Source: Martelella limonii (GTDB taxonomy: Bacteria > Pseudomonadota > Alphaproteobacteria > Rhizobiales > Rhizobiaceae). From it: a DNA stretch of 64,000 nt. The stretch covers positions 248,001-312,000 of the forward strand of contig NZ_JABUOU010000001.1 of the NCBI RefSeq assembly GCF_013344475.1, read 5' to 3'. Below are positions 1-64,000 of the stretch, piece by piece (the stretch's first letter is position 1; every line of letters starts with the position of its first letter). The position numbers and the translations under genes were made by a program. Below the pieces are notes generated by a model that made no database searches, had not been told where the DNA came from, and worked only from the letters and a program-made list of their open reading frames with translations.

Positions 1-56
1 CTAAGAGATGTATAAAACTATTTTTATTTACGAGTAATGATCATTTCAGTTTCTTG

Positions 57-77
57 TTTACATGTTTTTCATGTAAA
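57..77. promoter_or_regulatory. Inverted repeat upstream of small host gene
   Basis: TTTACATG and CATGTAAA arms are separated by five T residues, just upstream of a sigma70-like promoter. An 8-bp perfect dyad in this position is typical of an operator, but I do not recognise the regulator. Confidence 0.4.
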
Positions 78-97
78 TATTTGTTCTGAAAGGTATG

Positions 98-125
98 TTT
101 ACTGTTATTATTCTATAGCTATAAT
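98..125 (+). promoter_or_regulatory. Candidate sigma70 promoter
   Basis: TTTACT (98-103) and TATAAT (120-125) are separated by 16 bases in AT-rich DNA, 60 bases before the start codon of the small gene at 185. The boxes are read by eye from the sequence. Confidence 0.45.
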
Positions 126-184
126 TGTAAAAAATCTGAGTGCTCGGAGAGGTTGGACATTTTAGGATACAGGAGAAGGTGGAC

Positions 185-448
185 ATGAACCGACATGATA
201 TGGACAGCAGCGATCACAAGATGAGCAGGTCGGAGGACGAGCGTGCGGCCTGGAACCGCTACATGCGCAATTTCAGGCGCAGCTTCAAGGACCGTGGCTT
301 GACCAGTCTTTCCACGGTGATCACAACGGAACATTCTGATTTCATTGACCGTTACGGGCGTGAGAAGGAATGCCAGTCGAAGCGCGAGGCGCTGATGATG
401 ATCATCGAGGACGTCAAGGCGCGCTATGATGACGAAAAGGACGCTTGA
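185..448 (+). CDS. Small hypothetical protein, possible ribbon-helix-helix fold
   Basis: An 87-residue protein with no recognised family. The start at 185 is chosen over an in-frame ATG at 140 because a GGAGAAGG ribosome-binding site lies directly upstream of it. The product is charged; residues about 35-75 contain a short hydrophobic strand (LSTVIT) followed by two predicted helices, with SKREAL at the head of the second. That layout resembles ribbon-helix-helix DNA-binding proteins, but this is only inference. It has its own promoter and an upstream inverted repeat and stands alone on the host side of the tRNA, so it is probably a host gene. Confidence 0.6.
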   Translation: MNRHDMDSSDHKMSRSEDERAAWNRYMRNFRRSFKDRGLTSLSTVITTEHSDFIDRYGREKECQSKREALMMIIEDVKARYDDEKDA

Positions 449-700
449 GCCGTCAATGCTGTCCGGGGCATTCCTCTGATGCATGAAAGCGTCTTCAGGT
501 GAAGTCCGGGGCTCTGCCCTGTCTTGGTCGCCATTTGCTCTCAATGGTTGTGTTTTTTGATTGCGGCTAGCGCGGTCGTACTTTGCTTTTATCGCCGTCG
601 CGGTTTGATGATGTGGACCTGCGACGGCCGCTTGCATCAGGGCGGCGCTTGGCCTAAGACGCTGGCGCAGGTCCGCATCTTCTGGCGGCACCTGCCTCGT

Positions 701-785
701 GCGCGTGTGGCGGAATTGGTAGACGCAGCAGGTTTAGGTCCTGCCGCCGCAAGGTGTGGGGGTTCGAGTCCCTCCACGCGCACCA
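701..785 (+). tRNA. tRNA-Leu (anticodon UAG)
   Basis: A class II tRNA. The acceptor stem is GCGCGTG (701-707) paired with CACGCGC (775-781), followed by an encoded CCA end. The anticodon arm GCAGG/CCTGC encloses loop TTTAGGT, giving anticodon TAG. It has a long variable arm and a GGTTCGAGTCC T arm. The prophage right-end repeat array begins ten bases after the CCA. Confidence 0.97.
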
Positions 786-794
786 TTGGATCGT

Positions 795-876
795 TGTAGC
801 GTGACGCGCGGTTGTAGCGTGACGCGCGGTTTTGCAATTTTGACTGTAGCGTGACGCGCGGTTTTGCAATTTTGAC
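795..876. repeat. Right-end terminal direct repeats (candidate transposase-binding sites)
   Basis: TGTAGCGTGACGCGCGGT occurs at 795, 813 and 845. The last two copies are each extended by TTTGCAATTTTGAC into exact 32-bp tandem repeats (813-844 and 845-876). A further GGTTTTGCAG-like half site follows at about 880. Mu-family right ends carry closely spaced direct MuA-binding sites and end in TG, and both features are seen here. A homologous copy lies at 44872-44916 in the same orientation. Confidence 0.65.
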
Positions 877-959
877 AGCTGGTTTTGCAGCAATCTAATT
901 TTCCATTAGCCTTGGATCGCATACTTTCTCTCGCCCTAAGCGATTTCCAACCCGATCTC

Positions 960-994
960 AAAAAAGAGCCGCCCAGGTTTTTCCGGGGCGGCTC
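960..994 (-). terminator. Rho-independent terminator at phage right end
   Basis: On the minus strand GAGCCGCCC and GGGCGGCTC (966-974 with 986-994) form a 9-bp stem followed by a run of U residues (960-965). It ends transcription of the right-end genes just inside the terminal repeats. Confidence 0.8.
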
Positions 995-1012
995 TCGCAA
1001 TTTGTTACGACT

Positions 1013-1192
1013 TCATTCGTCGTCGTTTTTTAGAAGCTCATAGGCTCCGTAAAGTCGTAACGCCACTTCAGAATGTCCGAGATAAATGGAAACGTGCAGA
1101 ACGGAATCGATTGCGCTTGCTAGCCATTGATCGTCGGGCTCCTTGAGGATCACCTCGCGGTCGTCAATAATTCTCACCGGATTAATCGCCAT
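1013..1192 (-). CDS. Small phage right-end protein
   Basis: A 59-residue protein beginning MAINPVRIIDDREV and ending in an acidic tail. An AGGAG ribosome-binding site lies seven bases before the ATG, and the stop is followed at once by the right-end terminator. No family is recognised. The 3' end of an upstream tiny reading frame overlaps its start by 11 bases, suggesting coupled translation. Right-end genes of transposable phages are often lysogenic-conversion or host-takeover genes, which is the most likely context here. Confidence 0.6.
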   Translation of the reverse strand: MAINPVRIIDDREVILKEPDDQWLASAIDSVLHVSIYLGHSEVALRLYGAYELLKNDDE

Positions 1193-1319
1193 GATCGGTC
1201 TCCTGCCTGATGCTGCAGAAGTTTGGGTTCTCCGTAAAAAACAAACGATCCGGAAAATCCCAGGCGAGAACGATCTTATTGGTCTGTTTCAAGCTAACCT
1301 CCCTGAAAGGATTGAGCAT
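1182..1319 (-). CDS. Tiny phage right-end protein (45 aa, possibly 36 aa)
   Basis: The frame opens with ATG at 1319. A GGGAGG Shine-Dalgarno sequence also sits before an in-frame TTG at 1292, so the true product may be the 36-residue form beginning at KQTNKIVLAW. It overlaps the next gene by 11 bases in an arrangement typical of translational coupling. No family is recognised. Support is the ribosome-binding site and the overlap, so confidence is modest. Confidence 0.4.
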   Translation of the reverse strand: MLNPFREVSLKQTNKIVLAWDFPDRLFFTENPNFCSIRQETDHGD

Positions 1320-1424
1320 GCCCCTGACCCGTTTTTTTTATTTTTGACTTTTTTCTAATCTGGCTTCACGACTGAATATTACATGAAATTCGGGGTCTAC
1401 AGAACCCTTACTTTTAAGGTAGAA

Positions 1425-1622
1425 TTAGTCATTCGCTGCATTTGGAGGAACGGGATTATATTTGCGGACCCGTTTTCTCCCACGCTGCAGCATCTCGACT
1501 TCTGTGCGGGCGCTATCGATGAGCACGTACAGTAGGTTGGCTTCGTTCGATGCATCCTCCGCAAGCGTCTGTGCCTTCGTCAGCAACTGTTCGATTTCCC
1601 GGTATCGGCCTTCATCGTCCAT
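1425..1622 (-). CDS. Small coiled-coil phage protein
   Basis: A 65-residue protein beginning MDDEGRYREIEQLL. The start at 1622 is preceded by a GGGGGA motif eight bases away; the frame stays open upstream but that part has no ribosome-binding site and looks random. The body is one long amphipathic helix rich in Glu, Leu and Ala, and the C-terminus is basic (RGRKRVRKY) then Pro/Asn rich. I do not recognise it. It is a right-end accessory gene. Confidence 0.55.
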   Translation of the reverse strand: MDDEGRYREIEQLLTKAQTLAEDASNEANLLYVLIDSARTEVEMLQRGRKRVRKYNPVPPNAAND

Positions 1623-1849
1623 TTTTAATTCCCCCATGTAGGCAAGCTTAGTTATGGCAAGCAAAATGGGCTGCGCAATTGGTATCTTGCGCTCCCATTG
1701 TAGAAATCGAGGAGACGCTTCGTTGTCACGCGCACTCTGGGTTGGCCGGAAGCACAAGTCCAAAAGTGGTTGACGTTTTCGGTCTGAATCATACATCAGA
1801 TCGCTGCGGCAAGGCAGAAACAATTCCAGGGGTGAACCAGGAGTTCGCC

Positions 1850-2077
1850 ATGTCGCGAAAGGACTACATCGACTGCTCGACCATCGGCGTTGACCGCCAG
1901 CATCATAGCTTCTTTGCCACGTGCTGGCCCTGCAAGCGCATCGGCGTGCCGGTAAATCTTGACCATCTCCCTCCCGAAAAGCTCTCTGAACGCCTCAATG
2001 CCAGATGCATGCAGTGTGGCCGTCTTGGGGAGTGGATACGTTTACCAACTTGCACCCGATCAATGCGCCCCCGGTAG
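1850..2077 (+). CDS. Small zinc-ribbon-like protein on the opposite strand
   Basis: A 75-residue protein starting MSRKDYIDCSTIGVD, with AGGAG eight bases before the ATG. It carries two CxxC knuckles, CWPC and CMQC, about 30 residues apart, as in a four-cysteine zinc ribbon. It is the only plus-strand gene in the right-end region and is followed by a strong hairpin at 2095. Its strand and separate position suggest a moron, a gene expressed from the prophage independently of the late operon. The function is unknown. Confidence 0.6.
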   Translation: MSRKDYIDCSTIGVDRQHHSFFATCWPCKRIGVPVNLDHLPPEKLSERLNARCMQCGRLGEWIRLPTCTRSMRPR

Positions 2078-2094
2078 GACCTCCACGCGGATGT

Positions 2095-2116
2095 GCCCGC
2101 CCCATACGGGGCGGGC
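2095..2116. terminator. Bidirectional hairpin between convergent genes
   Basis: GCCCGCCCC and GGGGCGGGC pair perfectly around an ATAC loop. The hairpin lies between the stop of the plus-strand zinc-ribbon gene and the stop of the minus-strand gene ending at 2126. U-tracts are weak on both sides. Confidence 0.6.
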
Positions 2117-2125
2117 TTCGCGCAT

Positions 2126-2344
2126 TCAATCCAGCGGCACCACCCGATGGATAGCCCGTGCCGCGGCTAGCAGCGAGGCGAGGCGCTCGATCGTGGCGTC
2201 GACCGGGGCGAGGGCGCCGATGGCGCTGTTGCGGCGGCCCTGGCCGATGTCCTCGGCCGCGAGGTCGATCTGGTTCATGATGTCCTCGGCGTCGCGCTGC
2301 ATGGCCTTGATGATCTGGGTGATGGCGATCTTGTTATCACTCAT
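2126..2344 (-). CDS. Small helical phage protein
   Basis: A 72-residue, almost wholly helical protein beginning MSDNKIAITQIIKAM. AAAGGAG lies directly upstream of the ATG at 2344, so this start is preferred to the longer frame that begins at 2542. No family is recognised. It lies between the methylase gene and the right-end accessory cluster. Confidence 0.6.
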   Translation of the reverse strand: MSDNKIAITQIIKAMQRDAEDIMNQIDLAAEDIGQGRRNSAIGALAPVDATIERLASLLAAARAIHRVVPLD

Positions 2345-2451
2345 GTCGGTCTCCTTTGTTGATGACCGACCATCGCTCTCGTGGCGGCCGAAGACGAGCA
2401 ATGGCAGTGCTCCCTTCGGCCGCACGTGAATCCGTTTTGCGCGCAACCGCC

Positions 2452-3273
2452 TCACTCGGCCGCCACGCGCAAAGTCTTTGCTGGCGTGACAATGACTTCC
2501 TTCACCGCCTTCCCATTTCCGTCCCCGATCGAATAGGTGCAATCCACTTCCTCGATATTGAACCGTGAGAAGGTTTCGAAGACGCCTTGAACGGCGTTTA
2601 AGGACAGGATGAAGGTGCCTTGAAGGCCGGTTAAAGCCTCCGCCATCGCCTCAAAATCCGCCCGGCCGAAGACGCCGGCGCCATAGTCGGCCTCGTTCCC
2701 CCAATAGGGCGGGTCGAGATAGAACAGCATGCCCGGTCGGTCATAGCGGCGGATGAAGTCCTGCCAGGGCAGGCATTCGATGACGACGCCGGAAAGGCGC
2801 TCGTGGATGTCCTCCAGCGTCGAGGCGAGCTTGACCAGGTTGAAGCGCGCGCCGGTGGTCTTGCTGACGCCGAAGGTGCGGCCCGCCACCTTGCCGCCGA
2901 AGGCGAGGCGCTGAAGGTAGAGGAAGCGGGCGGCGCGTTCGAGATCGGTCAGCGTCGCGGGGTCGGTCTTCATCAGCCGCTCGAACTCCCGCCTCCCGGA
3001 GATCTGAAAGCGGAGCGTATCCATGAACTGCGGAAAGTGCCGCTGCAGGATGCGGAAGAAATTGGCGACATCGCCGCTGATATCGTTGATCACCTCCGTC
3101 TTCGGCTGGCGATCGCGGCGCAGAAACACGCCGCCCATCCCGACGAAAGGCTCGGCGTAGCCGCTGTGCTCGATCGCGTTGATCCTGGCGATCACCGTCT
3201 TCGAAAGGATGCGCTTGCCGCCGATATAACCGGCGGCGGGAACGGCCGGAGAGACCGGGCGCTGATTTACCAT
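2452..3273 (-). CDS. Phage Dam-type DNA adenine methyltransferase
   Basis: A 273-residue D12-class N6-adenine methyltransferase. The N-terminal motif YIGGKR (about residues 16-21) and the AdoMet-binding PFVGMGG (about 44-50) precede the catalytic DPPY tetrad within FYLDPPYW. Length matches the Dam family. Such enzymes use AdoMet to methylate adenine, and in phages protect against restriction or alter regulation. The start at 3273 is chosen because it precedes the conserved domain; a longer frame back to 3369 overlaps a small upstream gene. A 5'-truncated homologue lies at 46603-47311. Confidence 0.9.
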   Translation of the reverse strand: MVNQRPVSPAVPAAGYIGGKRILSKTVIARINAIEHSGYAEPFVGMGGVFLRRDRQPKTEVINDISGDVANFFRILQRHFPQFMDTLRFQISGRREFERLMKTDPATLTDLERAARFLYLQRLAFGGKVAGRTFGVSKTTGARFNLVKLASTLEDIHERLSGVVIECLPWQDFIRRYDRPGMLFYLDPPYWGNEADYGAGVFGRADFEAMAEALTGLQGTFILSLNAVQGVFETFSRFNIEEVDCTYSIGDGNGKAVKEVIVTPAKTLRVAAE

Positions 3274-3283
3274 TTCAAATATC

Positions 3284-3403
3284 TCACGACTCAGCCACAA
3301 AGCGCATGCCCTTCGGGGTGCGGGTGTGGCGGTTATCGTATGTTGCTGCCCGGCGGGTTCGGTCGCCAAACTTGACCCCGCCGCGCCATGGCCGTGAGGC
3401 CAT
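3284..3403 (-). CDS. Possible 39-residue leader protein ahead of the methylase
   Basis: A short frame from ATG at 3403, with AGGTGG just upstream, ends 10 bases before the methylase start. The product is basic (MASRPWRGGVKFGDRTRRAA at its start). In Mu a small protein, Com, is encoded just ahead of the DNA-modification gene mom and controls its translation. This frame has the right place and size but lacks Com's cysteines, so that parallel is only positional. It may not be a real gene. Confidence 0.3.
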   Translation of the reverse strand: MASRPWRGGVKFGDRTRRAATYDNRHTRTPKGMRFVAES

Positions 3404-3426
3404 GGCCACCTGCCAGTTTCAGCAGC

Positions 3427-4632
3427 TCAAGGAGCGGCTGACTTTTCGCTTTCCGGCTCCAGCAGGCCAGTCTCCGGATCTGCGTTCGAAAGGCTTCTGA
3501 TGACCGGGTCATTGCGATCGGCAACCACGTGCCAACTCACGAGATCGCAACATGCCTCATCTTCGGCAACGATCTCGAATGTCCCGTCCTCGATTGGACC
3601 TGGCCGCAAGCGAGCAAATCCCTCCTGGTTCTGCAGCGCGGTGACGATCGTGTTCTGCGTCAGCGCCGCCCAAGTTCCGGCGGTTAGATTGCTGGCCGCA
3701 TCGATGTCGACCGTGACGCGACCGCCCTTAAGACGTGCAACGCCCCAAGCCTCGACGCCGTAATGCGGGCTTTCGGTGGAGGCGAATGTCAGATCGCGGT
3801 TGGAGGGATCGAGCGGGTGATCGATGACGAAGTTCTTCGAGGCGCCGTTGATTGCGCCTGGCACCCAAAGCGATCCGTCGGAGCGAAACTCCAGCCTGCG
3901 ACCATCATTGCCAAAATTGAGGTCCCAGAACATTGAGTAATAATAGCCCTGCCGTTCCTGCGCCCGCCAAATTGCACTGAGTGCGCCGGAGCTATCGCTC
4001 TGACGCAATACGACAGCTCTTGTGAGAACATAGCCGGGTATTGTTTCAGAGCCTTTGACGTTCACTGTTTGCGTCATTAGCGGATCAGACCGGTCGACCG
4101 GAGTGTACCCCAGATTTGCCTGTGCGCCGATCGTTGCGCGCGCTGTGGCGGCATCGGCATCGTCCAGCAAGGTCTTGGCGAAGTTCGTCACGCCAAGTGT
4201 CGACAAGGCCGTTGAGCTGTTCTGGTCGTCGAGCAGGCTGCGGGCAAAGGCGGACAGAACTGTCAGAGCCGCCGTTCCCGAGCCATTGTAATAAGCCAGT
4301 CGGTCGGCTTGCGGTGTAAGGCCTGCAAGTGCCGAAAGCGAGGCGTTGTCGAGCCGCTGGATATAGGTTGCCAGCGCCTCTGCATTGGCGATCATCTGAG
4401 TGGCGTCATCCTGCCGCTGCAGGGCATAAGGGTATGTGCCACTGGCGCCCACCCATGCCGTTGCCGCCGTGATCTTGGTCTGGCTGTCAACCGATGCGAT
4501 CGGCAGCGGATTTCCGGCCGCTTGGGGGAATATCACGCCTCCGACGATCAGAGCCGTAGTCCAACCTGTTCCGGTTCCGGTAACGGACTTCGAGCCATTG
4601 GTGAGCGTGATGGTGCCTGTAGTGTAGTTCAT
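3427..4632 (-). CDS. Tail fibre protein
   Basis: A 401-residue protein beginning MNYTTGTITLTNGS, a Thr/Gly/Ser-rich N-terminal beta region that often attaches fibres to the tail. The middle is low-complexity and alanine-rich with repeated LLDDxxxATAxxxLG-type segments, common in trimeric fibres. The C-terminal half is rich in aromatic and beta residues and probably contacts the host surface. It overlaps the upstream tail gene by four bases. The assignment rests on composition and position at the end of the tail operon, not on one diagnostic motif. Confidence 0.7.
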   Translation of the reverse strand: MNYTTGTITLTNGSKSVTGTGTGWTTALIVGGVIFPQAAGNPLPIASVDSQTKITAATAWVGASGTYPYALQRQDDATQMIANAEALATYIQRLDNASLSALAGLTPQADRLAYYNGSGTAALTVLSAFARSLLDDQNSSTALSTLGVTNFAKTLLDDADAATARATIGAQANLGYTPVDRSDPLMTQTVNVKGSETIPGYVLTRAVVLRQSDSSGALSAIWRAQERQGYYYSMFWDLNFGNDGRRLEFRSDGSLWVPGAINGASKNFVIDHPLDPSNRDLTFASTESPHYGVEAWGVARLKGGRVTVDIDAASNLTAGTWAALTQNTIVTALQNQEGFARLRPGPIEDGTFEIVAEDEACCDLVSWHVVADRNDPVIRSLSNADPETGLLEPESEKSAAP

Positions 4633-6128
4633 GGCTGCGGTATCCCGAAAATGTAGTAGCGGATGCCCACGATCGGGCTTTCGTCATAGGTCTGCGACAG
4701 CCGGTTGGCGCTGTAGGCCTGGGCATCGGCGTAGTAGTTGCGCACCGGCGCGCCGCGAAAGGTGAAGAAGCGGGCTTCAGAACCCGTCAGGCGGCAATAG
4801 CTGGTATCGCCCGCCGTGCCCCCGAAGGAACCGATGCCGTTGGTGTAGAGGATCTTCGAGTAAGGCTCGCGCACCGCAGATGAATAGCTGTGCTCGCTCG
4901 AACTGTGGGCGCCATGCTCGGTCATGTACTTGACGAAGGGCCATGCGCCGCCGGCATCGAAGGCGACCGGCCATTGCTGGGCGCCATCGGCCGTGATCGG
5001 GATATAGCCTTCTCTGATGATCCGCACCGCCGGCCAGCGGCTGTCGAGGATGATATCGGCAAAGCTCGGGTTCGGCCCGCATCCCGGCCTCAGAAACTGC
5101 GTCACATTGCGCACGCCATCATGGAGATGGCGCAGCACATCATTGGCGCCATAGGTCGGCCCCGCGCCATTCTTCGAATAGATCATGAACCGCGCCCGGC
5201 AGGCGCCATAGGGGTTGTCGAAGATCAGCTGCCCGTTGGCGAGCCAGTACTCCGCCCCAAGCGAGGCATTGCCGCCGATCAGCGGGGAGATCGGATAGTA
5301 GATCTCGCCGCCGGCATAGAAATGAACGTCGATCAGGCAATCATCGGGAATGGCTCCGACATTTATCCAACTGATGCCGGTGGGCACTGCGACGTCATTG
5401 GCCGCCACCACCTTGATTGGCAGAATGGCGCTGTCGAAGGCAAGCTGTGTCTCAGTTGCCGCCCAGACGTCATAGCCGGGCTTTGCCACCCGGCAGGTCG
5501 TAGAATCGATGAAGATCGACGTCTGCCCGCTGACGGGGGCGCGCGGCGGATCGAGAATGGGATCGGCATTGCCAGGCAGGTCCCAGACCTCCAGCACCAT
5601 GTTGCTTTCCGGGCTGCCATTGCTCGCATAGTTCGGCTGAGCCGTGGTGCCATAGCCGACATAGCCGACATCGTTGAAAGCAAAATTGTTGTAGTTCGCA
5701 TACCATGGATCCGACCATGCGCCGGACGAGGCAAAGTAGCCGCTGCGGCTCTCAAAGCCGAAGGGTTGCTGCACCACCTTGCCGGAATAGCGTCCGGAAA
5801 AGGTCTTCCGCTTCTGCTGGAACACCGGCTGGCTGTAGTGCAGGCCAGCGAAATAGGAATTGCGGAACCAGTAGCTCGTCGTCGAAGGTTTCGAGATCAG
5901 AAGCTGGTAATTGTTCTTGTTCGTGCCAGCCGGGAAATATTGCGAGAGCGGCGCATTGCCCGCATCGCTGATCGTCACCGCACCCCAGTAGCGGATCGGA
6001 TCGAACTTCGAATTGTAAAGAAAAGCGCCATAGACGGTGTCCGGCGTCGTCGCCGGGTCATGGCTGTCGATCGAAATCTTAACCGACGGAACGCCTTCAT
6101 AGTCGATCCCGATAAAGGTCTGGCTCAT
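4629..6128 (-). CDS. Distal tail protein (receptor-binding region), unknown family
   Basis: A 499-residue protein, rich in Tyr, Ser, Gly and Asn with few charged helices, as in beta-structured virion surface proteins. It lies between the tail-tip protein and the fibre and overlaps both genes by four bases, so it is translated with the tip complex. I do not recognise a named domain. Likely roles are a second fibre or a tail-tip cap. Confidence 0.6.
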   Translation of the reverse strand: MSQTFIGIDYEGVPSVKISIDSHDPATTPDTVYGAFLYNSKFDPIRYWGAVTISDAGNAPLSQYFPAGTNKNNYQLLISKPSTTSYWFRNSYFAGLHYSQPVFQQKRKTFSGRYSGKVVQQPFGFESRSGYFASSGAWSDPWYANYNNFAFNDVGYVGYGTTAQPNYASNGSPESNMVLEVWDLPGNADPILDPPRAPVSGQTSIFIDSTTCRVAKPGYDVWAATETQLAFDSAILPIKVVAANDVAVPTGISWINVGAIPDDCLIDVHFYAGGEIYYPISPLIGGNASLGAEYWLANGQLIFDNPYGACRARFMIYSKNGAGPTYGANDVLRHLHDGVRNVTQFLRPGCGPNPSFADIILDSRWPAVRIIREGYIPITADGAQQWPVAFDAGGAWPFVKYMTEHGAHSSSEHSYSSAVREPYSKILYTNGIGSFGGTAGDTSYCRLTGSEARFFTFRGAPVRNYYADAQAYSANRLSQTYDESPIVGIRYYIFGIPQP

Positions 6129-8755
6129 GAGCGGACGATGATCCTCCCGGCATTGAGGTCAATTGTCATCTTGCCGTTGAGGCTTGCCATCGTTCCGGCG
6201 TTGATGGTCCCGATATTGGCGACGTTGAGCTTTAGTTGTCCGCCTTCAAACAGCAGCGGTCGCTGGCCATTGTTGAGCACCACGAACTGATCGGCATTGA
6301 TGGCAAAGCGCGAGCGCTGAACGCCGCCTTCGGTGTAGATCTCAAGATAGAAGCCGCTCTCGTGGAAGCCGCCGTTTGCGCCTGCCTTCAAGAGAACCGA
6401 AAAGCGCGCATTCACGCCCGCCGGCGCCGCCGTTGCCGCAAACCGCACCTGGCCTGCCGCGAAGCTGTCATTCAGCAGCGCATTGACCATGCTGGTCTCT
6501 TGTGCGAGCGCGGCGTCCGCCGTCACGCGCGCCTCGCTTTCACTGACAATAGCCGCGGAGATGTTGCCGATCTCCGCGCCGACAAGATTAATCGTTTGCG
6601 CCAGGGCTTCGTCCCCGGTCGCGCGGACAAGCTGTTCCTCTCTGATCAAGGCCAGCGCATCGCCTGACTGCTGGCGCAATTCCTGCCGGTCCAAAAGGCC
6701 GACCGAACCTTCGAGCGAGACTGCAACAGCAAGCTCCGAAAGTCGCTGACCGTAAAGATTGAATTCCGCCTGCAGCTCCTCGAACCGATTGCGCACGTCC
6801 TCGCCCACAGTGTCGAGACGGACGAGCAGATCGAGGGCGACGTCGGGCGTTTCGACCGCAAGCCAATCCGACCATTCCTGATTGCGCACCATGTCGGATA
6901 CGAAGCGGCCGCGCGCCTCTACCCATGTCCGCGATGGCAGCGGTCCGATCAGCCATGCAAAGGGTTCCTCATAGGCGGTCATGTGGCCGGAGAAGAGCAC
7001 CTGTCCGGTGTCGCGCACCCGCACCTGAACGACCACAGCCGTCACGCCGTCAATGCCTGCGCCGCAGGACACCCGGATCGCCGCAAGCCGTCCGATGCCA
7101 TTGCCGTCATCCATGGTGGCAGGTGTGACCTGCCAGCCCTTCATGACCTGCACCGGCGCTGCGCCGCGCCCGAGCAGTCCCGTCGTCGGCGGGATCACGA
7201 TCGCCGGCGGATCATAGTCGCCGGGATCGATCTCCTTGATCGTGACCTGGCTCAAAGAGCCCGCAAGCCGTGTCAGCGTCACGATCTGGAAAGCCTTGTC
7301 GCCGTAATTGTTGCGCTGGCTCGTCCAGGCAATGACGTCGCCGGCTTCGAGCAGGCGCGAGGCCGGCGGCAGCACCAGCGTGTGGATGCGCATCCGCCTT
7401 CCGTCCTCGATCATCGTCTTCTGCAGATGCTGGACCTGTTCCGACCACGGCACGGCGATGAAGGTGACGGCCTCGGCAAGGCTGCGGCCATCGGCGCGCA
7501 CGGCGTCCTCAAGCGCAAACTCCGGCGCGTCCTTGCGTGCCCATTTGTCGCCCGGTTCTGGATAGGAGGCGGAGATCGTGTTGTGCGTATCGGAAAGCGA
7601 CGGCCAGGGATCGAGCTCTTGCGGCTTGGTGACAATGACATCGGCGTCGGTGAAGGCATAGACGGCAGCGCCCGGCGCTCCGACGGCAAGCTTGAGCACG
7701 CCGCCGCCTTCGACGAACACGCCGTTGCAGGCAAGGCGGAACTGTTCAAGCACGTCCAGCGGCTCGGCGTTGACGTCGATCTCCAGCCCTGCGCGGTATT
7801 GCGGCTGACCACGGAAGGAAAGGTCGCACTCATTGGCGGCCGCCATCCATTCGGAGGCCGGAAGCCGGAGTGCCTCGACGCCTTGTCCGCCATAAAGCCA
7901 TTTGCCATCGGCCTTCATGCCGCGCGCGATGTTATAGGCGATCACGACCGGATTAAGTGTCGGCTCCCACGTGGCGGGATTGTCGAAACGCTGCGGTCCG
8001 GAACCGCCGGCAGTGCTGTCGCGGCGAAGGTCGTAGAGGGGAAGCGGAGGCGGCTCGACGAGTACGGCCGGGTTGCCGGAATAGAGATCGTCATTCTTGC
8101 GAAAGGTCACGATCACGGCCTGCTTGTCGCGCCCGATCATGGTCGGCCGGTAGGGCTTTTCGGCGCCGGCGAATTTCGCGATCAGGAAGGCGTCGGCCTC
8201 AGTCTGGCTGCCGTCGAGATAACGCACCCAGGCATAATCCTTGCCGTCCTTGCGAAACTCCTGAACCGGAAAGCCGCGTCCGTCGGGTGCGGGCTGAGCG
8301 TAGAGGATCGTGCAGGCTTCGTTGTCGATCCAGAGCTTTGCGAGCGCCTGGCTACCGGCGCGCGACGGCAGCGCGCCGATCTCGATCACCTTGGTGAGAT
8401 AGGCGTTTGGCGTTTCGCCATCATTGCCCCATGTACCCCAATATTTGAGCTTGCCGGCGGTCGCATAGCGGCCGGCGACGAGCGAAAGCGGCTTGTCGTC
8501 GCCGGTTTCGATCGAGAGCTTCACGCCGAAGCTCTGCTGGCCCGCCTTGTTCTTTCCCGCAAAGGCGCGCTGGATAAGGTTTGTGACTGCACCGAAGGCG
8601 ACATTGACGAGCACGCCGCCGATCCAGCTCGACGCCGCAAAGGCGCCGACAGCCTGAAAGATGCCGACCACTGCGCCGAAAATTGGAGCGGCATGCGCTT
8701 CGGTCGCAGAAAGCGTCAGAAAGGTAATGAGGGTAAGAAGGGTTCGAACGCGCAT
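6125..8755 (-). CDS. Tail tip / host specificity protein (central fibre type)
   Basis: An 876-residue protein placed where lambda gpJ-type tip attachment proteins sit. The first 22 residues resemble a signal peptide, followed by a Gly/Ala hydrophobic stretch to about residue 60, a pattern seen in tail-tip proteins. The middle is a baseplate-hub-like domain (the WEPTLNPVVIAYNIARG region); the C-terminal third has a helical stretch (about 640-760) and then a beta-rich end like those of gpJ homologues. It joins the tape-measure end of the tail to the receptor-binding proteins. Confidence 0.75.
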   Translation of the reverse strand: MRVRTLLTLITFLTLSATEAHAAPIFGAVVGIFQAVGAFAASSWIGGVLVNVAFGAVTNLIQRAFAGKNKAGQQSFGVKLSIETGDDKPLSLVAGRYATAGKLKYWGTWGNDGETPNAYLTKVIEIGALPSRAGSQALAKLWIDNEACTILYAQPAPDGRGFPVQEFRKDGKDYAWVRYLDGSQTEADAFLIAKFAGAEKPYRPTMIGRDKQAVIVTFRKNDDLYSGNPAVLVEPPPLPLYDLRRDSTAGGSGPQRFDNPATWEPTLNPVVIAYNIARGMKADGKWLYGGQGVEALRLPASEWMAAANECDLSFRGQPQYRAGLEIDVNAEPLDVLEQFRLACNGVFVEGGGVLKLAVGAPGAAVYAFTDADVIVTKPQELDPWPSLSDTHNTISASYPEPGDKWARKDAPEFALEDAVRADGRSLAEAVTFIAVPWSEQVQHLQKTMIEDGRRMRIHTLVLPPASRLLEAGDVIAWTSQRNNYGDKAFQIVTLTRLAGSLSQVTIKEIDPGDYDPPAIVIPPTTGLLGRGAAPVQVMKGWQVTPATMDDGNGIGRLAAIRVSCGAGIDGVTAVVVQVRVRDTGQVLFSGHMTAYEEPFAWLIGPLPSRTWVEARGRFVSDMVRNQEWSDWLAVETPDVALDLLVRLDTVGEDVRNRFEELQAEFNLYGQRLSELAVAVSLEGSVGLLDRQELRQQSGDALALIREEQLVRATGDEALAQTINLVGAEIGNISAAIVSESEARVTADAALAQETSMVNALLNDSFAAGQVRFAATAAPAGVNARFSVLLKAGANGGFHESGFYLEIYTEGGVQRSRFAINADQFVVLNNGQRPLLFEGGQLKLNVANIGTINAGTMASLNGKMTIDLNAGRIIVRS

Positions 8756-9186
8756 CAGCCCACCTTGAAGGATGTCTGAGCGGCAAGAAGAGGCATCGTG
8801 CCCGTACCGGTTTGTCGCAGTACCAGGACGCGCGCGCCGATCACCACGCCAAGCCCGCCTCCGAGCGGGTTGTCTTCCGCAATGAAGGCGATGTCGCCAA
8901 TCCGGGCCATGGCGATCGGGCCCTCGGGCAGCATGGAGCGCATCAGGTCGGCGAGGGTCTCGTGGCCGAGATCGGTAAGCAGTGCGCGGGCGCTCGCCTC
9001 ATTGTGATAGCGGCTGCGGAGCGGCGTTGCCGGATCGGTTCCGGTCATCGCCTTGATGGCGCCGGCAACAAGGGCTGTGAAGCAGTCATTCTCGCCCCAA
9101 TTGAACTCCATTGTCTTGAGACCGGAGGCGAATGCGAACAGCCTCGGCCGCCAGTCGGCATAGCGCTGAAGATCGAGCATCGTCAT
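8755..9186 (-). CDS. Tail assembly protein, NlpC/P60-like (DUF6950 type)
   Basis: A 143-residue protein. The start at 9186 overlaps the upstream stop as ATGA and is preceded by GAAGGGAGA, so the 20 residues further upstream are not counted. The NWGENDCFTAL segment resembles the active-site Cys region of the NlpC/P60-like peptidases that accompany tail-tip genes in lambda-like phages. Related proteins cut peptidoglycan or take part in tip assembly; the His partner of the Cys is not obvious to me here. Confidence 0.65.
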   Translation of the reverse strand: MTMLDLQRYADWRPRLFAFASGLKTMEFNWGENDCFTALVAGAIKAMTGTDPATPLRSRYHNEASARALLTDLGHETLADLMRSMLPEGPIAMARIGDIAFIAEDNPLGGGLGVVIGARVLVLRQTGTGTMPLLAAQTSFKVG

Positions 9187-9812
9187 TCTCCCTTCTGTCC
9201 CCACCAGATTGTCCAGTCGCCAGCGGTCGAGGCGTAGAGCGACCACTCGTCGCCTGCCGCATGGGCCTTCTGATCCTCGTAGGAGCTCTTGCGCGGATTG
9301 ATCCTGGTCAGCATCGACATCAGGTCGGGCACGCAGGTAAGCGCGATCGCGCCATCTTCGCCGGCTGCCGGCGTTGTCAGCGGCGCCTTGTCGACCTCGC
9401 CGACGAAATCGAGCAGTGAGCCGATCATCGCCCCGGTGGCGGGATCGAGGTAGAGCGTATGGACTTCGACGCGGGCAAGTCGGATATCGAGCGTCCTGAG
9501 CAGCGCCTGGGCAATATCGGCGATCTGCGAAAGGCGGATCGTCAAAGGGCGGATCGTCATATCGGTGGCGCAGACGATGTTGCCGACATCGATCAGCGTG
9601 CCGCCGCCGTAATAGCCGCGGGTCTCGTCATTGCCGGTCAGTCCGGAGACGACGGTGATCGCAAGGTCCTCGTCGCCCGACCAGACCCCGAGGCCGGTGA
9701 CGACACCGGTCTGCCGATCGCGCGCGTGAACATAGACGAGCTTGCGCTCTGAAAGCCCGTCGTCGGCCGCGTTTTCGAGGGCCGATATGATCGCGCTGCT
9801 GGCATAGATCAT
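9183..9812 (-). CDS. Minor tail protein (DUF2163-like)
   Basis: A 209-residue beta-rich protein located between a distal-tail-like protein and the NlpC-like protein, the position taken by lambda gpL or DUF2163 proteins in siphophages and gene transfer agents. The internal LTIRLSQIADIAQALLR region and following short strands fit that family loosely. It is coupled to both neighbours by 4-bp overlaps. Role: tail-tip assembly. Confidence 0.6.
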   Translation of the reverse strand: MIYASSAIISALENAADDGLSERKLVYVHARDRQTGVVTGLGVWSGDEDLAITVVSGLTGNDETRGYYGGGTLIDVGNIVCATDMTIRPLTIRLSQIADIAQALLRTLDIRLARVEVHTLYLDPATGAMIGSLLDFVGEVDKAPLTTPAAGEDGAIALTCVPDLMSMLTRINPRKSSYEDQKAHAAGDEWSLYASTAGDWTIWWGQKGE

Positions 9813-10456
9813 GACGCCTTCCTTTTCTCGATGATCTCGATCCGCGCGCCGCGCGTGATCGCCGACGAGGCCTCGCCTGGCTTGTGGCCGGCTGGAACGA
9901 CGATTGCCGGAAAGGCAGGGCGGATCAGGGTGACGACGGCGTTGGTGGTGAGCGAGAAGGGCAGCATCGGATAGACCGGAAGATCGAGCGCGCCGCCGGC
10001 GGTGGCCGAAACGGAAGTGCGAACCTCGTGATAGGAAATCCGGCCGCCACCGGTGAACTGGATCTTGTCGCCGAGTGTCATGGTGTAGCCGGCCGGAAAG
10101 CCGTAGAGCAGCGCAACTGCGTGATTGGCGCCGATCGTTCTGAGCTTGATGGTTTTGCCGGCAAGCGCGGCGCCCCTGAAATCTGCCTGCGGCCAGAGCG
10201 ATGTCGGATCTGCGACCATGAAGGCATCGCGCACGCCGCCAAGCGAGCGGATCAAGGCGGCTGCCTGTTTCAGTTCGTTGTTGCGCCCGTCACCCAGCGT
10301 GATGATCGCGGACCAGAGTGGCGGCGCGAGTTCGGCGCCGATCACCGCGCCAGAGCCCTGACCGGACAATTCATCATTGCGCTTGATGTCGATCGCGAAG
10401 CCCGCGATCGGCAACCGGTCGAAAATGGCGGCAAGCGAGTGGATCATCAGCGCCAC
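9809..10456 (-). CDS. Distal tail protein
   Basis: A 215-residue protein placed directly after the tape measure gene, where siphophages encode the distal tail (Dit-like) or lambda gpM-type protein that caps the tube. It is beta-rich with a basic C-terminus (IIEKRKAS). The start overlaps the end of the tape measure gene by 10 bases. The call is made mainly from position in a conserved tail gene order. Confidence 0.6.
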   Translation of the reverse strand: MALMIHSLAAIFDRLPIAGFAIDIKRNDELSGQGSGAVIGAELAPPLWSAIITLGDGRNNELKQAAALIRSLGGVRDAFMVADPTSLWPQADFRGAALAGKTIKLRTIGANHAVALLYGFPAGYTMTLGDKIQFTGGGRISYHEVRTSVSATAGGALDLPVYPMLPFSLTTNAVVTLIRPAFPAIVVPAGHKPGEASSAITRGARIEIIEKRKAS

Positions 10457-13400
10457 CTCGGCCGGTCGACGGCTGCTGCAACCTTGTCGTTGAAGTGCGC
10501 ATCATATTCCTCAAGCGCCTGCTTCATGCCTGCATAAGCGGACTGGCGGGCCTTGTCCTCGATCGCGCGGTCACCCTGAGCACCTTCGAGCGAGATGCTG
10601 ATTGCGATCGAAGGGCGCGCTGACGGTCCGGCGTTGTCGTTGCGTGCGGGCATGGAAAACGGAAGGCTTTCGACAACGCCACCCGATGCATAGCCGCGCC
10701 TACCAAGCCGCATGGCCTCGACGACCTGGACGCCGCCGGCGCGGGCAATGTCTAGCTGTGACCAGACGACCTCGCCCTTGTGGACGACGCCGGCTGGTTC
10801 ATGAACGCCGCCCGGACCGGTATAGCCGCCACCATCGTAAAGCCCGGCCCAGATACCGGCAGCGACGTTGCTCTGGGCGATCTGCAGCTGTGATTTCTGA
10901 CCGCCGCCGAATAGCGAGGTGAGTGAGGAGAACAGGCCGCCGCCCGTTCCGCCCGAAGGCTGGTATGAAGAGAGCAGACCGCCGAATTGATTGAGGCCGT
11001 TTCCAAGCGTGCCGAGTCCATCGGTGGCAAGTCCGGTCGTATCCGTCAGCTGCGAAAGCGCGGTGTTGAACTTCTGGACATAGCTTGTGCCCGTCGTTCC
11101 CAGAATGTCGGCCGCCGAACCACCTGTTGCAAGCGGCCGGCCGGTGAACCATGTGCTCGCCGCATCATTGGCATTGCCATAACGCGACAGGTAGCCGCCG
11201 AAGATCTTATCGAACACGGCGTCCTGCGCTTTCGGGCTGGACAGAAAGGCCGATGGCGACATGGCGTATCCGAGGGTCTGCTCGGTCCATGGCCCGACAT
11301 TGGCGCCCATCACCTGATAGCGTCCATAGGCGCGATCGCCCGACGCGGTGACCGGACCGAGCGCGCCATATCGCCCGCCGCTCTCGATTGCCGCGATCGC
11401 ATCGCGGTAGAGGGACATCGGCTTGTTGTCATTGGAGGCGCCTGCGAACAATCCGCCAAGCCCGGCCATGCCGGAGGCGCTCCCGCCATTGACGATCACG
11501 GTCGCCGCCTGGACATTCATCGCGCCGATGTTCTGACCGGAAAAAGCCGACATGAGTCCGCCTGCGGGCCGGTTCATGATGTCGGCAAGCGTGCCGTAAT
11601 TGGTGCCGAGCAGCGCATTTTTCGCCGGGTTGTTGAGCGTCAGATCCATCAGGCTTTGACCGAGAGAAGATGTCACATTGCCGAGGATCGAGCCGAAATC
11701 GCCTTTCCTCAGATCGTCAAAGCTGAGAACCGCATCTAGTGCGCTCTCGCCGACCGAGCGGACTTCGCCCCAAACATCGCGCATGCGTTCCAGCGCGCTG
11801 GTCTCGTCGGCGAGAATGCGGACGTTTTCAACGCGCTGGCGCGCCTCTTCGCTGCCAAGTACGACGCCTTCGCGCCGCATGGCCTGCATCTCTTCGAGCA
11901 CTGCAAGTTCTCGCCTCCGGACGCTTTCGCTTGCACCGAGTAGCGCCACTTCGGCGCGGAGCTGTTCAAGACTTTCGGCGCGGCTGAGCGCGCGGTCTCG
12001 GCTTGCCTCGGCGCGTTCGACGGCGCTTGCGATCTCTGCTTCTGCGGCTGCCAACGCCAGCCTCGACTGTGCGACTTCACTATCAAGCGCGATCCCTTCG
12101 CGGGTGAGCTGCTGCTGTTCTTCAAGCACGGCGATCGCGCGCCTACGCTCCGCCGATGTCGCGCCGGTCAGCTCAAGTTCTGCCTTGAGGCCTGCGATGC
12201 GCTCCTGCCGCGTGCGGATTGCGTCGCGATTGCCTTCCGCCTGGCTTAAAGCGGTCTCGGCATCGGCGATCTTGCGCGCCTGCTCGATACGCGCGGCATA
12301 TTCCGCATCGTCCGGACCATAGCCTTCCTGCTGCAGCTTCTGCTGTTCCTGCAGCACGGCGAGTTCACGCCGGCGTACCGCTTCGCTTGCGCCGATCAGG
12401 CCGATCTGGCGGTCAAGCCGGGCAAGCTCCTGGTCGCCCGAAAGCAGCGCCTGCGCGTTGGCCGCCTTGCGCGCCTCGGCCGCCGCCGCGGCATAGGCCT
12501 CCCGCAGTCCGTTGACGATCGCCTCGAGCCTCTGCTTTTCAGCGCCCTCGGCTTCGGCCGCAGCGGCGATCAACGGGCGGAGCTGGAGTTCCTCCTGAAG
12601 GATACGGTTTGCCTCTGACGCTGAAACAGTGCCGGCCGCGACCTCGGCATTGAGCCCGGCACGGATCTCGGTCTCGGTGTTGATCTGGCTGATCTGGGCT
12701 TGGCCGCCGGCGATCGTGCTCTCAATGACGCGGGCATAGGTGCGAGCGACCTCTGCTTCCGTCTCGGCCTGGCTGATTTCCTGACCCTGCAGCTCGATCC
12801 GCTTGCGGCGCGCTTCGATCTCGGCGCGCAGAAGCGGGTTCTTCTCATTGGCGATGCGGATATCGAGCTGGTCGAGTTCGCCGAGCCGTTGCTGCTTGGT
12901 GAGAAGCCCGTCGAGCGCGCGCTCCTTGGCTTCCAGCGCCTTGTTGAGCCGGTCGCCTTCGCCGGCATCGATATCGGCAGCCGTCAGGCTGCCAATGCCG
13001 CTGCGAAGTGCCGCGATTTGATTGCGATAGGCTTCGATCTGGTTGATCGTCGAAAGCGCCGGCGACGCGTCGGCGACCGTCGAGGCGGCGGTGACCCGCT
13101 GGCGCGCCTGCGCCTCGCTCGACTTCTCCTCCTGGGCATTCAGAAGCGACTGGAGCTGACCAATCCGTTCCTCGACTTCCGCGATCTCGGCGTAGACAGG
13201 GCGGTCGAGCATCTTCTGGATGTTGTCGCCGAGCAGCCCCGTTCCCGGTTTTGCAAGCTCTGCATAAAGATCGCGCTGCTGCTGCTTCAGCCGTTCGAGC
13301 TCGGCTTCCGGAGGGAGCCCGTCGATCCCGCGTGAAATCACGCCGCCGACAAAGCCGAAGGCATTGCTGACGTCCGTGCGCATCGCAGCGAAGGCCCGGC

Positions 13401-15174
13401 CAAGCGCGGTCGTGGACTGTTCGGCATTGGCGAGCTTGCCCGGCAGGCTGTCGAGGATCAGCGCCTGCGCTTCGACCAGCCGGTTCTGGGCGGCAAGGTT
13501 GCGCACCTGGCGCGCCGTGGCCGCATCGATCAGATTATACTGGCGTGACAGCGTGTCAGCCGCCTTGGCTGGATCTGAAAACATCTCCGCAAGCGCGTCG
13601 CCCGCCTCTGACGCCGATGCGCCGATCGTCGCTGCAAAGTCGCGGCTGATCCCGATCAGCCCCTCGAAGTTCTCCGAGCCGACCGTGCCGGTCCTCAAAA
13701 ACGCGGCCTCCATGGAGCGGGCAGCGCCGACCGAGATGCCGGCGGCAGCGGCTCCGGCGCGCGCCGAGGCTTCCATCTCCGACGCCGTGCCTGCGACCGC
13801 CCGCCCGAGCCCGCTTGCAGCCGTCTCGACCGCCTTGGTTGAGGACAGATAGGAGCCGTAGGCCACAGCGCCGATCCCGACCGCAGCGGTCAGCCCGCCA
13901 ATGCCAAGCGTGACCGGATTGATCAGCCGCGTCAGTCCGCCAAGGATCGACCCGAAATCCTTCAGCGCCATGTTGACGCCGCCCTGACCGGCATAGAGCT
14001 GGACGATCTGCGGTCCCTGCTGGGCAAAGATCATAGCCGGGTTCATGCCCATGGCTGCCGTTTGACCGATATCGAAGAGCTGATAGGTGAGGTTCTGCCT
14101 GCGAAAGCGCGCGCCATTGTCGTTGAGGCCTTCGCGGCCGAGCGGGTTTCGCCCCTTGATCGCGTCGATCGTCGAAAGCGTTGCCTGGCGCTGGCGGCTG
14201 ATCGCCGCGGTCATTTCGTCGGTCGAGATCGCGCCAAGAAGCTGCGCCTCGCGGATCTCCGCAATCTCCTGCCGGTAGCGGGTGATGGCGGCAAACAGCG
14301 GATTGTACTTCGCGCGCTGCCGATCGAGCTCGGCGCCGAAGGCCGCGATATCGGCGCCGCGATCGGGAACGATCGTGACGCTGCCGACGAGGGCTTCGGT
14401 GGCTCTCTTCCGTGCAAGGGCCGATCGGTCGGCAGCAGCGGAAACGGCGTCGAGTGCATTGCGCTCCTTGAGCCTGATATCAATCGCCCGGCTTGCGGTG
14501 ATGACGCCGGCGCGTTCTGCCTCGTCGATCCTTTCGATCGCCTGCAGGTAGCGCTGCTGTGCGGCAAAGAGCGGATCGAACTGGGCCTGAAGCGCATCAA
14601 GCTTTGCAGCATAGGCAGCGATGTCGTCTGACGATCGGGCGCGTTCGCCAGTCACGCCGAGTAGCGCGTCGGTCTGCTCCCTGAAGCTGGTATCGACGAA
14701 GTGATCATATGCCGCCTGACGCTGGCGGATCGCGTTCACCGCGTTGCGGTTCGCCGTCTCTTCGCGTGCCGTGGCGGCCACCCATTCGTCGATTGAGATC
14801 GCGCCGCGCCGGTAGGCCTCATCGATCCGCTCGATCTCGACGGTATGGGTGCGCTCGGCTGCAAAGAGCGGGCTGTAGCTTGCCCGGATATCGTCGAGCT
14901 TCATGCCGAAGGCGGCAAGCGAGGTATTGGCGGCGGTCAGGCCGGCGCTCGCGCGGCCGAGGCCGGTGGAAGCCGCGATCACATTCTGCAGGGCCGACGA
15001 CGCGTCGCCGGCAGCGCCCGACATGATGGTAAAGCCGCGTGCCGCATCACCGCCGAAGGCGACGGCAGCCTTTCCGGTCACCGAGAAGTCGTCGCGCGTC
15101 TCGCGCAGTTCGCGCTTCGCCGAGGACGCGTCGGCGGTCAGAAGTATGGAGGCTTTCATCGGCTTTGCCATCAT
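10447..15174 (-). CDS. Tail tape measure protein with embedded lysozyme/transglycosylase-like domain
   Basis: At 1575 residues it is the longest protein in the window. It has extended coiled-coil repeats (repeating LRRELAVLEEMQ- and LERIDEAxRxG-type segments), a hydrophobic stretch near residues 400-450, and a tail-measuring domain. Near residue 1265 there is AIESGGRYGALG followed by GRYQVMG, matching the Glu-Ser-Gly and GxYQ signature of lytic transglycosylase-like domains, which open the cell wall during DNA entry. The length predicts a flexible tail of roughly 230 nm at 1.5 angstrom per residue. Gene order and size make the assignment secure. Confidence 0.93.
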   Translation of the reverse strand: MMAKPMKASILLTADASSAKRELRETRDDFSVTGKAAVAFGGDAARGFTIMSGAAGDASSALQNVIAASTGLGRASAGLTAANTSLAAFGMKLDDIRASYSPLFAAERTHTVEIERIDEAYRRGAISIDEWVAATAREETANRNAVNAIRQRQAAYDHFVDTSFREQTDALLGVTGERARSSDDIAAYAAKLDALQAQFDPLFAAQQRYLQAIERIDEAERAGVITASRAIDIRLKERNALDAVSAAADRSALARKRATEALVGSVTIVPDRGADIAAFGAELDRQRAKYNPLFAAITRYRQEIAEIREAQLLGAISTDEMTAAISRQRQATLSTIDAIKGRNPLGREGLNDNGARFRRQNLTYQLFDIGQTAAMGMNPAMIFAQQGPQIVQLYAGQGGVNMALKDFGSILGGLTRLINPVTLGIGGLTAAVGIGAVAYGSYLSSTKAVETAASGLGRAVAGTASEMEASARAGAAAAGISVGAARSMEAAFLRTGTVGSENFEGLIGISRDFAATIGASASEAGDALAEMFSDPAKAADTLSRQYNLIDAATARQVRNLAAQNRLVEAQALILDSLPGKLANAEQSTTALGRAFAAMRTDVSNAFGFVGGVISRGIDGLPPEAELERLKQQQRDLYAELAKPGTGLLGDNIQKMLDRPVYAEIAEVEERIGQLQSLLNAQEEKSSEAQARQRVTAASTVADASPALSTINQIEAYRNQIAALRSGIGSLTAADIDAGEGDRLNKALEAKERALDGLLTKQQRLGELDQLDIRIANEKNPLLRAEIEARRKRIELQGQEISQAETEAEVARTYARVIESTIAGGQAQISQINTETEIRAGLNAEVAAGTVSASEANRILQEELQLRPLIAAAAEAEGAEKQRLEAIVNGLREAYAAAAAEARKAANAQALLSGDQELARLDRQIGLIGASEAVRRRELAVLQEQQKLQQEGYGPDDAEYAARIEQARKIADAETALSQAEGNRDAIRTRQERIAGLKAELELTGATSAERRRAIAVLEEQQQLTREGIALDSEVAQSRLALAAAEAEIASAVERAEASRDRALSRAESLEQLRAEVALLGASESVRRRELAVLEEMQAMRREGVVLGSEEARQRVENVRILADETSALERMRDVWGEVRSVGESALDAVLSFDDLRKGDFGSILGNVTSSLGQSLMDLTLNNPAKNALLGTNYGTLADIMNRPAGGLMSAFSGQNIGAMNVQAATVIVNGGSASGMAGLGGLFAGASNDNKPMSLYRDAIAAIESGGRYGALGPVTASGDRAYGRYQVMGANVGPWTEQTLGYAMSPSAFLSSPKAQDAVFDKIFGGYLSRYGNANDAASTWFTGRPLATGGSAADILGTTGTSYVQKFNTALSQLTDTTGLATDGLGTLGNGLNQFGGLLSSYQPSGGTGGGLFSSLTSLFGGGQKSQLQIAQSNVAAGIWAGLYDGGGYTGPGGVHEPAGVVHKGEVVWSQLDIARAGGVQVVEAMRLGRRGYASGGVVESLPFSMPARNDNAGPSARPSIAISISLEGAQGDRAIEDKARQSAYAGMKQALEEYDAHFNDKVAAAVDRPRWR

Positions 15175-15910
15175 GCGTCTCCATTGAGGACGGCAAGCGC
15201 TGCGGCTTCCATTGTCTGCAGATCGGCGAACACCGCGTCGGGCAGCGCCTGGCGACGCATCGTGACGTCAACGGCGCTGTAATCGAGGCCGAGCCAGATC
15301 AGGCCGGCCATGCCGGCTGCGACACGCCACTGCGTCTCGACGGCCAGAAAGCCCAGCATGCTGTCGCGATTTGATGCCATGATCTCGATTGCCTCGGCCT
15401 TGACTGCGTCGCGCGCGACCTCGACGGTAACGCCCATTTCCTGAAAATCCGCCGCCGTTTCGTCATCGACCGTGACAGGCATGCGGGTGTCCGATTTGCC
15501 GACCCGCGCCAGAGCCCAGGCGCGGGCAGCAGCCTTCAGTTTCCCAGGCGGGCTTCTTCGCCGTTCAGGCTTTCGGCGTAGGCCGTATAGATTGCCTGTC
15601 GGAACCAGCTCTGATTGATCGCGCGCCGGAAATTGTCCGGCGAGAAGGTCCATGTGTGGCCGTCCTCATCCTCGACGCCGCGCCAGTCCTTGCAGACCTC
15701 GAAGAGGTGCTTGCGTTCATGCTCCATGCGCTCGCGCGGCGACGTCAGCTTCGCTGCCGCCTCAAGCCGCTCCATTGCCCTGTCCTGGCTTTCAGCCTCG
15801 AACTGGATTTCGAGTTCATAAGTGACGAACTTGCCTGGATTTTCGGTGTCGGGCATGCGGACCTTGACCGGCCACCAGTAGCGATTGCAGTCGAGCAGGA
15901 CGAATTTCAT
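15171..15910 (-). CDS. Tail assembly chaperone fusion made by -1 frameshift (DUF1799 C-terminus)
   Basis: Reading from 15910, a slip of -1 on GGGAAAC (15539-15545) joins the upstream frame to the frame ending at 15171, giving about 246 residues. The downstream part has the ETQWR and GLDYSAVD signature of DUF1799. In lambda, gpG and gpGT are made the same way on GGGAAAG and both chaperone the tape measure during tail assembly. This gene occupies the same place, between tail tube and tape measure. The second frame has an in-frame ATG at 15482 but no ribosome-binding site, which favours frameshifting over separate translation. Confidence 0.8.
15503..15545 (-). promoter_or_regulatory. Programmed -1 frameshift site: slippery heptamer plus hairpin
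   Basis: On the minus strand the heptamer G GGA AAC (15539-15545) lies in frame just before the TGA stop. Twelve bases downstream, CCCGCGCC and GGCGCGGG form an 8-bp GC stem (15503-15526) with an 8-base loop. This is the standard stimulator arrangement. Confidence 0.8.
15536..15910 (-). CDS. Tail assembly chaperone, short (unshifted) product
   Basis: A 124-residue protein made when the ribosome does not slip. It starts MKFVLLDCNRYWWPVKV, is moderately acidic and helical in its second half, and stops with TGA immediately after the slippery heptamer. By analogy with lambda gpG it should be the abundant form that coats the tape measure protein before tube polymerisation. Confidence 0.8.
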   Translation of the reverse strand: MKFVLLDCNRYWWPVKVRMPDTENPGKFVTYELEIQFEAESQDRAMERLEAAAKLTSPRERMEHERKHLFEVCKDWRGVEDEDGHTWTFSPDNFRRAINQSWFRQAIYTAYAESLNGEEARLGN

Positions 15911-15935
15911 GGTGCGTTTCCTCGTTTCACGGAGG

Positions 15936-15965
15936 CTTCAAAGGGCCTTTGAAGACCCTTTGAAG
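15936..15965 (-). promoter_or_regulatory. Hairpin between tail tube and chaperone genes
   Basis: CTTCAAAGGG and CCCTTTGAAG form a perfect 10-bp stem around a 10-base loop. There is no U-tract, so it may lower rather than end transcription, or protect the mRNA of the highly expressed tube gene. Confidence 0.5.
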
Positions 15966-15970
15966 CGGCT

Positions 15971-16900
15971 TTAGCGGATGGTGATCTTCAGCTCGTCGAG
16001 GCCTGCGACCGGGCAGAGGCCGAGCGGCAGCGAATAGTTGACGATGTTGTTGGTCTGGCCCTGCGTGATCTTGCCGATCTCCACGGCGGGTGCCGCGATC
16101 TCGACGATGTTGCCGGCGGTCTTGCCGTGGACGAGCGACAGCGCGCCGCGCGTGCGGTTCTTGGCGGCGTCGAACCAGTTGATCTCGGCAAGGCCCTTCG
16201 CCTCGACCACTGCCGTGCCGGTCGATGACCGATCAGAGATCGCCACCAGCTCGGCGCCGATCAGGAAGCGCGGCGTGACCGTGTTGCCGAGATCGATCGC
16301 AAGGCTTTCGGCGACTGAGGACCAGCCGTGCAGCGACATGGTGGTATTGGCCTTGGAGACCGCAAGCGGCGTGATCCAGCCGGCCTGCGAAGCGGCCGGC
16401 ATAGCGCCGATGTCCGCGATCGTGCCGATCAGACCTGTCAGGGTGACGGTGAAGTGCGGGATCTGCGACGGCGTGAAGTTCATCTGCAGGGTTCCGCGCG
16501 CCCCAAGCAGGACGTGCTTGACCTTGTCCGAGATGAAATAGATCGAGGCGGACTCTTCGCCGTCCTCGATGATCTCGTATTCGACCGAGGTTCCGGCGGT
16601 CACGGTCTGGGCAAGCCCGCAGGCGCGCAGGATCGTGTCGTATTTCGGGGCGGTGCCGGCAGCGCCAGATCCGGCGATCTCGATGTCGAACTGCAGCGTT
16701 GCGTATTGCCCGGTGATGATCATGCCCTGGTTGCCGAGATAGGGCAGGATCAGGTCGCGGCTGACCTCCTGGCCTTCAAGCGGCGTGAAGGTGACGTTCG
16801 AAAACACCATGGCATTGGCAGCGGCTGGTGCTGCGTCGGCGCCATAGGTGGCCTCGATCTTCACCAGCGCAGCCATTTTCTTGTAGCGGCGAACGGCCAT
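15971..16900 (-). CDS. Major tail (tube) protein
   Basis: A 309-residue protein with GGGAGCC before the ATG. It is beta-rich and largely uncharged, with the repeated domain feel of siphophage tube proteins. It sits between head-completion genes (gp36/gp37 homologues) and the frameshifted tail assembly chaperone. Six copies per ring would form the flexible tail tube. The call is from gene order and composition. Confidence 0.8.
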   Translation of the reverse strand: MAVRRYKKMAALVKIEATYGADAAPAAANAMVFSNVTFTPLEGQEVSRDLILPYLGNQGMIITGQYATLQFDIEIAGSGAAGTAPKYDTILRACGLAQTVTAGTSVEYEIIEDGEESASIYFISDKVKHVLLGARGTLQMNFTPSQIPHFTVTLTGLIGTIADIGAMPAASQAGWITPLAVSKANTTMSLHGWSSVAESLAIDLGNTVTPRFLIGAELVAISDRSSTGTAVVEAKGLAEINWFDAAKNRTRGALSLVHGKTAGNIVEIAAPAVEIGKITQGQTNNIVNYSLPLGLCPVAGLDELKITIR

Positions 16901-16902
16901 TG

Positions 16903-17046
16903 TCAGGCTCCCTTGTTCTTCGTCGTCTGGGCCGGAGCCTCAAGAGCGGCTTCCGGTTCGGTGGTGGCTTCAGGCGCTTCGGCCGGGGTCAGTTTTCCGG
17001 TCTTCGGATCGCGGACGTAGCATCCGCCTCGGGTCGGTCGTTTCAC
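16903..17046 (-). CDS. Small protein resembling Mu gp38 (DUF2635)
   Basis: A 47-residue protein starting at GTG (17046) that overlaps the previous stop as GTGA. The N-terminal pattern YVRDPKTGKLTPAE resembles the VRDPxTGxxLP motif of DUF2635, Mu gp38. The rest is an Ala/Glu/Thr-rich tail. It is easily missed because of its size and GTG start, but its position between the terminator protein and the tube gene fits Mu-like gene order. Confidence 0.65.
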   Translation of the reverse strand: MKRPTRGGCYVRDPKTGKLTPAEAPEATTEPEAALEAPAQTTKNKGA

Positions 17047-17468
17047 GGGGTTCTCCCTTCAAGAAACCGGCTTGTCTGCCAGGTCTGGACATAGATGCTC
17101 GCGCCATTGCCGAGTGCCGTTGCCTGTCCGCCGACAAGCTCCAGCGGCTCCTCGGCGGAAGGCGGCATCCAGCCGGCAAGCGCCTGCTCGATTGCGTGTT
17201 TAAGATCGTCGAAGGCGAGCGCCCGCTTGCCGCCGCGCGTGTCGTATTGGCGGATCACGAAAGCGACCAGGAACTGGACCGCCACTATCTGCAGGTGCCC
17301 GCCGGTCGCGCGCTGGTTCGGCTCGGCGCGCTCGCGAAAGGGAAGCACGAAGGCCGTGCCACTCTTCGGTGCGGTTGCCTTGCTCAAGATCTCGATATCC
17401 TCGGCCGGCAGCACGCCGGCGAGATCGGGCGCCGCTTCCTTCAGCCGGGCAACGATCTCGGCGATCAC
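17043..17468 (-). CDS. Tail terminator / completion protein (Mu gp37-like)
   Basis: A 141-residue protein whose IVARLKEAAPDLAGVLPAED opening matches the usual start of gp37-type proteins, followed by a compact alpha/beta fold. In Mu-like phages it completes the neck and stops tail polymerisation. It is overlapped by 4 bases on each side by gp36- and gp38-like genes. Confidence 0.75.
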   Translation of the reverse strand: MIAEIVARLKEAAPDLAGVLPAEDIEILSKATAPKSGTAFVLPFRERAEPNQRATGGHLQIVAVQFLVAFVIRQYDTRGGKRALAFDDLKHAIEQALAGWMPPSAEEPLELVGGQATALGNGASIYVQTWQTSRFLEGRTP

Positions 17469-17890
17469 AGCCAGCCTCCCAGACGGTCCTTCGAGAATAC
17501 CGGCTCCGGACCGGTGATCCCGACATCGCCGGACGGCGAGGTCGCGGGATCGTCTCCGGACGGAAGCGGCAAGCGGATACGGCCCGACGAGACCTTTTCG
17601 AGATCGGCGTTCGCCGCCTTCCAGTCGCGCACCACATGATCGGGCGCGCCATCGCGGTGAAGGTGATAGCGGGCGATCGAGACCGCCCAGCCGTTCACCT
17701 GGGCGGGAACCGAGGCAAGCGGCAGGCGGTAGCGCACGGCGAGGTAGCCGTTGATCGCGCTCTCCGCATCGGCGAGCGCCTTGGCGACCACCTCAGGATC
17801 GGCGACCCCATCGCCGTCGCGATCGGCCACCATCAGGATCTCGTCCTCGCCGGCGCGTTCGATCAGATCGTCAAGGGTCGCGTAGGCCAT
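17465..17890 (-). CDS. Head-tail connector protein (DUF1320, Mu gp36-like)
   Basis: A 141-residue protein. The start MAYATLDDLIERAGEDEIL and the middle AINGYLAVRYRLPL are characteristic of DUF1320 proteins, Mu gp36. It is a helical head-completion protein bound beneath the portal. Gene order, with capsid and gp35 upstream and gp37 downstream, agrees. Confidence 0.85.
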   Translation of the reverse strand: MAYATLDDLIERAGEDEILMVADRDGDGVADPEVVAKALADAESAINGYLAVRYRLPLASVPAQVNGWAVSIARYHLHRDGAPDHVVRDWKAANADLEKVSSGRIRLPLPSGDDPATSPSGDVGITGPEPVFSKDRLGGWL

Positions 17891-17892
17891 GC

Positions 17893-18381
17893 TTACTCCG
17901 CCTTGACCGGCACGCCGTGATCCCAGGCGGGCGAAACCGCGCCGAGGCCAGCAAGCTCGTCATGGCCGGCGCGGGTGATTGTCACCCGGCCGGCGCGCGG
18001 GATGCGCTTGCCTTTGAAGCGAACCGGCTTCAGCACCACGAAACGGCGCAGGTTCGGCCTGGGCGTTGTGCCAAGCACGGTTTCGAGGAACGCGTCTGCC
18101 TGGGCGGTGCTCAAACCTGTGCTGGGCTTGCCCGCAGGCGGCGTTGTTTCTTCCGGCTTCTCGGTCGCCTTCTTATCACCGTCCGTTACCGATGCCTGCG
18201 CATCCTGCGCAACGGCAGGCGTTGCGGTGTCCGTCTTCGAACCCTCGCTCCCGACACTTTGCGGGTCGGTCGAAGCATCGCCCCCGTAATTGCTCGCATC
18301 ATCACTCGAACCCGAAGCGGCGTTGATTGCCGCCGCTACGTCTTCCTCAGGCTTCTCTGCCTTTTTCCGTCCTGCCATCAT
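17893..18381 (-). CDS. Mu gp35-like head protein
   Basis: A 162-residue protein. Residues 1-95 are low-complexity, rich in Ser, Asp, Thr and Lys. The C-terminal 60 residues form a compact FKGKRIPRAGRVTITRAGHDELAGLG-type domain, as in FluMu gp35. Two adjacent ATGs follow AGGAGG; translation may begin at 18381 or 18378. The role in the virion is unknown. Confidence 0.65.
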   Translation of the reverse strand: MMAGRKKAEKPEEDVAAAINAASGSSDDASNYGGDASTDPQSVGSEGSKTDTATPAVAQDAQASVTDGDKKATEKPEETTPPAGKPSTGLSTAQADAFLETVLGTTPRPNLRRFVVLKPVRFKGKRIPRAGRVTITRAGHDELAGLGAVSPAWDHGVPVKAE

Positions 18382-18444
18382 GGCCTCCTGATTGTTCGGA
18401 TTGCTGTCGTCCGGCGTTCTTCGCCGGGCGTGCGGGTTCTGCCC

Positions 18445-19377
18445 TCAGGCGACGTCTTCGAAGAAGTAGCCAAGGTCCGGCGCGGAGATGACTTCCTTCA
18501 CGCTCTCGCCGGAGCGGACACGGTCGGAGCCGCGCAGGCCGATCTTCGGTTCGGCGATCGAGCCGGAGACGCGGGTGCCGAACTGTGCCGTCCAGCCGAA
18601 GGTGGGCGTTGCCGAAACGCTGTCGGCAAGGCCTGCCTTGTGGAACAGCGTGCAGTGATTGCCCCAGCAGCGCCGGCGCTGAACCTGCTGGCCGGGCTTG
18701 GCGATGTTGACCCAGCCTTCGCCGATGATGATGTCGTCGAGCTCGAGAAGGTCGGCAACCGCGCGCTTGTTGGCGTAACCGTCGGCAGCGCCGGAGGGCG
18801 TCAGCGCTCTGAGGACGCTCTGGTTGGTGCGAAGCGCGGTCCACGCGCCACGCCCCATCACCGCGTTGTTCGGGCGCATGACCATGCTGTCGGCAGCTTC
18901 AGCGAAGGCAATGATGGGCTTGGCGTCCGGGCTCGACCATTTGTCGGTGGGGCCAAGCGTTTCCTTGTTGTCGTCGCCGTAGAGGGCGGGATTGAAGACC
19001 CTGTTTGCGACCCGGACCTCGCGGTCGAGCAGCACGAGGTCGATCAGGCGCTGGGCTGCAAAGGCACGCGGATCGTAGCCTGCCGGCGCATTGGCGCTGT
19101 CGGCGACCGGCACGACATCGTCGAGACCATAATCCTCGGTGCGGTCTTCCTTTTCGTCGGCCTCGAATTCGACCTCGTTCGGCGAGGATTTGCGACCGAC
19201 CTTGGTGTCATGCAGCGTGATGAACTGCCCGAAGTCGAAGTACCACCACTTGAACTGCTCGCGCGGCAGAATGGGGTTGAGGCGGGGAAGCACCTGGTCG
19301 GCGATAAGTGCGCCGTTCTTGTAGGCCTGGACGATCCCGACAAGAACGGGATCGACGGGGAAGGGCTGACCGGACAT
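18445..19377 (-). CDS. Major capsid protein
   Basis: A 310-residue protein that follows a small decoration protein and a protease/scaffold gene, the standard head order. Its N-terminus is mixed alpha/beta, and the PDAKPIIAFAEAADSMVM and GRGAWTALRTNQ segments are typical of capsid proteins of the E family in B3-like and D3112-like phages. It should form the icosahedral shell. GGAGC precedes the ATG. Confidence 0.8.
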   Translation of the reverse strand: MSGQPFPVDPVLVGIVQAYKNGALIADQVLPRLNPILPREQFKWWYFDFGQFITLHDTKVGRKSSPNEVEFEADEKEDRTEDYGLDDVVPVADSANAPAGYDPRAFAAQRLIDLVLLDREVRVANRVFNPALYGDDNKETLGPTDKWSSPDAKPIIAFAEAADSMVMRPNNAVMGRGAWTALRTNQSVLRALTPSGAADGYANKRAVADLLELDDIIIGEGWVNIAKPGQQVQRRRCWGNHCTLFHKAGLADSVSATPTFGWTAQFGTRVSGSIAEPKIGLRGSDRVRSGESVKEVISAPDLGYFFEDVA

Positions 19378-19401
19378 TGATTGCTCCTGGTAAGGTTTGG
19401 G

Positions 19402-19782
19402 TTAGGCCGCGACGCCAGTCAGCGTGCCGCGTTGAACGATGGCGCGGGCGAAATCGCCGCTTTCCGCGCCGGAAAGCAGGAAGCCGCCAAGCGCGACATT
19501 CTCGCCCGCGCCGGGCGCTGCCTTGATCGCCGCGCCGTTGGCATCGGCGGTGATCGGATCGCCGGGCAGGATGTCGCCGCCGCAGACGACCTCGGCCGGG
19601 CCGAACAGAACGACATCGATGCGCTGGCCGGCGGTGGCACCGGAAGGAAAGTCGATGACGCCCGCAATCGGATCGTCGGGCGATGTGGCAAGCGCCACCT
19701 CGCCATCATTGGCGGTGAATTTTGCAAGGCGGCGGTGGCCGATGGCGCCTGCCGCAATGAAGCTCTTGACGATGCGGGTCAT
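19402..19782 (-). CDS. Capsid decoration / fibre protein (DUF2190-like)
   Basis: A 126-residue protein. The start at 19782 has GAGGA upstream and is preferred to the longer frame. The glycine- and alanine-rich small beta domain with GDPITADANGAAIKA matches DUF2190-type proteins that bind the outside of Mu-like capsids. It lies between protease/scaffold and capsid genes. Confidence 0.75.
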   Translation of the reverse strand: MTRIVKSFIAAGAIGHRRLAKFTANDGEVALATSPDDPIAGVIDFPSGATAGQRIDVVLFGPAEVVCGGDILPGDPITADANGAAIKAAPGAGENVALGGFLLSGAESGDFARAIVQRGTLTGVAA

Positions 19783-19792
19783 TGGAAAATCC

Positions 19793-20242
19793 TCACTTGC
19801 GCGCCGTAAGGCGCATGGCGGCCTGAGCCGGGGAAAGGACCTCTCCCTTTTCCGCCGCCCTGGCCATTTCGGTTTCGATGGCGCTTGCGACATAGACCGG
19901 GTCCGAGAAGTCTGGGCCGTCGCCGGTGGCAAACTCGCCGGTCATCAGCGGCTTCGGAAGCTTTGCGAGAAGGTCGCGGAAGGCAGCGCGCGGCGAGGTC
20001 TCGACCGTCTCGTCACCGTCGGAAAAGGTGAGGTCGTCTTCGCCGAGCTCGGAGAAGAGCGCGGTGGCCGCCGCCTGCAAGCCGATCGGCAGCCGTCCTT
20101 CCTGCACGACGCCGCTCACGAAGGCGGCATCGTCTTCGGCCCGGCGCTTGCGCTGGGTTTCCGCAAAGGCAGTCTCGCGATTGGAAAGCTCGGCCTCGCG
20201 CGCATCGAGCGCGGCCTGGCGCTCCTCTGCTGTCTTGTCCAT
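19793..20242 (-). CDS. Nested internal start: separate scaffold protein (Mu gpZ analogue)
   Basis: Within the protease gene an in-frame ATG at 20242 is preceded by GAGGA seven bases away. It would give a 149-residue coiled-coil protein starting MDKTAEERQAALDAREAEL. Mu and lambda make scaffold from an internal start in the same way. Confidence 0.6.
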   Translation of the reverse strand: MDKTAEERQAALDAREAELSNRETAFAETQRKRRAEDDAAFVSGVVQEGRLPIGLQAAATALFSELGEDDLTFSDGDETVETSPRAAFRDLLAKLPKPLMTGEFATGDGPDFSDPVYVASAIETEMARAAEKGEVLSPAQAAMRLTARK

Positions 20243-20899
20243 GGGTACGTCCTCGGTGGTGGTTTCAGAAAAGGCAGGCTGTTCGCTCCGCGCTCGCTCT
20301 TCGGCGCGCATATCGGCTGCAGCGCGGGCGAGATCGTCGATCGTCCAGTCGGGCAGGAACTTGTCGGCCGTCTCGGCATCGGTCGTTTCGATGAAATAGT
20401 CGCGCAGGCCGCGAAACAGCTTGGAGAGGTTTTCGAGCGCCCAGGCATTGCGGAATACGAGGTCGCTGTCGGCGAACTCGATCACCACCGCGTCGCCATC
20501 GTCGAACTCGACCGGCTTCAGGCCTTTGACGGCCGGCGGCTGGGCGCCGAGGAAGCCGACATGGCGCAGGTGATAGCGGCCGGGAGTCGGATTGCCCGCG
20601 CTTGAAGGCGCATAAAACGCGGCTGAAACCTTCTTGAAAGCGCCGGTGCGCACGAGCTCCGCGAAATCGGGGTTGAGCTGGTCGGGTTCGGCCACCAGCC
20701 GGTCGCCGTCAACCTTCAGGCTTTTGATCCAGCCATAGGCCGGCGCATCCTGTTTCGGATGCCCGACGACGATCGGGGCGAGATGGGCGTCCGGATCATA
20801 GCCGGAAGCGATCGCGCCGAGATCGGCGTCACCGAAGGAGAGCGTTTCGCCCTTCGATGTGGTATGGGTGCCGGTGCGGAAGATTTCGAATGTTTTCAT
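19793..20899 (-). CDS. Prohead protease with scaffold region (Mu gpI-like)
   Basis: A 368-residue protein. The N-terminal two fifths (MKTFEIFRTGTHTTSKGE to about residue 150) correspond to the Mu gpI protease, with a His in VVGHPKQDAPAYG and a Ser in KKVSAAFY as plausible catalytic residues. From about residue 220 the chain is an acidic and basic coiled coil, typical of scaffold. The protease digests the scaffold before DNA packaging. Confidence 0.85.
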   Translation of the reverse strand: MKTFEIFRTGTHTTSKGETLSFGDADLGAIASGYDPDAHLAPIVVGHPKQDAPAYGWIKSLKVDGDRLVAEPDQLNPDFAELVRTGAFKKVSAAFYAPSSAGNPTPGRYHLRHVGFLGAQPPAVKGLKPVEFDDGDAVVIEFADSDLVFRNAWALENLSKLFRGLRDYFIETTDAETADKFLPDWTIDDLARAAADMRAEERARSEQPAFSETTTEDVPMDKTAEERQAALDAREAELSNRETAFAETQRKRRAEDDAAFVSGVVQEGRLPIGLQAAATALFSELGEDDLTFSDGDETVETSPRAAFRDLLAKLPKPLMTGEFATGDGPDFSDPVYVASAIETEMARAAEKGEVLSPAQAAMRLTARK

Positions 20900-21135
20900 G
20901 CCGCCGACAATGCCAGCGGGCCGTCAGGCGAAACATTCACAAGCGCCTTGCGAGAGAGCCCGGATCGGGGTTCAAGGGCCGCTTTCAGTCTTAAACCGGC
21001 AAATCGCCTGTGACAATCATTTGCCGGATCAAATTCGAAGTACTTTCAAAGCCGCTGGACGCGCTTCAGCGATTTTTACGGATGACTAAGCGGGCAGGGG
21101 TGACCTCGCGCGTCCTGAGGCAAATATGAGGGTTT

Positions 21136-21639
21136 CTAATCGACGCTGGCAAACGGCTCGAAATGGTCTTCGATGATGGCGAGGATCTCGGCGCGGTCCT
21201 TTTCGTTGAGGCCGAGAAACTGACGTTTCGGCATGGTGACCGATTTGACCTTGATCGTCTTGCCGCCCATCGAGAAGACGAGCGCCGGCGCATTCTTCGC
21301 TCGTATCACGCCGCCCTCGTTGTGGATGCGGGCATAGATCTCGTTCGATCCGACCTCGACCGAATGATCATCGACCAGTTGCCAGATGATCTGCGACAGC
21401 GACCGGCTTTCGCCTCTGAGGATGCCCGAGCCTTTCTTGGTCTTTCGGTAGAGCGGATTGAGCGGCTTCCACGCCTTGCCGTCCGGGTCCTCCTCATCAA
21501 CAAAGCGCCGGCGCGAGACGCCGGCTTCATGCTCGCCGATATTCTTCAGCGCCGGCGTGATCGTCTCGGCCGCCTCGTAAAGCCGCGTAAGCCCGGCGTC
21601 GATATCCTCGTCGCGGATCGTCAGTGTCGCTGCAGCCAT
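21136..21639 (-). CDS. Virion morphogenesis protein (Mu gpG-like)
   Basis: A 167-residue protein of the phage virion morphogenesis family. The middle contains FVDEEDPDGKAWKPLNPLYRKTKK, the usual DPDGxxWxPL signature, and the C-terminus has RQFLGLNEKDRAEI, matching the family's conserved RxFLGL. AGGAGG lies 12 bases upstream. It is an assembly or neck protein placed between head morphogenesis and protease genes as in Mu. Confidence 0.85.
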   Translation of the reverse strand: MAAATLTIRDEDIDAGLTRLYEAAETITPALKNIGEHEAGVSRRRFVDEEDPDGKAWKPLNPLYRKTKKGSGILRGESRSLSQIIWQLVDDHSVEVGSNEIYARIHNEGGVIRAKNAPALVFSMGGKTIKVKSVTMPKRQFLGLNEKDRAEILAIIEDHFEPFASVD

Positions 21640-21822
21640 TTGAAAACTGTGCCTCCTGCGGTATGATACTCATGTCCGGACGAGGCTTTCGGGAGCCCTC
21701 CGTAGGCCGGACGCCGAACGCGCCGCCCGTAACGGCGCGTTTGAAGTTTCCTTGGCTTTGACTGCATTTCCATTCGCGAGCGCGTCTGGCTGTTCCGGCC
21801 ACGATCCGTAAAGCGCGCCGCC

Positions 21823-21850
21823 AGGGCGGCCGGGCCGGAGTGGCCGCCCT
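21823..21850 (-). terminator. Hairpin after head morphogenesis gene
   Basis: AGGGCGGCC and GGCCGCCCT form a 9-bp stem immediately after the stop codon at 21851. There is no U-tract, so partial termination or mRNA protection is more likely than full termination. Confidence 0.5.
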
Positions 21851-23089
21851 CTATTTCCTGCGATAGAGCATCGCCCCTTTCCTGAATTGCGAGAGATAGG
21901 CGTCGGTCGTGTCGAAGCCAGTCACGGCCGTCCAGCCTTTCGATGTCCATTCGAAGCGCGCCAGAAGAGATCGGCCATCCGGAAGTATTACCCGCTTCAG
22001 ATAAGCCCGGCGCAGCACGATGCCGCTTCTTACCGCTGCCCAATCCACCCAGATTTCGTCCGGTTCCTTGATGGCCTCAGCAAGGAGGAGCGTATAAGCG
22101 CCTCGACCGCGCTTGTTGGCCTTCAAACCGAGGACTTCGCCCTGGGCGTTGCGCTGTTCAAACATCGTACGTCCGATGGTGATGACGCCGCCGCTCTTGT
22201 CGCGAAAATAGCCTCCTTCGTCGTCGATTTGAAACGCCTTCAAAAAGGCTTCGACATAGGCCTCAGCCTTAAGCCCGGTTGCCATCAGGTCTTCGGCGCG
22301 CGCCTTAGCCGGCTCAGGCAAGGCCGGAAGGTCAGTGGCCGGCGCTATATCCTTGTCATAAGGTTCGAGCGGCTTGTGCAGCTCCGGTGGCACGACGCCG
22401 TTCAGCCATTCCTCGCCGACATTATAGGCCCAGCCGCGATCGATCCCCGGATAGCGGGTTTCGGGTTCGCCGGTGCGCGGGTCCGTGTCCTCATAGGCGC
22501 GAAGGTCCGGCGCTTCATCGGGACCATCCTTGCCGAGCGCCTTCAACTGCCGTGCAGACAGCGCCTCGATGTCGCAGCCGCAGCCCCAGCCATTGGGAGG
22601 GAACATGATCCGCCAGGCGGGATCGGTTGCCGCCAGCACAAGCCCGTTCCAGGAGAGATGGAGCTTGCGGGGATGGAGCGCGCCAGAATGGACGTATTTC
22701 CAGTAGGGCCGGTATTTCAGGACATCGGGATCGTTGAGCTGCTTGTAGCGCCCGGCCATGTAGGACGTGCGCATATTGGTCGTGTAGATGATCCGGGCGC
22801 GCCAGGCGCGGCGTTCCTCTTCGGTCTTGCCGTGCGAGTTATAGCGCCAGCCCGTCCGGTCGACGATCGCATCGAAGTCCTTGCGGAATTCCTTGAGGCC
22901 GGTACCTGCAGAGCGCGCCTTCTCGATTGCCGCCCTGAAATCGGCCAGCATGTCGTCGCGCGTCACACCAGCAACGGAGAACGCCCGGACATGAGCGGCG
23001 TGCTTCAGGTCGTCATGGCGGCGCGTCGGCAGGTTCACCTTGCCCGTGAGAAAGTCGATCGCTTCCTTGAACGGGATTTGATCAGCCAT
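21851..23089 (-). CDS. Head morphogenesis protein (Mu gp30/F) with C-terminal nuclease-like domain
   Basis: A 412-residue protein; the start at 23089 overlaps the portal stop. Residues about 60-200 carry the F-like minor head signature, including RARIIYTTNMRTSYMAGRY and the cysteine-bearing PPNGWGCGCDIEAL. The last 110 residues form a second domain (IGRTMFEQRN to YRRK) that resembles the PBECR barnase/EndoU/ColicinE5-D/RelE-like nuclease modules often fused to this protein. The head part helps initiate capsid assembly; the tail part may be injected. The nuclease-fold assignment is by recognition and unproven. Confidence 0.8.
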   Translation of the reverse strand: MADQIPFKEAIDFLTGKVNLPTRRHDDLKHAAHVRAFSVAGVTRDDMLADFRAAIEKARSAGTGLKEFRKDFDAIVDRTGWRYNSHGKTEEERRAWRARIIYTTNMRTSYMAGRYKQLNDPDVLKYRPYWKYVHSGALHPRKLHLSWNGLVLAATDPAWRIMFPPNGWGCGCDIEALSARQLKALGKDGPDEAPDLRAYEDTDPRTGEPETRYPGIDRGWAYNVGEEWLNGVVPPELHKPLEPYDKDIAPATDLPALPEPAKARAEDLMATGLKAEAYVEAFLKAFQIDDEGGYFRDKSGGVITIGRTMFEQRNAQGEVLGLKANKRGRGAYTLLLAEAIKEPDEIWVDWAAVRSGIVLRRAYLKRVILPDGRSLLARFEWTSKGWTAVTGFDTTDAYLSQFRKGAMLYRRK

Positions 23090-24560
23090 CGGAGCCCACG
23101 CTGTCGTGGCCTTCGAGCCGGGCAAGCGTCATGCCCTGTTCCATCAGCTCCGCGAAACCGTCGATATCCATCTCGGCCGAAAGCCGGGCAAGTCGCAGCG
23201 ACAGATCGTCGAAGTCGGTTGCCGCGTTTGCCTGGTTGCGGATCTCCGCGATCATCGCCGCGATCACCGGATCGCCAAGCGCCTCCATCTGATCGGCGAT
23301 CTCGCTTGCAGCATCGGGCGGGTGCGAATGCTCGGCGAAATCGGTCCCTTCTTCAGCTTTCGGCAGTTGCTTTCCGGGAGAAGTGACCGCCGGCTCCGGC
23401 GCCTTCCGCTTCACCCATGCGCCGCCATAGGTCTCGTTGAAATACTCCTCGTCCTCAGGCTCATAGCCCATCTCATAGATTTTCTTGTCGCGCTCGACCT
23501 TTTCGTTGAGGTCCTCGGCCTCCGAGAAATCCCGCCAGACTTCGGGGATGGCAGCACCCGGCCAGTTGAACTCGACAAACCAGCGCACCAGCGTATCGCG
23601 CACCGTCTCGCAGACGAGATCGGCTGCGGCCTTGGCGATCGCGATGCGGACCTCGTTGTGGATCTCGCCGAGCGATCGCGCGCCGCGCTCGCCGGAATTG
23701 GTTGAAAGCGTCTCGCCGAGCACTGCCTCGCTCATCAACTCGTCCAGGTAACGCGACAGGGCTTCGAAGACATCCCCGCCGCCGGCGCTCTTTGCCTCAA
23801 GCAGGCTGACATTCACAGTGTCCGGAACCGCAAGCCCGGTATCGCCCGCCATCCGGCGGAGCGCGTTGAGGAGCTGGTCCTGTTTCGCCTGGTCGAAGCC
23901 GCCGCTATATTGCGCGAGCGTGGTTGGCGTTGCGTGCTTTTCGGTGCCGCGCAGCCAGTGCGCCAGCACCTGACGCTTGAACCATGCCGGCCAGAACAGC
24001 ACCGAGCCGATGCCGACGCCGTAAGGATCGTCGTCGTCATCGTCGATCGAGTGGCGATGGACGATGAACTTGCCATCGGGCACCGGCTCGCCGTCCATGG
24101 TGCTGGAGCGCGTCAGCATCCTGAGCTCGCCCTCCACCGTGAAGCGGAACCGCCGCTGCTTCTTGACCTTCACGGCCTCGGCCTTCCAAAGGCTGTTCTC
24201 CTTGATCCAGATGATCTCGGCTACGGCAAAGCCCTTCAGGATCGCGCCAAGCAGTCCGCGCGTCAGGCGGTCGAAGTTGATTGCCTTCAACTGCGCCTCG
24301 ACGGCGTCTGCGATCTCCTTGTCCTTGGAAGTCTCCGATGCCGGGAACACCGCCCATTCGCGCGAGACGACTTCAAGCTTGAGCTTGGCGAGCACCGCAT
24401 GGGCATGCGGGTCACGCCTGATTTCGTCATAAAGCTTCAGTGCGCTTGCGCCGCCGCGCGCGGCCAGCACCTCGTCCATCGGCTGCAGCACGCCCTGAAA
24501 CGACGGAATGAACGGATCGCTGGCGGCGGTGGCGATCTCGAAGCGTTCGGGTTTAGCCAT
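23082..24560 (-). CDS. Portal protein (DUF935, Mu gp29-like)
   Basis: A 492-residue protein starting MAKPERFEIATAAS at 24560, with GAGG upstream. It carries DUF935 hallmarks: HAHAVLAKLKLEVVSREW, an acidic DDDDDDPYGVGIGSVLFWP stretch and LGETLSTNSGERGARSLGEIH. It forms the dodecameric ring for DNA passage at the head vertex. It overlaps the gp30 homologue and follows the large terminase. Confidence 0.93.
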   Translation of the reverse strand: MAKPERFEIATAASDPFIPSFQGVLQPMDEVLAARGGASALKLYDEIRRDPHAHAVLAKLKLEVVSREWAVFPASETSKDKEIADAVEAQLKAINFDRLTRGLLGAILKGFAVAEIIWIKENSLWKAEAVKVKKQRRFRFTVEGELRMLTRSSTMDGEPVPDGKFIVHRHSIDDDDDDPYGVGIGSVLFWPAWFKRQVLAHWLRGTEKHATPTTLAQYSGGFDQAKQDQLLNALRRMAGDTGLAVPDTVNVSLLEAKSAGGGDVFEALSRYLDELMSEAVLGETLSTNSGERGARSLGEIHNEVRIAIAKAAADLVCETVRDTLVRWFVEFNWPGAAIPEVWRDFSEAEDLNEKVERDKKIYEMGYEPEDEEYFNETYGGAWVKRKAPEPAVTSPGKQLPKAEEGTDFAEHSHPPDAASEIADQMEALGDPVIAAMIAEIRNQANAATDFDDLSLRLARLSAEMDIDGFAELMEQGMTLARLEGHDSVGSDG

Positions 24561-24561
24561 G

Positions 24562-26181
24562 TCAGAACCTCGTGAAGCGGAGGAGATCGGTGAAGCGCTC
24601 GGCGAGATTGAAGCCCTTGCCGAACTCATTCACGGGCTCGGCACTTGGCCGCTCGCCCGTCGTGCCAGCGCCTATCTCGCCACTGTCCTGCTCGCTGGCG
24701 AAGACCGCGAGCGCGCCGGCTGGCGCCGCGTCGCCATGCCGCTCGAAACCGTCGGCGCCCATATTGTGGAAATCGACCGGCACCTTGGCGATGCCGCGCT
24801 GCATCTTCAGCGCCCGGTAGTCGTTGAGGATGTCGTCATCCTTCGGTAGCTCGATCAGCCCGTCATCGAAGGCGGCTTTCAGCTTGGGCATGTTGACCAT
24901 GTACCAGACCTCCGAGAGCTTGATCTCCGAGACGTAGACCGCGCCGAACTCCTGTCGCGCCAGCTCCGCCAGCGCCGCACCGTTACCGGTGGCGTCGAAC
25001 GCGGCGTGGAAGAAGCGCGGCAGATGCGCCTTGATGAAACAGACGATCTGGAACTGCGAGGTGTAGGGCACATCGCGCAATTCGAGGATGAAGGGCGTGG
25101 CGAGCGACAGGTCGGGCCGGACCTGCAGCGGATGGATGACGGAAAGGTCGGCGGTGCGCCCGAAGTCCTGCCCGAAGCAGGAGCGGTAGTGCCTGTCGAG
25201 TTTCGCAAGATGCGGCAGGAGCTCTTCGTTGCAAAAGGCCTCGACCTCGGCCTCGCGGAGCTCCTTCGGCCAGTCCACGAAACCCTGTGGCGGATGCCAG
25301 CGGATGACCGGGATATCGTCCTTCATTCGCGAGACGATCAGCGCCCGCGACAGATAGGCGCCCGAAGACAGCGAGGGAATGCAAAACAGTTCCTCGTCCG
25401 CGCCGCTGCCGTAGAACTTGATGATCGAGGCGCGCCAGGCGGCTTCGGCCTCCGGCGACCATGCCTTGCCGGTGACGAGGCAAATGCGCTCGTAAAGCCC
25501 GTCGCGCAGCGCATCGTCGAAATCGATCCGAAGATGCTGATAGCTGGACTTGCCGGCAAGGATATCCTGAACCTGCTCGTTGAAATGGTTCTCGAAGCCG
25601 TCATGGGTCGAGCAGACGATCACCTGGCCGCCCCACATTAGGAAGGCAAGCGCCGCCTTGAGGAGCTGCTCTAGACTGTCGACGAAGGCCGCCTCGTCGA
25701 TCATCACCACGCCCTGCTTGCCGCGCAGCGTGCGTGGCGCCGAAGACAGCCCGACGATCTCGAAGCCGGAAGCGAACTTGATGCGGAAGGCCTGGATCGC
25801 TCGCTCGCCCTCCTTGTCGCTGTCGTCGAAGAGGAATTCCTCCATCTCCATTGCGGCCGAGGAGAAGGCCCGCGCCCACATGGCCGCCGCGTCGATGAAT
25901 TCCCGCGTCATCTCCTGGCTGTATGAGATGTACATGAAGTCCATGCCGCCGGCCTCGCGGGACCGGGCGGCGCGGAGAACGGCATAGGCCGCGCAGGCCC
26001 AGGTGAGGCCAATGCGCCGCGACTTCTCGACGAAGAGCACCGGGCATGCGCCTTCAAGCAGCGAGACCGTGCGCGCCTGATAGGGCAGCAAAGCCTTGCG
26101 GCGCTCGATCCTTTCGAGCACCGCATCGGTCGATTGCCGCCGGGCGAGCGCCCAGTCCTTTTCGGAGATCGGGCCGCTCAT
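24562..26181 (-). CDS. Terminase large subunit (Mu gp28-like)
   Basis: A 539-residue packaging motor. The ATPase half has a Walker A-like VEKSRRIGLTW (about 51-61) and a Walker B VVMIDEAAF (about 158-166). The nuclease half contains GQDFGRTADLS (about 337-347), whose Asp residues fit the metal-binding RNase H-like site. It packages DNA into the prohead by a headful mechanism in Mu-like phages. It overlaps the small subunit gene by 4 bases. Confidence 0.93.
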   Translation of the reverse strand: MSGPISEKDWALARRQSTDAVLERIERRKALLPYQARTVSLLEGACPVLFVEKSRRIGLTWACAAYAVLRAARSREAGGMDFMYISYSQEMTREFIDAAAMWARAFSSAAMEMEEFLFDDSDKEGERAIQAFRIKFASGFEIVGLSSAPRTLRGKQGVVMIDEAAFVDSLEQLLKAALAFLMWGGQVIVCSTHDGFENHFNEQVQDILAGKSSYQHLRIDFDDALRDGLYERICLVTGKAWSPEAEAAWRASIIKFYGSGADEELFCIPSLSSGAYLSRALIVSRMKDDIPVIRWHPPQGFVDWPKELREAEVEAFCNEELLPHLAKLDRHYRSCFGQDFGRTADLSVIHPLQVRPDLSLATPFILELRDVPYTSQFQIVCFIKAHLPRFFHAAFDATGNGAALAELARQEFGAVYVSEIKLSEVWYMVNMPKLKAAFDDGLIELPKDDDILNDYRALKMQRGIAKVPVDFHNMGADGFERHGDAAPAGALAVFASEQDSGEIGAGTTGERPSAEPVNEFGKGFNLAERFTDLLRFTRF

Positions 26182-26762
26182 GTGCTGACGCCCAGAAGTT
26201 TGTCGAGGATTTCGCCTGCGGCATCATCGGATAGCCCGCGCGCCTTCGCCACCGTCTGGACCGCCTTCTTCGCCTTGTCGGCGAAGTCCGCCTCGACCTT
26301 CTGACGACGCGCGGATGAAACGCTTTGCGCCTGGACGGCCGATCGAAGCGCGTTGGCAAGCTGCATCGCACCTTTGGGATCAAGCCCGCCGTCTTCGGTC
26401 GCCTGTAAGAGCTCATAGATCAGCGTCTTGATCGCTTCGGCGGTAATCAACGTCAGCTCGTCGGAGGCTTCGGCGTCGATGCGCTGGGCGATCGTGGCGG
26501 CGATTTCGCGCGTCTCCTCGATCCGCTTCGTCATCCGCGCAAGGTTGACCGAATAGCGATTGAAGGCGGTAAACGAGGGAATGTCGAAGGCGACGCCATA
26601 TTCGCCCTGGATCGCGAGCAGCTTGTCGCGAAACTCCGGGTAAATCTCGGTCTGGGTGCGCTTGCGTTTTCCAAGCTCCTGCGCCGCCCAGGCGACGATA
26701 TCATCACACTCTTTGGGCAGAAGGTCGATGTTCGAAAGCCTTCCGCGTCCGCGCTTTGCCAT
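26178..26762 (-). CDS. Terminase small subunit-like protein (DUF3486, Mu gp27)
   Basis: A 194-residue protein beginning MAKRGRGRLSNIDLLPKECD, the clear DUF3486 opening, followed by a helix-turn-helix-like region and a long helical tail. In Mu-like phages gp27 is thought to act as the small terminase that recognises DNA. It precedes and overlaps the large subunit gene. Confidence 0.88.
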   Translation of the reverse strand: MAKRGRGRLSNIDLLPKECDDIVAWAAQELGKRKRTQTEIYPEFRDKLLAIQGEYGVAFDIPSFTAFNRYSVNLARMTKRIEETREIAATIAQRIDAEASDELTLITAEAIKTLIYELLQATEDGGLDPKGAMQLANALRSAVQAQSVSSARRQKVEADFADKAKKAVQTVAKARGLSDDAAGEILDKLLGVST

Positions 26763-26765
26763 GGC

Positions 26766-27065
26766 TCAGACCTCCGGGGAGGGGCGGGCGATGCCCTCGA
26801 TGATCGAACGGCGTTCGACATGGTCGAGGCCGGCCCTGGTAATCGACGGGATCAGCACGCTGCCGGCCTCCGTCACCGTCACCGCGCCGAGCTCTTCCAT
26901 CTTGCGGATCTGGGTGCGCACGTAATCACGGCTGCGGTTATGGCCGAAGGTGCGCAAAAGCATGGTCAGCAGCGTCTCGTTCAGCGTGCCGTCGGTCTCG
27001 ATCGCCAAGCCGCGCAGGATGATCAGGCGCGCATCGCGGGCGGAATATTCTTCAAACGAAACCAT
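26766..27065 (-). CDS. Mu gp26-like winged-helix protein
   Basis: A 99-residue protein starting MVSFEEYSARDARLIILRGL. It has a winged-helix pattern with LLTMLLRTFGHNRSRDYVRTQIRKM as the probable recognition region. Mu-like prophages encode this family between gp25 and gp27. The longer frame at 27101 overlaps the upstream stop and is not used; GGGGA lies before 27065. Confidence 0.75.
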   Translation of the reverse strand: MVSFEEYSARDARLIILRGLAIETDGTLNETLLTMLLRTFGHNRSRDYVRTQIRKMEELGAVTVTEAGSVLIPSITRAGLDHVERRSIIEGIARPSPEV

Positions 27066-27066
27066 G

Positions 27067-27396
27067 TCAGTGGTCCCCGTTGCTTCTGAGGTAGTCGTCA
27101 ATGCGCGTCACCGTTGCGCCGAATGTGCCGAGCCTTTCGGTAAGAGCGGCAATCGCGCCTTCCACCTTCGCCATGGAAATCTTGAGCTCGACCACGCTGT
27201 CCTTGTCCGGCAGATGCCTGAGCTCGCCCTCGATCGCCTGAATGCGGCGCTCATGCTCAATGGCGATCTTCTCGATTGCGGTGAGCTTCTCGCTGTTGTC
27301 TTTCGCCCGCGCCGTCAGCCAGGCGTAGATGAAGGAGCCGAGCGCGATCAGACTGTTGATGGCTGTGAGCCACGGCAGGAGCGGGTCAACGATCAT
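27067..27396 (-). CDS. Mu gp25-like membrane-anchored protein (DUF2730)
   Basis: A 109-residue protein with one N-terminal membrane helix (PWLTAINSLIALGSFIYAWL) then a coiled coil (residues about 30-90). This layout is the DUF2730 or Mu gp25 family. The start at 27396 overlaps the previous stop as ATGA. The function is unknown, although its place next to lysis genes could suggest envelope association. Confidence 0.75.
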   Translation of the reverse strand: MIVDPLLPWLTAINSLIALGSFIYAWLTARAKDNSEKLTAIEKIAIEHERRIQAIEGELRHLPDKDSVVELKISMAKVEGAIAALTERLGTFGATVTRIDDYLRSNGDH

Positions 27397-27611
27397 CGGC
27401 AATAAAACTCCCGTTCGCGTTCCGACTGGCAGGCCGCACAACGCCTGGCGAAGGGCGCTGCCATCCGGCGCGCCTCCGGGATAGCCCTGCCGCAATCGGA
27501 GCAGTCCTTGGTGCCTGCGGCATTCAGCGCCTGGCGGGCGCTCTCGATCCTGCGCTGGCGCGCGGCGTCATGGTCTTCGGTAACCGCCTCCAGCCTGTCT
27601 TCACGGTTCAT
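27393..27611 (-). CDS. DksA/TraR-type zinc-finger protein
   Basis: A 72-residue protein. Its N-terminal helix is followed by a C4 zinc finger, CSDCGRAIP and CAAC, 17 residues apart, as in TraR and small phage DksA-like proteins. TraR-type proteins bind RNA polymerase through the secondary channel and alter promoter choice. Here the gene is embedded between Rz1 and gp25 homologues and would be expressed late. Confidence 0.8.
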   Translation of the reverse strand: MNREDRLEAVTEDHDAARQRRIESARQALNAAGTKDCSDCGRAIPEARRMAAPFARRCAACQSEREREFYCR

Positions 27612-27918
27612 ACTGTCTCTCGTCCACATTCTTCAGGGTGGCATTTGCCGCATCGATCGCCGCGACTGCGCCGGCCCGGCGCCGGTCGCAAATCTTCACC
27701 GCCATGCGGTCGTTTCCCCATTTGTCGACGACCTGCCGTTCGGAAAGTCCGCCATCATCCGGCAGGCCGGAAAGCATGGACGTGCAGGAAAGCCGCGCGC
27801 TTTCAGGCACCTCGACTGGCGTCTGCACCAGCTTGAGCGCAGGTTGCGATTCATCGGGGGAGGAGCTGCAGGCGGCGAGCGCCAAGCCCGCAACCATCGC
27901 CATCAGGCAATGCCGCAT
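27601..27918 (-). CDS. Rz1-like outer-membrane spanin lipoprotein
   Basis: A 105-residue protein with GGAGGAAG before the ATG at 27918. The N-terminus MRHCLMAMVAGLALAACSSS is a lipoprotein signal peptide with lipobox LAAC. Its 5' part lies out of frame within the 3' end of the Rz-like gene (overlap 27851-27918), a typical Rz/Rz1 architecture. It links to Rz across the periplasm to fuse membranes at lysis. Confidence 0.85.
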   Translation of the reverse strand: MRHCLMAMVAGLALAACSSSPDESQPALKLVQTPVEVPESARLSCTSMLSGLPDDGGLSERQVVDKWGNDRMAVKICDRRRAGAVAAIDAANATLKNVDERQYEP

Positions 27919-28225
27919 TGTCTTCCTCCATCTGTTTGAGCTGATCATGGGCTGCAGCTTCCGCTGCCCGGATTTCGCCATCGGCGCGCATCGCCTGGCG
28001 GGCGAGCTCGGCAACGGCGCCCGAAAGCGCGGCATTGGCTTCCGCCACCTCGGAACGCCAAAAGGCATCGCGCTCGGCGCGCGCGGAGGCGACGCGTTCC
28101 TCGATCAGGTCCGAAGCCTTGCCGATCGCGGAAAGCGCCGAGACGCCGGCGACTGCCAGAAGCGCTGCGACGAGGAGCAGGATTGCCGCCGGTTTCGAAA
28201 GGCGAGAGGAGAGCCAGGCAAGCAC
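27851..28225 (-). CDS. Rz-like inner-membrane spanin
   Basis: A 124-residue protein. The GTG start at 28225 overlaps the holin stop and has GGGAGG upstream. One membrane helix (AAILLLVAALLAVAGVSAL, residues about 13-31) is followed by a periplasmic coiled coil rich in Ala and Glu. It forms the spanin complex with the nested lipoprotein gene. Confidence 0.8.
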   Translation of the reverse strand: MLAWLSSRLSKPAAILLLVAALLAVAGVSALSAIGKASDLIEERVASARAERDAFWRSEVAEANAALSGAVAELARQAMRADGEIRAAEAAAHDQLKQMEEDNAALPDGDGCGLGARRLQLLPR

Positions 28226-28470
28226 TAGTCGCGCCTCCCTTCGGTCTCCTGCTTCGCAAGTGTCTGCATATCCTTCGAGCCGGTAACCCGGTGAATGCCG
28301 AGCATGGCGGCAACCAGACCGGCCATGATCGGGATCACCGTCGAGGAGAGCGAAAGCGCGCCTGCGGAGTTGAGGCAGCCCGCAATCACGACCGTGAAGA
28401 TCACGATCCATGCCGCGATCTGCGAGACCAGCATGTAGCGCTTGGATGTCCGGTAGTGTGGCTTCTGCAT
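28225..28470 (-). CDS. Holin-like membrane protein
   Basis: An 81-residue protein with two membrane segments (about 13-33 and 40-60) and a charged C-terminus ending EGRRD, the layout of a class II holin. It lies between endolysin and Rz genes, the usual lysis order. Translation may instead start at 28485, five residues earlier, where ATG overlaps the amidase stop. Confidence 0.75.
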   Translation of the reverse strand: MQKPHYRTSKRYMLVSQIAAWIVIFTVVIAGCLNSAGALSLSSTVIPIMAGLVAAMLGIHRVTGSKDMQTLAKQETEGRRD

Positions 28471-28481
28471 GGTCCCGCGCC

Positions 28482-29183
28482 TCATGCCGCAAGCGCCATC
28501 ATGGGCGGCTTGCCGGAAAGCGCGCGCTCCATCTCGTCACGCGTCTGCGGGCCTACAATGCCGTCGGCGACGATGCCGCGCTCCTTCTGAAACCAGATCG
28601 TCACCAGTTCGACCGTGTGATCGAAGGCATCGGTCGGCTGGACCGGCCACGGATGCCTTGTCATCTGACGACACTTTGCAAGGTCCTGGACCCAGGCGAG
28701 GACCGCCGGCCCGTGATCGCCGCGAGCAAGCATGACGTCCTTAAGCGGCACAAAATCGCTCGCGCCCTTCAGGAGGTGGGCATATTCGACATGCGCATCG
28801 AAGCACGGGCAGGCCTTGCCCTTGTCATAGTCGCGATGGCCGCTGATCCCACCGATCTCGAAGCGTTCGCGAAGGGCGATAATTTCCGCGACGAGCGCGT
28901 GTTTCTGTTCAGGCGTGCGGGTGTCGGCGGTGTGCGTCATGTCGGCAGACCTGCCGCCGACATAGACGATGCCGACGGTGCCGGTGTTGTGGCCGGCGAC
29001 ATGGGCGCCGATCCGCTCGATCGGCCGTCCGGCCTCGCGCGCACCGTTGAGATGGACGACGCGGTGATAGCCGATGCCCGACCAGCCGCGCGCAAGATGC
29101 CACTGGTTGATCTCGGCGACAGTAACCGGCCGGCCTGCAGGCGTATCGGTGCAATGAATGATGATTTCGTTGATGGGGCGCAT
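28482..29183 (-). CDS. Endolysin: N-acetylmuramoyl-L-alanine amidase with peptidoglycan-binding domain
   Basis: A 233-residue protein. The first 150 residues form an amidase_2 domain: EIIIHCTDT gives the first zinc His, then a GIGYHRVV segment and ISGHRDYDKGKACPCFD with the second His and the conserved Cys ligand. The last 80 residues (MLARGDHGPAVLAWVQ to GIVGPQTRDEM) form a PG_binding_1 domain. It has no signal peptide, so it depends on the holin to reach the wall. It is the first gene of the late (lysis then head) operon. Confidence 0.92.
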   Translation of the reverse strand: MRPINEIIIHCTDTPAGRPVTVAEINQWHLARGWSGIGYHRVVHLNGAREAGRPIERIGAHVAGHNTGTVGIVYVGGRSADMTHTADTRTPEQKHALVAEIIALRERFEIGGISGHRDYDKGKACPCFDAHVEYAHLLKGASDFVPLKDVMLARGDHGPAVLAWVQDLAKCRQMTRHPWPVQPTDAFDHTVELVTIWFQKERGIVADGIVGPQTRDEMERALSGKPPMMALAA

Positions 29184-29191
29184 CGGAAACT

Positions 29192-29276
29192 TCGCAATCT
29201 TCGTGAAAACAGGTCACACAGTGTTGCGAGTAGTCTGAACTTTCAGGCGCCGATTACAGGTCGCAAACGCTTGCGA
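29192..29276 (-). promoter_or_regulatory. Late/middle promoter region with repeated TTGCGA half-sites
   Basis: The gap between the Mor-like gene and the endolysin contains a perfect dyad of TCGCAA and TTGCGA arms with a 4-base spacer (29261-29276). Further half-sites lie at 29192-29197 and 29224-29229 in opposite orientation. In Mu, Mor and C bind dyads just upstream of middle and late promoters. This is the natural place for such a site. Confidence 0.55.
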
Positions 29277-29282
29277 ACCCGG

Positions 29283-29642
29283 CTAGTTTTTCTCGAAGAG
29301 GGACAGCTGACGGCGGTCTTCGGTCCTCAGATAGGACCGGACCGTGACGTCCGAAACATGCAGTTCACGCGCGATCGCGAGAACCGACCAGCCGCGCGCT
29401 TTGAGGCGCTGCGCGATCCATGTCTTGTTGATTGGCACGCGATATAGTTGCCCCACGCCGAGCGCTTCGGCAAGAGCCTTGACCTTTTCCGGGCCAATGA
29501 CCTTGGAAAGGTCCGAGCCCGATCGTGGGTTCTCCGAAAGGTAGGCGGGCGCGCCCCCGAAATTCAGAAAGAAGGTGATGGCGAGCTCCTCGCCAAGCAC
29601 CTCTACATAAGGTTCAAGGTTTGCCGGGATCGGATCACCCAT
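29283..29642 (-). CDS. Mor-like transcription activator
   Basis: A 119-residue protein. The N-terminal half has the Mor/C family pattern (LGEELAITFFLNFGGAPAYL, with a Gly-Gly turn), and the C-terminal part is a helix-turn-helix (TWIAQRLKARGWSVLAIARE then VSDVTVRSYL). Mor-type proteins activate phage middle and late transcription by contacting RNA polymerase. It is the last gene of the early operon, adjacent to a dyad-rich promoter region. Confidence 0.8.
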   Translation of the reverse strand: MGDPIPANLEPYVEVLGEELAITFFLNFGGAPAYLSENPRSGSDLSKVIGPEKVKALAEALGVGQLYRVPINKTWIAQRLKARGWSVLAIARELHVSDVTVRSYLRTEDRRQLSLFEKN

Positions 29643-29907
29643 CCGTGCCTCCCTCGCGGAAATCCCGCGAAGGCCAGTGCTTCGGATAGCACGACACCAC
29701 GGTGTCGCCGCGCAGGATGAATTTTGCGCCGTCGGAGATCACGGCGGATGCGCCGAAGCGGACGCCATCCACGCAGCGGTTCTGGATCATCAGCCGCATG
29801 GTCTCGACATCGATGCCGTGGAACCGCTCGACAAAGCGCAGCACCGCGCGGTCGGTGACGATCGGAATGAGGAAGCCGGTTTCCGGCATAGATTGACGCT
29901 TGCTCAT
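29635..29907 (-). CDS. Small phage protein between GemA and Mor homologues
   Basis: A 90-residue protein starting MSKRQSMPETGFLIPIVTDR. The start at 29907 overlaps the gemA stop and is preferred to the longer frame from 30156, which is shadow sequence. A helical middle (FVERFHGIDVETMRLMIQNR) is followed by a small beta region. I do not recognise the family. The end overlaps the activator gene's start, so both are probably translated together. Confidence 0.65.
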   Translation of the reverse strand: MSKRQSMPETGFLIPIVTDRAVLRFVERFHGIDVETMRLMIQNRCVDGVRFGASAVISDGAKFILRGDTVVSCYPKHWPSRDFREGGTDG

Positions 29908-30527
29908 TTCGCCTCCGCCTCCATTGTGCGGACCCGTTCGCCAAGGGTATTCATTACCCTGATCCACTCGGCGCGTGTCAGATCCCGATCGCCCGGATTT
30001 CCGCCGCACAGCATCGGCACCACGGTCCAGAAATCGTTCTGGTCCTGCTGCAGCAAAGCCAATTGCGCAACGGCGATCTTGTAGCCCTCCGCCTGACGCC
30101 AGAGCGGCATCAAGCGGTGAACGCGCCAGTCGACGCCTGCCTCGCGCGCCATCCATGCCTTCAGCGCCTCGATAGCCTTGGCGGCATCATCGGCATAGTA
30201 GAGGAACCGCGTGTGATCGATCCCGGTCTGGCGCTTGACGAAGGCGAGCAACGCCTTGTCGTCGCGGTTCCCGACAATCCCGAGGTTCCACGCGCCGATC
30301 CAGAGCGCCTGGAGTTTCGGCGCAAACGGACCGGCGAGCTTCTTTCTGCCGTCCGGGCGCCGGTCACCGCCAAGCCGCCGAAACTCTTCGGCGACCGCTT
30401 CCTTTTCGGGGTCGGTCATCAAGGTGAGCGAAGGCTTGCCAGTGATCCGCTGATAGACGGCCCGGCGAGCCTCATCATCGAGACCAAGCTTGCCGCAGAT
30501 TGCGTGAATGGTTCGATGAGCGCTCAT
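29904..30527 (-). CDS. gemA: GemA-family regulatory protein (DUF1018)
   Basis: A 207-residue protein that opens with MSAHRTIHAICGKLGLDDEA and contains RAVYQRITGKPSLTLMT, the DUF1018 hallmark, followed by a C-terminal region with PKLQALWIGAWNLGIV. In Mu, GemA (gp16) modulates host gene expression and DNA topology. It is located in the early operon between DUF3164 and Mor homologues as in other Mu-like phages. Confidence 0.88.
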   Translation of the reverse strand: MSAHRTIHAICGKLGLDDEARRAVYQRITGKPSLTLMTDPEKEAVAEEFRRLGGDRRPDGRKKLAGPFAPKLQALWIGAWNLGIVGNRDDKALLAFVKRQTGIDHTRFLYYADDAAKAIEALKAWMAREAGVDWRVHRLMPLWRQAEGYKIAVAQLALLQQDQNDFWTVVPMLCGGNPGDRDLTRAEWIRVMNTLGERVRTMEAEAK

Positions 30528-30528
30528 C

Positions 30529-31296
30529 TCAGCCCGCCCTCGCCAGATCGATCGTGATCGCCTGCCACCGGTCCTCGACCGAGCGCCGGTGATAGAAGCG
30601 GACATACTGCTTCGAGCCCGTCACCCGCATAGCGTCGCGGATTGCGCTCATGGCGCGCTGCCAGCGTGCGTCCTCGATATTGTGGCGGAGCAGGCCGAAG
30701 ATTTCGGCGCGGTTGATCTGGCCTTCCTTGTCGGTGTTGAAGGCGCGGGTGACAATCGCCTGGATCTCCGGACGGCTTTCCGCCGACCACTCGTTGAGGC
30801 ATTCGTCGATCAGACCCTTGGCGATCTGCAGCTCAGGGCCGAAATCGATCCGCTCGGCGACTTGCACCTGAACCTTCAAGAGCCCGTCATAGGACTGATA
30901 GGTCCGGTTCCCCTTCTTGCCGCCCTTGGTGACCTCGTATTCCTGCGCGAGCAGCTCGTCGAAACCGTCGAGGTCGATCATGGTGTGTTCGAGGAACCGG
31001 CCGATCTGGGCGGAAAGGTCGAAGGCGAAGGCTATGACCTTGCGCACCACCTCATCCTCCAGCTTGTGCTGTGGCTTGACGAGATCGAGCGGGACGAGGC
31101 GCGCGCTGGCGTCGGCCATGAAGTCCCGGCCGTTCACGAGTGTGACGCCGGTGCCGATCTCGCGGACCTGCGCCCGGTAAAGCGCCTCCGGCACGAACCG
31201 GCCGCGCACATCTTCGAGATAGCGTTCGCCGCCGATCTCGGCCACGCGGACCTGCCGCTCCTGGTCTTCGAGAATGCATGCTTCCATCGCGTTCAT
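30529..31296 (-). CDS. DUF3164 protein, early operon
   Basis: A 255-residue protein that matches DUF3164 along its length: YLEDVRGRFVPE near the N-terminus, NRTYQSYDGLLKVQVQV in the middle, and YVRFYHRRSVEDRWQAITID at the C-terminus. The family is conserved in transposable phages next to the transposition genes; its function is unknown. Its start overlaps the preceding gene as ATGA. Confidence 0.88.
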   Translation of the reverse strand: MNAMEACILEDQERQVRVAEIGGERYLEDVRGRFVPEALYRAQVREIGTGVTLVNGRDFMADASARLVPLDLVKPQHKLEDEVVRKVIAFAFDLSAQIGRFLEHTMIDLDGFDELLAQEYEVTKGGKKGNRTYQSYDGLLKVQVQVAERIDFGPELQIAKGLIDECLNEWSAESRPEIQAIVTRAFNTDKEGQINRAEIFGLLRHNIEDARWQRAMSAIRDAMRVTGSKQYVRFYHRRSVEDRWQAITIDLARAG

Positions 31297-31526
31297 TTTG
31301 CGTCGCCTTTGCGTGTTTCTTCGGTAAGGGTCAGTTTCAGCGGCGGGAGCCGCGTGTCTGAGAGGAGGCGGTATTCCGCCTCCAGCTCCTCGGTGAGTGC
31401 GATGCCGGTGTTGAGCCGGGTGAGCATGCCCTCAAGCTCGTTGACCGTCGGGCGCTTCTGGGCGCGGATGAACAGCCGCATCTCGTCGCGCACGCCGCCG
31501 AGATAGTCGGATGCCTGCACATTCAT
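31293..31526 (-). CDS. Small early-operon protein
   Basis: A 77-residue, mostly helical protein (MNVQASDYLGGVRDEMRLF) with a Lys/Asp-rich end. It overlaps both neighbours by four bases, so it is clearly part of the coupled early operon. No family is recognised. Confidence 0.65.
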   Translation of the reverse strand: MNVQASDYLGGVRDEMRLFIRAQKRPTVNELEGMLTRLNTGIALTEELEAEYRLLSDTRLPPLKLTLTEETRKGDAK

Positions 31527-31825
31527 CGCCGCCCTCCCGTGAAATCGGGCCGGACGACCTTGCCCTCCGGATCGGTGATGATCTGCGCGAGCTTGCGGCC
31601 TGCTTCCTGCTCAAGCACGCTTCTCTGCGCATTGCTTGCCTCGGTGATCCGGTGGATCGCGACCTCTTCTTCCATTGCGCGGGCAAGCCTGCGCATGCCC
31701 TTCAGCTGCCTGACGAATTTGATGGTTTCCTCCGCCGACAGTGAGCAGCCGGTGTGCGAGCAATCCTCGAACTGGAGGGCGTAATGCGCCAGCGTATCGC
31801 TGAGCGTCGTGTCGAGGTGGCGCAT
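31523..31825 (-). CDS. Small early-operon protein with conserved-looking cysteines
   Basis: A 100-residue protein. The N-terminal part contains CSHTGC and a long amphipathic helix; the C-terminus ends in a basic GGRR. It lies directly downstream of the MuB homologue, where Mu has kil and semi-essential early genes. I do not recognise it as any of those. Confidence 0.65.
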   Translation of the reverse strand: MRHLDTTLSDTLAHYALQFEDCSHTGCSLSAEETIKFVRQLKGMRRLARAMEEEVAIHRITEASNAQRSVLEQEAGRKLAQIITDPEGKVVRPDFTGGRR

Positions 31826-32853
31826 CAGGCGATGTCCTCCACGTCGCGGTTCTTCCAGGCGGTTTCGACATGGCGGACGCTGATCGGCTCGTCATTCGCC
31901 ATGGCAAGCATGGCCGCAAGCTTCAGCGTCTTGTCGATCTGGCCGAGCGCGCCGCCCTTCAGCCCCATGCCGATCAGCGTCTTGACCGCAACCGGATCGG
32001 TCACGCCCCAGGCGTCGATAAAGGCTTCAAGGTCCTGCCGGAGCGGCTGGCGGCGGTTGAGCCGTTTGCCGATGCGGCGGCGAAGCTGGGCATAGGAACG
32101 CCCGTCGGACTTGCTGGCGAAGCGGCCATAGACCTCGTCATTTCCGACGAGCGCCACGCCGCAGCCATAGATATCGACGAAGTGCCGGAGCTGGTTGATC
32201 GCATCATCGACGAGGTTCTGCGCTTCGTCGATGATCAGCAGCGTGCCGCCGCCGATCCGCTCCAGCTTCTTGCCGATTGCCCGCGTCAGCTTGGCCGGAT
32301 TGTGCTCCTGCACATTGAGCTCCGCCGCAAGCTCGATCAGCATCGCATGCACATTCTTGGTGTGAGGGCTCACCGTCGCGAGATAGGCATGGGGCCGGGT
32401 GGCGCAGTAATGCCTGCAGGCCACGGTCTTGCCCATGCCTGCGGCGAGCGTGATGATCACGAAGTCGGAGGTGACCTGCGCCCAATTGAGCGTTTCCAGC
32501 ACCTCATTCGCGGTGCGGGTTTTGAGGAAGGTCGGCGATTGCGGGACTTTTGCCGCGAATGCCGCCTGATCCTCGACATCGTCGAGCCATTGGCGCACCG
32601 TCTGGTTCTGCTTGTCCAGACGGCCGTTATATTTGCCGGAGACCCATTGCGAGAATGTGCCGTCGGCCATGCCGCAGCGGCGCGCCACCTCGGCCTTTGT
32701 CCAACCGTTGGCGTTGGCCACCTCGATCGTGCGGTCGATCAACGACCACCACTGGTCGATGTCGTCCTGGCTGCGGTTTGCGGAAAGCTCCGGTCCCGCG
32801 ACGGGGCGTTCCCAGAGGGTCTTGGTTTGGCTTGTGCCGGAATAGATGTTCAT
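31825..32853 (-). CDS. MuB-type AAA+ ATPase, transposition target selector
   Basis: A 342-residue protein. Residues about 45-80 form a helix-turn-helix (GWTKAEVARRCGMADGTFSQ) as in MuB. The ATPase core has Walker A LAAGMGKT (about 136-143) and Walker B LLIIDE (about 205-210). MuB forms filaments on target DNA, attracts the transposase complex and gives immunity to self-insertion. AAAGGAACC lies upstream of the ATG. It follows the transposase gene. Confidence 0.92.
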   Translation of the reverse strand: MNIYSGTSQTKTLWERPVAGPELSANRSQDDIDQWWSLIDRTIEVANANGWTKAEVARRCGMADGTFSQWVSGKYNGRLDKQNQTVRQWLDDVEDQAAFAAKVPQSPTFLKTRTANEVLETLNWAQVTSDFVIITLAAGMGKTVACRHYCATRPHAYLATVSPHTKNVHAMLIELAAELNVQEHNPAKLTRAIGKKLERIGGGTLLIIDEAQNLVDDAINQLRHFVDIYGCGVALVGNDEVYGRFASKSDGRSYAQLRRRIGKRLNRRQPLRQDLEAFIDAWGVTDPVAVKTLIGMGLKGGALGQIDKTLKLAAMLAMANDEPISVRHVETAWKNRDVEDIA

Positions 32854-32878
32854 TTATGGTTCCTTTGCTTTAACTGTT

Positions 32879-32906
32879 GGGCGGGGGTGACCCCGCCCGT
32901 TTTTTT
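32879..32906 (+). terminator. Plus-strand terminator between transposase and MuB genes
   Basis: GGGCGGGG and CCCCGCCC around a GTGA loop are followed by GTTTTTTT on the plus strand. It therefore faces against the early operon and should stop antisense transcription entering the transposase gene. Confidence 0.75.
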
Positions 32907-32947
32907 GGAACCGTACGCACTACATTTCGGTTGTCCGCCGGACATGA

Positions 32948-34906
32948 CTAGGCGTCCGACGCCTTCCCTTTCGGGAACTTGATCACCCCGCCATCGCCCC
33001 GGATCATGGACATGGCGCGGGAGAAACTCTCTTCGAAGTCGATCTCATCTTCCTGCTGCCGCGGCTTCATCTGCGGCACGGTTGCAATGCGCGTGATGAC
33101 CGGGCGCTGAGGCTCGACAGGTGAGGGGGCTGCAGGCTTTTCGCCGCGATAGATGATCTCGCCGAGCTCGCGCGCGGTGAGTTTCTGTTTGGCTGCGAGT
33201 TCTGCCTTCTGGGCGCGCGCGAATTCGCGGCGGGTCTTGTTGTGCTCCCTGGCTTCGCCAAGGTTGAGGAAGCCCGCATCGTCGATGCAGTCTGCTTCGC
33301 AGATCAGCCTGTCCTCCAGATCGTAGATCCTTACGGACTGGTGCAGGTTGTCCGGATCGAACCGGATCGTGACCTTCTTGCCCGCAAATTGGGTGAGCTC
33401 CGCCGACCAGTAGCGGTTCTTCTGGAAATGGATCATGCCATTGCCCTTGGCGGCCTTGATGCCCTCGGAGGCGAGCAGCCAGAGCGAGCGCTGCGCTGTG
33501 GTCGGCCAGCGAACGATGCTTGTCGGGCTGGCTAGGCTTTCCTCGAACGTCTCGTCGAAGCTGCGGCCCCGGCAGGTCTCCGCCCGGCGTCCTGTCTGGG
33601 CGTTGTGTTCGGCGATCTGGGCGGCCACATGAGCTTTGAACTGATCGAGCGGGATCGCGCGCTCGCGATAGTTCTCGGGCTTGGCATCTGGCTTGTTGCC
33701 GGTATAGGCGCCCGAGCAGAAGGGATGCTTGCCGATCGCCTCGGCCAGATCACGCCAGGCGCGCTCGATTGGCTTCGATTGGCCGGAATAGGGCAGGGAC
33801 CAGTGCAGATTGATCCCGAGCGTCGTCACCAGCCCGCGCGGATCTTCCTCGCGAACCTTGTTGCGGAAGCGCGTCGGCGTCTGGCCTGAAATCCACTTGC
33901 TGGCAAAGGCGCGCCCGTTGTCCAGCACCATGTCATCGGGAATGCCGAATTGCTCGACCATGTCGCCGATAACGAGACGCACCGCCGTCCAGGTCTCCGC
34001 TTCCGAAAGCCGCCACGCGACGATCTTGCCGGAATAGACGTCCTGAATGGCGATCAGATACATGCGGGTCGGCTCTTTCGCCCAGGGGACGGATATGAAG
34101 ACATCGACCTTGTGGCCGTCCATGTTCACGACCTGCATCGCGTGGAGACCCGCCCGGCTGCGGCGCTGCGCCGGGTAGAGCGCCTTCGCCTTTTCCTTGC
34201 CGTCGCGGGCGATTACCTGTTCGGCGCGCGGGACTTCCGCCTCCAGCCGGCGACGCAGCGAACGTTCGCCGGGAACGGGCGTCCATCCTTCGCGTTTGGC
34301 AACCTTGATCATCCTCCGATAGCAGGCCGAAAACGCCGGGCGCTCCGGGCGAAGATAGTCGGAAACAAGAAACTGCCATGCTTCCTCATTGCATTCAGCC
34401 GCCCGTGTCGCGGATGAAAATGAGGGTGCGAGTGCGGCGAGCCAGTCGGCGCGCGGGGCCTTGTCGGCAAGCGACTGCCAGTAATAGAGCACGCGCTGAC
34501 TGACGCCTTCCATTTTCGAGACAACCTCGAAGGCTGTCCGCGCGGTCACGCCCGCCTCGATCATTTCACGGACCTTCAAAAGCGCCTTCAAACGCCTTTC
34601 ACAGGCTAGCTTATGGGCCTTCGAAAGGGCTTCATATTTCGCCCAGAGCGCTTTTCTGGCGGTGGCGGTTTCCCGGTCCCGCTTGTTCTCGGCTTCCAGA
34701 TGGCCGACATGCAGCCTTGCCTGCGCGGCATTGGGCAGGAGCGAGATATGGTATTCAAACCCGCCGCCGCGCCCGGCGCGCTTGCGGACATGGCCGCTCG
34801 CACGCCAGCCCTGGCGTTCGCCAAATTGCTCGATGCCGCGCCGCGTACCCGGCATGTCCGGAAGCTTTGCGTCGGCGAGTTCTGCAGAGGTAAACCACTC
34901 CTTCAT
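32948..34906 (-). CDS. MuA-type DDE transposase
   Basis: A 652-residue protein. Residues 1-60 form the Mu-type DNA-binding domain (MKEWFTSAELADAKLPDMPG). A helix-turn-helix region for end binding follows, then an RNase H-like core with the acidic triad at about D263 (VNMDGHK), D329 (MVLDNGRAF) and E381 (SKPIERAWRD), spaced as in MuA. A C-terminal beta barrel and a basic region for MuB contact come last. It carries out strand transfer during replicative transposition. All catalytic residues are present. Confidence 0.96.
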   Translation of the reverse strand: MKEWFTSAELADAKLPDMPGTRRGIEQFGERQGWRASGHVRKRAGRGGGFEYHISLLPNAAQARLHVGHLEAENKRDRETATARKALWAKYEALSKAHKLACERRLKALLKVREMIEAGVTARTAFEVVSKMEGVSQRVLYYWQSLADKAPRADWLAALAPSFSSATRAAECNEEAWQFLVSDYLRPERPAFSACYRRMIKVAKREGWTPVPGERSLRRRLEAEVPRAEQVIARDGKEKAKALYPAQRRSRAGLHAMQVVNMDGHKVDVFISVPWAKEPTRMYLIAIQDVYSGKIVAWRLSEAETWTAVRLVIGDMVEQFGIPDDMVLDNGRAFASKWISGQTPTRFRNKVREEDPRGLVTTLGINLHWSLPYSGQSKPIERAWRDLAEAIGKHPFCSGAYTGNKPDAKPENYRERAIPLDQFKAHVAAQIAEHNAQTGRRAETCRGRSFDETFEESLASPTSIVRWPTTAQRSLWLLASEGIKAAKGNGMIHFQKNRYWSAELTQFAGKKVTIRFDPDNLHQSVRIYDLEDRLICEADCIDDAGFLNLGEAREHNKTRREFARAQKAELAAKQKLTARELGEIIYRGEKPAAPSPVEPQRPVITRIATVPQMKPRQQEDEIDFEESFSRAMSMIRGDGGVIKFPKGKASDA

Positions 34907-35361
34907 GACCGCCCCCGCCGAATGTTCACCGGCCGCGCCGTCAGCGTCTTCAGCTCGGCAGTCAGCCTGCGGCGCTCCTGTTCAAGCCGAGCGATCTCTC
35001 CAAGGCGCGCCTCGTCGCCCTCCAGCAGCAAAAGGCCGTCATCGGAAACGATCTCGTCCCAAAGCCAAACCGCGCCGGTTGCTCGAACGAACGCCTTGAA
35101 GCGCGCGAGGCTGATATCGTGGCCGTTCTTGCTTTCCGCCGTGTAGGCATCGAGCGTCGCCTTGGAGATGGTCGAAAGGCCGAGATAAAGCGCCATCCGC
35201 GCCGCGATCGTGGGCCGGTCGTAAGGGCATTCGCGGATCGCCCGCGCCATGGCACGCTTCACCCGTGCCCGGAAACGCTCCAGGTCGATGGATTGTGCGG
35301 CCTCGCGCACCGGAAAAAGCGGTGCGGCAAAGAAATCGAGCTGATCGGGATCGGGCTTCAT
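34903..35361 (-). CDS. Early-operon DNA-binding-like protein
   Basis: A 152-residue protein with a basic helical N-terminal half (RARVKRAMARAIRECPYDRP), a helix-turn-helix-like YLGLSTISKATLDAYTAES, and a C-terminal coiled coil ending in a basic tail. It lies between the ParB-like and transposase genes and overlaps both by four bases. The family is found in Mu-like phages of alphaproteobacteria, but I cannot name its role. Confidence 0.6.
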   Translation of the reverse strand: MKPDPDQLDFFAAPLFPVREAAQSIDLERFRARVKRAMARAIRECPYDRPTIAARMALYLGLSTISKATLDAYTAESKNGHDISLARFKAFVRATGAVWLWDEIVSDDGLLLLEGDEARLGEIARLEQERRRLTAELKTLTARPVNIRRGRS

Positions 35362-36170
35362 GCCGCATCCTCCAGACCGATTTCAGCCAGAAACGCCTTG
35401 CGCGTGGCATCATCGGCGTTCGACCATATCTCCAACAGGGCCTTCAGCATGCCGTCGCGCTTCGCTTCTGGCTTTTCCGAGGGCCGGACGGCCTTCACAT
35501 GGCCGAGCGCCTTCTTCAGGTCGCCGTTCTCGGCGCGAAGGGCAATGGCCGCGCGCCGCTGCTCCTGCGGCTCCATCTTGGCAAGCTTCAGGAGCGCCGC
35601 CTGATTATCGGCCACCGGCGTGCCGCGCAGGGCGGCGCGTAGATCGGAATGCAGACGCTGAGCTATGCGGTTCAGTCGTTTAATCGCGTCGGGGGAGACA
35701 CCCATTCTGTCGGCGACATGCTTCGAAAAGCCGGCTTTGGCTTCGTCACCGATAATTAGGGGCAAGTTGCCCCTAATTGCCTTTGGTCCCGATACGATCT
35801 TTCCATACTTGTCTTCCCAGACATCGCGATACGTCTGAACGAAAACGGCTCTATCAATCACCGAAAGCTCATTGCGGAAAAGGTTCTCAGTGATCTCCAG
35901 AAGCACTGCTTCCTGCTGATCGGCATCGACGACGACCGCATCGATCTCCGTCTCGTCGAGCAGCTCCATGGCGCGCAGGCGGTGCGCTCCGGCCACCAGC
36001 GTATAAGCACCGCCCTTCGCGGCGGGTGTCGCACGAACGGTCACCGGGTTCAAAAGCCCGTGCTCGACAATGGAGGCCGAAATAGCCAGCGCATGGTCTT
36101 CCTCAACCGCGCGGAGCCGCTCAGGTACATGGATTTTGGCAATCGGGATCGTCTTGGAAACAGCCATCAC
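35358..36170 (-). CDS. ParB/Spo0J-like nuclease-domain protein
   Basis: A 270-residue protein. The N-terminal ParB-like domain (about 5-95) has IPIAKIHVPERLR, then LVAGAHRLRAMELL in the GEHRxxA position and ITENLFRNELSVIDRA matching ENLxRxDLxPIE. A helix-turn-helix follows at about 140-170. ParB domains bind CTP and DNA. In transposable phages such proteins may act in regulation or replication. Start at 36170 or 36167. Confidence 0.85.
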   Translation of the reverse strand: MMAVSKTIPIAKIHVPERLRAVEEDHALAISASIVEHGLLNPVTVRATPAAKGGAYTLVAGAHRLRAMELLDETEIDAVVVDADQQEAVLLEITENLFRNELSVIDRAVFVQTYRDVWEDKYGKIVSGPKAIRGNLPLIIGDEAKAGFSKHVADRMGVSPDAIKRLNRIAQRLHSDLRAALRGTPVADNQAALLKLAKMEPQEQRRAAIALRAENGDLKKALGHVKAVRPSEKPEAKRDGMLKALLEIWSNADDATRKAFLAEIGLEDAA

Positions 36171-36520
36171 GCTGCCTCCTCGTAGATGGAGGTCAGCGCC
36201 GCGTCGGCGCGTTCTGCCATGGCGGCGTAGTAGGCCAGAAACACCGGATTTCCGCAGCGCTCGTCGATGATACGCAGCGCCCGATAGACGGACTCGCGGG
36301 ATCTTTCCTGCATTCGCGCCACGCGCCGTTTCGGCACGTTGAACTTGCGGATCAGCATGTGCAGCGCAATCTGGCGCGCCAGCGCCGCATCAAACATCTC
36401 GTGGGGAGGGTCGATGATCTCGCCGATCGTCAGATAGGGAAACCCTTCCCGCACCGCCATCACGCAGGCATGGTAGAGCGCGTGTTCGCGTTCCTGGGCG
36501 CTGTAAGGATTGAAGGTCAT
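36167..36520 (-). CDS. Small helical early protein with HTH-like region
   Basis: A 117-residue protein. The start MTFNPYSAQEREHALYH at 36520 is preceded by GGAG six bases away; the frame upstream of it covers a structured non-coding region. The FNVPKRRVARMQERSRESVY segment looks like a helix-turn-helix. It is coupled to the ParB-like gene by a 4-base overlap. Confidence 0.6.
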   Translation of the reverse strand: MTFNPYSAQEREHALYHACVMAVREGFPYLTIGEIIDPPHEMFDAALARQIALHMLIRKFNVPKRRVARMQERSRESVYRALRIIDERCGNPVFLAYYAAMAERADAALTSIYEEAA

Positions 36521-36616
36521 GCGTCGCTCCGGCATGTCGAGGCCGCAATGCTTGATGTCTAATTCGCCGAGACGATTAGACTTGTGGTTGCGGCGGAAAA
36601 CGGAAAAAATGTGACT

Positions 36617-36728
36617 CGTGGAGCGGAAGGACAGCGCGCGTCGGCCGGGGGCTCGAGGTCTCGATAGAGACGGGCCTCTCCCAAATACCGGAGAACTGGC
36701 CAGAACCGTCTGACCCTCCCGCTCCACG
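36617..36728 (-). repeat. Long-range inverted repeat upstream of early genes
   Basis: CGTGGAGCGG (36617-36626) and CCGCTCCACG (36719-36728) are perfect complements about 90 bases apart, and a small GTCTC/GAGAC hairpin lies between them. The whole could fold into a multi-branched RNA in the early transcript between the Ner-like gene and the next gene. Confidence 0.45.
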
Positions 36729-36732
36729 TTCA

Positions 36733-37020
36733 TCAGGCGGCGTCCTTCGTGGTCTTCTCGCCTGTGGACTCTGCCGCGTATTCGCGCGACAGAATGGTGT
36801 TCGACCGTTTGGGATAGCGGCCGGGGAAAAGCAGTTCGACGGGAACCTTGAGAAAGCGGGCGATGGCACGCTCCACTTTCTCATTCGGCCGCTTCCATAC
36901 GGCGCGGAAGGTTCCGGGGTTGAGTTTGTTGATCTCAGCGAGCTTCGTCAGCGTCATGCCGCGACGATGAAGCTCCGCCTTGATCGCGAACTGATCCCAC
37001 GTTCTGGGTTTATCCGGCAT
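36733..37020 (-). CDS. Ner-like DNA-binding regulator
   Basis: A 95-residue protein. The first 75 residues (TWDQFAIKAELHRRGMTLTK through NPGTFRAVWKRPNEKVERAI) match the Ner/Nlp family of helix-turn-helix proteins. Ner in Mu shuts down early transcription and the repressor gene. It is divergent from the repressor, and GGAGAGACAG precedes its ATG. Confidence 0.9.
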   Translation of the reverse strand: MPDKPRTWDQFAIKAELHRRGMTLTKLAEINKLNPGTFRAVWKRPNEKVERAIARFLKVPVELLFPGRYPKRSNTILSREYAAESTGEKTTKDAA

Positions 37021-37037
37021 CTGTCTCTCCGGTCAGG

Positions 37038-37063
37038 GGGCTGTTCGCGCAGCCCTTATTTTT
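37038..37063 (+). terminator. Hairpin with T-run in the divergent control region
   Basis: GGGCTG and CAGCCC pair around TTCGCG, followed by TTATTTTT on the plus strand. Read as plus-strand RNA it is a terminator that would block transcription from the early operon side into the repressor. On the minus strand it is a hairpin in the Ner leader. Confidence 0.5.
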
Positions 37064-37106
37064 GGTCAAACAACGCGCATTTGCCGTCAGCGAGTGCGCT
37101 ACAGAA

Positions 37107-37154
37107 ATTAATAAACACAAAATGGGATTTGTAAACCCCAAAGTGTGTTTTGGG
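37107..37154. promoter_or_regulatory. Early promoter (minus) and adjacent operator dyad
   Basis: On the minus strand TTTACA (37130-37135) and ATTAAT (37107-37112) are 17 bases apart, upstream of the Ner-like gene. Beside the -35 box lies a dyad of CCCAAA and TTTGGG with a 6-base spacer (37137-37154), flanked by outer AACCCC and GGGGTT arms. It lies within the divergent repressor/early gap and is a likely repressor operator. Confidence 0.55.
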
Positions 37155-37161
37155 TGGGGTT

Positions 37162-37866
37162 GTGGCGAGGCAGGAACGGATAAAGACGGAGCTCGGTCGA
37201 CGGTTGCGCGAAATACGCGTTGAGCAGGGGGACCCCTCAAGGGAGGAGTTCGCTCCAACTTTGGGATTGCATGTCAATAGCTTAGCTAATTATGAGCGCG
37301 GAGATAGAGCCCCGAACATTGATGTTCTTCTGGCTTACCGGGAAAACCTGCACGTGGACCTCCATTGGCTTTTAACCGGTGAAGGCGAGATGTTCGGCGA
37401 CGCTCTAAAACTACAAAGTGGGGCTAACCTCACATCGGAGGCTGGGAAGCGTTTGCTTGCGCTTCCTTATTTTGACGCTGAGGCTTCTGCAGGTGTTGGA
37501 CGCATCGCGCTGGACGAATTGCCCTCCGGCTCAATAGCTTTCGAACGGGCCTTCCTCCGCAACCTGGGCGCATCACCGGACAATTGCTTCATCATAAAAT
37601 CGTATGGCGACAGCATGCTGCCAACGATCCCAGACAATTCCCTTCTGATCGTAGACGAAAGCCAAACCGAAAAAATCGAACACGGCTGCATCTACGTCTT
37701 CAGGGTAGGGGAGATCATGCTGGTAAAACGCGCCAAATGGCACATGACCGGAAAGCTAGAGCTGAGCTCGGACAACGATACCTATCAGTCCGAATTCCTC
37801 GACCAAACGCACGCGGACACGCTGAGCGTGTTAGGGAGGGTGGTGTACTTTTGCAGGGTGCCGTGA
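37162..37866 (+). CDS. LexA/CI-type phage repressor with S24 autopeptidase domain
   Basis: A 234-residue protein. GTG at 37162 is preferred because GGGTGGGG lies just before it; an in-frame TTG at 37150 is less likely. Residues 1-60 form a helix-turn-helix (SREEFAPTLGLHVNSLANYE). The C-terminal S24 domain has Ser151 in YGDSMLP, Lys189 in MLVKR, and an Ala-Gly cleavage candidate at about 110-111 (EASAGVG). It should keep lysogeny and self-cleave in the SOS response, unlike the Mu c repressor. It is divergent from the Ner-like gene. Confidence 0.92.
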   Translation: MARQERIKTELGRRLREIRVEQGDPSREEFAPTLGLHVNSLANYERGDRAPNIDVLLAYRENLHVDLHWLLTGEGEMFGDALKLQSGANLTSEAGKRLLALPYFDAEASAGVGRIALDELPSGSIAFERAFLRNLGASPDNCFIIKSYGDSMLPTIPDNSLLIVDESQTEKIEHGCIYVFRVGEIMLVKRAKWHMTGKLELSSDNDTYQSEFLDQTHADTLSVLGRVVYFCRVP

Positions 37867-37960
37867 AGAGTACACTCTTGTAAAATTTAGCAGCGCGTTT
37901 GAAAAAGAGAACTATTTAATTTGCACCCAGCTTGCGGCCGGAAGCGTAGAGGAGGAAAAG

Positions 37961-39808
37961 ATGCGTTCGTTTACAAAACTTAACTTAGGGTTCAGCAATG
38001 CAGAAAATTATAGAAGGAGGGAGAATAAAGATATTTTCTCAAGGTATTTCGTGAGAGATGAAAATTTAGAGAGAATAATTGATAGTAATATATATTTCCT
38101 TGTCGGAGAAAAAGGGACTGGTAAAACTGCATATTCGACATATTTATCAAATACAAAATATAAAAATAAAAATTCATTTTCTTTTGATGTCAGGCAGACA
38201 GAGTATCAAAAATTTATAGAGATAAAGAAATCAGGAAATCTCCCATTAAGTCAATATTCTGAAGTGTGGTCGCTGATATTTCTAATTCTATCGGCTACAA
38301 GTGTTCTGAGTGTAACAAGTACTCCCGCGTTTCTTCAGAGGTTTACCAAGATATCTCACCTTAAGAAGGCGATAGATGACTTTTATAAAGGGGCGTTTTC
38401 ACCAGAAATAGTTAAAATTCTTAGTTTTATACAATCTTCTGAAAATTCAGCATCATTGATCGCTAAATATAGCAACTTAGATGCGTCCCTTTCATCAAAG
38501 AAAAGGAATGAGACAAGGGATCAAAACTCCACGTTTCAAACCAACATTTTAAGTATCAGGCGTTCATTTGAGGATGCTATCTCTTCCTTGAAGCTCGATG
38601 AAGATTTTATTTTATTTATCGACGGAATCGATGTTCGGCCTGCGAACATTCCATATGATGAATATTTTGACTGCGTTCGAGGAATAATTGAAGCGACCTG
38701 GTCAGTTAACAACGACTTTTTCGCAAATATTAAGGATAGCCGCGGCCGCATCAAGGTTGTCCTTCTTGTTCGACCGGACATTTTTTTCAGATCTGGCCTC
38801 CACAATGTTAATACGAAGGTGCGCGATAATTCAGTACTTTTAGATTGGAAGACTGCCTATAAAGATCACCGGACTTCTCGGCTATTCTCTGTCGCAGATC
38901 GCATGCTGTCTGTTCAAAATGACGAGGTTGAAAGTGATGGCGCGGCATGGGACTTCTACTTTCCTTTTGAAGCCGGCAGCACCGTCGGATCCGATAGCGG
39001 CGAAGCCGATTCTACGACAACTTCGTTCATTTCTTTTCTTAGGTTTAGCTATCATCGTCCTCGCGACATAAACGCGATGATGTCTACTCTTCAGGAAATT
39101 TTGAAACGAAGAGGTGAGGTCGTCTCGGTAGAAAGGCGAGATTTTGATGATCCCACATTCCGCGACGCATTGGCAAACTACCTTTTAGGTGAATTGAAAG
39201 ACCAACTTCTCTTTTATTATAGCCAATCAGACTATGAACTTTTTCTTGCATTTTTCTCATACTTGGACGGAAAGATGAGATTTTCATACGATGAATATCT
39301 CGACAGCTTTCATGCGTTTATTGATAGCTGTTCCAGGTCGAGTACCGAATTGCCAAAATTCTTTGAATCTTCGGATGTGTTTTTGCAGTTTTTGTTCGAG
39401 CAAAATGTTATTTGTTACAAGGAGGGAGAGGGTATTTATGACCAATATTCGAATGATGATAAGACATTTATTAGATGGTGTTTTAGAGAGCGGACCTCCT
39501 CGAACTTGAATCCCAAAGTAAGAACGCATGTTAATTATGAGATATTTTATGGATTGACGAAGGCTCTAAATATAGGAAAGAGAATTAGGGTAGATAGAAA
39601 TAAAGAAAAGCGGGAAATAGGAACTGTTATCAAAGCGAAACCCAAATCAAATTTCGGTTTCATAAGGGGAGGCACGCAGCATTTAGATTATTATTTCAAG
39701 TTTTTCGATTTGGAAGCGGGCTACAAGCCGAGAGTTGGAGATCGAGTTAGCTACACTGCTACCATAGAGAATGGCAAAACTCGGGCAAAAAAAATCAGAA
39801 GGGCATGA
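37961..39808 (+). CDS. P-loop NTPase with C-terminal cold-shock-like domain (candidate defence protein)
   Basis: A 615-residue protein; GAGGAGG precedes the ATG. Residues about 35-60 have Walker A VGEKGTGKTA, and Walker B is ILFIDGID near 220. It resembles the Sll1717-type P-loop ATPases of bacteria. The last 65 residues (EIGTVIKAKPKSNFGFIRGG, then DYYFKFFD and GDRVSYTAT) match a cold-shock OB-fold, with GFI as RNP1. The gene is markedly AT-rich compared with the phage. It sits alone after the repressor in a block containing a restriction-modification system. A defence role is inferred; no activity is known from the sequence. Confidence 0.75.
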   Translation: MRSFTKLNLGFSNAENYRRRENKDIFSRYFVRDENLERIIDSNIYFLVGEKGTGKTAYSTYLSNTKYKNKNSFSFDVRQTEYQKFIEIKKSGNLPLSQYSEVWSLIFLILSATSVLSVTSTPAFLQRFTKISHLKKAIDDFYKGAFSPEIVKILSFIQSSENSASLIAKYSNLDASLSSKKRNETRDQNSTFQTNILSIRRSFEDAISSLKLDEDFILFIDGIDVRPANIPYDEYFDCVRGIIEATWSVNNDFFANIKDSRGRIKVVLLVRPDIFFRSGLHNVNTKVRDNSVLLDWKTAYKDHRTSRLFSVADRMLSVQNDEVESDGAAWDFYFPFEAGSTVGSDSGEADSTTTSFISFLRFSYHRPRDINAMMSTLQEILKRRGEVVSVERRDFDDPTFRDALANYLLGELKDQLLFYYSQSDYELFLAFFSYLDGKMRFSYDEYLDSFHAFIDSCSRSSTELPKFFESSDVFLQFLFEQNVICYKEGEGIYDQYSNDDKTFIRWCFRERTSSNLNPKVRTHVNYEIFYGLTKALNIGKRIRVDRNKEKREIGTVIKAKPKSNFGFIRGGTQHLDYYFKFFDLEAGYKPRVGDRVSYTATIENGKTRAKKIRRA

Positions 39809-39912
39809 TAAGTTTATTGGCCTGATACCGAGTACTTATTATTGGGTTTGCTAAAGTTTGGGCAGGTGCCTCTTTCGTTAGTTTTTTGATCCAGCTGTCG
39901 AAAGAGCCGCCT

Positions 39913-40041
39913 TTAGGTGAGATAGTGAACCACTGATCCGCGTTTCACACCCGAAATCACCAGCAGCGTCCAGCCCATAGCCTCGTATTCAGCCATTTGC
40001 CGCTGATCTCGCGCGACATTGCCGTCGAGCTTCCTCTCGTT
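39913..40041 (-). pseudogene. vsr: Fragment of vsr (C-terminal part)
   Basis: The minus strand encodes KLDGNVARDQRQMAEYEAMG followed by WTLLVI, matching the C-terminal half of very-short-patch-repair endonucleases. There is no N-terminal part, and the region after WTLLVI is not conserved. The plus-strand sequence between the two NTPase genes (39809-40150) otherwise holds no gene. Confidence 0.7.
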
Positions 40042-40150
40042 CTGTTTAGGGGAGACCGATTGCAGCCACGACCTCAAACAATCTAAGTCTGCAGTGTTTG
40101 GACGCTGAGTCGAGCCCTCTGTCGGCGACTGGGAGAAGAAGAGAACGCAT

Positions 40151-41662
40151 ATGAGCGATGAAATCTGGCATGAGGATCGTCTCAACCGTGAAGCCGATGC
40201 GAAATTTCTTATCCGGTTTCTGATCAACAGAATTGAGGAGCGAGCGCGGAGCGGCAGAACCAGATCCTACGTGCTCAATGTTAACGCGTCATGGGGCACT
40301 GGAAAAACGTTCTTCCTGGAGCGGCTTCAGCGTCAGCTCGAAAGTGAGCAGTATCCCGTGGCTTATGTGAATGCCTGGGCCGATGACCACGCTGCCGACC
40401 CTCTCCTGTCGGTCATGTCTGCGATCGACGAAGCCATCCAGCCCCTCATTGTCCATGACGAGGAGCAGGTCGAGAGGTGGAGAAAGGTAAAGGCCACCGC
40501 TAGCATTGTCGCGGTGTCCATCGCCAAGGGTGCGATTAAGCATTGGGCACGGAAGGCGATCGGAGAGGGGGCCGATGCAATCGGCGAGGCTGTTTTCGGC
40601 AACGATCAAAGCAGCGACGGCCGCAGCCAGCCTGTGATGGCCGATAGCATCAATGCAGAGCTGAACAGTGCCATTGACGACTATTCAAACAAACTTCTTT
40701 CCGGCTTCCGACGTAACAGAGAGATGATAGATCGCTTTCGCTCAGGCTTGAAGGAGTTCATCGAAAAGGTCGACACGGGAAGCCTTCACGCGCCTCTGTT
40801 CGTTCTCATAGACGAGCTTGATCGTTGCCGCCCGCTTTACGCCATAGAGCTGCTGGAGCGGATTAAACACATTTTCGAAACCGACAACGTCGTCTTCATC
40901 ATCGCCACGGACACTGATCAGCTTGGGCACTCGGTCAAAGCGATTTATGGGAGCGATTTTGACGCCGAGCGCTATCTGATGCGTTTCTTCGACCGAAGTT
41001 ACGAATTTGAGGAGCCGAGCGTCGAAGAATATGTAATTGAGCTTTGCGCACGATATAGAATTAATGAAGAAGATAGCTATAGCCTGCCTCGAGGCGTCGA
41101 CGTAGCAACATATTTGGCTGGGTGCTTCCACTTTCTGGGCCTTACGCTTCGGGATGTTGATCAATGCTTAGATATAATCCGAATCATTGAGACGACATGG
41201 ATATGGCCAGACCTGAAGATACAGATTTGTCTATTGGCTCCTTTGGTGGCCATTTATCAGCAGAAAAGAAGCATAAAAGGCGTAGAAATTATAAAAATTG
41301 AATTAAAAAAAATCCTCGAGACGAGGTCCAGCACAGGAAATACGTGGCTTTTTAATAAGGAAGGAGCAGCACCATTTGACGGGAGTGCAGCATTTCAAGG
41401 ACTGCTGGTGGGTTCCGTAAAAACTTTGTCTGCATCGTCAGAATTAGAAAATAATTCCTTCCGTTCTCCTTCCAATAATCTCACAACAAGTTGGGTCACC
41501 CGGCAATTTCAAGATGAGTTGATATCGTTGCATTCCGTCGATGGTAAGCTTATTCGAGAAGATGCTTTTTCTATAACCAGACAGTACCCGGACTTTATCA
41601 GAAGTGCCGGGAGACTTGTTGGACCCGCCTTCGACAAGGACGGCGCAAAGCCAAGAAACTAA
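40151..41662 (+). CDS. KAP-family P-loop NTPase (candidate defence ATPase)
   Basis: A 503-residue protein. The KAP core has Walker A NASWGTGKTFFL (about 44-55) and Walker B FVLIDELDRCRP (about 217-228), the typical KAP DELDRCxP form. A small helical insert with AIKHWARKAIGEGADAIGEA may form membrane-associated helices as in many KAP proteins. KAP NTPases are common in phage-defence islands. It is flanked on both sides by vsr pieces, suggesting recent insertion or rearrangement. The effector, if any, is not evident. Confidence 0.85.
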   Translation: MSDEIWHEDRLNREADAKFLIRFLINRIEERARSGRTRSYVLNVNASWGTGKTFFLERLQRQLESEQYPVAYVNAWADDHAADPLLSVMSAIDEAIQPLIVHDEEQVERWRKVKATASIVAVSIAKGAIKHWARKAIGEGADAIGEAVFGNDQSSDGRSQPVMADSINAELNSAIDDYSNKLLSGFRRNREMIDRFRSGLKEFIEKVDTGSLHAPLFVLIDELDRCRPLYAIELLERIKHIFETDNVVFIIATDTDQLGHSVKAIYGSDFDAERYLMRFFDRSYEFEEPSVEEYVIELCARYRINEEDSYSLPRGVDVATYLAGCFHFLGLTLRDVDQCLDIIRIIETTWIWPDLKIQICLLAPLVAIYQQKRSIKGVEIIKIELKKILETRSSTGNTWLFNKEGAAPFDGSAAFQGLLVGSVKTLSASSELENNSFRSPSNNLTTSWVTRQFQDELISLHSVDGKLIREDAFSITRQYPDFIRSAGRLVGPAFDKDGAKPRN

Positions 41663-41755
41663 GTGATTTTAGAGGTAAAGCTAGCGGCCATTACGCCGGC
41701 ATTGTGATGACCTAACGCAACGCAATAGAGTGGAAGGCAGATCGCCTTTCGTATA

Positions 41756-42049
41756 TCACACTGCCTGGACACCATTGGCCTCCAGCCCATAGCTCAACCA
41801 TGTGCTGCTGATCTTGCGCAGCATTGCCGTCGAGCTTTTTTGTCCAGTAATCGGAATTTGAGGCTGACCGCTTGGCGCGGGATAGCCTTCGTGTTGATGC
41901 CAGAAGCAGCCGTGCACGAAGACGGAGACGCGGCGGCTGGGAAAGACCAGGTCCGATTGGCCCGGAAATGTCTTGTCGTGAAGGCGATAGCGCAGCCCGC
42001 TAGCATGTAGATAGCGCCGCACGATCATCTCAGGCTTTGTGTCCGTGGC
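41756..42049 (-). pseudogene. vsr: Broken vsr endonuclease gene
   Basis: The minus strand carries TDTKPEMIVRRYLHASGL and on to VHGCFWHQHEG, a clear Vsr N-terminal and catalytic region. The frame then shifts: the continuing YWTKKLDGNAAQDQQ is in another frame and soon degenerates. The opening Met-containing part is also missing, since the frame runs back into the stop codon of the endonuclease gene. Vsr normally repairs T:G mismatches formed by 5-methylcytosine deamination and accompanies C5-methyltransferases. Confidence 0.8.
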
Positions 42050-42067
42050 ATTGGAAGAGGTGGATGG

Positions 42068-42910
42068 CTAGCGGCGCCCTAGCGCATTCGCTATCCGCTT
42101 CTTGAACTCGTCGATTGTCGGCGCTTCTTTGTACATAATCGCACTTTGCAGACTGGCATGGCTGGTGCCTTCGACGCGCTCCAGCTTGGGCCGAAATTGG
42201 CCGGAATTGTCAGGATCATCTTCGAATACGTAGGTCATGAAAACTATATTGACCGTCTTGTCCTTGACGTTCGGTGTTCTCATGAAGTCAGCCTTCTCAA
42301 GGACAGACTGGTAGACCTGATCCTGTATCACCGCGACGATTTTGGTTCCCCAGTGGTGGTGGAAATACCCTTTTCGCACGAGTTGGGTGATATATCGCTT
42401 ATAAACATTATCCCAATTAAACCCGTAGGTCGGTCGCTTTGGAAGGTCATGGGCAGATCGCAACGCTTCATAAGCGGTATATGCAGATCCGGTGATATCG
42501 ACGGCTTGAAGCTCGACTGACAGAAAATTGCCTATCTCGCCGCTATCACCTCGATCGGCTATAACGAAATCGACATTGCCGAAACCAGCCATCTTCACTT
42601 CGGACGCGATCATTGCATTCCTCGGCGGATCAAATGGCCAGCAGTGTTCGATTACCTCCTGCAGCCAGTCTACCTGGTAGAACCTCTTTGGGCAGACACA
42701 TATCAAGTCGCGTTCCGTGGACCGGGGCTGGCCGCGCGAACCTCTCCAGAGTGTGCAGACCGGATAGGGTTCCGTACCCAAATTCGTCGACCGTTTCGGG
42801 CATTCGGTCTCGATGTAGGGACAAACAAAGCCGGCTAAAGAAGGATCGATTGCCTTCTCCGCTCGTTGGCCCAAGACCTCACCGATTGCATCTTCCGGCT
42901 TAAACGGCAT
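42068..42910 (-). CDS. Type II restriction endonuclease, NotI family
   Basis: A 280-residue protein. The start MPFKPEDAIGEVLGQ at 42910 lies just inside the 3' end of the methyltransferase gene. Cysteines in FVCPYIETECPKRS, YPVCTLW and ICVCP fit the four-cysteine metal site of NotI. The catalytic core NVDFVIADRGDSGEIGNF followed by SVELQAVDITGSAY matches D...ExQ with the NotI-type IQTMDFHGS context. It cuts unmethylated double-stranded DNA at a probably GC-rich site. It forms an operon with the methyltransferase. Confidence 0.8.
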   Translation of the reverse strand: MPFKPEDAIGEVLGQRAEKAIDPSLAGFVCPYIETECPKRSTNLGTEPYPVCTLWRGSRGQPRSTERDLICVCPKRFYQVDWLQEVIEHCWPFDPPRNAMIASEVKMAGFGNVDFVIADRGDSGEIGNFLSVELQAVDITGSAYTAYEALRSAHDLPKRPTYGFNWDNVYKRYITQLVRKGYFHHHWGTKIVAVIQDQVYQSVLEKADFMRTPNVKDKTVNIVFMTYVFEDDPDNSGQFRPKLERVEGTSHASLQSAIMYKEAPTIDEFKKRIANALGRR

Positions 42911-44057
42911 GCAACAATCCACGCTCGATATCGAGCGGAATGTCGCCGCGCGAAGACGCATCTGCTGCCATTACGGCTTCTGCAACGGCTTTCCCCAAAA
43001 GGGGAGGGACCGCATTCCCAACCTGGACGAACTGCTCAGTTCGGCTTCCTTTGAAATCAAAGAAATCGGGGAACCCCTGCAACCTAGCAGCTTCACGCAC
43101 CGTGAAAGAGCGGTTCTGTGTCGGGTGGATATAGGCGCCCCAATGTACGTCGCATTTGGTGAGCACGGTGCAAGACAGATCAGTCTTGCGAGGGCGACCG
43201 TAACGCTTTGTGTGGTCTGAGCGCTTCGCCTTTTTCATTCCCTCCGGCAACAAATGAAAAGGAATATCACGCCAGGACCCACCTTCGGGGATGTGGCGCA
43301 TACGCTCGATATTGACCTGCGATAGGCGTGTCGCGGCATGATTGGAAACCCGAATACGGTCACCGCGAAGAAGCGCCTGATATCCATTCTGCGGTGAAAC
43401 AGCGTAAGGCTGATCGCCGCGATCCTCACCGTTTTCAAGGTGGGGAAGATCGGAGATTGCATCCCAAACAGTCACAAACGGCTCGAGCTCTGGACCATAA
43501 GTCGGCGTTGGGAAGAGAATAGGATTGTTCTCTTCTCTGGTGGCAATGAAAAACACACGTCGCCTCTCCTGTGGAACGCCAAATTCCTCAGCCTTCAGCG
43601 GTTTCATATCTACACGATAGCCCAGCTTGCGCATGCCAGCCTGGATCTCTCTTACGATCCCGCCCCCTGCAATCGATGTGATGCCGGTAACGTTTTCCAT
43701 GACGATCCAGCGCGGTCGAATTTCTTCGACGATCCGAAGATACTCTTTGAATAAACCTGCGCGAGGGTCATCTATGCCGCGGCTGTGATTGTAGACACTG
43801 TAACCTTGGCACGGCGGTCCACCAACGATGACATCTATCTCGCCCGCGTTGACGCCGGCTGCAGCAAGCATGTCCGAGGCCGATATCTCTTGGATCGGTC
43901 CATGAACAAACTTGGCTTCGGCGTGGGATGCGGCAAAAGTCTCGCCGAATGTTGCATCAATATCTTGCCCTGCAAGCACGTGCACACCAGCTTGGCGAAA
44001 CCCTTCCGACAAGCCGCCCGCACCGCAAAAAAGATCGATCGCTGTCCAGTTGCTCAT
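42900..44057 (-). CDS. DNA (cytosine-5-)-methyltransferase of the restriction-modification pair
   Basis: A 385-residue enzyme with all main motifs: I DLFCGAGGLSEGF (residues about 9-21), IV GGPPCQGYSVYN with catalytic Cys, VI MENVTGI, VIII QERRRVFFIA, IX REAARLQGFPDFF and X VQVGNAVPP. It methylates the site cut by the adjoining endonuclease. GAGGGCGG precedes the ATG. A dyad lies in its leader. It overlaps the endonuclease gene by 11 bases, so expression is coupled with modification first. Confidence 0.95.
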   Translation of the reverse strand: MSNWTAIDLFCGAGGLSEGFRQAGVHVLAGQDIDATFGETFAASHAEAKFVHGPIQEISASDMLAAAGVNAGEIDVIVGGPPCQGYSVYNHSRGIDDPRAGLFKEYLRIVEEIRPRWIVMENVTGITSIAGGGIVREIQAGMRKLGYRVDMKPLKAEEFGVPQERRRVFFIATREENNPILFPTPTYGPELEPFVTVWDAISDLPHLENGEDRGDQPYAVSPQNGYQALLRGDRIRVSNHAATRLSQVNIERMRHIPEGGSWRDIPFHLLPEGMKKAKRSDHTKRYGRPRKTDLSCTVLTKCDVHWGAYIHPTQNRSFTVREAARLQGFPDFFDFKGSRTEQFVQVGNAVPPLLGKAVAEAVMAADASSRGDIPLDIERGLLHAV

Positions 44058-44080
44058 GACCGCCCTCTCGAATTTTCAGC

Positions 44081-44101
44081 CGCGTGGGCATGTTCCACGC
44101 G
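44081..44101. promoter_or_regulatory. Dyad in the methyltransferase leader
   Basis: CGCGTGG and CCACGCG arms are separated by GCATGTT, about 24 bases before the methyltransferase start and just downstream of a TACTAT box on the minus strand. It may be an operator for autoregulation; no controller protein gene is seen nearby. Confidence 0.4.
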
Positions 44102-44871
44102 CATAGTATGTTTGGTGTAGCGCGATTCGGACTTTGTTCCTACATCCGGCAGCCCGTCTTCCAGGCAAGTTTCAGCAGCTGGATGTCAAAGACAGTCCTT
44201 CGTCAATTAGTGATCAAGGTTAGGTAGAAGCGGAGGGTGTCAGTGCTGAGGCATGTTTGCGTCTCGACAACCCGCATAGCGCGTTCGCCGAACTGACAGC
44301 TTCTTGATCTACGCAACTACCATGTTTTTGTTCTTATAATGTTCTCGTATGCGGGTGTAAAGTCCATAAGCGGTAGCGAAAATCCGCTTGCATGTTCAAA
44401 ACGTGTCAATTTTCGGTGATGGCTTTGATTTCTTTGTTGTTTTCGCAAACATGCAAGTGACTTGCATGTTCGGTTTGGATTTTAGCCTGATTTGACCGCC
44501 GGCTGCCGCTCGATTGAGGTTGCTTTGAAGACGGTTTCAAGGGCATTTGAAGCCACACCGTGAAAACTCCTCCAAACCCGTGAAGCCTTATATCTCGGGC
44601 ACTTGGCGGGGAGGGGGCGTCTCAGTTCCATAAGGGGCCTTATGACGCATCAGCGTCGGATGCTTCTATTTTCACGTTTTTTGAAAAGGTTGGCTGCGAC
44701 TGGGCTGCGCTCAGGCTAGACGATGAACTTTGAAGACCTGAGCTGTCAAAGGCAATTCCTAGCGTCGCCGCCCGTCATATCGGCAGATCGCTAGAGGTAG
44801 AGGGCATTCGCGCCGGTTCCCGCCTGTTTTCGCCAATTCCCGGATATTGCAGCCTCATCTGGCAAACAACA
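44102..44871. other. Gene-free stretch at the outer edge of the cargo block
   Basis: I find no convincing gene in these 770 bases in either strand. It contains a perfect palindrome at 44449-44469 with arms ACATGCAAGT and ACTTGCATGT around one G, and an extra CTTGCATGTTC copy at about 44388. It ends where the second right-end repeat begins. It is the region where the phage left terminus would be expected, but no inverted copy of the terminal repeat is visible. Confidence 0.5.
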
Positions 44872-44916
44872 GCGGTTTTGCAATTTTGACAGTTGGTTTT
44901 GCAGCGATTGAGTTTT
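44872..44916. repeat. Second copy of the right-end repeat
   Basis: GCGGTTTTGCAATTTTGAC followed by AGTTGGTTTTGCAGCGAT is nearly identical to 858-897, differing at two or three positions. The outer TGTAGCGTGAC part of the unit is missing. It has the same orientation as the copy at the main right end. Confidence 0.8.
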
Positions 44917-44964
44917 GAAACTCACTGCGACTTCGTTGTTCGTTCATCGGGAGAGTGTCTTAGT

Positions 44965-45924
44965 CTAGTTGTCCTGAACGGCTTCGATAGCGCTCACCAG
45001 AGCCGAAAAATGGTCGTAAACGTCGAGAGAGCGTCTCGGGAAATAGGCTAAGAGATCAGTTTGATCTAATTCGGTTCGGCGAAGGTCGAACGCTCCTCTT
45101 TGCTCTCGCATTTCGTAGAAGCTGACTTGGCGTCTCCTTTCATTCAACGATCTTAAGAGCGAGAACTTCACGGTCTGAGAGCACCTTATCCCGAAGATGA
45201 TTTCTTCCAGTTCTAGCGGTGAATTTTGCACTCCTCTGGTACCCACTAGGCGCCATTCTTTTTCGTATTCCCAGTCAGGTGCCTTTCGCGATAAGACAGC
45301 AGCATCGACCAACTGGCGCGCATCTTCGCTGCCGCGGAGCATCGCTTGGACTGAGCTCGCTTTCACCGTTCTATCCCCATCATAGGTGACCTTATATAGG
45401 TGTCGTCTAGCGTCCTCTGGGATACTATAGCCAAAGCAAATTCCTCTATGTTGGTCTCCATAATGACTCCACATAAGGGGGCAGTTGTATCTCTCCGCCA
45501 TTGAAATAATGCCTTTGTCATATCTGCGGAGAAGCTCGCGTTCGATAAACCCGCTAAATATTTCTGCTGGCGTTGCGTCGAATTCGTCGTCGATATTAGC
45601 TATCCCCTCTCGAACTTGATCAACCATTCCTTGAGCGCGTCTTTTGCTTTGTTGAGAGATATGGTTGATCGTTTTCGGCCCCTTGTATTTGATCATTTTT
45701 GCAGCTGCGTCCATTTCGGCTTGGATACGCTGCTCCAAAAGTTGATTGAGGATTTCCGCCAAAGCGAACTCGTCTAGGTCGGCTTCAAGGTTGGGTTTGG
45801 TGTCGAGAGGATCGTTAAAGGTGGTGGGGTCGGCATAGAAAAGTTGATCTCCGACCGCTTGGTCCAAAGATCGGTCGTTAAACGCGCGGTATTTGTAAAG
45901 CTTGTTCGGAAATGTCATCTTCAA
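44965..45924 (-). CDS. DUF2971 protein
   Basis: A 319-residue protein with DUF2971 hallmarks: LYKYRAFNDRSLDQAV and FYADPTTFNDPLD near the N-terminus, CPLMWSHYGDQHRGICFGYS in the middle and APDWEYEKEWRLVG near residue 220. The family is widespread, often on mobile elements and next to defence genes; its biochemical role is not known. It occupies the cargo slot between the right-end repeat and dam of the remnant. Confidence 0.85.
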   Translation of the reverse strand: MKMTFPNKLYKYRAFNDRSLDQAVGDQLFYADPTTFNDPLDTKPNLEADLDEFALAEILNQLLEQRIQAEMDAAAKMIKYKGPKTINHISQQSKRRAQGMVDQVREGIANIDDEFDATPAEIFSGFIERELLRRYDKGIISMAERYNCPLMWSHYGDQHRGICFGYSIPEDARRHLYKVTYDGDRTVKASSVQAMLRGSEDARQLVDAAVLSRKAPDWEYEKEWRLVGTRGVQNSPLELEEIIFGIRCSQTVKFSLLRSLNERRRQVSFYEMREQRGAFDLRRTELDQTDLLAYFPRRSLDVYDHFSALVSAIEAVQDN

Positions 45925-46122
45925 GTTTCCGCTTGCATTTGGATCTCATGTTCAGGTTTGAATTTCAAAAGGTCGAATTGGAAGTTTGACCCGCAATCTG
46001 GCCGCTCCAACGCGAATTTTTATTGGAGAGGCCTGCCAACGACAAATTCTTGAACGCTTCTAAAAGGGCGATATTTAAAATACCTTCGATCGGTCGCACC
46101 CGTGGTCGTCGCTCCAAATGAG

Positions 46123-46515
46123 CTAAAGGCCTACTGTAGGTGGCGCCCCCATTGTCCAAGTGGCGGGAATCTTGATCACATCACCTGGCTCAATCTTTTT
46201 CACAGGAAATCGTGCCCTTACTACATTGCTGGCCATCGGCGACCAATTTCCCTTGATTCCCAGGCGAACATTTCGCGCTTCGTTGGAGCCAGAGTTTTCG
46301 ATGATGACCCGTTTCTCCGCAGATGAGAAAGTCACTTTGAAGGAGGCCTTCAAAGCCTCAGCACTCGTCTTCTCTTGTCGTTCTATTTCTACTTCAGCGA
46401 GCTTTTTCTGCAGCCTTTCAAGATTTGCAGTTCTTCGGCTGGTTCGGATGGAGTGGAGGAGTGCGCCACAGGCTACGGCCGCAGCTAAAAGAGAAATCCA
46501 GTCAGAGATGCCCAT
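46123..46515 (-). CDS. Membrane-anchored protein with Ig-like C-terminal domain
   Basis: A 130-residue protein starting MGISDWISLLAAAVACGALL. One membrane helix is followed by a coiled coil (about 25-60) and a beta-rich domain (KVTFSSAEKRVIIENSGSNE and on) of the kind that often sits outside or near membranes. The start at 46515 has GAGG eleven bases away; the longer start at 46536 is possible. No family is recognised. It is cargo of the remnant prophage. Confidence 0.55.
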   Translation of the reverse strand: MGISDWISLLAAAVACGALLHSIRTSRRTANLERLQKKLAEVEIERQEKTSAEALKASFKVTFSSAEKRVIIENSGSNEARNVRLGIKGNWSPMASNVVRARFPVKKIEPGDVIKIPATWTMGAPPTVGL

Positions 46516-46602
46516 GCTTTTTTTGCCTCGCTCCATGATTCTGATGAAGTTAAATCGCTTTGGCGCTCTGTGGCAAACCCGAATAGAGCTGTGAAAGCCA
46601 GC

Positions 46603-47311
46603 TCATCGTTCTGAAGACATCGAACACTCTTTTGGCGTTATGATCACCTCCTTCACCGCCTTCCCATTTCCGTCCCCGATCGAATAGGTGCAATCCACCT
46701 CCTCGATATTGAACCGTGAGAAGGTTTCGAAGACGCCTTGAACGGCGTTTAAGGACAGGATGAAGGTGCCTTGAAGGCCGCTTAAAACCTTTGCCATCGC
46801 CTCGAAGTCCTCCCGGCCGAAGACGTCCGCGCCATAATCGGCCTCGTTTCCCCAATAGGGCGGGTCGAGATAGAACAGCATGCCCGGCCGGTCATAGCGG
46901 CGGATGAAGTCCTGCCAGGGCAGGCATTCGATGACGACGCCGGAAAGGCGCTCGTGAATGTCCTCCAGCGTGGAGGCGAGTTTGACCAGATTGAAGCGCG
47001 CGCCGGTGGTCTTGCTGACGCCGAAGGTGCGGCCCGCCACCTTGCCGCCGAAGGCGAGGCGCTGAAGGTAGAGGAAGCGGGCGGCGCGTTCGAGATATGT
47101 CAGCGTTGTCGGGTCGGTCTTCATCAGCCGCTCGAACTCCCGCCTTCCGGAGATCTGGAAGCGGAGCGTATCCATGAACTGCGGAAAATGCCGCTGCAGG
47201 ATGCGGAAGAAGTTGGCGACGTCGCCGCTGATATCGTTGATCACCTCCGTCTTCGGCTGGCGATCGCGGCGCAGGAACACGCCGCCCATGCCGACGAAGG
47301 GCTCTGCGTAG
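46603..47311 (-). pseudogene. 5'-truncated phage Dam-type methylase
   Basis: The region matches the dam gene at 2452-3273 almost base for base from about 46640 to 47311, with scattered substitutions. It keeps DPPY and part of the PFVGMGG motif but lacks the first 40 or so residues, including YIGGKR. Its last residues also differ (KECSMSSER instead of AKTLRVAAE). The longest frame (228 residues from an internal ATG at 47289) would lack the AdoMet-binding start and is unlikely to be active. Confidence 0.88.
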
Positions 47312-47599
47312 CTAACGATTTCTTCTGCGTCGAAGAAACCATTTCCGCGAACATCACGCGGCGTGCCCGGAGTTTGCTTCGCTCGTCAAACAGTATTTGC
47401 GGTCGGCAACCGCGCTGACACCGTAGAAAATTCTCCACGCGGAAGGAAAAATAAAAATCTATTTAAGTCAATAAAATCGTAGGCTTATAGAAAATTAACT
47501 GTGTGCACGGGTCGGAGCTGCAGGTGAAACGCGAGAAATATGGTTGCAATAAGAACAAAAACAGAACATAAAGTGATTATAACAAAAACGGAGGTAGCT

Positions 47600-47686
47600 A
47601 TGACCGATATTCTGCGTGATGTGGCAGCATTCTTCTCTGTCAGCCTGTTTCTGGCAAGCATGGCTTTGATCGTGAGCTCGTTGTGA
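47600..47686 (+). CDS. 28-residue membrane peptide
   Basis: ATG at 47600 with GGAGG six bases upstream opens a 28-residue frame. The product MTDILRDVAAFFSVSLFLAS continues as a single hydrophobic helix to the stop. The clear ribosome-binding site and single membrane span support a real small protein. The surrounding 47312-47851 region shows nothing else apart from a possible short frame in shadow of the dam remnant. Confidence 0.55.
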   Translation: MTDILRDVAAFFSVSLFLASMALIVSSL

Positions 47687-47851
47687 ATTCCAAGGATCCC
47701 GTTCCTGTCACCGGTTGCAGCGGGAGCTGAGCGGGCGTTTGTGATAGATCGCCGAGCCAGGTTTCTGTGCATTGATCGACAAATGATTGCGTTGCTGGGG
47801 TTGGCCTGCGAAAACGGTCGGAAGTGTCATCGATGAAGGAGTGGTTCGGAT

Positions 47852-50800
47852 ATGAGCAAGGAAAGCGCGCATGCCAGTGATGCCGTCCACTTTGTCCATT
47901 TGCGGGTTCACTCAGCCTACTCCCTCTTGGAGGGGGCGCTACCGATAAAGACGATTTTGAAGCGTGCGGTAGCCGATCGGCAGCCGGCGATCGCGGTAAC
48001 GGATACGAACAATCTCTTCTGCGCCCTTGAGTTTTCGCAAAAGGCGGTCGGGGAGGGTGTTCAGCCCATTATTGGCTGCCAGCTCTCTATTGATATGGAG
48101 GATGGTGGGGAGGGTGATCGCCGCGGTGGTAACCATCTGCCGCCGAAAAAACCGTCGATCGTCCTGCTTGCTGCCGACCCGACCGGCTATGCCAATCTCA
48201 TGCATCTGGTGAGTGAAGCCTATCTTGGGGGAGAGGGTCACGACACCATCCATATAAAGAAGTCTTGGTTGGATGAGCATGCCGAAGGGCTCATCCTTCT
48301 GACTGGGGCACGCGGCGGTCCGATCGACGAGGCGATCATCGCCGGCTTCGAGGCCAAGGCGGAAGAGCGTTTGGGCTTCTTTCACTCCCTGTTTGGCGAT
48401 CGGCTCTATGTTGAGGTACAGCGCCACGGCAACTTCGATGTGCAGCATGAGAGGCGGGTGGTCTCGCTCGCCTATGAGCGCGATCTCCCGATTGTTGCAA
48501 CCAACGAGGCTTTCTTTCCGACGCGTGATGATTTCGAGGCGCATGATGCCCTCATGGCGGTCGCGCATAATGCGATTGTGTCGGACGACCGTCGCTTCCG
48601 ATTGACCCCCGATCACTGCCTGAAGTCGCAGGATGAGATGGTCGCGCTTTTTTCCGACCTGCCTGAGGCGATCGAAAACAGTGTGGAGATTGCGCGTCGC
48701 TGCAGCTTCATTCTCGAAACCCGGATGCCGATCCTGCCGCGCTTTACGGGTGCGACAGATGATCCGGAGGAGGCCGAGCGTGCGGAGGCTGCCGAGCTGC
48801 GCCGTCAGGCCAAAGAGGGTCTGGAGCAGAGAATTGCCCATGTGGGACTGAGCGAAGGCCATACGCGCGAAGCCTATTTCGAGCGTCTCGATTACGAACT
48901 CGGCATCATCGAGGGCATGAAGTTTCCTGGCTACTTCCTTATCGTTGCCGACTTCATCAAGTGGGCCAAGGAACGCGACATACCTGTCGGGCCGGGGCGC
49001 GGTTCGGGCGCTGGGTCGTTGGTTGCTTACGCACTGACGATCACGGACGTTGATCCGCTCCGCTTTTCACTGCTGTTCGAACGCTTTCTCAATCCTGAAC
49101 GCGTTTCGATGCCCGACTTCGATATCGACTTCTGCCAGGACCGCCGAGAGGAAGTCATCCGTTACGTTCAGGAGAAGTATGGCCGCGCGCAGGTGGCCCA
49201 GATCATTACCTTCGGTTCGCTTCAGGCGCGCGCTGCCTTGCGAGACGTCGGGCGCGTGCTCGAAATGCCCTATGGGCAGGTCGACCGGATCAGCAAGCTC
49301 GTGCCGAACAATCCCGCCAATCCGGTAACACTCGCCCAGGCGATCGCGGATGAGCCGAAGTTTCAGGAGGCTGCCGAGGAAGAGCCTATCGTCGGCAGGC
49401 TTCTCGCGATCGCACAGAAAATCGAGGGGCTTTACCGCCACGCATCAACACACGCTGCGGGGATCGTGATCGGCGACCGGTCGCTGTCACAGCTTGTGCC
49501 GATGTACCGCGACCCGCGTTCCGACATGCCCGTCACGCAGTTCAATATGAAGTGGGTGGAGCAGGCCGGGCTTGTTAAGTTCGACTTCCTGGGTTTGAAG
49601 ACGCTTACGGTCTTGAAGACGGCCGTCGACTTCATCGCCCGCCGGGGGATATCGGTGGATCTTTCGCTGGTGCCGCTCGACGATCCGGAATCCTACGAGA
49701 TGCTTGCACGTGGCGAGACGGTCGGGGTGTTCCAGGTGGAAAGTGCCGGCATGCGCAAGGCGCTGATCGGCATGCGACCCGACCGGATCGAGGACCTGAT
49801 CGCGCTGGTTGCGCTCTATCGTCCGGGGCCTATGGAAAACATCCCGGTCTATAATGCCCGAAAACATGCCGAGGAGGAGATCGAGTCGATCCATCCGCTG
49901 ATCGACCCGCTGCTGGCCGAGACCCAGGGCGTGATCGTCTATCAGGAGCAGGTCATGCAGGTTGCGCAGGTCCTGTCGGGCTACTCGCTCGGGGAGGCGG
50001 ACCTGTTGCGCCGTGCCATGGGCAAGAAGATCAAGGAGCAGATGGACAAGCAGCGCGTGCGCTTTGTTGAAGGGGCCGTCGAGAACGGTGTCAAGAAACA
50101 GCGCGCAGATGAGATCTTTGATCTCCTGGCAAAGTTCGCAAATTACGGCTTCAACAAGTCGCACGCCGCAGCCTATGCGATCGTCTCCTATCATACCGCT
50201 TTCCTGAAGGCGCATTATCCCGTCGAGTTCCTGGCCGCCTCTATGACGCTCGACATGGCCAATACCGAGAAGCTCAACGATTTCCGCCACGATGCCAAGC
50301 GCCTGGGCATTGACGTCGTGGCGCCGTCGATCCAGACCAGCTACCGTCACTTCGAGCCGGGTGAAGGGCGCATCTATTATGCGCTTGCGGCGATCAAGGG
50401 CGTGGGGGAGGCGGCTGTCGAGCACATCGTTGCCGTCAGGAAAGACAAGCCGTTCGAGGGGCTCGAGGATTTTGCACGGCGCATCGACCCGAAGCTGGTG
50501 AACCGTCGTGTGCTGGAAAGCCTGATTTATGCCGGTGCCTTTGACTGCTTCGGTAAGGACAGGGCGGCACTGATCGCGGGTCTAGATCGTATCATCGGCC
50601 TTGCGCAGCGTAGCCAGGAAGACAAGACGAGCGGTCAGGCGGATATCTTTGGCAATGCCGGGGAACTCGCCAGGATTGTTCTGCCGGATTACACGCCGAT
50701 GGCTGATTCCGAACGGCTGATGCGCGAATTCCAGATGCTCGGATTCTATCAGACGGCCCATCCGCTCGATGCTTATGGCGACGTGCTTTCACGGATGCGG

Positions 50801-51325
50801 GTACAGAGCTTTGCCGATTTTTCTTTGTCTGTGAAGAACGGATCGGGCCGGGGGCGGCTTGCCGGGACAGTGGTTGCCAAACAGGAACGGAAGACGCGAA
50901 CCGGCAATCGCATGGGCATCGTGACATTGTCCGATGCCACCGGACAGTTTGAGGCAGTGCTCTTTTCGGAGATGCTCTACCAGTATCGCGATCTGCTGGA
51001 GCCGGGGACATCGGTCGTGATCACCGTGGCGGCGGATGTTCGCCCTGAGGGGATCGGTATGCGGATCCAGACTGTCCAGTCACTCGAAGAAGAGGCGGTG
51101 CGACAGCAAAGTGCAATGCGTGTCTATCTGCGCGATGGCTCGCCATTGTCTTCGCTTGCGCGCCACCTCAATGCCAGCGGCGACGGGATCGTCTCGTTTG
51201 TGGTGATCCAGAACGAGGGCTTGCGCGAAGTCGAGGTTGAGCTTCCGGGAAAGTATCGGCTTTCACCGGAGGTGGCGTCAGCGATGCGCGCCGTCGCAGG
51301 CGTAGTGGATGTGGAGCTCGTCTAG
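47852..51325 (+). CDS. dnaE: DNA polymerase III subunit alpha (DnaE)
   Basis: A 1157-residue replicative polymerase with the PHP domain at the N-terminus (FVHLRVHSAYSLLEGALPIK), the palm catalytic PDFDIDFCQDRREEVI near residue 425 and HASTHAAGIVIGD near 530. A helix-hairpin-helix, an OB-fold (about 985-1080) and the C-terminal tau-binding part follow. Length fits DnaE1. AAGGAG lies before the ATG. It catalyses chromosomal DNA synthesis within the holoenzyme. The gene is intact. Confidence 0.98.
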   Translation: MSKESAHASDAVHFVHLRVHSAYSLLEGALPIKTILKRAVADRQPAIAVTDTNNLFCALEFSQKAVGEGVQPIIGCQLSIDMEDGGEGDRRGGNHLPPKKPSIVLLAADPTGYANLMHLVSEAYLGGEGHDTIHIKKSWLDEHAEGLILLTGARGGPIDEAIIAGFEAKAEERLGFFHSLFGDRLYVEVQRHGNFDVQHERRVVSLAYERDLPIVATNEAFFPTRDDFEAHDALMAVAHNAIVSDDRRFRLTPDHCLKSQDEMVALFSDLPEAIENSVEIARRCSFILETRMPILPRFTGATDDPEEAERAEAAELRRQAKEGLEQRIAHVGLSEGHTREAYFERLDYELGIIEGMKFPGYFLIVADFIKWAKERDIPVGPGRGSGAGSLVAYALTITDVDPLRFSLLFERFLNPERVSMPDFDIDFCQDRREEVIRYVQEKYGRAQVAQIITFGSLQARAALRDVGRVLEMPYGQVDRISKLVPNNPANPVTLAQAIADEPKFQEAAEEEPIVGRLLAIAQKIEGLYRHASTHAAGIVIGDRSLSQLVPMYRDPRSDMPVTQFNMKWVEQAGLVKFDFLGLKTLTVLKTAVDFIARRGISVDLSLVPLDDPESYEMLARGETVGVFQVESAGMRKALIGMRPDRIEDLIALVALYRPGPMENIPVYNARKHAEEEIESIHPLIDPLLAETQGVIVYQEQVMQVAQVLSGYSLGEADLLRRAMGKKIKEQMDKQRVRFVEGAVENGVKKQRADEIFDLLAKFANYGFNKSHAAAYAIVSYHTAFLKAHYPVEFLAASMTLDMANTEKLNDFRHDAKRLGIDVVAPSIQTSYRHFEPGEGRIYYALAAIKGVGEAAVEHIVAVRKDKPFEGLEDFARRIDPKLVNRRVLESLIYAGAFDCFGKDRAALIAGLDRIIGLAQRSQEDKTSGQADIFGNAGELARIVLPDYTPMADSERLMREFQMLGFYQTAHPLDAYGDVLSRMRVQSFADFSLSVKNGSGRGRLAGTVVAKQERKTRTGNRMGIVTLSDATGQFEAVLFSEMLYQYRDLLEPGTSVVITVAADVRPEGIGMRIQTVQSLEEEAVRQQSAMRVYLRDGSPLSSLARHLNASGDGIVSFVVIQNEGLREVEVELPGKYRLSPEVASAMRAVAGVVDVELV

Positions 51326-51747
51326 CGCGGCGTGATCGCCTGGAGGAGATTCGTGGGGTTTCGAGTCGTGCGCGCGCGGTTGCTGCGGTGGGTGTCGGCA
51401 CATATTGTGCCTTTTTCGGCAGCGCGGCATAGGCTGAAGCGTCGTTTCGACAGGGTTTCGATATCTTCCTGCCTATAGAGTGCTTCGTCTCACGCTTGTT
51501 TTCTTTACCTTTTGTAAAGATTTGGCCGCTCGATATGCCAACTTGTTGCCTATCCGCAACATCAAGCAGGTAAGGAAGCCGTTCTGGGGCCGATGCAGGC
51601 GATTGTTGATTGCGCAAGGATCGCTGTCTTGTATGTTCATAGTCAGAAGCGAGGGCGAGACGGCCCGATCTTCTTGAAACCAGGAAATGAGGCAGGGATC
51701 GCAATTGCGAAAACTCATTTCCGCCGTTAGATCTATTGGAGGTCATT
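51326..51747. other. Gene-free stretch between dnaE and porin
   Basis: No gene is seen in this 422-bp gap. It holds the likely porin promoter (TTGATT 51606-51611, TTGTAT 51629-51634, spacing 17) and a long porin leader. Porin leaders in rhizobia are often small-RNA targets, but nothing here proves this. Confidence 0.5.
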
Positions 51748-52827
51748 ATGAACGTGAAGAGCCTTCTCCTCGGCTCCGCTGCAGCAGTTGCAGCAGCTTC
51801 TGGCGCACAGGCGGCCGACCCGGTCGTGGTCATCGAGCCCGTAGCAGCTAACTACGTAGAAATCTGCGACACCTTCGGTGCCGGCTATTTCTACATCCCG
51901 GGCACTGAAACCTGCCTCGATATCGGCGGTTATGTCCGTTTCCAGATCGACGCTCAGACCGGCGCCAACTCGCCGGACGCTTGGGACGTATACTCCCGCG
52001 GTCATATCGACCTTTCGTCGAAGACCGACACCGAGCTCGGTGTTCTGACAGGTTTCATCTCGCTCAACGCCAACTACTACTCGGACAACGGTTCGACGTC
52101 TGTTGAGCTCGATGAAACCTTCCTCGCACTCGGCGGCTTCCAGGCTGGTTACTTCAACAGCTACTGGGATCAGGGTCTTCTCGGCGAAATCGACGACCTG
52201 AATGGCCAGACCAAGTTCAACTCGGTCCGTTATGTCTACACCGGCGACGGCTTCGTAGGCGGCATCTCGCTCGACTTCCTCGAGCCTGAAATGGTCGGCC
52301 TGATGAACAGCGGCAACAACGTTCCGCATCTCGGTGTTTCCGGTCGCTTGGGCTTCCAGGCTGGCGGCGTTGGCGCGAAGATCGATGCCGGCTACGACAC
52401 CTACAACGAAGAAGCGGCCTTCCGCGGCATGGCTTCCTTCGCTGTTGGTCCGGGCTCGCTTGACCTCGGCGCTATCTATGCCACCGGCTGGAGCGCATAC
52501 GCTGTTACCTACGGCAACAACGACTTCCAGGACTACTCGCTTGCTACCCCGACGGCTCTGCCGGGCGTATACGCCGAGTGGGCGCTTGCTGCCGGCTACA
52601 AGCTGAACGTGGCTGACAACTTCTCGATCACGCCTGCTTACCAGTGGACGTCTGCTAACGTTCCGGGTGCCGACAATGAAGACTTCTGGTCTGCTGGCAT
52701 CCTGTTCGATTACACGATCGTCGAAGGCCTGAACGCCAAGCTGAACGTGCAGTACACCGACACCCCGAACCAGTACTATGCTGATGACTACTGGGCCGGT
52801 TGGTTCCGTCTGCAGCGCGACTTCTAA
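51748..52827 (+). CDS. Outer-membrane porin, Omp2b/RopA type
   Basis: A 359-residue protein starting MNVKSLLLGSAAAVAAASGA at 51748, with TTGGAGG upstream. Residues 1-22 are a signal peptide. The mature protein opens VVVIEPVAANYVEICDTFGA, has the GYFYIPGTETCLDIGGYVRF segment typical of rhizobial and Brucella porins (two Cys), and ends in Phe as beta-barrel proteins do. Codon use is strongly biased, as for a highly expressed gene. A strong terminator follows. Confidence 0.95.
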   Translation: MNVKSLLLGSAAAVAAASGAQAADPVVVIEPVAANYVEICDTFGAGYFYIPGTETCLDIGGYVRFQIDAQTGANSPDAWDVYSRGHIDLSSKTDTELGVLTGFISLNANYYSDNGSTSVELDETFLALGGFQAGYFNSYWDQGLLGEIDDLNGQTKFNSVRYVYTGDGFVGGISLDFLEPEMVGLMNSGNNVPHLGVSGRLGFQAGGVGAKIDAGYDTYNEEAAFRGMASFAVGPGSLDLGAIYATGWSAYAVTYGNNDFQDYSLATPTALPGVYAEWALAAGYKLNVADNFSITPAYQWTSANVPGADNEDFWSAGILFDYTIVEGLNAKLNVQYTDTPNQYYADDYWAGWFRLQRDF

Positions 52828-52846
52828 GAAGAGCGCCTTATTGAAG

Positions 52847-52876
52847 AAGCCCGGTCTTTTGACCGGGCTTTTTTTG
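52847..52876 (+). terminator. Rho-independent terminator of the porin gene
   Basis: AAGCCCGGTC and GACCGGGCTT around a TTTT loop are followed by a T-run. It is a textbook terminator 20 bases after the porin stop. Confidence 0.92.
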
Positions 52877-53082
52877 TTTCGTTCGGTTTTTCATGTTTCG
52901 CTTGTTTTCGAAAGCGATCTTGGTGTGCGTCGGCAGTGCCGCGCTGCCTCTCGCCTCTTCGCCGAAGTGCGGGCTTACGGGCGCGACGCGGTGGGTGCGT
53001 TTCTGGCAATCGCGTTTCGCGGTCAATTCTGGTGAAAGGGTATTGATGGCGTCTAACGTCGATGGCGCCTTGGAACCGGGAC

Positions 53083-53167
53083 TGGTGCGGGCGGCGGGGA
53101 TCGAACCCGCAAGACCAAGGTCGAGGGATTTTAAGTCCCTTGCGTCTACCAGTTTCGCCACGCCCGC
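53083..53167 (-). tRNA. tRNA-Leu (anticodon UAA)
   Basis: On the minus strand the acceptor stem is GCGGGCG with its complement, an encoded CCA at 53083-53085, anticodon arm AGGGA/TCCCT with loop CTTAAAA (anticodon TAA), and a long variable arm. It is a second leucine tRNA in the window. No integration signature is seen beside it. Confidence 0.97.
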
Positions 53168-53565
53168 ATCGATCTGGTTTTGTCTGGAGCGTTCGTTGCC
53201 GTCTTTGCAGCGCCGCGCGACATTGCGGTGCTGCTGTTTGAGGCAGTTTGCCCAGAAACATGCGTCCCCGCTGAAACGGGTTTGGCGTTTTTAGTATGGC
53301 GCCGGATGATGCGCAATAGAATTGCCGGTGAATCGACGAAGATCGCGATGCGTTAACGCTTCCTAATGAATCCCGTTACTGTGGCGCTTCCGTCACAGCT
53401 TTTGGTTCGGTTCTCTCGTACAACCGATCTGAGGTCAGGCGTCTACTTCCCGCCACAAACAAGCGGCATGTGAATAGGCGACAGAGCCTTCAAGCCTCGC
53501 GCTGGACTTTGGCTTCTACCGCTTCTGGTGCGGATCCTGGCGCGCAAACGTGGTGCATTTGTTCG
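53168..53565. other. Gene-free stretch between tRNA-Leu and exoR
   Basis: This 398-bp gap holds the upstream regions of tRNA-Leu (minus) and exoR (plus). The frame of exoR is open back to 53470, but that part lacks a signal peptide or start context and is probably untranslated leader. I see no other gene. Confidence 0.5.
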
Positions 53566-54363
53566 ATGATCAAAGCGATATTGAAACAGACAGGGATGAT
53601 GCTGGTGCTCGCAGGCGTGCTCGCCTCGGCCGCTTCAAGCGCGTCTGCCTTTGATATTTCGAATGATGTTCCGAAGGACTCCGGACGATTCGATCTCTTC
53701 CGTTTCGGCTTCAAGGCCTACAAGAACGGTGACAAGCAGAAGGCTGTCGAGGCCTATCGCTATGCGGCGGAGAAGGGCCACACCGGTTCCAGGTGGGCGC
53801 TCGCCAATATGTATGCCTTCGGCGACGGCGTCCCTGAAAACGACTACGAGGCCTTCAAGGCCTATGCGGAAATCGTCAACCAGGATGTCGAGCCCGGCTC
53901 TCCGGATACAGGCTTTTACATCAATGCCCTTCTGGCGCTTGCCAGCTATTATCAGAGCGGCATTCCCGATACGCCGGTCGAGAAGGATCTCGTGCAGGCG
54001 CGCCAGCTCTATTTTCAGGCTGCCTCCGTTTTCGGCGACCCTGATGCGCAGTTCCATCTCGCAGAAATGATTCTCAACGGTGAGGGCGGCGCCAAGAATG
54101 TCCGGCTTGCCAAGAAATGGCTGAACCTTGCCCGCAAGAACGGCAATGTCGGGGCCATGGCGGTGTTCGGCGACCTGATCTTCAATGAAGGTCAGCCGGT
54201 TCTGGGGCTTGCTTATCTCACCATGGCCGTCGATCGCTGCGGTCCTGGCGAATGCGCCTGGATCCGCGATCTGCAGGAGAAGTGTTTCTCCGTGGTGGAT
54301 GAGACCGACCGGCGCGGGGCGATTGCGTTGGCCCACAATATGAGCGTGTCTGCCAATCCCTGA
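53566..54363 (+). CDS. exoR: ExoR, periplasmic Sel1-repeat regulator
   Basis: A 265-residue protein. Residues 1-28 are a signal peptide ending SASA. Mature ExoR begins FDISNDVPKDSGRFDLF, and the core has Sel1 repeats, including YRYAAEKGHTGSRWALANMY as in Sinorhizobium and Agrobacterium ExoR. In rhizobia ExoR binds ExoS in the periplasm and holds the ExoS-ChvI two-component system off, thereby limiting succinoglycan production. Start at 53566 chosen for the signal peptide; no strong Shine-Dalgarno sequence is seen. Confidence 0.92.
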   Translation: MIKAILKQTGMMLVLAGVLASAASSASAFDISNDVPKDSGRFDLFRFGFKAYKNGDKQKAVEAYRYAAEKGHTGSRWALANMYAFGDGVPENDYEAFKAYAEIVNQDVEPGSPDTGFYINALLALASYYQSGIPDTPVEKDLVQARQLYFQAASVFGDPDAQFHLAEMILNGEGGAKNVRLAKKWLNLARKNGNVGAMAVFGDLIFNEGQPVLGLAYLTMAVDRCGPGECAWIRDLQEKCFSVVDETDRRGAIALAHNMSVSANP

Positions 54364-54380
54364 GCAATGGCGCTTTTCTG

Positions 54381-54415
54381 CGGCCTCGCCCGCAGCAGAG
54401 CGAGGCCGGCTGTTT
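54381..54415 (+). terminator. Terminator between convergent exoR and xthA
   Basis: CGGCCTCGC and GCGAGGCCG form a 9-bp stem (54381-54389 with 54400-54408), followed by GCTGTTTT. It lies between two convergent genes and may serve both. Confidence 0.75.
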
Positions 54416-55207
54416 TCATGCCCATTCGAAATCGAAGCTGGCGATGACCGGGACGTGGTCCGATGGTTTTTCCCAGGCGCGCACCTTCTTGTCGATAGCG
54501 GTCGTCTGCAACCTGTCTGCCGCTTCGGCGGAAAGCAGGAGATGGTCGATGCGGATTCCATTGTTCTTTGGCCATGCACCCGCCTGATAGTCCCAGAAAG
54601 TGTACTGGCCGCCCCGGTCGTCACTTGCCGTCACGGCATCGGTGAGGCCAAGGCCGGCAAGCTTCGTATACGCCTGGCGGGTGGAAGGCAGGAAGAGGGC
54701 ATCACCCGCCCATGCTGCCGGGTCATGGCAGTCGCCGGGGCGGGGGATCACGTTATAGTCTCCGGCAAGCAGCAGCGGTTCCTCGAACGGCAGAAGCTCC
54801 GCCACGTGGCGGGTGAGCCGGTCCATCCAGTTCAGCTTGTAGGGATATTTTTCGCTGTCGACCGGATTTCCGTTCGGCAGGTAGATCGACGCCACGCGGA
54901 TGACACCGCCCGCTACGCTGTAGACGCCTTCGATGTAGCGTGCCTGCGCATCATCATCGTCGCCCGGCAGTCCGCGGCGCACCTCTTCCGGCTTCTTTTT
55001 CGAAAGCAGCGCCACGCCGTTGAAACCCTTCTGGCCGTGCACCTCCACGTGATAGCCGCAGTCTTCGAGCGGCGCTGTGGGAAAGCTCTCGTCGACCGAC
55101 TTGATCTCCTGCAGGCAGGCGATGTCGGGCTGCTCTGCGGCGAGCCATGCGACAAGATTTTCCTGCCTCGCTTTTATGCCGTTGATGTTCCAAGTGGCTA
55201 TTTTCAT
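54416..55207 (-). CDS. xthA: Exonuclease III
   Basis: A 263-residue endonuclease/exonuclease/phosphatase-family enzyme. The motifs are all present: MKIATWNINGIKAR, LQEIKSVDE with the metal-binding Glu, LAGDYNVIPRPGD, GIRIDHLLLS and the final SDHVPVIA with catalytic His. It cleaves DNA at AP sites and degrades 3' ends in base-excision repair. Length is normal. Confidence 0.96.
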   Translation of the reverse strand: MKIATWNINGIKARQENLVAWLAAEQPDIACLQEIKSVDESFPTAPLEDCGYHVEVHGQKGFNGVALLSKKKPEEVRRGLPGDDDDAQARYIEGVYSVAGGVIRVASIYLPNGNPVDSEKYPYKLNWMDRLTRHVAELLPFEEPLLLAGDYNVIPRPGDCHDPAAWAGDALFLPSTRQAYTKLAGLGLTDAVTASDDRGGQYTFWDYQAGAWPKNNGIRIDHLLLSAEAADRLQTTAIDKKVRAWEKPSDHVPVIASFDFEWA

Positions 55208-55411
55208 TGATTAAATTCCGGGCCTGTGCCTGTTTTTGAAGCAATGGTCAGCATTGCTGTAAAAATTTGCGGATCGCCTTATGGTTGCCTTTGACAAAAT
55301 TACAATTCGTATCAAATTGAGGTTGTCGGCTGAGGGGAAGCGCTGATTTTTCCAGCGCAATCATGCCGGATCAACGCGGGGTAAGAAAGCCCCCATGCAA
55401 GGACAATCAAC

Positions 55412-56911
55412 ATGTCTGTAGAAACCGTCAAAGTCTCACCCGTCGATGAGGTGCTGCCGCTACCGCGGCTTGCTGCCCTCGGCTTCCAGCATGTGCTGGT
55501 GATGTATGCCGGGGCAATTGCCGTCCCGCTGATCATCGGCAGGGCACTGAAACTCGCACCGGAAGATGTCGCCTTTCTGATTTCGGCTGACCTTTTCGCC
55601 TGCGGCATTGCCACGCTGCTTCAATCCTTCGGCCTGACGCAGTGGTTCGGCGTCAAGCTTCCTGTCATGATGGGCGTTACCTTCGCCTCGGCAGGCCCGA
55701 TGATCTCGATGGCGAACATGAATGGCGGCCCGGAGGGGGCGCGGATGATCTTCGGTTCGATCATCGGCGCGGGCATTTTCGCGATCCTGGTGGCGCCGGT
55801 CATCAGCCGTCTTCTGCGTTTCTTTCCGCCGGTCGTTACCGGCACGATCATCCTGGTAATCGGCGTGACGCTGATGCGGATCGGCATCAACTGGATCTTC
55901 GGCAATCCCGTCGGCCCGACGGCGCCAAGCCTCGTGGACCCTGCAAACACAACCTGGCTGAACGATGTGCGCGGCCTCGCCGAAAGCGGCGGCGCCATTC
56001 CGCCGGTTCCGGCCAATCTGGCGCTGAGCGCAAACCTGCCGAACCCGGCCTATGCGCCGCTCAGCGGCATCGCGGTGGCGGCGGTCGTGCTGCTCACGAT
56101 CATCTTTATCGCCCGTTACGCCAAGGGCTTCCTTGCCAATATTTCGGTGCTGATCGGCATCATCGTCGGCGGCGTGGTGGCCGCGCTGATGGGGATGATG
56201 TCGTTCTCGAAGGTGGCCAGCGCCGCCTGGTTCGCGCCGGTGATGCCGTTCCATTTCGGCATGCCGATTTTCGATCCGGTTCTGATCATCACCATGTCGG
56301 TGATCATGATCGTGGTCATGATCGAATCGACCGGCATGTTCCTGGCGCTGGGGGAAATGACCGGCAAGCCGGTCACGCGGGGCATGCTTGCGGCCGGCCT
56401 GCGCACGGATGGTCTCGGAACGCTCATCGGCGGCATTTTCAACACCTTCCCCTATACCAGCTTCTCGCAGAATGTCGGCCTCGTCGGTGTCACCGGGGTG
56501 CGCTCGCGCTTCGTCTGCGTTGCCGGCGGCATCATCCTCGTCATTCTGGGGCTCCTGCCGAAGATGGCGGCGCTGGTTGAGTCGCTGCCGACCGTCGTCC
56601 TTGGCGGCGGTGGCCTGGTGATGTTCGGCATGGTGGCTGCAACCGGCATCCGGATCCTGTCCGGCGTCGATTTCAAGACCAACCGCAACAACCTGTTCGT
56701 GGTCGCGATTGCGCTCGGCTTCGGCATGATCCCGCTGATTGCGCCGAGCTTCAAGCAGTGGATGCCGCATGTCATCCACCCGCTGATCGACTCGGGCATT
56801 CTGCTGGCGTCGATCGCCGCCGTGATGCTCAACCTGTTCTTCAATGGCGCCGAAGAGGCCAGCGAAGATGAGATCCGCAGCGCGGCTCTGGCGGCGGAAG
56901 GGGGGCATTGA
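55412..56911 (+). CDS. NCS2 nucleobase permease (urate/xanthine or uracil type)
   Basis: A 499-residue membrane protein with about 14 hydrophobic segments. The nucleobase transporter signature is seen as SFSQNVGLVGVTGVRSR (around residue 355). It also has FGVKLPVMMGVTFASAGPM, the conserved substrate-site region, and GEMTGKPVTRG. It imports a nucleobase by proton symport. The QNVG variant is nearer to urate/xanthine carriers than to UraA (which has ENIG). A 200-bp leader precedes it. A paralogue follows at 57322. Confidence 0.92.
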   Translation: MSVETVKVSPVDEVLPLPRLAALGFQHVLVMYAGAIAVPLIIGRALKLAPEDVAFLISADLFACGIATLLQSFGLTQWFGVKLPVMMGVTFASAGPMISMANMNGGPEGARMIFGSIIGAGIFAILVAPVISRLLRFFPPVVTGTIILVIGVTLMRIGINWIFGNPVGPTAPSLVDPANTTWLNDVRGLAESGGAIPPVPANLALSANLPNPAYAPLSGIAVAAVVLLTIIFIARYAKGFLANISVLIGIIVGGVVAALMGMMSFSKVASAAWFAPVMPFHFGMPIFDPVLIITMSVIMIVVMIESTGMFLALGEMTGKPVTRGMLAAGLRTDGLGTLIGGIFNTFPYTSFSQNVGLVGVTGVRSRFVCVAGGIILVILGLLPKMAALVESLPTVVLGGGGLVMFGMVAATGIRILSGVDFKTNRNNLFVVAIALGFGMIPLIAPSFKQWMPHVIHPLIDSGILLASIAAVMLNLFFNGAEEASEDEIRSAALAAEGGH

Positions 56912-57007
56912 ACCTGGTGACCTGACGTGGCCGCAGTCTCTCCCTTGCGCGGAGGGATTGCGCTGCAGGAGGAGAGGCGGGTCCCTCAAACGACAGGAGG
57001 GCCCGCC

Positions 57008-57166
57008 ATGTCCGCTGAAAATCAGCCCCATGGACCTGGCCTGCCGACCGATCCAGTCGGGAGGCCACCCATGGTTTACTGCCTTCGTTTTATGCAACTC
57101 GCGCATTCCTTGCATGGAATCGATCCTGAACTGCGAACGGCCGCTTGCGTGATTGGCCGCCGTTGA
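57008..57166 (+). CDS. Possible small protein between the two permease genes
   Basis: A 52-residue frame with a very good ribosome-binding site (AGGAGGG, seven bases before ATG at 57008), beginning MSAENQPHGPGLPTDPVGRP. It has no recognised family and could be a leader peptide in the 410-bp gap between the permease genes. Codon use does not strongly distinguish it, so confidence is low. Confidence 0.35.
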   Translation: MSAENQPHGPGLPTDPVGRPPMVYCLRFMQLAHSLHGIDPELRTAACVIGRR

Positions 57167-57294
57167 ACCATCGCGATGGCGCCCGGCCAACGCGATTTCA
57201 CCCCACTTTTGAGGTGTTCCCGCAGCGTTTTTGAGTATGACGCTTTTGTGGCACGGATGTTGCTTGGCCATGCTTGTAAGCACGTACGACAAAA

Positions 57295-57308
57295 GCGGCC
57301 TTGGCCGC
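57295..57308 (+). promoter_or_regulatory. Hairpin beside the ribosome-binding site of the second permease
   Basis: GCGGCC, TT and GGCCGC form a tight GC hairpin immediately before GGGGGA and the ATG at 57322. It may control translation in answer to an upstream element, but no known riboswitch is identifiable by eye. Confidence 0.4.
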
Positions 57309-57321
57309 GGGGGATCATTTC

Positions 57322-58671
57322 ATGTCGGATCAAACTCATATCATTTACAAGCTTCACGATAAGCCCGCGCCGGGTGCATCGTTTCTGGCCGCAATTCAGC
57401 ATATTCTGGCCAGTATCATCGGGATCGTCACACCCACGCTGATCATCGGCGGGGCGCTCGGACTGGGCGTTCACATGCCTTATCTGCTCGCCATGTCTAT
57501 GTTCGTTTCCGGCGTCGCAACCTTCATCCAGTGCCGGCGCATCGGCCCGGTCGGTTCCGGCCTGCTCAGCGTCCAGGGCACCAGCTTTGCGTTTCTCGGG
57601 GTCATTCTCGCCGCAGGCTTTGCGGTCAAGGGCAGGGGCGGCTCTCCGGAAGACATTCTGGCGATGATCTTCGGACTTTGCCTGGTTGGCTGCCTGGTGG
57701 AAATCGTCCTCAGCCAGTTCATCACGCGCATGGGCCGTGTGGTGACGCCGACCGTGACCGGTATCGTGATCACCGTCATCGGGCTCAGCCTCGTGAAGTC
57801 GGGCTTTACCGATTTTGCAGGCGGCGCGGGCGCCGGCGATGCGCTGGGCGCGCCGATCAATATCGTTCTCGGCCTCCTGGTCGTTGCAGTCATCATCTTC
57901 TTCTCGTTTTCGAAGCAGCCGATGGTCCGCATTGCAGCGATCATGCTCGGCCTTCTGGTCGGCTTCGTGGTGTCGATCTTCTTCGGCATGGTGGATTTTT
58001 CGAAGCTCGGCACGCAGCCGCTCTTCGCGATCCCCGTGCCGCTGAAGTTCGGTCTTGATTTCGACCTCGGCCTGTTCATTCCGATCGCTTTCGTCTACCT
58101 GATCACCGCGATCGAAACGACGGGTGACCTGACCGCGAACTCGGTGATCTCCGGCGAACCGGTGCAGGGCGAACTCTATATGAAGCGGATCAAGGGCGGC
58201 GTGCTGGCAGATGGCATCAATTCCGGCATCGCGGCGCTGTTCTGCACCTTCCCCAACACCACGTTCAGCCAGAATAACGGCGTGATCCAGATGACGGGCG
58301 TTGCCAGCCGCCATGTCGGGCTCTACATCGCGGGCATCCTCGTGGTCCTCGGCTTCTTCCCCATTATCGGCGGGGCGTTCCTGCTGGTGCCGAAGCCGGT
58401 TCTTGGCGGCGCCACGGTTGTTCTGTTCGGCTCCATCGCGGTTGCCGGGATCAGGATCCTGGCATCCGAGCCGATCGATCACCGCAAGGTATACATCATG
58501 GCCGTGTCCTTCGGCCTCGGCCTTGGGGTCACGCTGGTCCCGCAGTCGATGCAGCACATGCCCGATATCATCCAGAAGGTATTTGCAACGCCGATCACAC
58601 TGTCGGGTATATCGGCCATCCTGCTGTCTCTGCTCATCCCGGAGCGGGCCGGCAAGACGATAGAGGCTTGA
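57322..58671 (+). CDS. NCS2 xanthine/uracil permease (XanP/XanQ type)
   Basis: A 449-residue membrane protein. The signature FSQNNGVIQMTGVASRHVGL is characteristic of xanthine permeases of the NCS2 family, and the Glu of ETTGDLTANSVISGEPV is the conserved proton-linked residue. GPVGSGLLSVQGTSFAF is the substrate-site region. The start at 57322 is preceded by GGGGGA; seven residues upstream in frame are unlikely. With its upstream paralogue it suggests active purine scavenging. Confidence 0.93.
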   Translation: MSDQTHIIYKLHDKPAPGASFLAAIQHILASIIGIVTPTLIIGGALGLGVHMPYLLAMSMFVSGVATFIQCRRIGPVGSGLLSVQGTSFAFLGVILAAGFAVKGRGGSPEDILAMIFGLCLVGCLVEIVLSQFITRMGRVVTPTVTGIVITVIGLSLVKSGFTDFAGGAGAGDALGAPINIVLGLLVVAVIIFFSFSKQPMVRIAAIMLGLLVGFVVSIFFGMVDFSKLGTQPLFAIPVPLKFGLDFDLGLFIPIAFVYLITAIETTGDLTANSVISGEPVQGELYMKRIKGGVLADGINSGIAALFCTFPNTTFSQNNGVIQMTGVASRHVGLYIAGILVVLGFFPIIGGAFLLVPKPVLGGATVVLFGSIAVAGIRILASEPIDHRKVYIMAVSFGLGLGVTLVPQSMQHMPDIIQKVFATPITLSGISAILLSLLIPERAGKTIEA

Positions 58672-58685
58672 GACGACGAGAAGGG

Positions 58686-58712
58686 GGGCCGCAATCGCGG
58701 CCCTCGGCTTTT
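58686..58712 (+). terminator. Terminator after the xanthine permease gene
   Basis: GGGCCGC and GCGGCCC with an AATC loop (58686-58703) are followed by TCGGCTTTT. It lies about 15 bases after the permease stop. Confidence 0.65.
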
Positions 58713-58723
58713 GAGGGGCGCAC

Positions 58724-58865
58724 AAAAAAGAACACCCCGGCGCAGGGATCTGCCGGGGTGTTCCTGGAGGTCATCGTGAACATGGCAGCCACGGAGAGCA
58801 AAAGCCGGTAGACGGCCGACCTTACCCATCCACGATGAAACTTGTTGCGCTCACTGAAGCGCCAT
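58724..58865 (-). ncRNA. Candidate small RNA with its own promoter and terminator
   Basis: On the minus strand a promoter (AGTCAA/TTGACT at 58895-58900 and TAGCTT at 58872-58877, spacing 17) faces an approximately 140-base stretch without a protein gene. It ends in a perfect 11-bp GC hairpin (58731-58741 with 58752-58762) and a U-tract (58724-58729). The body has a GCGCT/AGCGC hairpin near the 5' end and an 8-bp stem UCAUCGUG/CACGAUGA enclosing a further stem. It matches no family I can name. Confidence 0.65.
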
Positions 58866-58871
58866 GAACAC

Positions 58872-58900
58872 AAGCTAGTCCGAAACTGAGCGTTAGTCAA
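58872..58900 (-). promoter_or_regulatory. Promoter of the candidate small RNA
   Basis: The -35 TTGACT and -10 TAGCTT are 17 bases apart on the minus strand. The predicted start is near 58865. From here to the next gene at 59222 I see no further gene. Confidence 0.55.
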
Positions 58901-59221
58901 TCAGATGATTAAAATTAGTTTGGACAATTTGCGATCAGCCTGAATTTCTGAAAAGCGTGCGGAAAACACGCCATTTCCTTCTGCTGCCTTAGGCTTCGGG
59001 CTCGACCTTCAGGTTGCAAGACGAGAGATCGCAGGCAGCAAATTTCGCACGCGCTAAATTTCAGGAAATGCATATGGGCGGCAAGCGCAGGCCCTTTTCT
59101 CCAGGGCGTGTGGCTTTCAAAACATGTAAGATTGAAAATCGGTAAATACGCGTTATGGTCTTGTAATGCTCTCATAGGTAGAGAGCGCAGGTGAAGAAGC
59201 TCTGTTTAGGGGAACGGAAAA

Positions 59222-59980
59222 ATGTCCACGGATCAAAAGCCGCTTTTTTACAAGACGCCGCAAGTGTTGCGGTTCGAGGATCATAAGAACCTCGCGCTTG
59301 AAAGGAAGCCAGATTTTTCTTTCGCAGCTGGCGCCAACGCGATCCCGCTCGCGCCCAGCGAATTCCTGCCGGCCGTCCGGCATTATCCGATCGTGTTCGT
59401 GAAGGGCGGCGGCAAGGTTTCGGCGGTTGCCGTCACGGGGCTGAAGCAAAACCAGAACCTGTTTGTGGATGATGCCGGCGAATGGCGCGCCAATACCTAC
59501 ATTCCGGCCTATGTGCGCCGCTATCCCTTCATTCTCATCCAGTCGGAAGACAAGTCACAGACCGTGCTGGGTTTCGACGAGGACAGCGACCGCATCCAGC
59601 CGGCGGAGAAGCTGAAGGAAGGGCAGCCGCTGTTTGCCGAGGATGGCACGGCAGGCGAGGGCACACGGCCGATGATGGAGTTCTGCAACGCATTCCACCA
59701 GCAGAGCCTTCAGGGAGAAGATTTCATCAAGGCGCTTCGGGAACACAATCTCCTCGAGGACAAGCAGGTCGACATGGTCTTCCCCGACAAGAGCCGCCAC
59801 CGGCTTGACGGGCTGTTGACGGTCAATGCCGAGCGGTTCCGCGATCTTCCGGCAAAAACGGTCGAGGAATGGCACAAGAAGGCGTTCACGGATGCCGTCG
59901 TGCTCCATCTCGCATCCGCCCAGAACTGGCAAATCCTGCTCGACCTGCAGGAAAAGCTCAGAAGTCCGAAGGCAGCCTGA
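59222..59980 (+). CDS. SapC family protein
   Basis: A 252-residue protein of the SapC family, named after a Campylobacter S-layer operon gene. The conserved segments include LPAVRHYPIVFVKGG, VDDAGEWRANTYIPAYVRRY and PFILIQSEDKSQTVLGFDE. It has no signal peptide. Its role in alphaproteobacteria is unclear. The neighbouring ialB-like gene starts 36 bases later, so they may share a transcript. Confidence 0.88.
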   Translation: MSTDQKPLFYKTPQVLRFEDHKNLALERKPDFSFAAGANAIPLAPSEFLPAVRHYPIVFVKGGGKVSAVAVTGLKQNQNLFVDDAGEWRANTYIPAYVRRYPFILIQSEDKSQTVLGFDEDSDRIQPAEKLKEGQPLFAEDGTAGEGTRPMMEFCNAFHQQSLQGEDFIKALREHNLLEDKQVDMVFPDKSRHRLDGLLTVNAERFRDLPAKTVEEWHKKAFTDAVVLHLASAQNWQILLDLQEKLRSPKAA

Positions 59981-60016
59981 CGGGTTGAAACCGCTTTTTT
60001 CGAAGGGATATTTGCA

Positions 60017-60637
60017 ATGAAACTTCTTCTCAAGACTGGCGCAGCACAACTTTGGATTGCGTCTTTCGTATGGTCTGGTGCGGCTCTTGCTGCTGATGAC
60101 GACGTGATGCCGAGTTCGACCACCGTTGCCTACGGGGACTGGACCCAGAACTGCATGCTCGTTCAGGTGCAGAAGGAGGGCGAGGCCCAGCCAGGCGCGC
60201 CGCAGCGGGTCTGCGAAGTCCGCCAGGTGCTGAACGCACAGCAGGAAGGCGGCGAGATGCAGCGGCTGCTGACAGTGGCCGTCGGCAAGCTGCCGGAGAG
60301 TGACACGGACAGGCTGGTGATCCAGACGCCCATCAACGTCGCGCTGCGCTCCGGCGTCACCATGCGGCTTGGCGCAACGGCGGACGCTCAGCCGGCCAAG
60401 GGCGGGGCCGTCAGCGCCGCGCCTGCTGAAGGCAGTGAGCAGATCCTGCTGACATACATGACCTGCAACCAGTTCTGCATTGCCGAGAAGGAACTAACGC
60501 CGGCCCAGATGGATCTGCTGAAGGGGTCGGAAGCAGCGAGCGTCGCCTTCGACATGACCAATGGCCAGGAACTGAGCGTGCCGCTGTCGTTGAAAGGCTT
60601 CAAGTCTGCGATCTCGGCAGCAGCGCCGGTCAACTGA
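60017..60637 (+). CDS. Invasion-associated locus B (IalB) family protein
   Basis: A 206-residue protein with a signal peptide (about 1-25, ending ALAADDD) and the IalB pattern: VAYGDWTQNCM, then RVCEVRQVLNAQQEGGEM, VALRSGVTMRLG and TYMTCNQFCIAEKELT with paired cysteines. Family members are periplasmic, linked with host interaction in Bartonella and with stress in rhizobia. Confidence 0.9.
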   Translation: MKLLLKTGAAQLWIASFVWSGAALAADDDVMPSSTTVAYGDWTQNCMLVQVQKEGEAQPGAPQRVCEVRQVLNAQQEGGEMQRLLTVAVGKLPESDTDRLVIQTPINVALRSGVTMRLGATADAQPAKGGAVSAAPAEGSEQILLTYMTCNQFCIAEKELTPAQMDLLKGSEAASVAFDMTNGQELSVPLSLKGFKSAISAAAPVN

Positions 60638-60652
60638 GCGGGTTCGCAAAGT

Positions 60653-60688
60653 AAAAACCCAACCGCTTCCGGATCGGAAGCGGTTGGG
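60653..60688 (-). terminator. Strong terminator serving the minus-strand Fe-S gene
   Basis: CCCAACCGCTTCCG and CGGAAGCGGTTGGG form a 14-bp stem with a 3-base loop, followed on the minus strand by UUUUU (60653-60657). It may also stop ialB transcription from the other side. Confidence 0.85.
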
Positions 60689-60811
60689 CGGTGATCGTGC
60701 CGATCGCAAAGCTCGGCGCGCTGCGCGGGCGATCGTCTTGCTGCTTGCGAGGGATGCTCCCGGCTGCCGTCTCTTTCAGACGGGCGCGGGTTCTCCTCGA
60801 ACGTGAGAACC

Positions 60812-61144
60812 TCAGATCGAAAAACTGGTCCCGCAGCCGCAGCTTGCCACGGCATTCGGGTTCTGGATCTGGAACGACTGGCCGAGAAGGTTGTCGACGA
60901 AGTCGATCTCGGAGCCGGCCATGTAGACCAGCGAGATTTCATCGATCAGCACCTGTGCGTCTCCACGGGTGACGACGATATCGTCGGCCTCTGGGCCTTC
61001 CGCGAGATCGAACTTGTAGGAGAAGCCGGAGCATCCGCCACCTTCCACCGTCACCCTGAGGGCCTGCTTGCCCTCTTCCTTGGCGATGATTGCGGCGATC
61101 CGTTTGGCGGCCGCTTCCGAAAGCGTCACAGTCTTGGTATCCAT
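60812..61144 (-). CDS. A-type iron-sulfur carrier (IscA/ErpA family)
   Basis: A 110-residue protein. Three conserved cysteines are present: GGGCSGFSY near residue 40 and SCGCG at the C-terminus. AGGAGACGG lies before the double ATG; translation starts at 61144 or 61147. It accepts Fe-S clusters and passes them to apoproteins. It is divergent from the dGTPase gene. Confidence 0.93.
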   Translation of the reverse strand: MDTKTVTLSEAAAKRIAAIIAKEEGKQALRVTVEGGGCSGFSYKFDLAEGPEADDIVVTRGDAQVLIDEISLVYMAGSEIDFVDNLLGQSFQIQNPNAVASCGCGTSFSI

Positions 61145-61309
61145 CATCCGTCTCCTGAACCCGCTCAGCGGGTCAAAACAGCTGTTTTGCGGCGCGAAGC
61201 CTGGCGCGCCTTTCATTGATCATGGAACTTAGTTAAGAACGGCGATGACAGCCGTCAACGGTCTATCTGAAACCGGGTGACTGTATCCATGCCCGCGACA
61301 GGAACAAGC

Positions 61310-62527
61310 ATGACAATCGACAAATCGGCATTGGGGTTCGGCGATGTGGCGCACGCACCTTACGCCTGCATCCCATGGGAAAGCCGCGGACGCCTCTACA
61401 AGGAACCCGACAGCCTGACGCGCTCTCCCTTCCAGCGCGACCGCGACCGCATCATTCACACGACGGCGTTTCGCCGGCTCAAACACAAGACCCAGGTCTT
61501 TATCGCCAATGATGGCGATCATTATCGCACGCGCCTGACCCACACCATCGAGGTGGCCCAGGTCGCCCGTTCGCTCGCCCGCGCGCTGAGGCTGGACGAG
61601 GACCTCGCCGAAGGCGTGGCGCTGGTGCATGATTTCGGGCATACCCCCTTCGGCCATACCGGCGAGGATGCGCTCCACGAGAAGATGGAGCCTTATGGCG
61701 GCTTTGATCACAACGCCCAGTCGCTCAGGATCGTCACCAGGCTCGAGCGGCGCTATGCTGAATTCGACGGCATCAACCTGACCTGGGAAGCGCTCGAGGG
61801 TCTCGTCAAGCACAATGGCCCGCTCCAGGCGGCAGACGGCGAGGGGCTTGGCGGACCGGTGCCGCAGCCGATCCTCGATTATAGCGCCCGCCATGATCTC
61901 TGGCTTTCCACCCATGCCAGCATGGAGGCCCAGGTTGCCGCAATCGCCGATGACATCGCCTACAATACCCACGACATCGACGACGGCTTGCGCTCCGGCT
62001 ACCTGAACTACGAGATGCTCGAAGAGGTGCCGTTTCTGGCCGGCCTGATGCGCGAGGTCAATGATCGCTATCCGGGGCTTGAGGAGGCGCGCTTCACCAA
62101 CGAGATCATGCGCCGCCAGATCACGGCCATGGTGGAAGACGTGATCGTGGTTGCCCAGGGCAACCTGCGCACGCTCCAGCCGCAATCGGCAGACGAGGTG
62201 CGCCACGCCGGCAGGACGCTCGCGACCTTCTCGCCGGAGATGGCCGAGATCGACCGCCAGATCAAGAAACTGCTGTTCAAGCACATCTATCGCCACCCGG
62301 ACATCATGAGGATCCGCAAGGGCGCGGCGGAGATCGTGACGGATCTGTTCGACGCCTATCTCGCCGATCCGAAGCTGATGGGCATCCATTCATGGAGCGA
62401 GGGGATCGAGCGGCTTGAAGAGGCTCAGCTTGCCCGCCACGTCGCGGATTATCTGGCAGGGATGACCGACACCTACGCCTACAACACGCACCGTCAGTTG
62501 TTTGACCATACCCCTGAATTGCGGTAG
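61310..62527 (+). CDS. dGTPase-like triphosphohydrolase (HD domain)
   Basis: A 405-residue protein. HD-domain metal ligands are seen as [27 protein letters not shown] and [15 protein letters not shown], in the usual order. [17 protein letters not shown] is the family's N-terminal signature. It hydrolyses dNTPs to nucleoside and triphosphate. The start at 61310 has AGGAA upstream; an in-frame ATG at 61277 lacks one. It lies upstream of argS, as in many alphaproteobacteria. Confidence 0.94.
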
Positions 62528-62578
62528 GAGCCCGGCAAACCGCGCCCTTTCAGCCCGCTGCGGCGAATGGAATTTGAC

Positions 62579-64000
62579 ATGAATCTTTTTACCGAATTCG
62601 AACAGAGACTGAACGACCGGCTGCTGACGATTGCCGAAATTGCCGACAAGGGCGATGCGCTGGACTTTACCCGCATCGTCGTGGAGCCGCCGCGCGATCC
62701 AAGCCATGGCGATATCGCCATCAATGCGGCGCTGGTGCTTTCCAAGCCGCTTTCGATGAAGCCGCGTGATCTGGCCGAGAAGATCGTTCAGGCCTTTGCG
62801 GGCGACGAGGATATCGACGAGCTTTCGATCGCCGGTCCGGGTTTCATCAATATCCGCTTTTCTGCGCGTTACTGGCAGAACGTGCTCCTTGCGCTGGTGC
62901 GCGAGGGCGAGGATTTCGGTCGTGGCGATGTCGGCAAGGGCCGCAAGATCAATGTCGAGTTCGTGTCCGCCAACCCGACCGGGCCGATGCATGTCGGCCA
63001 TTGCCGCGGCGCCGTGGTCGGCGATGCGCTTGCCAATATTCTCGGCTATGCCGGCTTTGACGTCACCAAGGAATATTACATCAACGATGCCGGCGCGCAG
63101 ATCGATGTGCTGGCACGGTCCACCTTCCTGCGTTACCGCGAGGCACTGGGCGAGGATATCGGCGCGATCCCGGAAGGGCTCTATCCCGGAGACTATCTCG
63201 TTCCGGTCGGCGAAGCGCTGAAGGCCGAATTCGGCCCGTCGCTGCTGAATGTTGCGGAAGAGCAGTGGATGCCGATCGTCAAGGAACGCGCGATCGCCGC
63301 GATGATGGAGATGATCCGTGAGGACCTCGCAGCCCTCAACGTGCGCCACGATGTGTTCTTCTCCGAACGTCAGCTGCATGCCGACGATGCGAGCGCGATC
63401 CGTTCGGCGATCAACGACCTGACCTTCAAGGGCCATGTCTACAAGGGCACGCTGCCGCCGCCCAAGGGGCAGCTTCCGGAAGACTGGGAAGACCGCGAGC
63501 AGACGTTGTTCCGCTCGACGGATGTCGGCGACGATATCGATCGGCCGCTGATCAAGTCGGACGGCAACTATACCTATTTCGCGGCCGACGTTGCCTATTT
63601 CCGCGACAAGTACGAGCGCGGCTTTGACGAGATGGTCTACGTCCTCGGCGCCGACCATGGCGGCTATGTGAAGCGGCTCGAGGCAGTGGCAAAGGCTGTG
63701 TCCGGCGGCAAGTCCACGCTCACCGTGCTGTTGTGCCAGCTGGTCAAGCTGCTGCGCGATGGCCAGGAAGTGAAGATGTCGAAGCGCTCCGGCAACTTCG
63801 TCACGCTCCGCGAAGTGGTGGACGAGGTCGGCAGCGATTCCGTCCGCTTCATGATGCTCTACCGCAAGAGCAGCGAGCAGCTTGATTTCGACTTCGCCAA
63901 GGTGACCGAACAGTCCAAGGACAATCCGGTTTTCTACGTGCAGTATGCCCATGCGCGCTGCATGTCGGTGCTGCGTCAGGCCGAAGAGGCATTTCCGGGG
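62579..64000 (+). CDS. argS: Arginyl-tRNA synthetase, 5' part (runs off the window)
   Basis: The first 474 codons of argS are present with no stop. The start [16 protein letters not shown] is the family's N-terminal domain. The HIGH motif is seen as [16 protein letters not shown] near residue 140, and the KMSKS motif as [12 protein letters not shown] near residue 400. It charges tRNA-Arg. The last quarter, with the anticodon-binding domain, lies outside the window. Confidence 0.96.

Follow-up and report, generated by a model that had tools for sequence, protein, structure and literature searches.

Why does a Mu-like prophage of Martelella limonii carry, directly behind its repressor, a strongly AT-rich gene for a P-loop ATPase with a putative nucleic-acid-binding domain at its end? 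The gene is located at 37961..39808 on the plus strand of the window, i.e., the whole 64,000-nucleotide stretch that was analysed and to which all coordinates refer, and an earlier note on the same DNA had proposed for it a plausible but undescribed anti-phage mechanism. The current analysis places the encoded protein of 615 amino acids in the family of Fun(Z), the known exclusion protein of phage P2. The ATPase family itself has thus already been described, and what is new here is its rare fusion to a cold-shock domain.

Identity of the gene

The open reading frame is intact, and its ATG has a strong ribosome-binding site just 5', a Shine-Dalgarno-like AGGAGG read from the sequence at 37950..37955 (plus strand). 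The GC content of the gene is 0.386 (GC3 0.380) versus 0.624 in the prophage part 813-37866, and, in steps of 50, the lowest-GC stretches of this length anywhere in the window all overlap 37961..39808, which confirms that it is AT-rich relative to the surrounding prophage. NCBIfam model NF047389 (P-loop ATPase, Sll1717 family) matches residues 9-536 over model positions 1-454 of 454 (E 5e-52), and the score of 177.5 bits exceeds the curated cut-off of 75. Phage P2 Fun(Z) is 45.7% identical to residues 1-543 (E 6e-152) and ends where the 615-aa protein runs on for about 70 residues more. Judged by these comparisons, membership of the protein in the Fun(Z) family is close to certain. No model of PADLOC 2.0 (2023 defence library) matches its ATPase part.

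The database record of P2 Fun(Z) (NP_046777.1) states that a clone stops the growth of T5, that the gene is nonessential and belongs to lysogenic conversion, and that it makes cells sensitive to FUdR. In the consulted sections of PMC8594841 (BASEL), Fun/Z inhibits all Tevenvirinae, Vequintavirinae and Markadamsvirinae of that study plus a Felixounavirus, its reach is the widest of the five abortive-infection systems compared, and how it acts against T5 is given as unknown. In the part of PMC9519451 used here, the fun site of P2-like phages is named among the loci enriched in defence genes. The anti-phage role postulated for the gene is therefore well supported at the family level by homology, given the identity to a protein that blocks T5 and has the BASEL target range. 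Based on P2 Fun(Z) and on the cargo slot described below, the 615-aa protein probably protects its lysogen against other phages. Open-access literature under the name FunZ comprised unrelated papers only, judged by titles and abstract openings, and nothing was found there on Sll1717 or on P2 fun together with ribonucleotide reductase (RNR).

A variable cargo slot in a Mu-like prophage

The gene occupies the slot between the repressor and the left end of a Mu-like prophage at 813..44871, whose ends have the form TG...CA and are flanked by the target-site duplication GCGGT (left copy, 808..812; right copy, 44872..44876). The prophage begins with TGTAGCGTGACGC... at 813 and terminates with ...CAACA at 44871, and the same end sequence is found in the genus relative G247 and in the viral contig L090. 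An intact end of an older, related phage results when the flanks are joined by eye, so the Mu-like prophage was inserted within this end, beside a tRNA-Leu gene. Phage end remnants in the window (701-905 and 44858-44916) begin at 795, 813, and 845, and a further one is located at 44872. The end motif is present in six genus relatives (G222, G247, G250, G251, G252, and G253) and lies close to tRNA-Leu in four of these, namely G247, G250, G252, and G253, which suggests a Mu-like phage with a preferred target.

The repressor gene (HTH plus S24 peptidase; 37150..37866, plus strand) ends 94 bp upstream of the Fun(Z) homologue and has the same orientation. The description of the gene as a lone one with the repressor on one side and a restriction-modification system on the other holds for the adjoining repressor but not for the opposite flank, where a separate cargo gene for a KAP-family P-loop NTPase (40151..41662, plus strand; PADLOC candidate PDC-S20, E 3e-84) intervenes. 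It is followed on the minus strand by genes for a short Vsr-type endonuclease of 90 aa that aligns from profile position 26 (41756..42028), a NotI-family restriction endonuclease (42068..42961), and a C5-cytosine DNA methyltransferase (Dcm; 42900..44057). A 44-nt direct repeat (86% identical), located upstream of the KAP gene (39989-40032) and inside the short Vsr gene (41794-41837), is possibly an insertion scar. Outside the newer prophage, a DUF2971 gene at 44965-45924 matches PADLOC candidate PDC-S31 (E 3e-42), and a Dam-type methylase ORF at 46603-47289, which at its end shares 94% identity across 300 nt with the gene of the prophage itself at 2482-2781, is a probable remnant of the older phage.

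The related prophages of G247 and G250 and the viral contig L090, whose MuA proteins are 85-93% identical, carry other cargo between repressor and left end, and no match to the Fun(Z) homologue was detected in their stretches. The slot of G247 (L084:1043-6252) contains a ThsB-type TIR protein, a caspase-like protein, and three proteins of 242, 349, and 402 aa without a PADLOC match, a possible TIR-caspase defence system. That of G250 (L087:10339-16034) encodes Dcm, a histidine-kinase-like protein of 1003 aa that combines two HATPase regions with HEF_HK, and a Response_reg_2 (receiver) protein, and L090 harbors SLFN_AlbA_2-AAA, an Eco57I methylase, and a XamI endonuclease. All four readable slots, including that of the Martelella prophage, thus differ in cargo, and each contains defence-like genes. 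The slots considered were those of phages with a MuA identity of 79% or more; the flank of L171 (G081, MuA 79%) is too short, and 79 other viral contigs with MuA of at most 58% identity were excluded.

A predicted AAA+/STAND-like core

Residues 1-541 (37961..39583, plus strand) are collinear with P2 Fun(Z) and represent, according to predicted folds that include a homologue close to the P2 protein, an AAA+/STAND-like ATPase core with a winged-helix-like C-terminal part. Across 48 aligned sequences, G49, K51-T56, D221, D224, R271-D273, and R366-D369 are invariant. Walker A (residues 49-56, GEKGTGKT; 38105..38128, plus strand) is accordingly conserved except for E50, and Walker B (residues 217-224; 38609..38632, plus strand) retains D221 and D224, which, together with the NF047389 score, bears out the P-loop NTPase recognised in the earlier note.

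The model of the near-P2 homologue (46 sequences; mean pLDDT 88, pTM 0.88) has its best structural matches among AAA+ proteins of the TnsC, Sso1545, and Cdc6/Orc1 types with Z scores of about 11 (TnsC with DNA, 11.4). Lower scores were obtained for the STAND proteins RPP1 (Z 9.8) and CED-4 (Z 9.6) and for proteasome and p97 chains (9.4-10.3). Among the 48 homologues, 22 match Pfam nSTAND3 at E <=0.01 (best, 1.6e-7), with a weak value of E 0.068 for the 615-aa protein itself, and 16 match ORC-CDC6-like at the same threshold. Hence, the core of the Fun(Z) family is predicted to be an AAA+/STAND-like ATPase with a winged-helix-like end, while a finer placing is not safe at middling Z scores of about 11. 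A BFVD fold search gave no match at E <=0.001, and no effector domain was recognised in the 615-aa protein.

The C-terminal cold-shock domain

The claim that a cold-shock domain follows the ATPase has weak backing at the sequence level, where Pfam CSD reaches only 14.6 bits on the 615-aa protein, below the gathering cut-off of 27, and PADLOC CSD_V (E 0.004) and the cold-shock chain of UNR (E 0.02) are similarly modest; it is upheld by the predicted fold. The PADLOC model presumably derives from the accessory cold-shock protein of type V retrons. In the AlphaFold model (48 sequences; mean pLDDT 81, pTM 0.78), residues 546-615 (39596..39805, plus strand) superimpose on the cold-shock domain of YBX1 with Z 12.1 and rmsd 1.8 over 70 residues and on CspA with Z 11.8, so that this part is predicted to adopt a clear cold-shock (OB) fold. 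The aromatic motifs FGFI and YYFKF align with the positions of the two RNP-like motifs of cold-shock domains.

Apart from the 615-aa protein, the domain is found in two of the 52 homologues with a readable C-terminus, i.e., in a Phenylobacterium homologue (L005; YGFI and YYFKF), whose gene contains one in-frame stop at codon 306, and on a phage contig (L053; FGFI and LFFHR), whose domain exceeds the Pfam cut-off with 35.9 bits. The count is based on 63 loci from two scans (48 plus 15) and leaves out nine partial or weak loci (L040, L046-L052, and L067) and two frameshifted ones (L035 and L039); the 52 include near-copies (L033/L060; L054, L055, and L062). A tree of 54 rows groups the 615-aa protein with L005 in one clade (100/100) and places L053 elsewhere. 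Parsimony on this tree gives two changes in the cold-shock state, but a single origin is also conceivable. Six further loci (L007, L012, L023, L028, L041, and L064), in which tblastn matches run past the stop, were considered for readthrough from the core into a cold-shock domain; inspection by eye revealed no cold-shock sequence after the stop. No description of a cold-shock domain fused to a Fun(Z)-family ATPase was found in the open-access papers searched.

Distribution and neighbourhoods of Fun(Z) homologues

Homologues were recovered from, for example, Pseudomonadota, Bacteroidota, Bacillota, Chloroflexota, Acidobacteriota, and Methanosarcina. They are nevertheless rare: among the sampled genomes, one was detected in 1 of 247 of the bacterial family and in 1 of 385 of the class, in both cases in the source genome itself. 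A scan of viral contigs with the 615-aa protein alone returned no result, and a rescan with 48 sequences recovered the 15 loci already found. A CI repressor gene (Pfam CI_repr and CI_C) precedes the homologue on the same strand by 10-35 bp in the phage contigs L058, L059, L063, and L064. Three of these four upstream genes contain two copies of the CI-type HTH, and a CP76 (CII-type) gene is located nearby on the opposite strand in both contigs tested.

When all ORFs lying up to 1.5 kb from the homologues were compared with one another, no operon partner was shared across the family; the clearest repeated upstream neighbour is the CI repressor. The tally of neighbours covered 54 loci, without L015, L051, L054, L055, L060, L062, and L067, and comprised 131 ORFs of 140-1200 aa at a distance of up to 1.5 kb; neighbour families were drawn from the first 25 of 343 PADLOC and the first 25 of 142 Pfam families. 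Among the matches listed, at least five of the 131 ORFs match phage integrase, at least four CI repressor, and at least four CP76; MADS, methyltransferase, Fic, PtuA, housekeeping families, and others are represented, again among the matches listed, by one to three each. The tally is purely descriptive and includes both defence-like and housekeeping contexts.

Ribonucleotide reductase as a lead to the trigger

Which property do the phages excluded by Fun(Z) share? Sensitivity was taken from the group-level text of the consulted sections of PMC8594841, rather than from plating values of individual phages, so that "not inhibited" means absent from its list; the N4-like group is the sole one that this text calls highly resistant. 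Type phages of the sensitive groups (T4, T5, rV5, and FelixO1) and of groups missing from that list (N4, T7, T3, T1, HK578, CAjan, 9g, and lambda) were our own choice and are not necessarily all included in that study; P1 and P2 were searched as well but do not enter the counts.

The large subunit of RNR (PF02867) is encoded by all four sensitive type phages and by none of the eight others, and it is absent from P1 and P2 (Fisher's test for 4/4 versus 0/8, 0.002, with phages that are not independent draws). Ten BASEL isolates, chosen by spaced accession numbers, and phi92 show the same distribution: the gene is present in 5/5 members of sensitive groups (Bas33, Bas45, Bas61, Bas63, and phi92) and in 0/6 isolates of other groups (Bas01, 02, 04, 13, 19, and 24). 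Bas61 and phi92 are representatives of Justusliebigvirus and were counted under the "Vequintavirinae and relatives" of the consulted text of PMC8594841. At the BLASTP level, NrdA, NrdB, and NrdD are the only ORF families common to all four sensitive type phages, and this trio was the same at E cut-offs of 1e-10, 1e-4, 1e-3, and 1e-2 and had no match in the eight other phages. The underlying all-against-all comparison covered ORFs of at least 80 codons and, in T5, the first 120,000 of 121,750 bases, and ORFs interrupted at the borders of 20-kb stretches may be missed; Pfam identities were obtained for seven of the shared FelixO1, T5, and rV5 ORFs.

Thymidylate synthase (ThyA or ThyX) was considered as an alternative trigger. 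It is encoded by 4/4 sensitive phages versus 1/8 others, and since this exception is N4 with a ThyX-like gene, RNR fits slightly better. Genome size is a confounder, because the four sensitive type phages have 86-169 kb and the eight others 38-70 kb. The 94.8-kb phage P1, which is devoid of RNR, could separate size from RNR. Its status is ambiguous in the consulted parts of PMC8594841, where all other tested Myoviridae are called sensitive, yet P1 is missing from the inhibited phages listed in the discussion. The RNR link is accordingly a post hoc, size-confounded association and not a proof, but it points to disturbed deoxynucleotide (dNTP) pools as the trigger. FUdR is an inhibitor of thymidylate synthesis, and the FUdR sensitivity conferred by fun(Z) combined with the RNR association makes disturbed dNTP pools the simplest common signal. 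A comparable case is the Clover system, for which the consulted text of PMC12265719 reports that CloA is activated by raised dTTP and that mutations in dmp, nrdA, and nrdB let T5 and Bas28 escape.

Proposed mechanism and alternatives

The reading that we prefer, with a confidence just short of even, is that the gene encodes an exclusion ATPase of the Fun(Z) type, a single-gene prophage system of the abortive-infection kind that is exchangeable cargo of a Mu-like phage and has acquired an additional cold-shock domain. Its AAA+/STAND-like core would be held inactive in healthy cells and would be switched on when dNTP pools are disturbed, either by phage RNRs that take over the dNTP supply or by FUdR that blocks thymidylate synthesis. 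The switched-on and probably oligomeric ATPase would then stop replication or growth. We advance this complete sequence from dNTP disturbance to arrest tentatively, with its trigger suggested by the phage comparison. Apoptotic protease-activating factor Apaf-1, a STAND relative, uses dATP, which makes a nucleotide-gated switch plausible and proves nothing. The cold-shock domain would bind single-stranded DNA or RNA and thereby either hold the ATPase at sites of phage replication or transcription or tune its activation; that it localises or tunes the enzyme by such binding is a quite conceivable addition, to which we attach somewhat less than even confidence. It appears rather doubtful that this extends to a general scheme, in which a widespread single-gene Fun(Z) defence is switched on by RNR- or FUdR-dependent changes of dNTPs and a cold-shock domain acquired by some members guides the ATPase to single-stranded nucleic acid.

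A serious, if rather unlikely, alternative is that Fun(Z) recognises a state of the DNA generated by large virulent phages, i.e., stalled forks, single-strand gaps, or breakdown of the host chromosome, by means of its Orc/TnsC-like AAA+ and winged-helix parts, with the cold-shock domain adding the binding of single-stranded DNA. The structural matches of the core to DNA-binding AAA+ proteins (TnsC with DNA and Cdc6/Orc1) and the ORC-CDC6-like matches in 16/48 homologues are in line with this model, as are the basic C-terminal tails of L014, L031, L058, and L053, but the AAA+ likeness is generic, given that proteasome and p97 chains score almost as high. FUdR causes stalling of replication forks, which would suit such recognition. 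T7 also degrades host DNA, yet its group is not among the inhibited phages listed in the consulted text of PMC8594841.

The proposal of the earlier note, in which the cold-shock OB-fold is the sensor of phage RNA or DNA and the ATPase the executor, is quite improbable. The clear cold-shock fold with its conserved aromatic surface and the precedent of CoCoNuT defence systems, whose McrB-like GTPases bear CSD-like OB folds (PMC11090510, in the part consulted), argue for such sensing. However, P2 Fun(Z) works without a cold-shock domain, and 50 of the 52 readable homologues likewise lack it; OB-fold sensing can therefore not be the core mechanism of the family. A phage function of another kind, for instance in maintaining lysogeny or controlling replication, with exclusion arising incidentally, is very unlikely: the gene adjoins the repressor co-directionally, as in four other phage contigs, and some homologues stand beside housekeeping genes, but the slots of G247, G250, and L090 carry other cargo without a match, and P2 fun(Z) is annotated as nonessential.

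If the preferred reading of a dNTP trigger is true, it would unite two old phenotypes of P2, the exclusion of T5 and the sensitivity to FUdR. The link between the target range of Fun(Z), the phage RNRs, and FUdR opens this trigger to direct tests with phage mutants. The cold-shock fusion illustrates how the Fun(Z) core can be re-equipped, and the slot between repressor and phage end is a place to seek further defence genes in this family of Mu-like phages.

Comparison with known systems

The P2 gene fun(Z) is a long-known phage-exclusion gene of Escherichia coli, of which the Martelella prophage gene is a distant copy with an extra, putatively nucleic-acid-binding domain. Both proteins are collinear over residues 1-543 with 46% identity, share the Walker and RPRDI motifs, and are encoded by a single prophage cargo gene. 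The P2 protein, however, has 528 aa and stops before the cold-shock domain of its 615-aa counterpart, and fun(Z) is located between tail genes in P2, whereas the Martelella homologue follows the repressor of a Mu-like phage. STAND and Orc/Cdc6-like AAA+ proteins (nSTAND3 PF20720 and PF24389; PDB 2fna, 2qby, and 7ufi) have the P-loop fold and the winged-helix-like C-terminal part in common with the protein, but the sequence likeness is weak, and neither a repeat sensor nor an effector domain was recognised in it. In type V retrons, a cold-shock domain also occurs in a phage-defence setting, but there the accessory cold-shock protein is a small stand-alone protein encoded beside a reverse transcriptase, whereas here the domain is fused to an ATPase.

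In the Clover system, CloA is of the HD type. The consulted text of PMC12265719 describes it as a dGTPase with the nucleotidyltransferase CloB as partner, and no such domain was found in the 615-aa protein or, with Pfam, NCBIfam, and PADLOC, in the scanned cargo neighbours. The likeness lies in the proposed trigger, phage enzymes that alter dNTP pools, which for Fun(Z) is a tentative suggestion, and the same text of PMC12265719 shows that dNTP-pool sensing exists in phage defence. CnuB of Type I CoCoNuT systems (PMC11090510, in the part considered) combines an NTPase with a CSD-like OB-fold and is predicted to act in phage defence. It has a McrB-like GTPase, an N-terminal CSD, coiled coils, and the partner CnuC, whereas the 615-aa protein has a C-terminal CSD, an NTPase of another family, and no partner that was found; the latter lacks a McrB-type Pfam match, and no McrC-like match was present among the cargo proteins scanned. 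In the part considered, CoCoNuT nevertheless documents that predicted defence NTPases can bear CSD-like domains.
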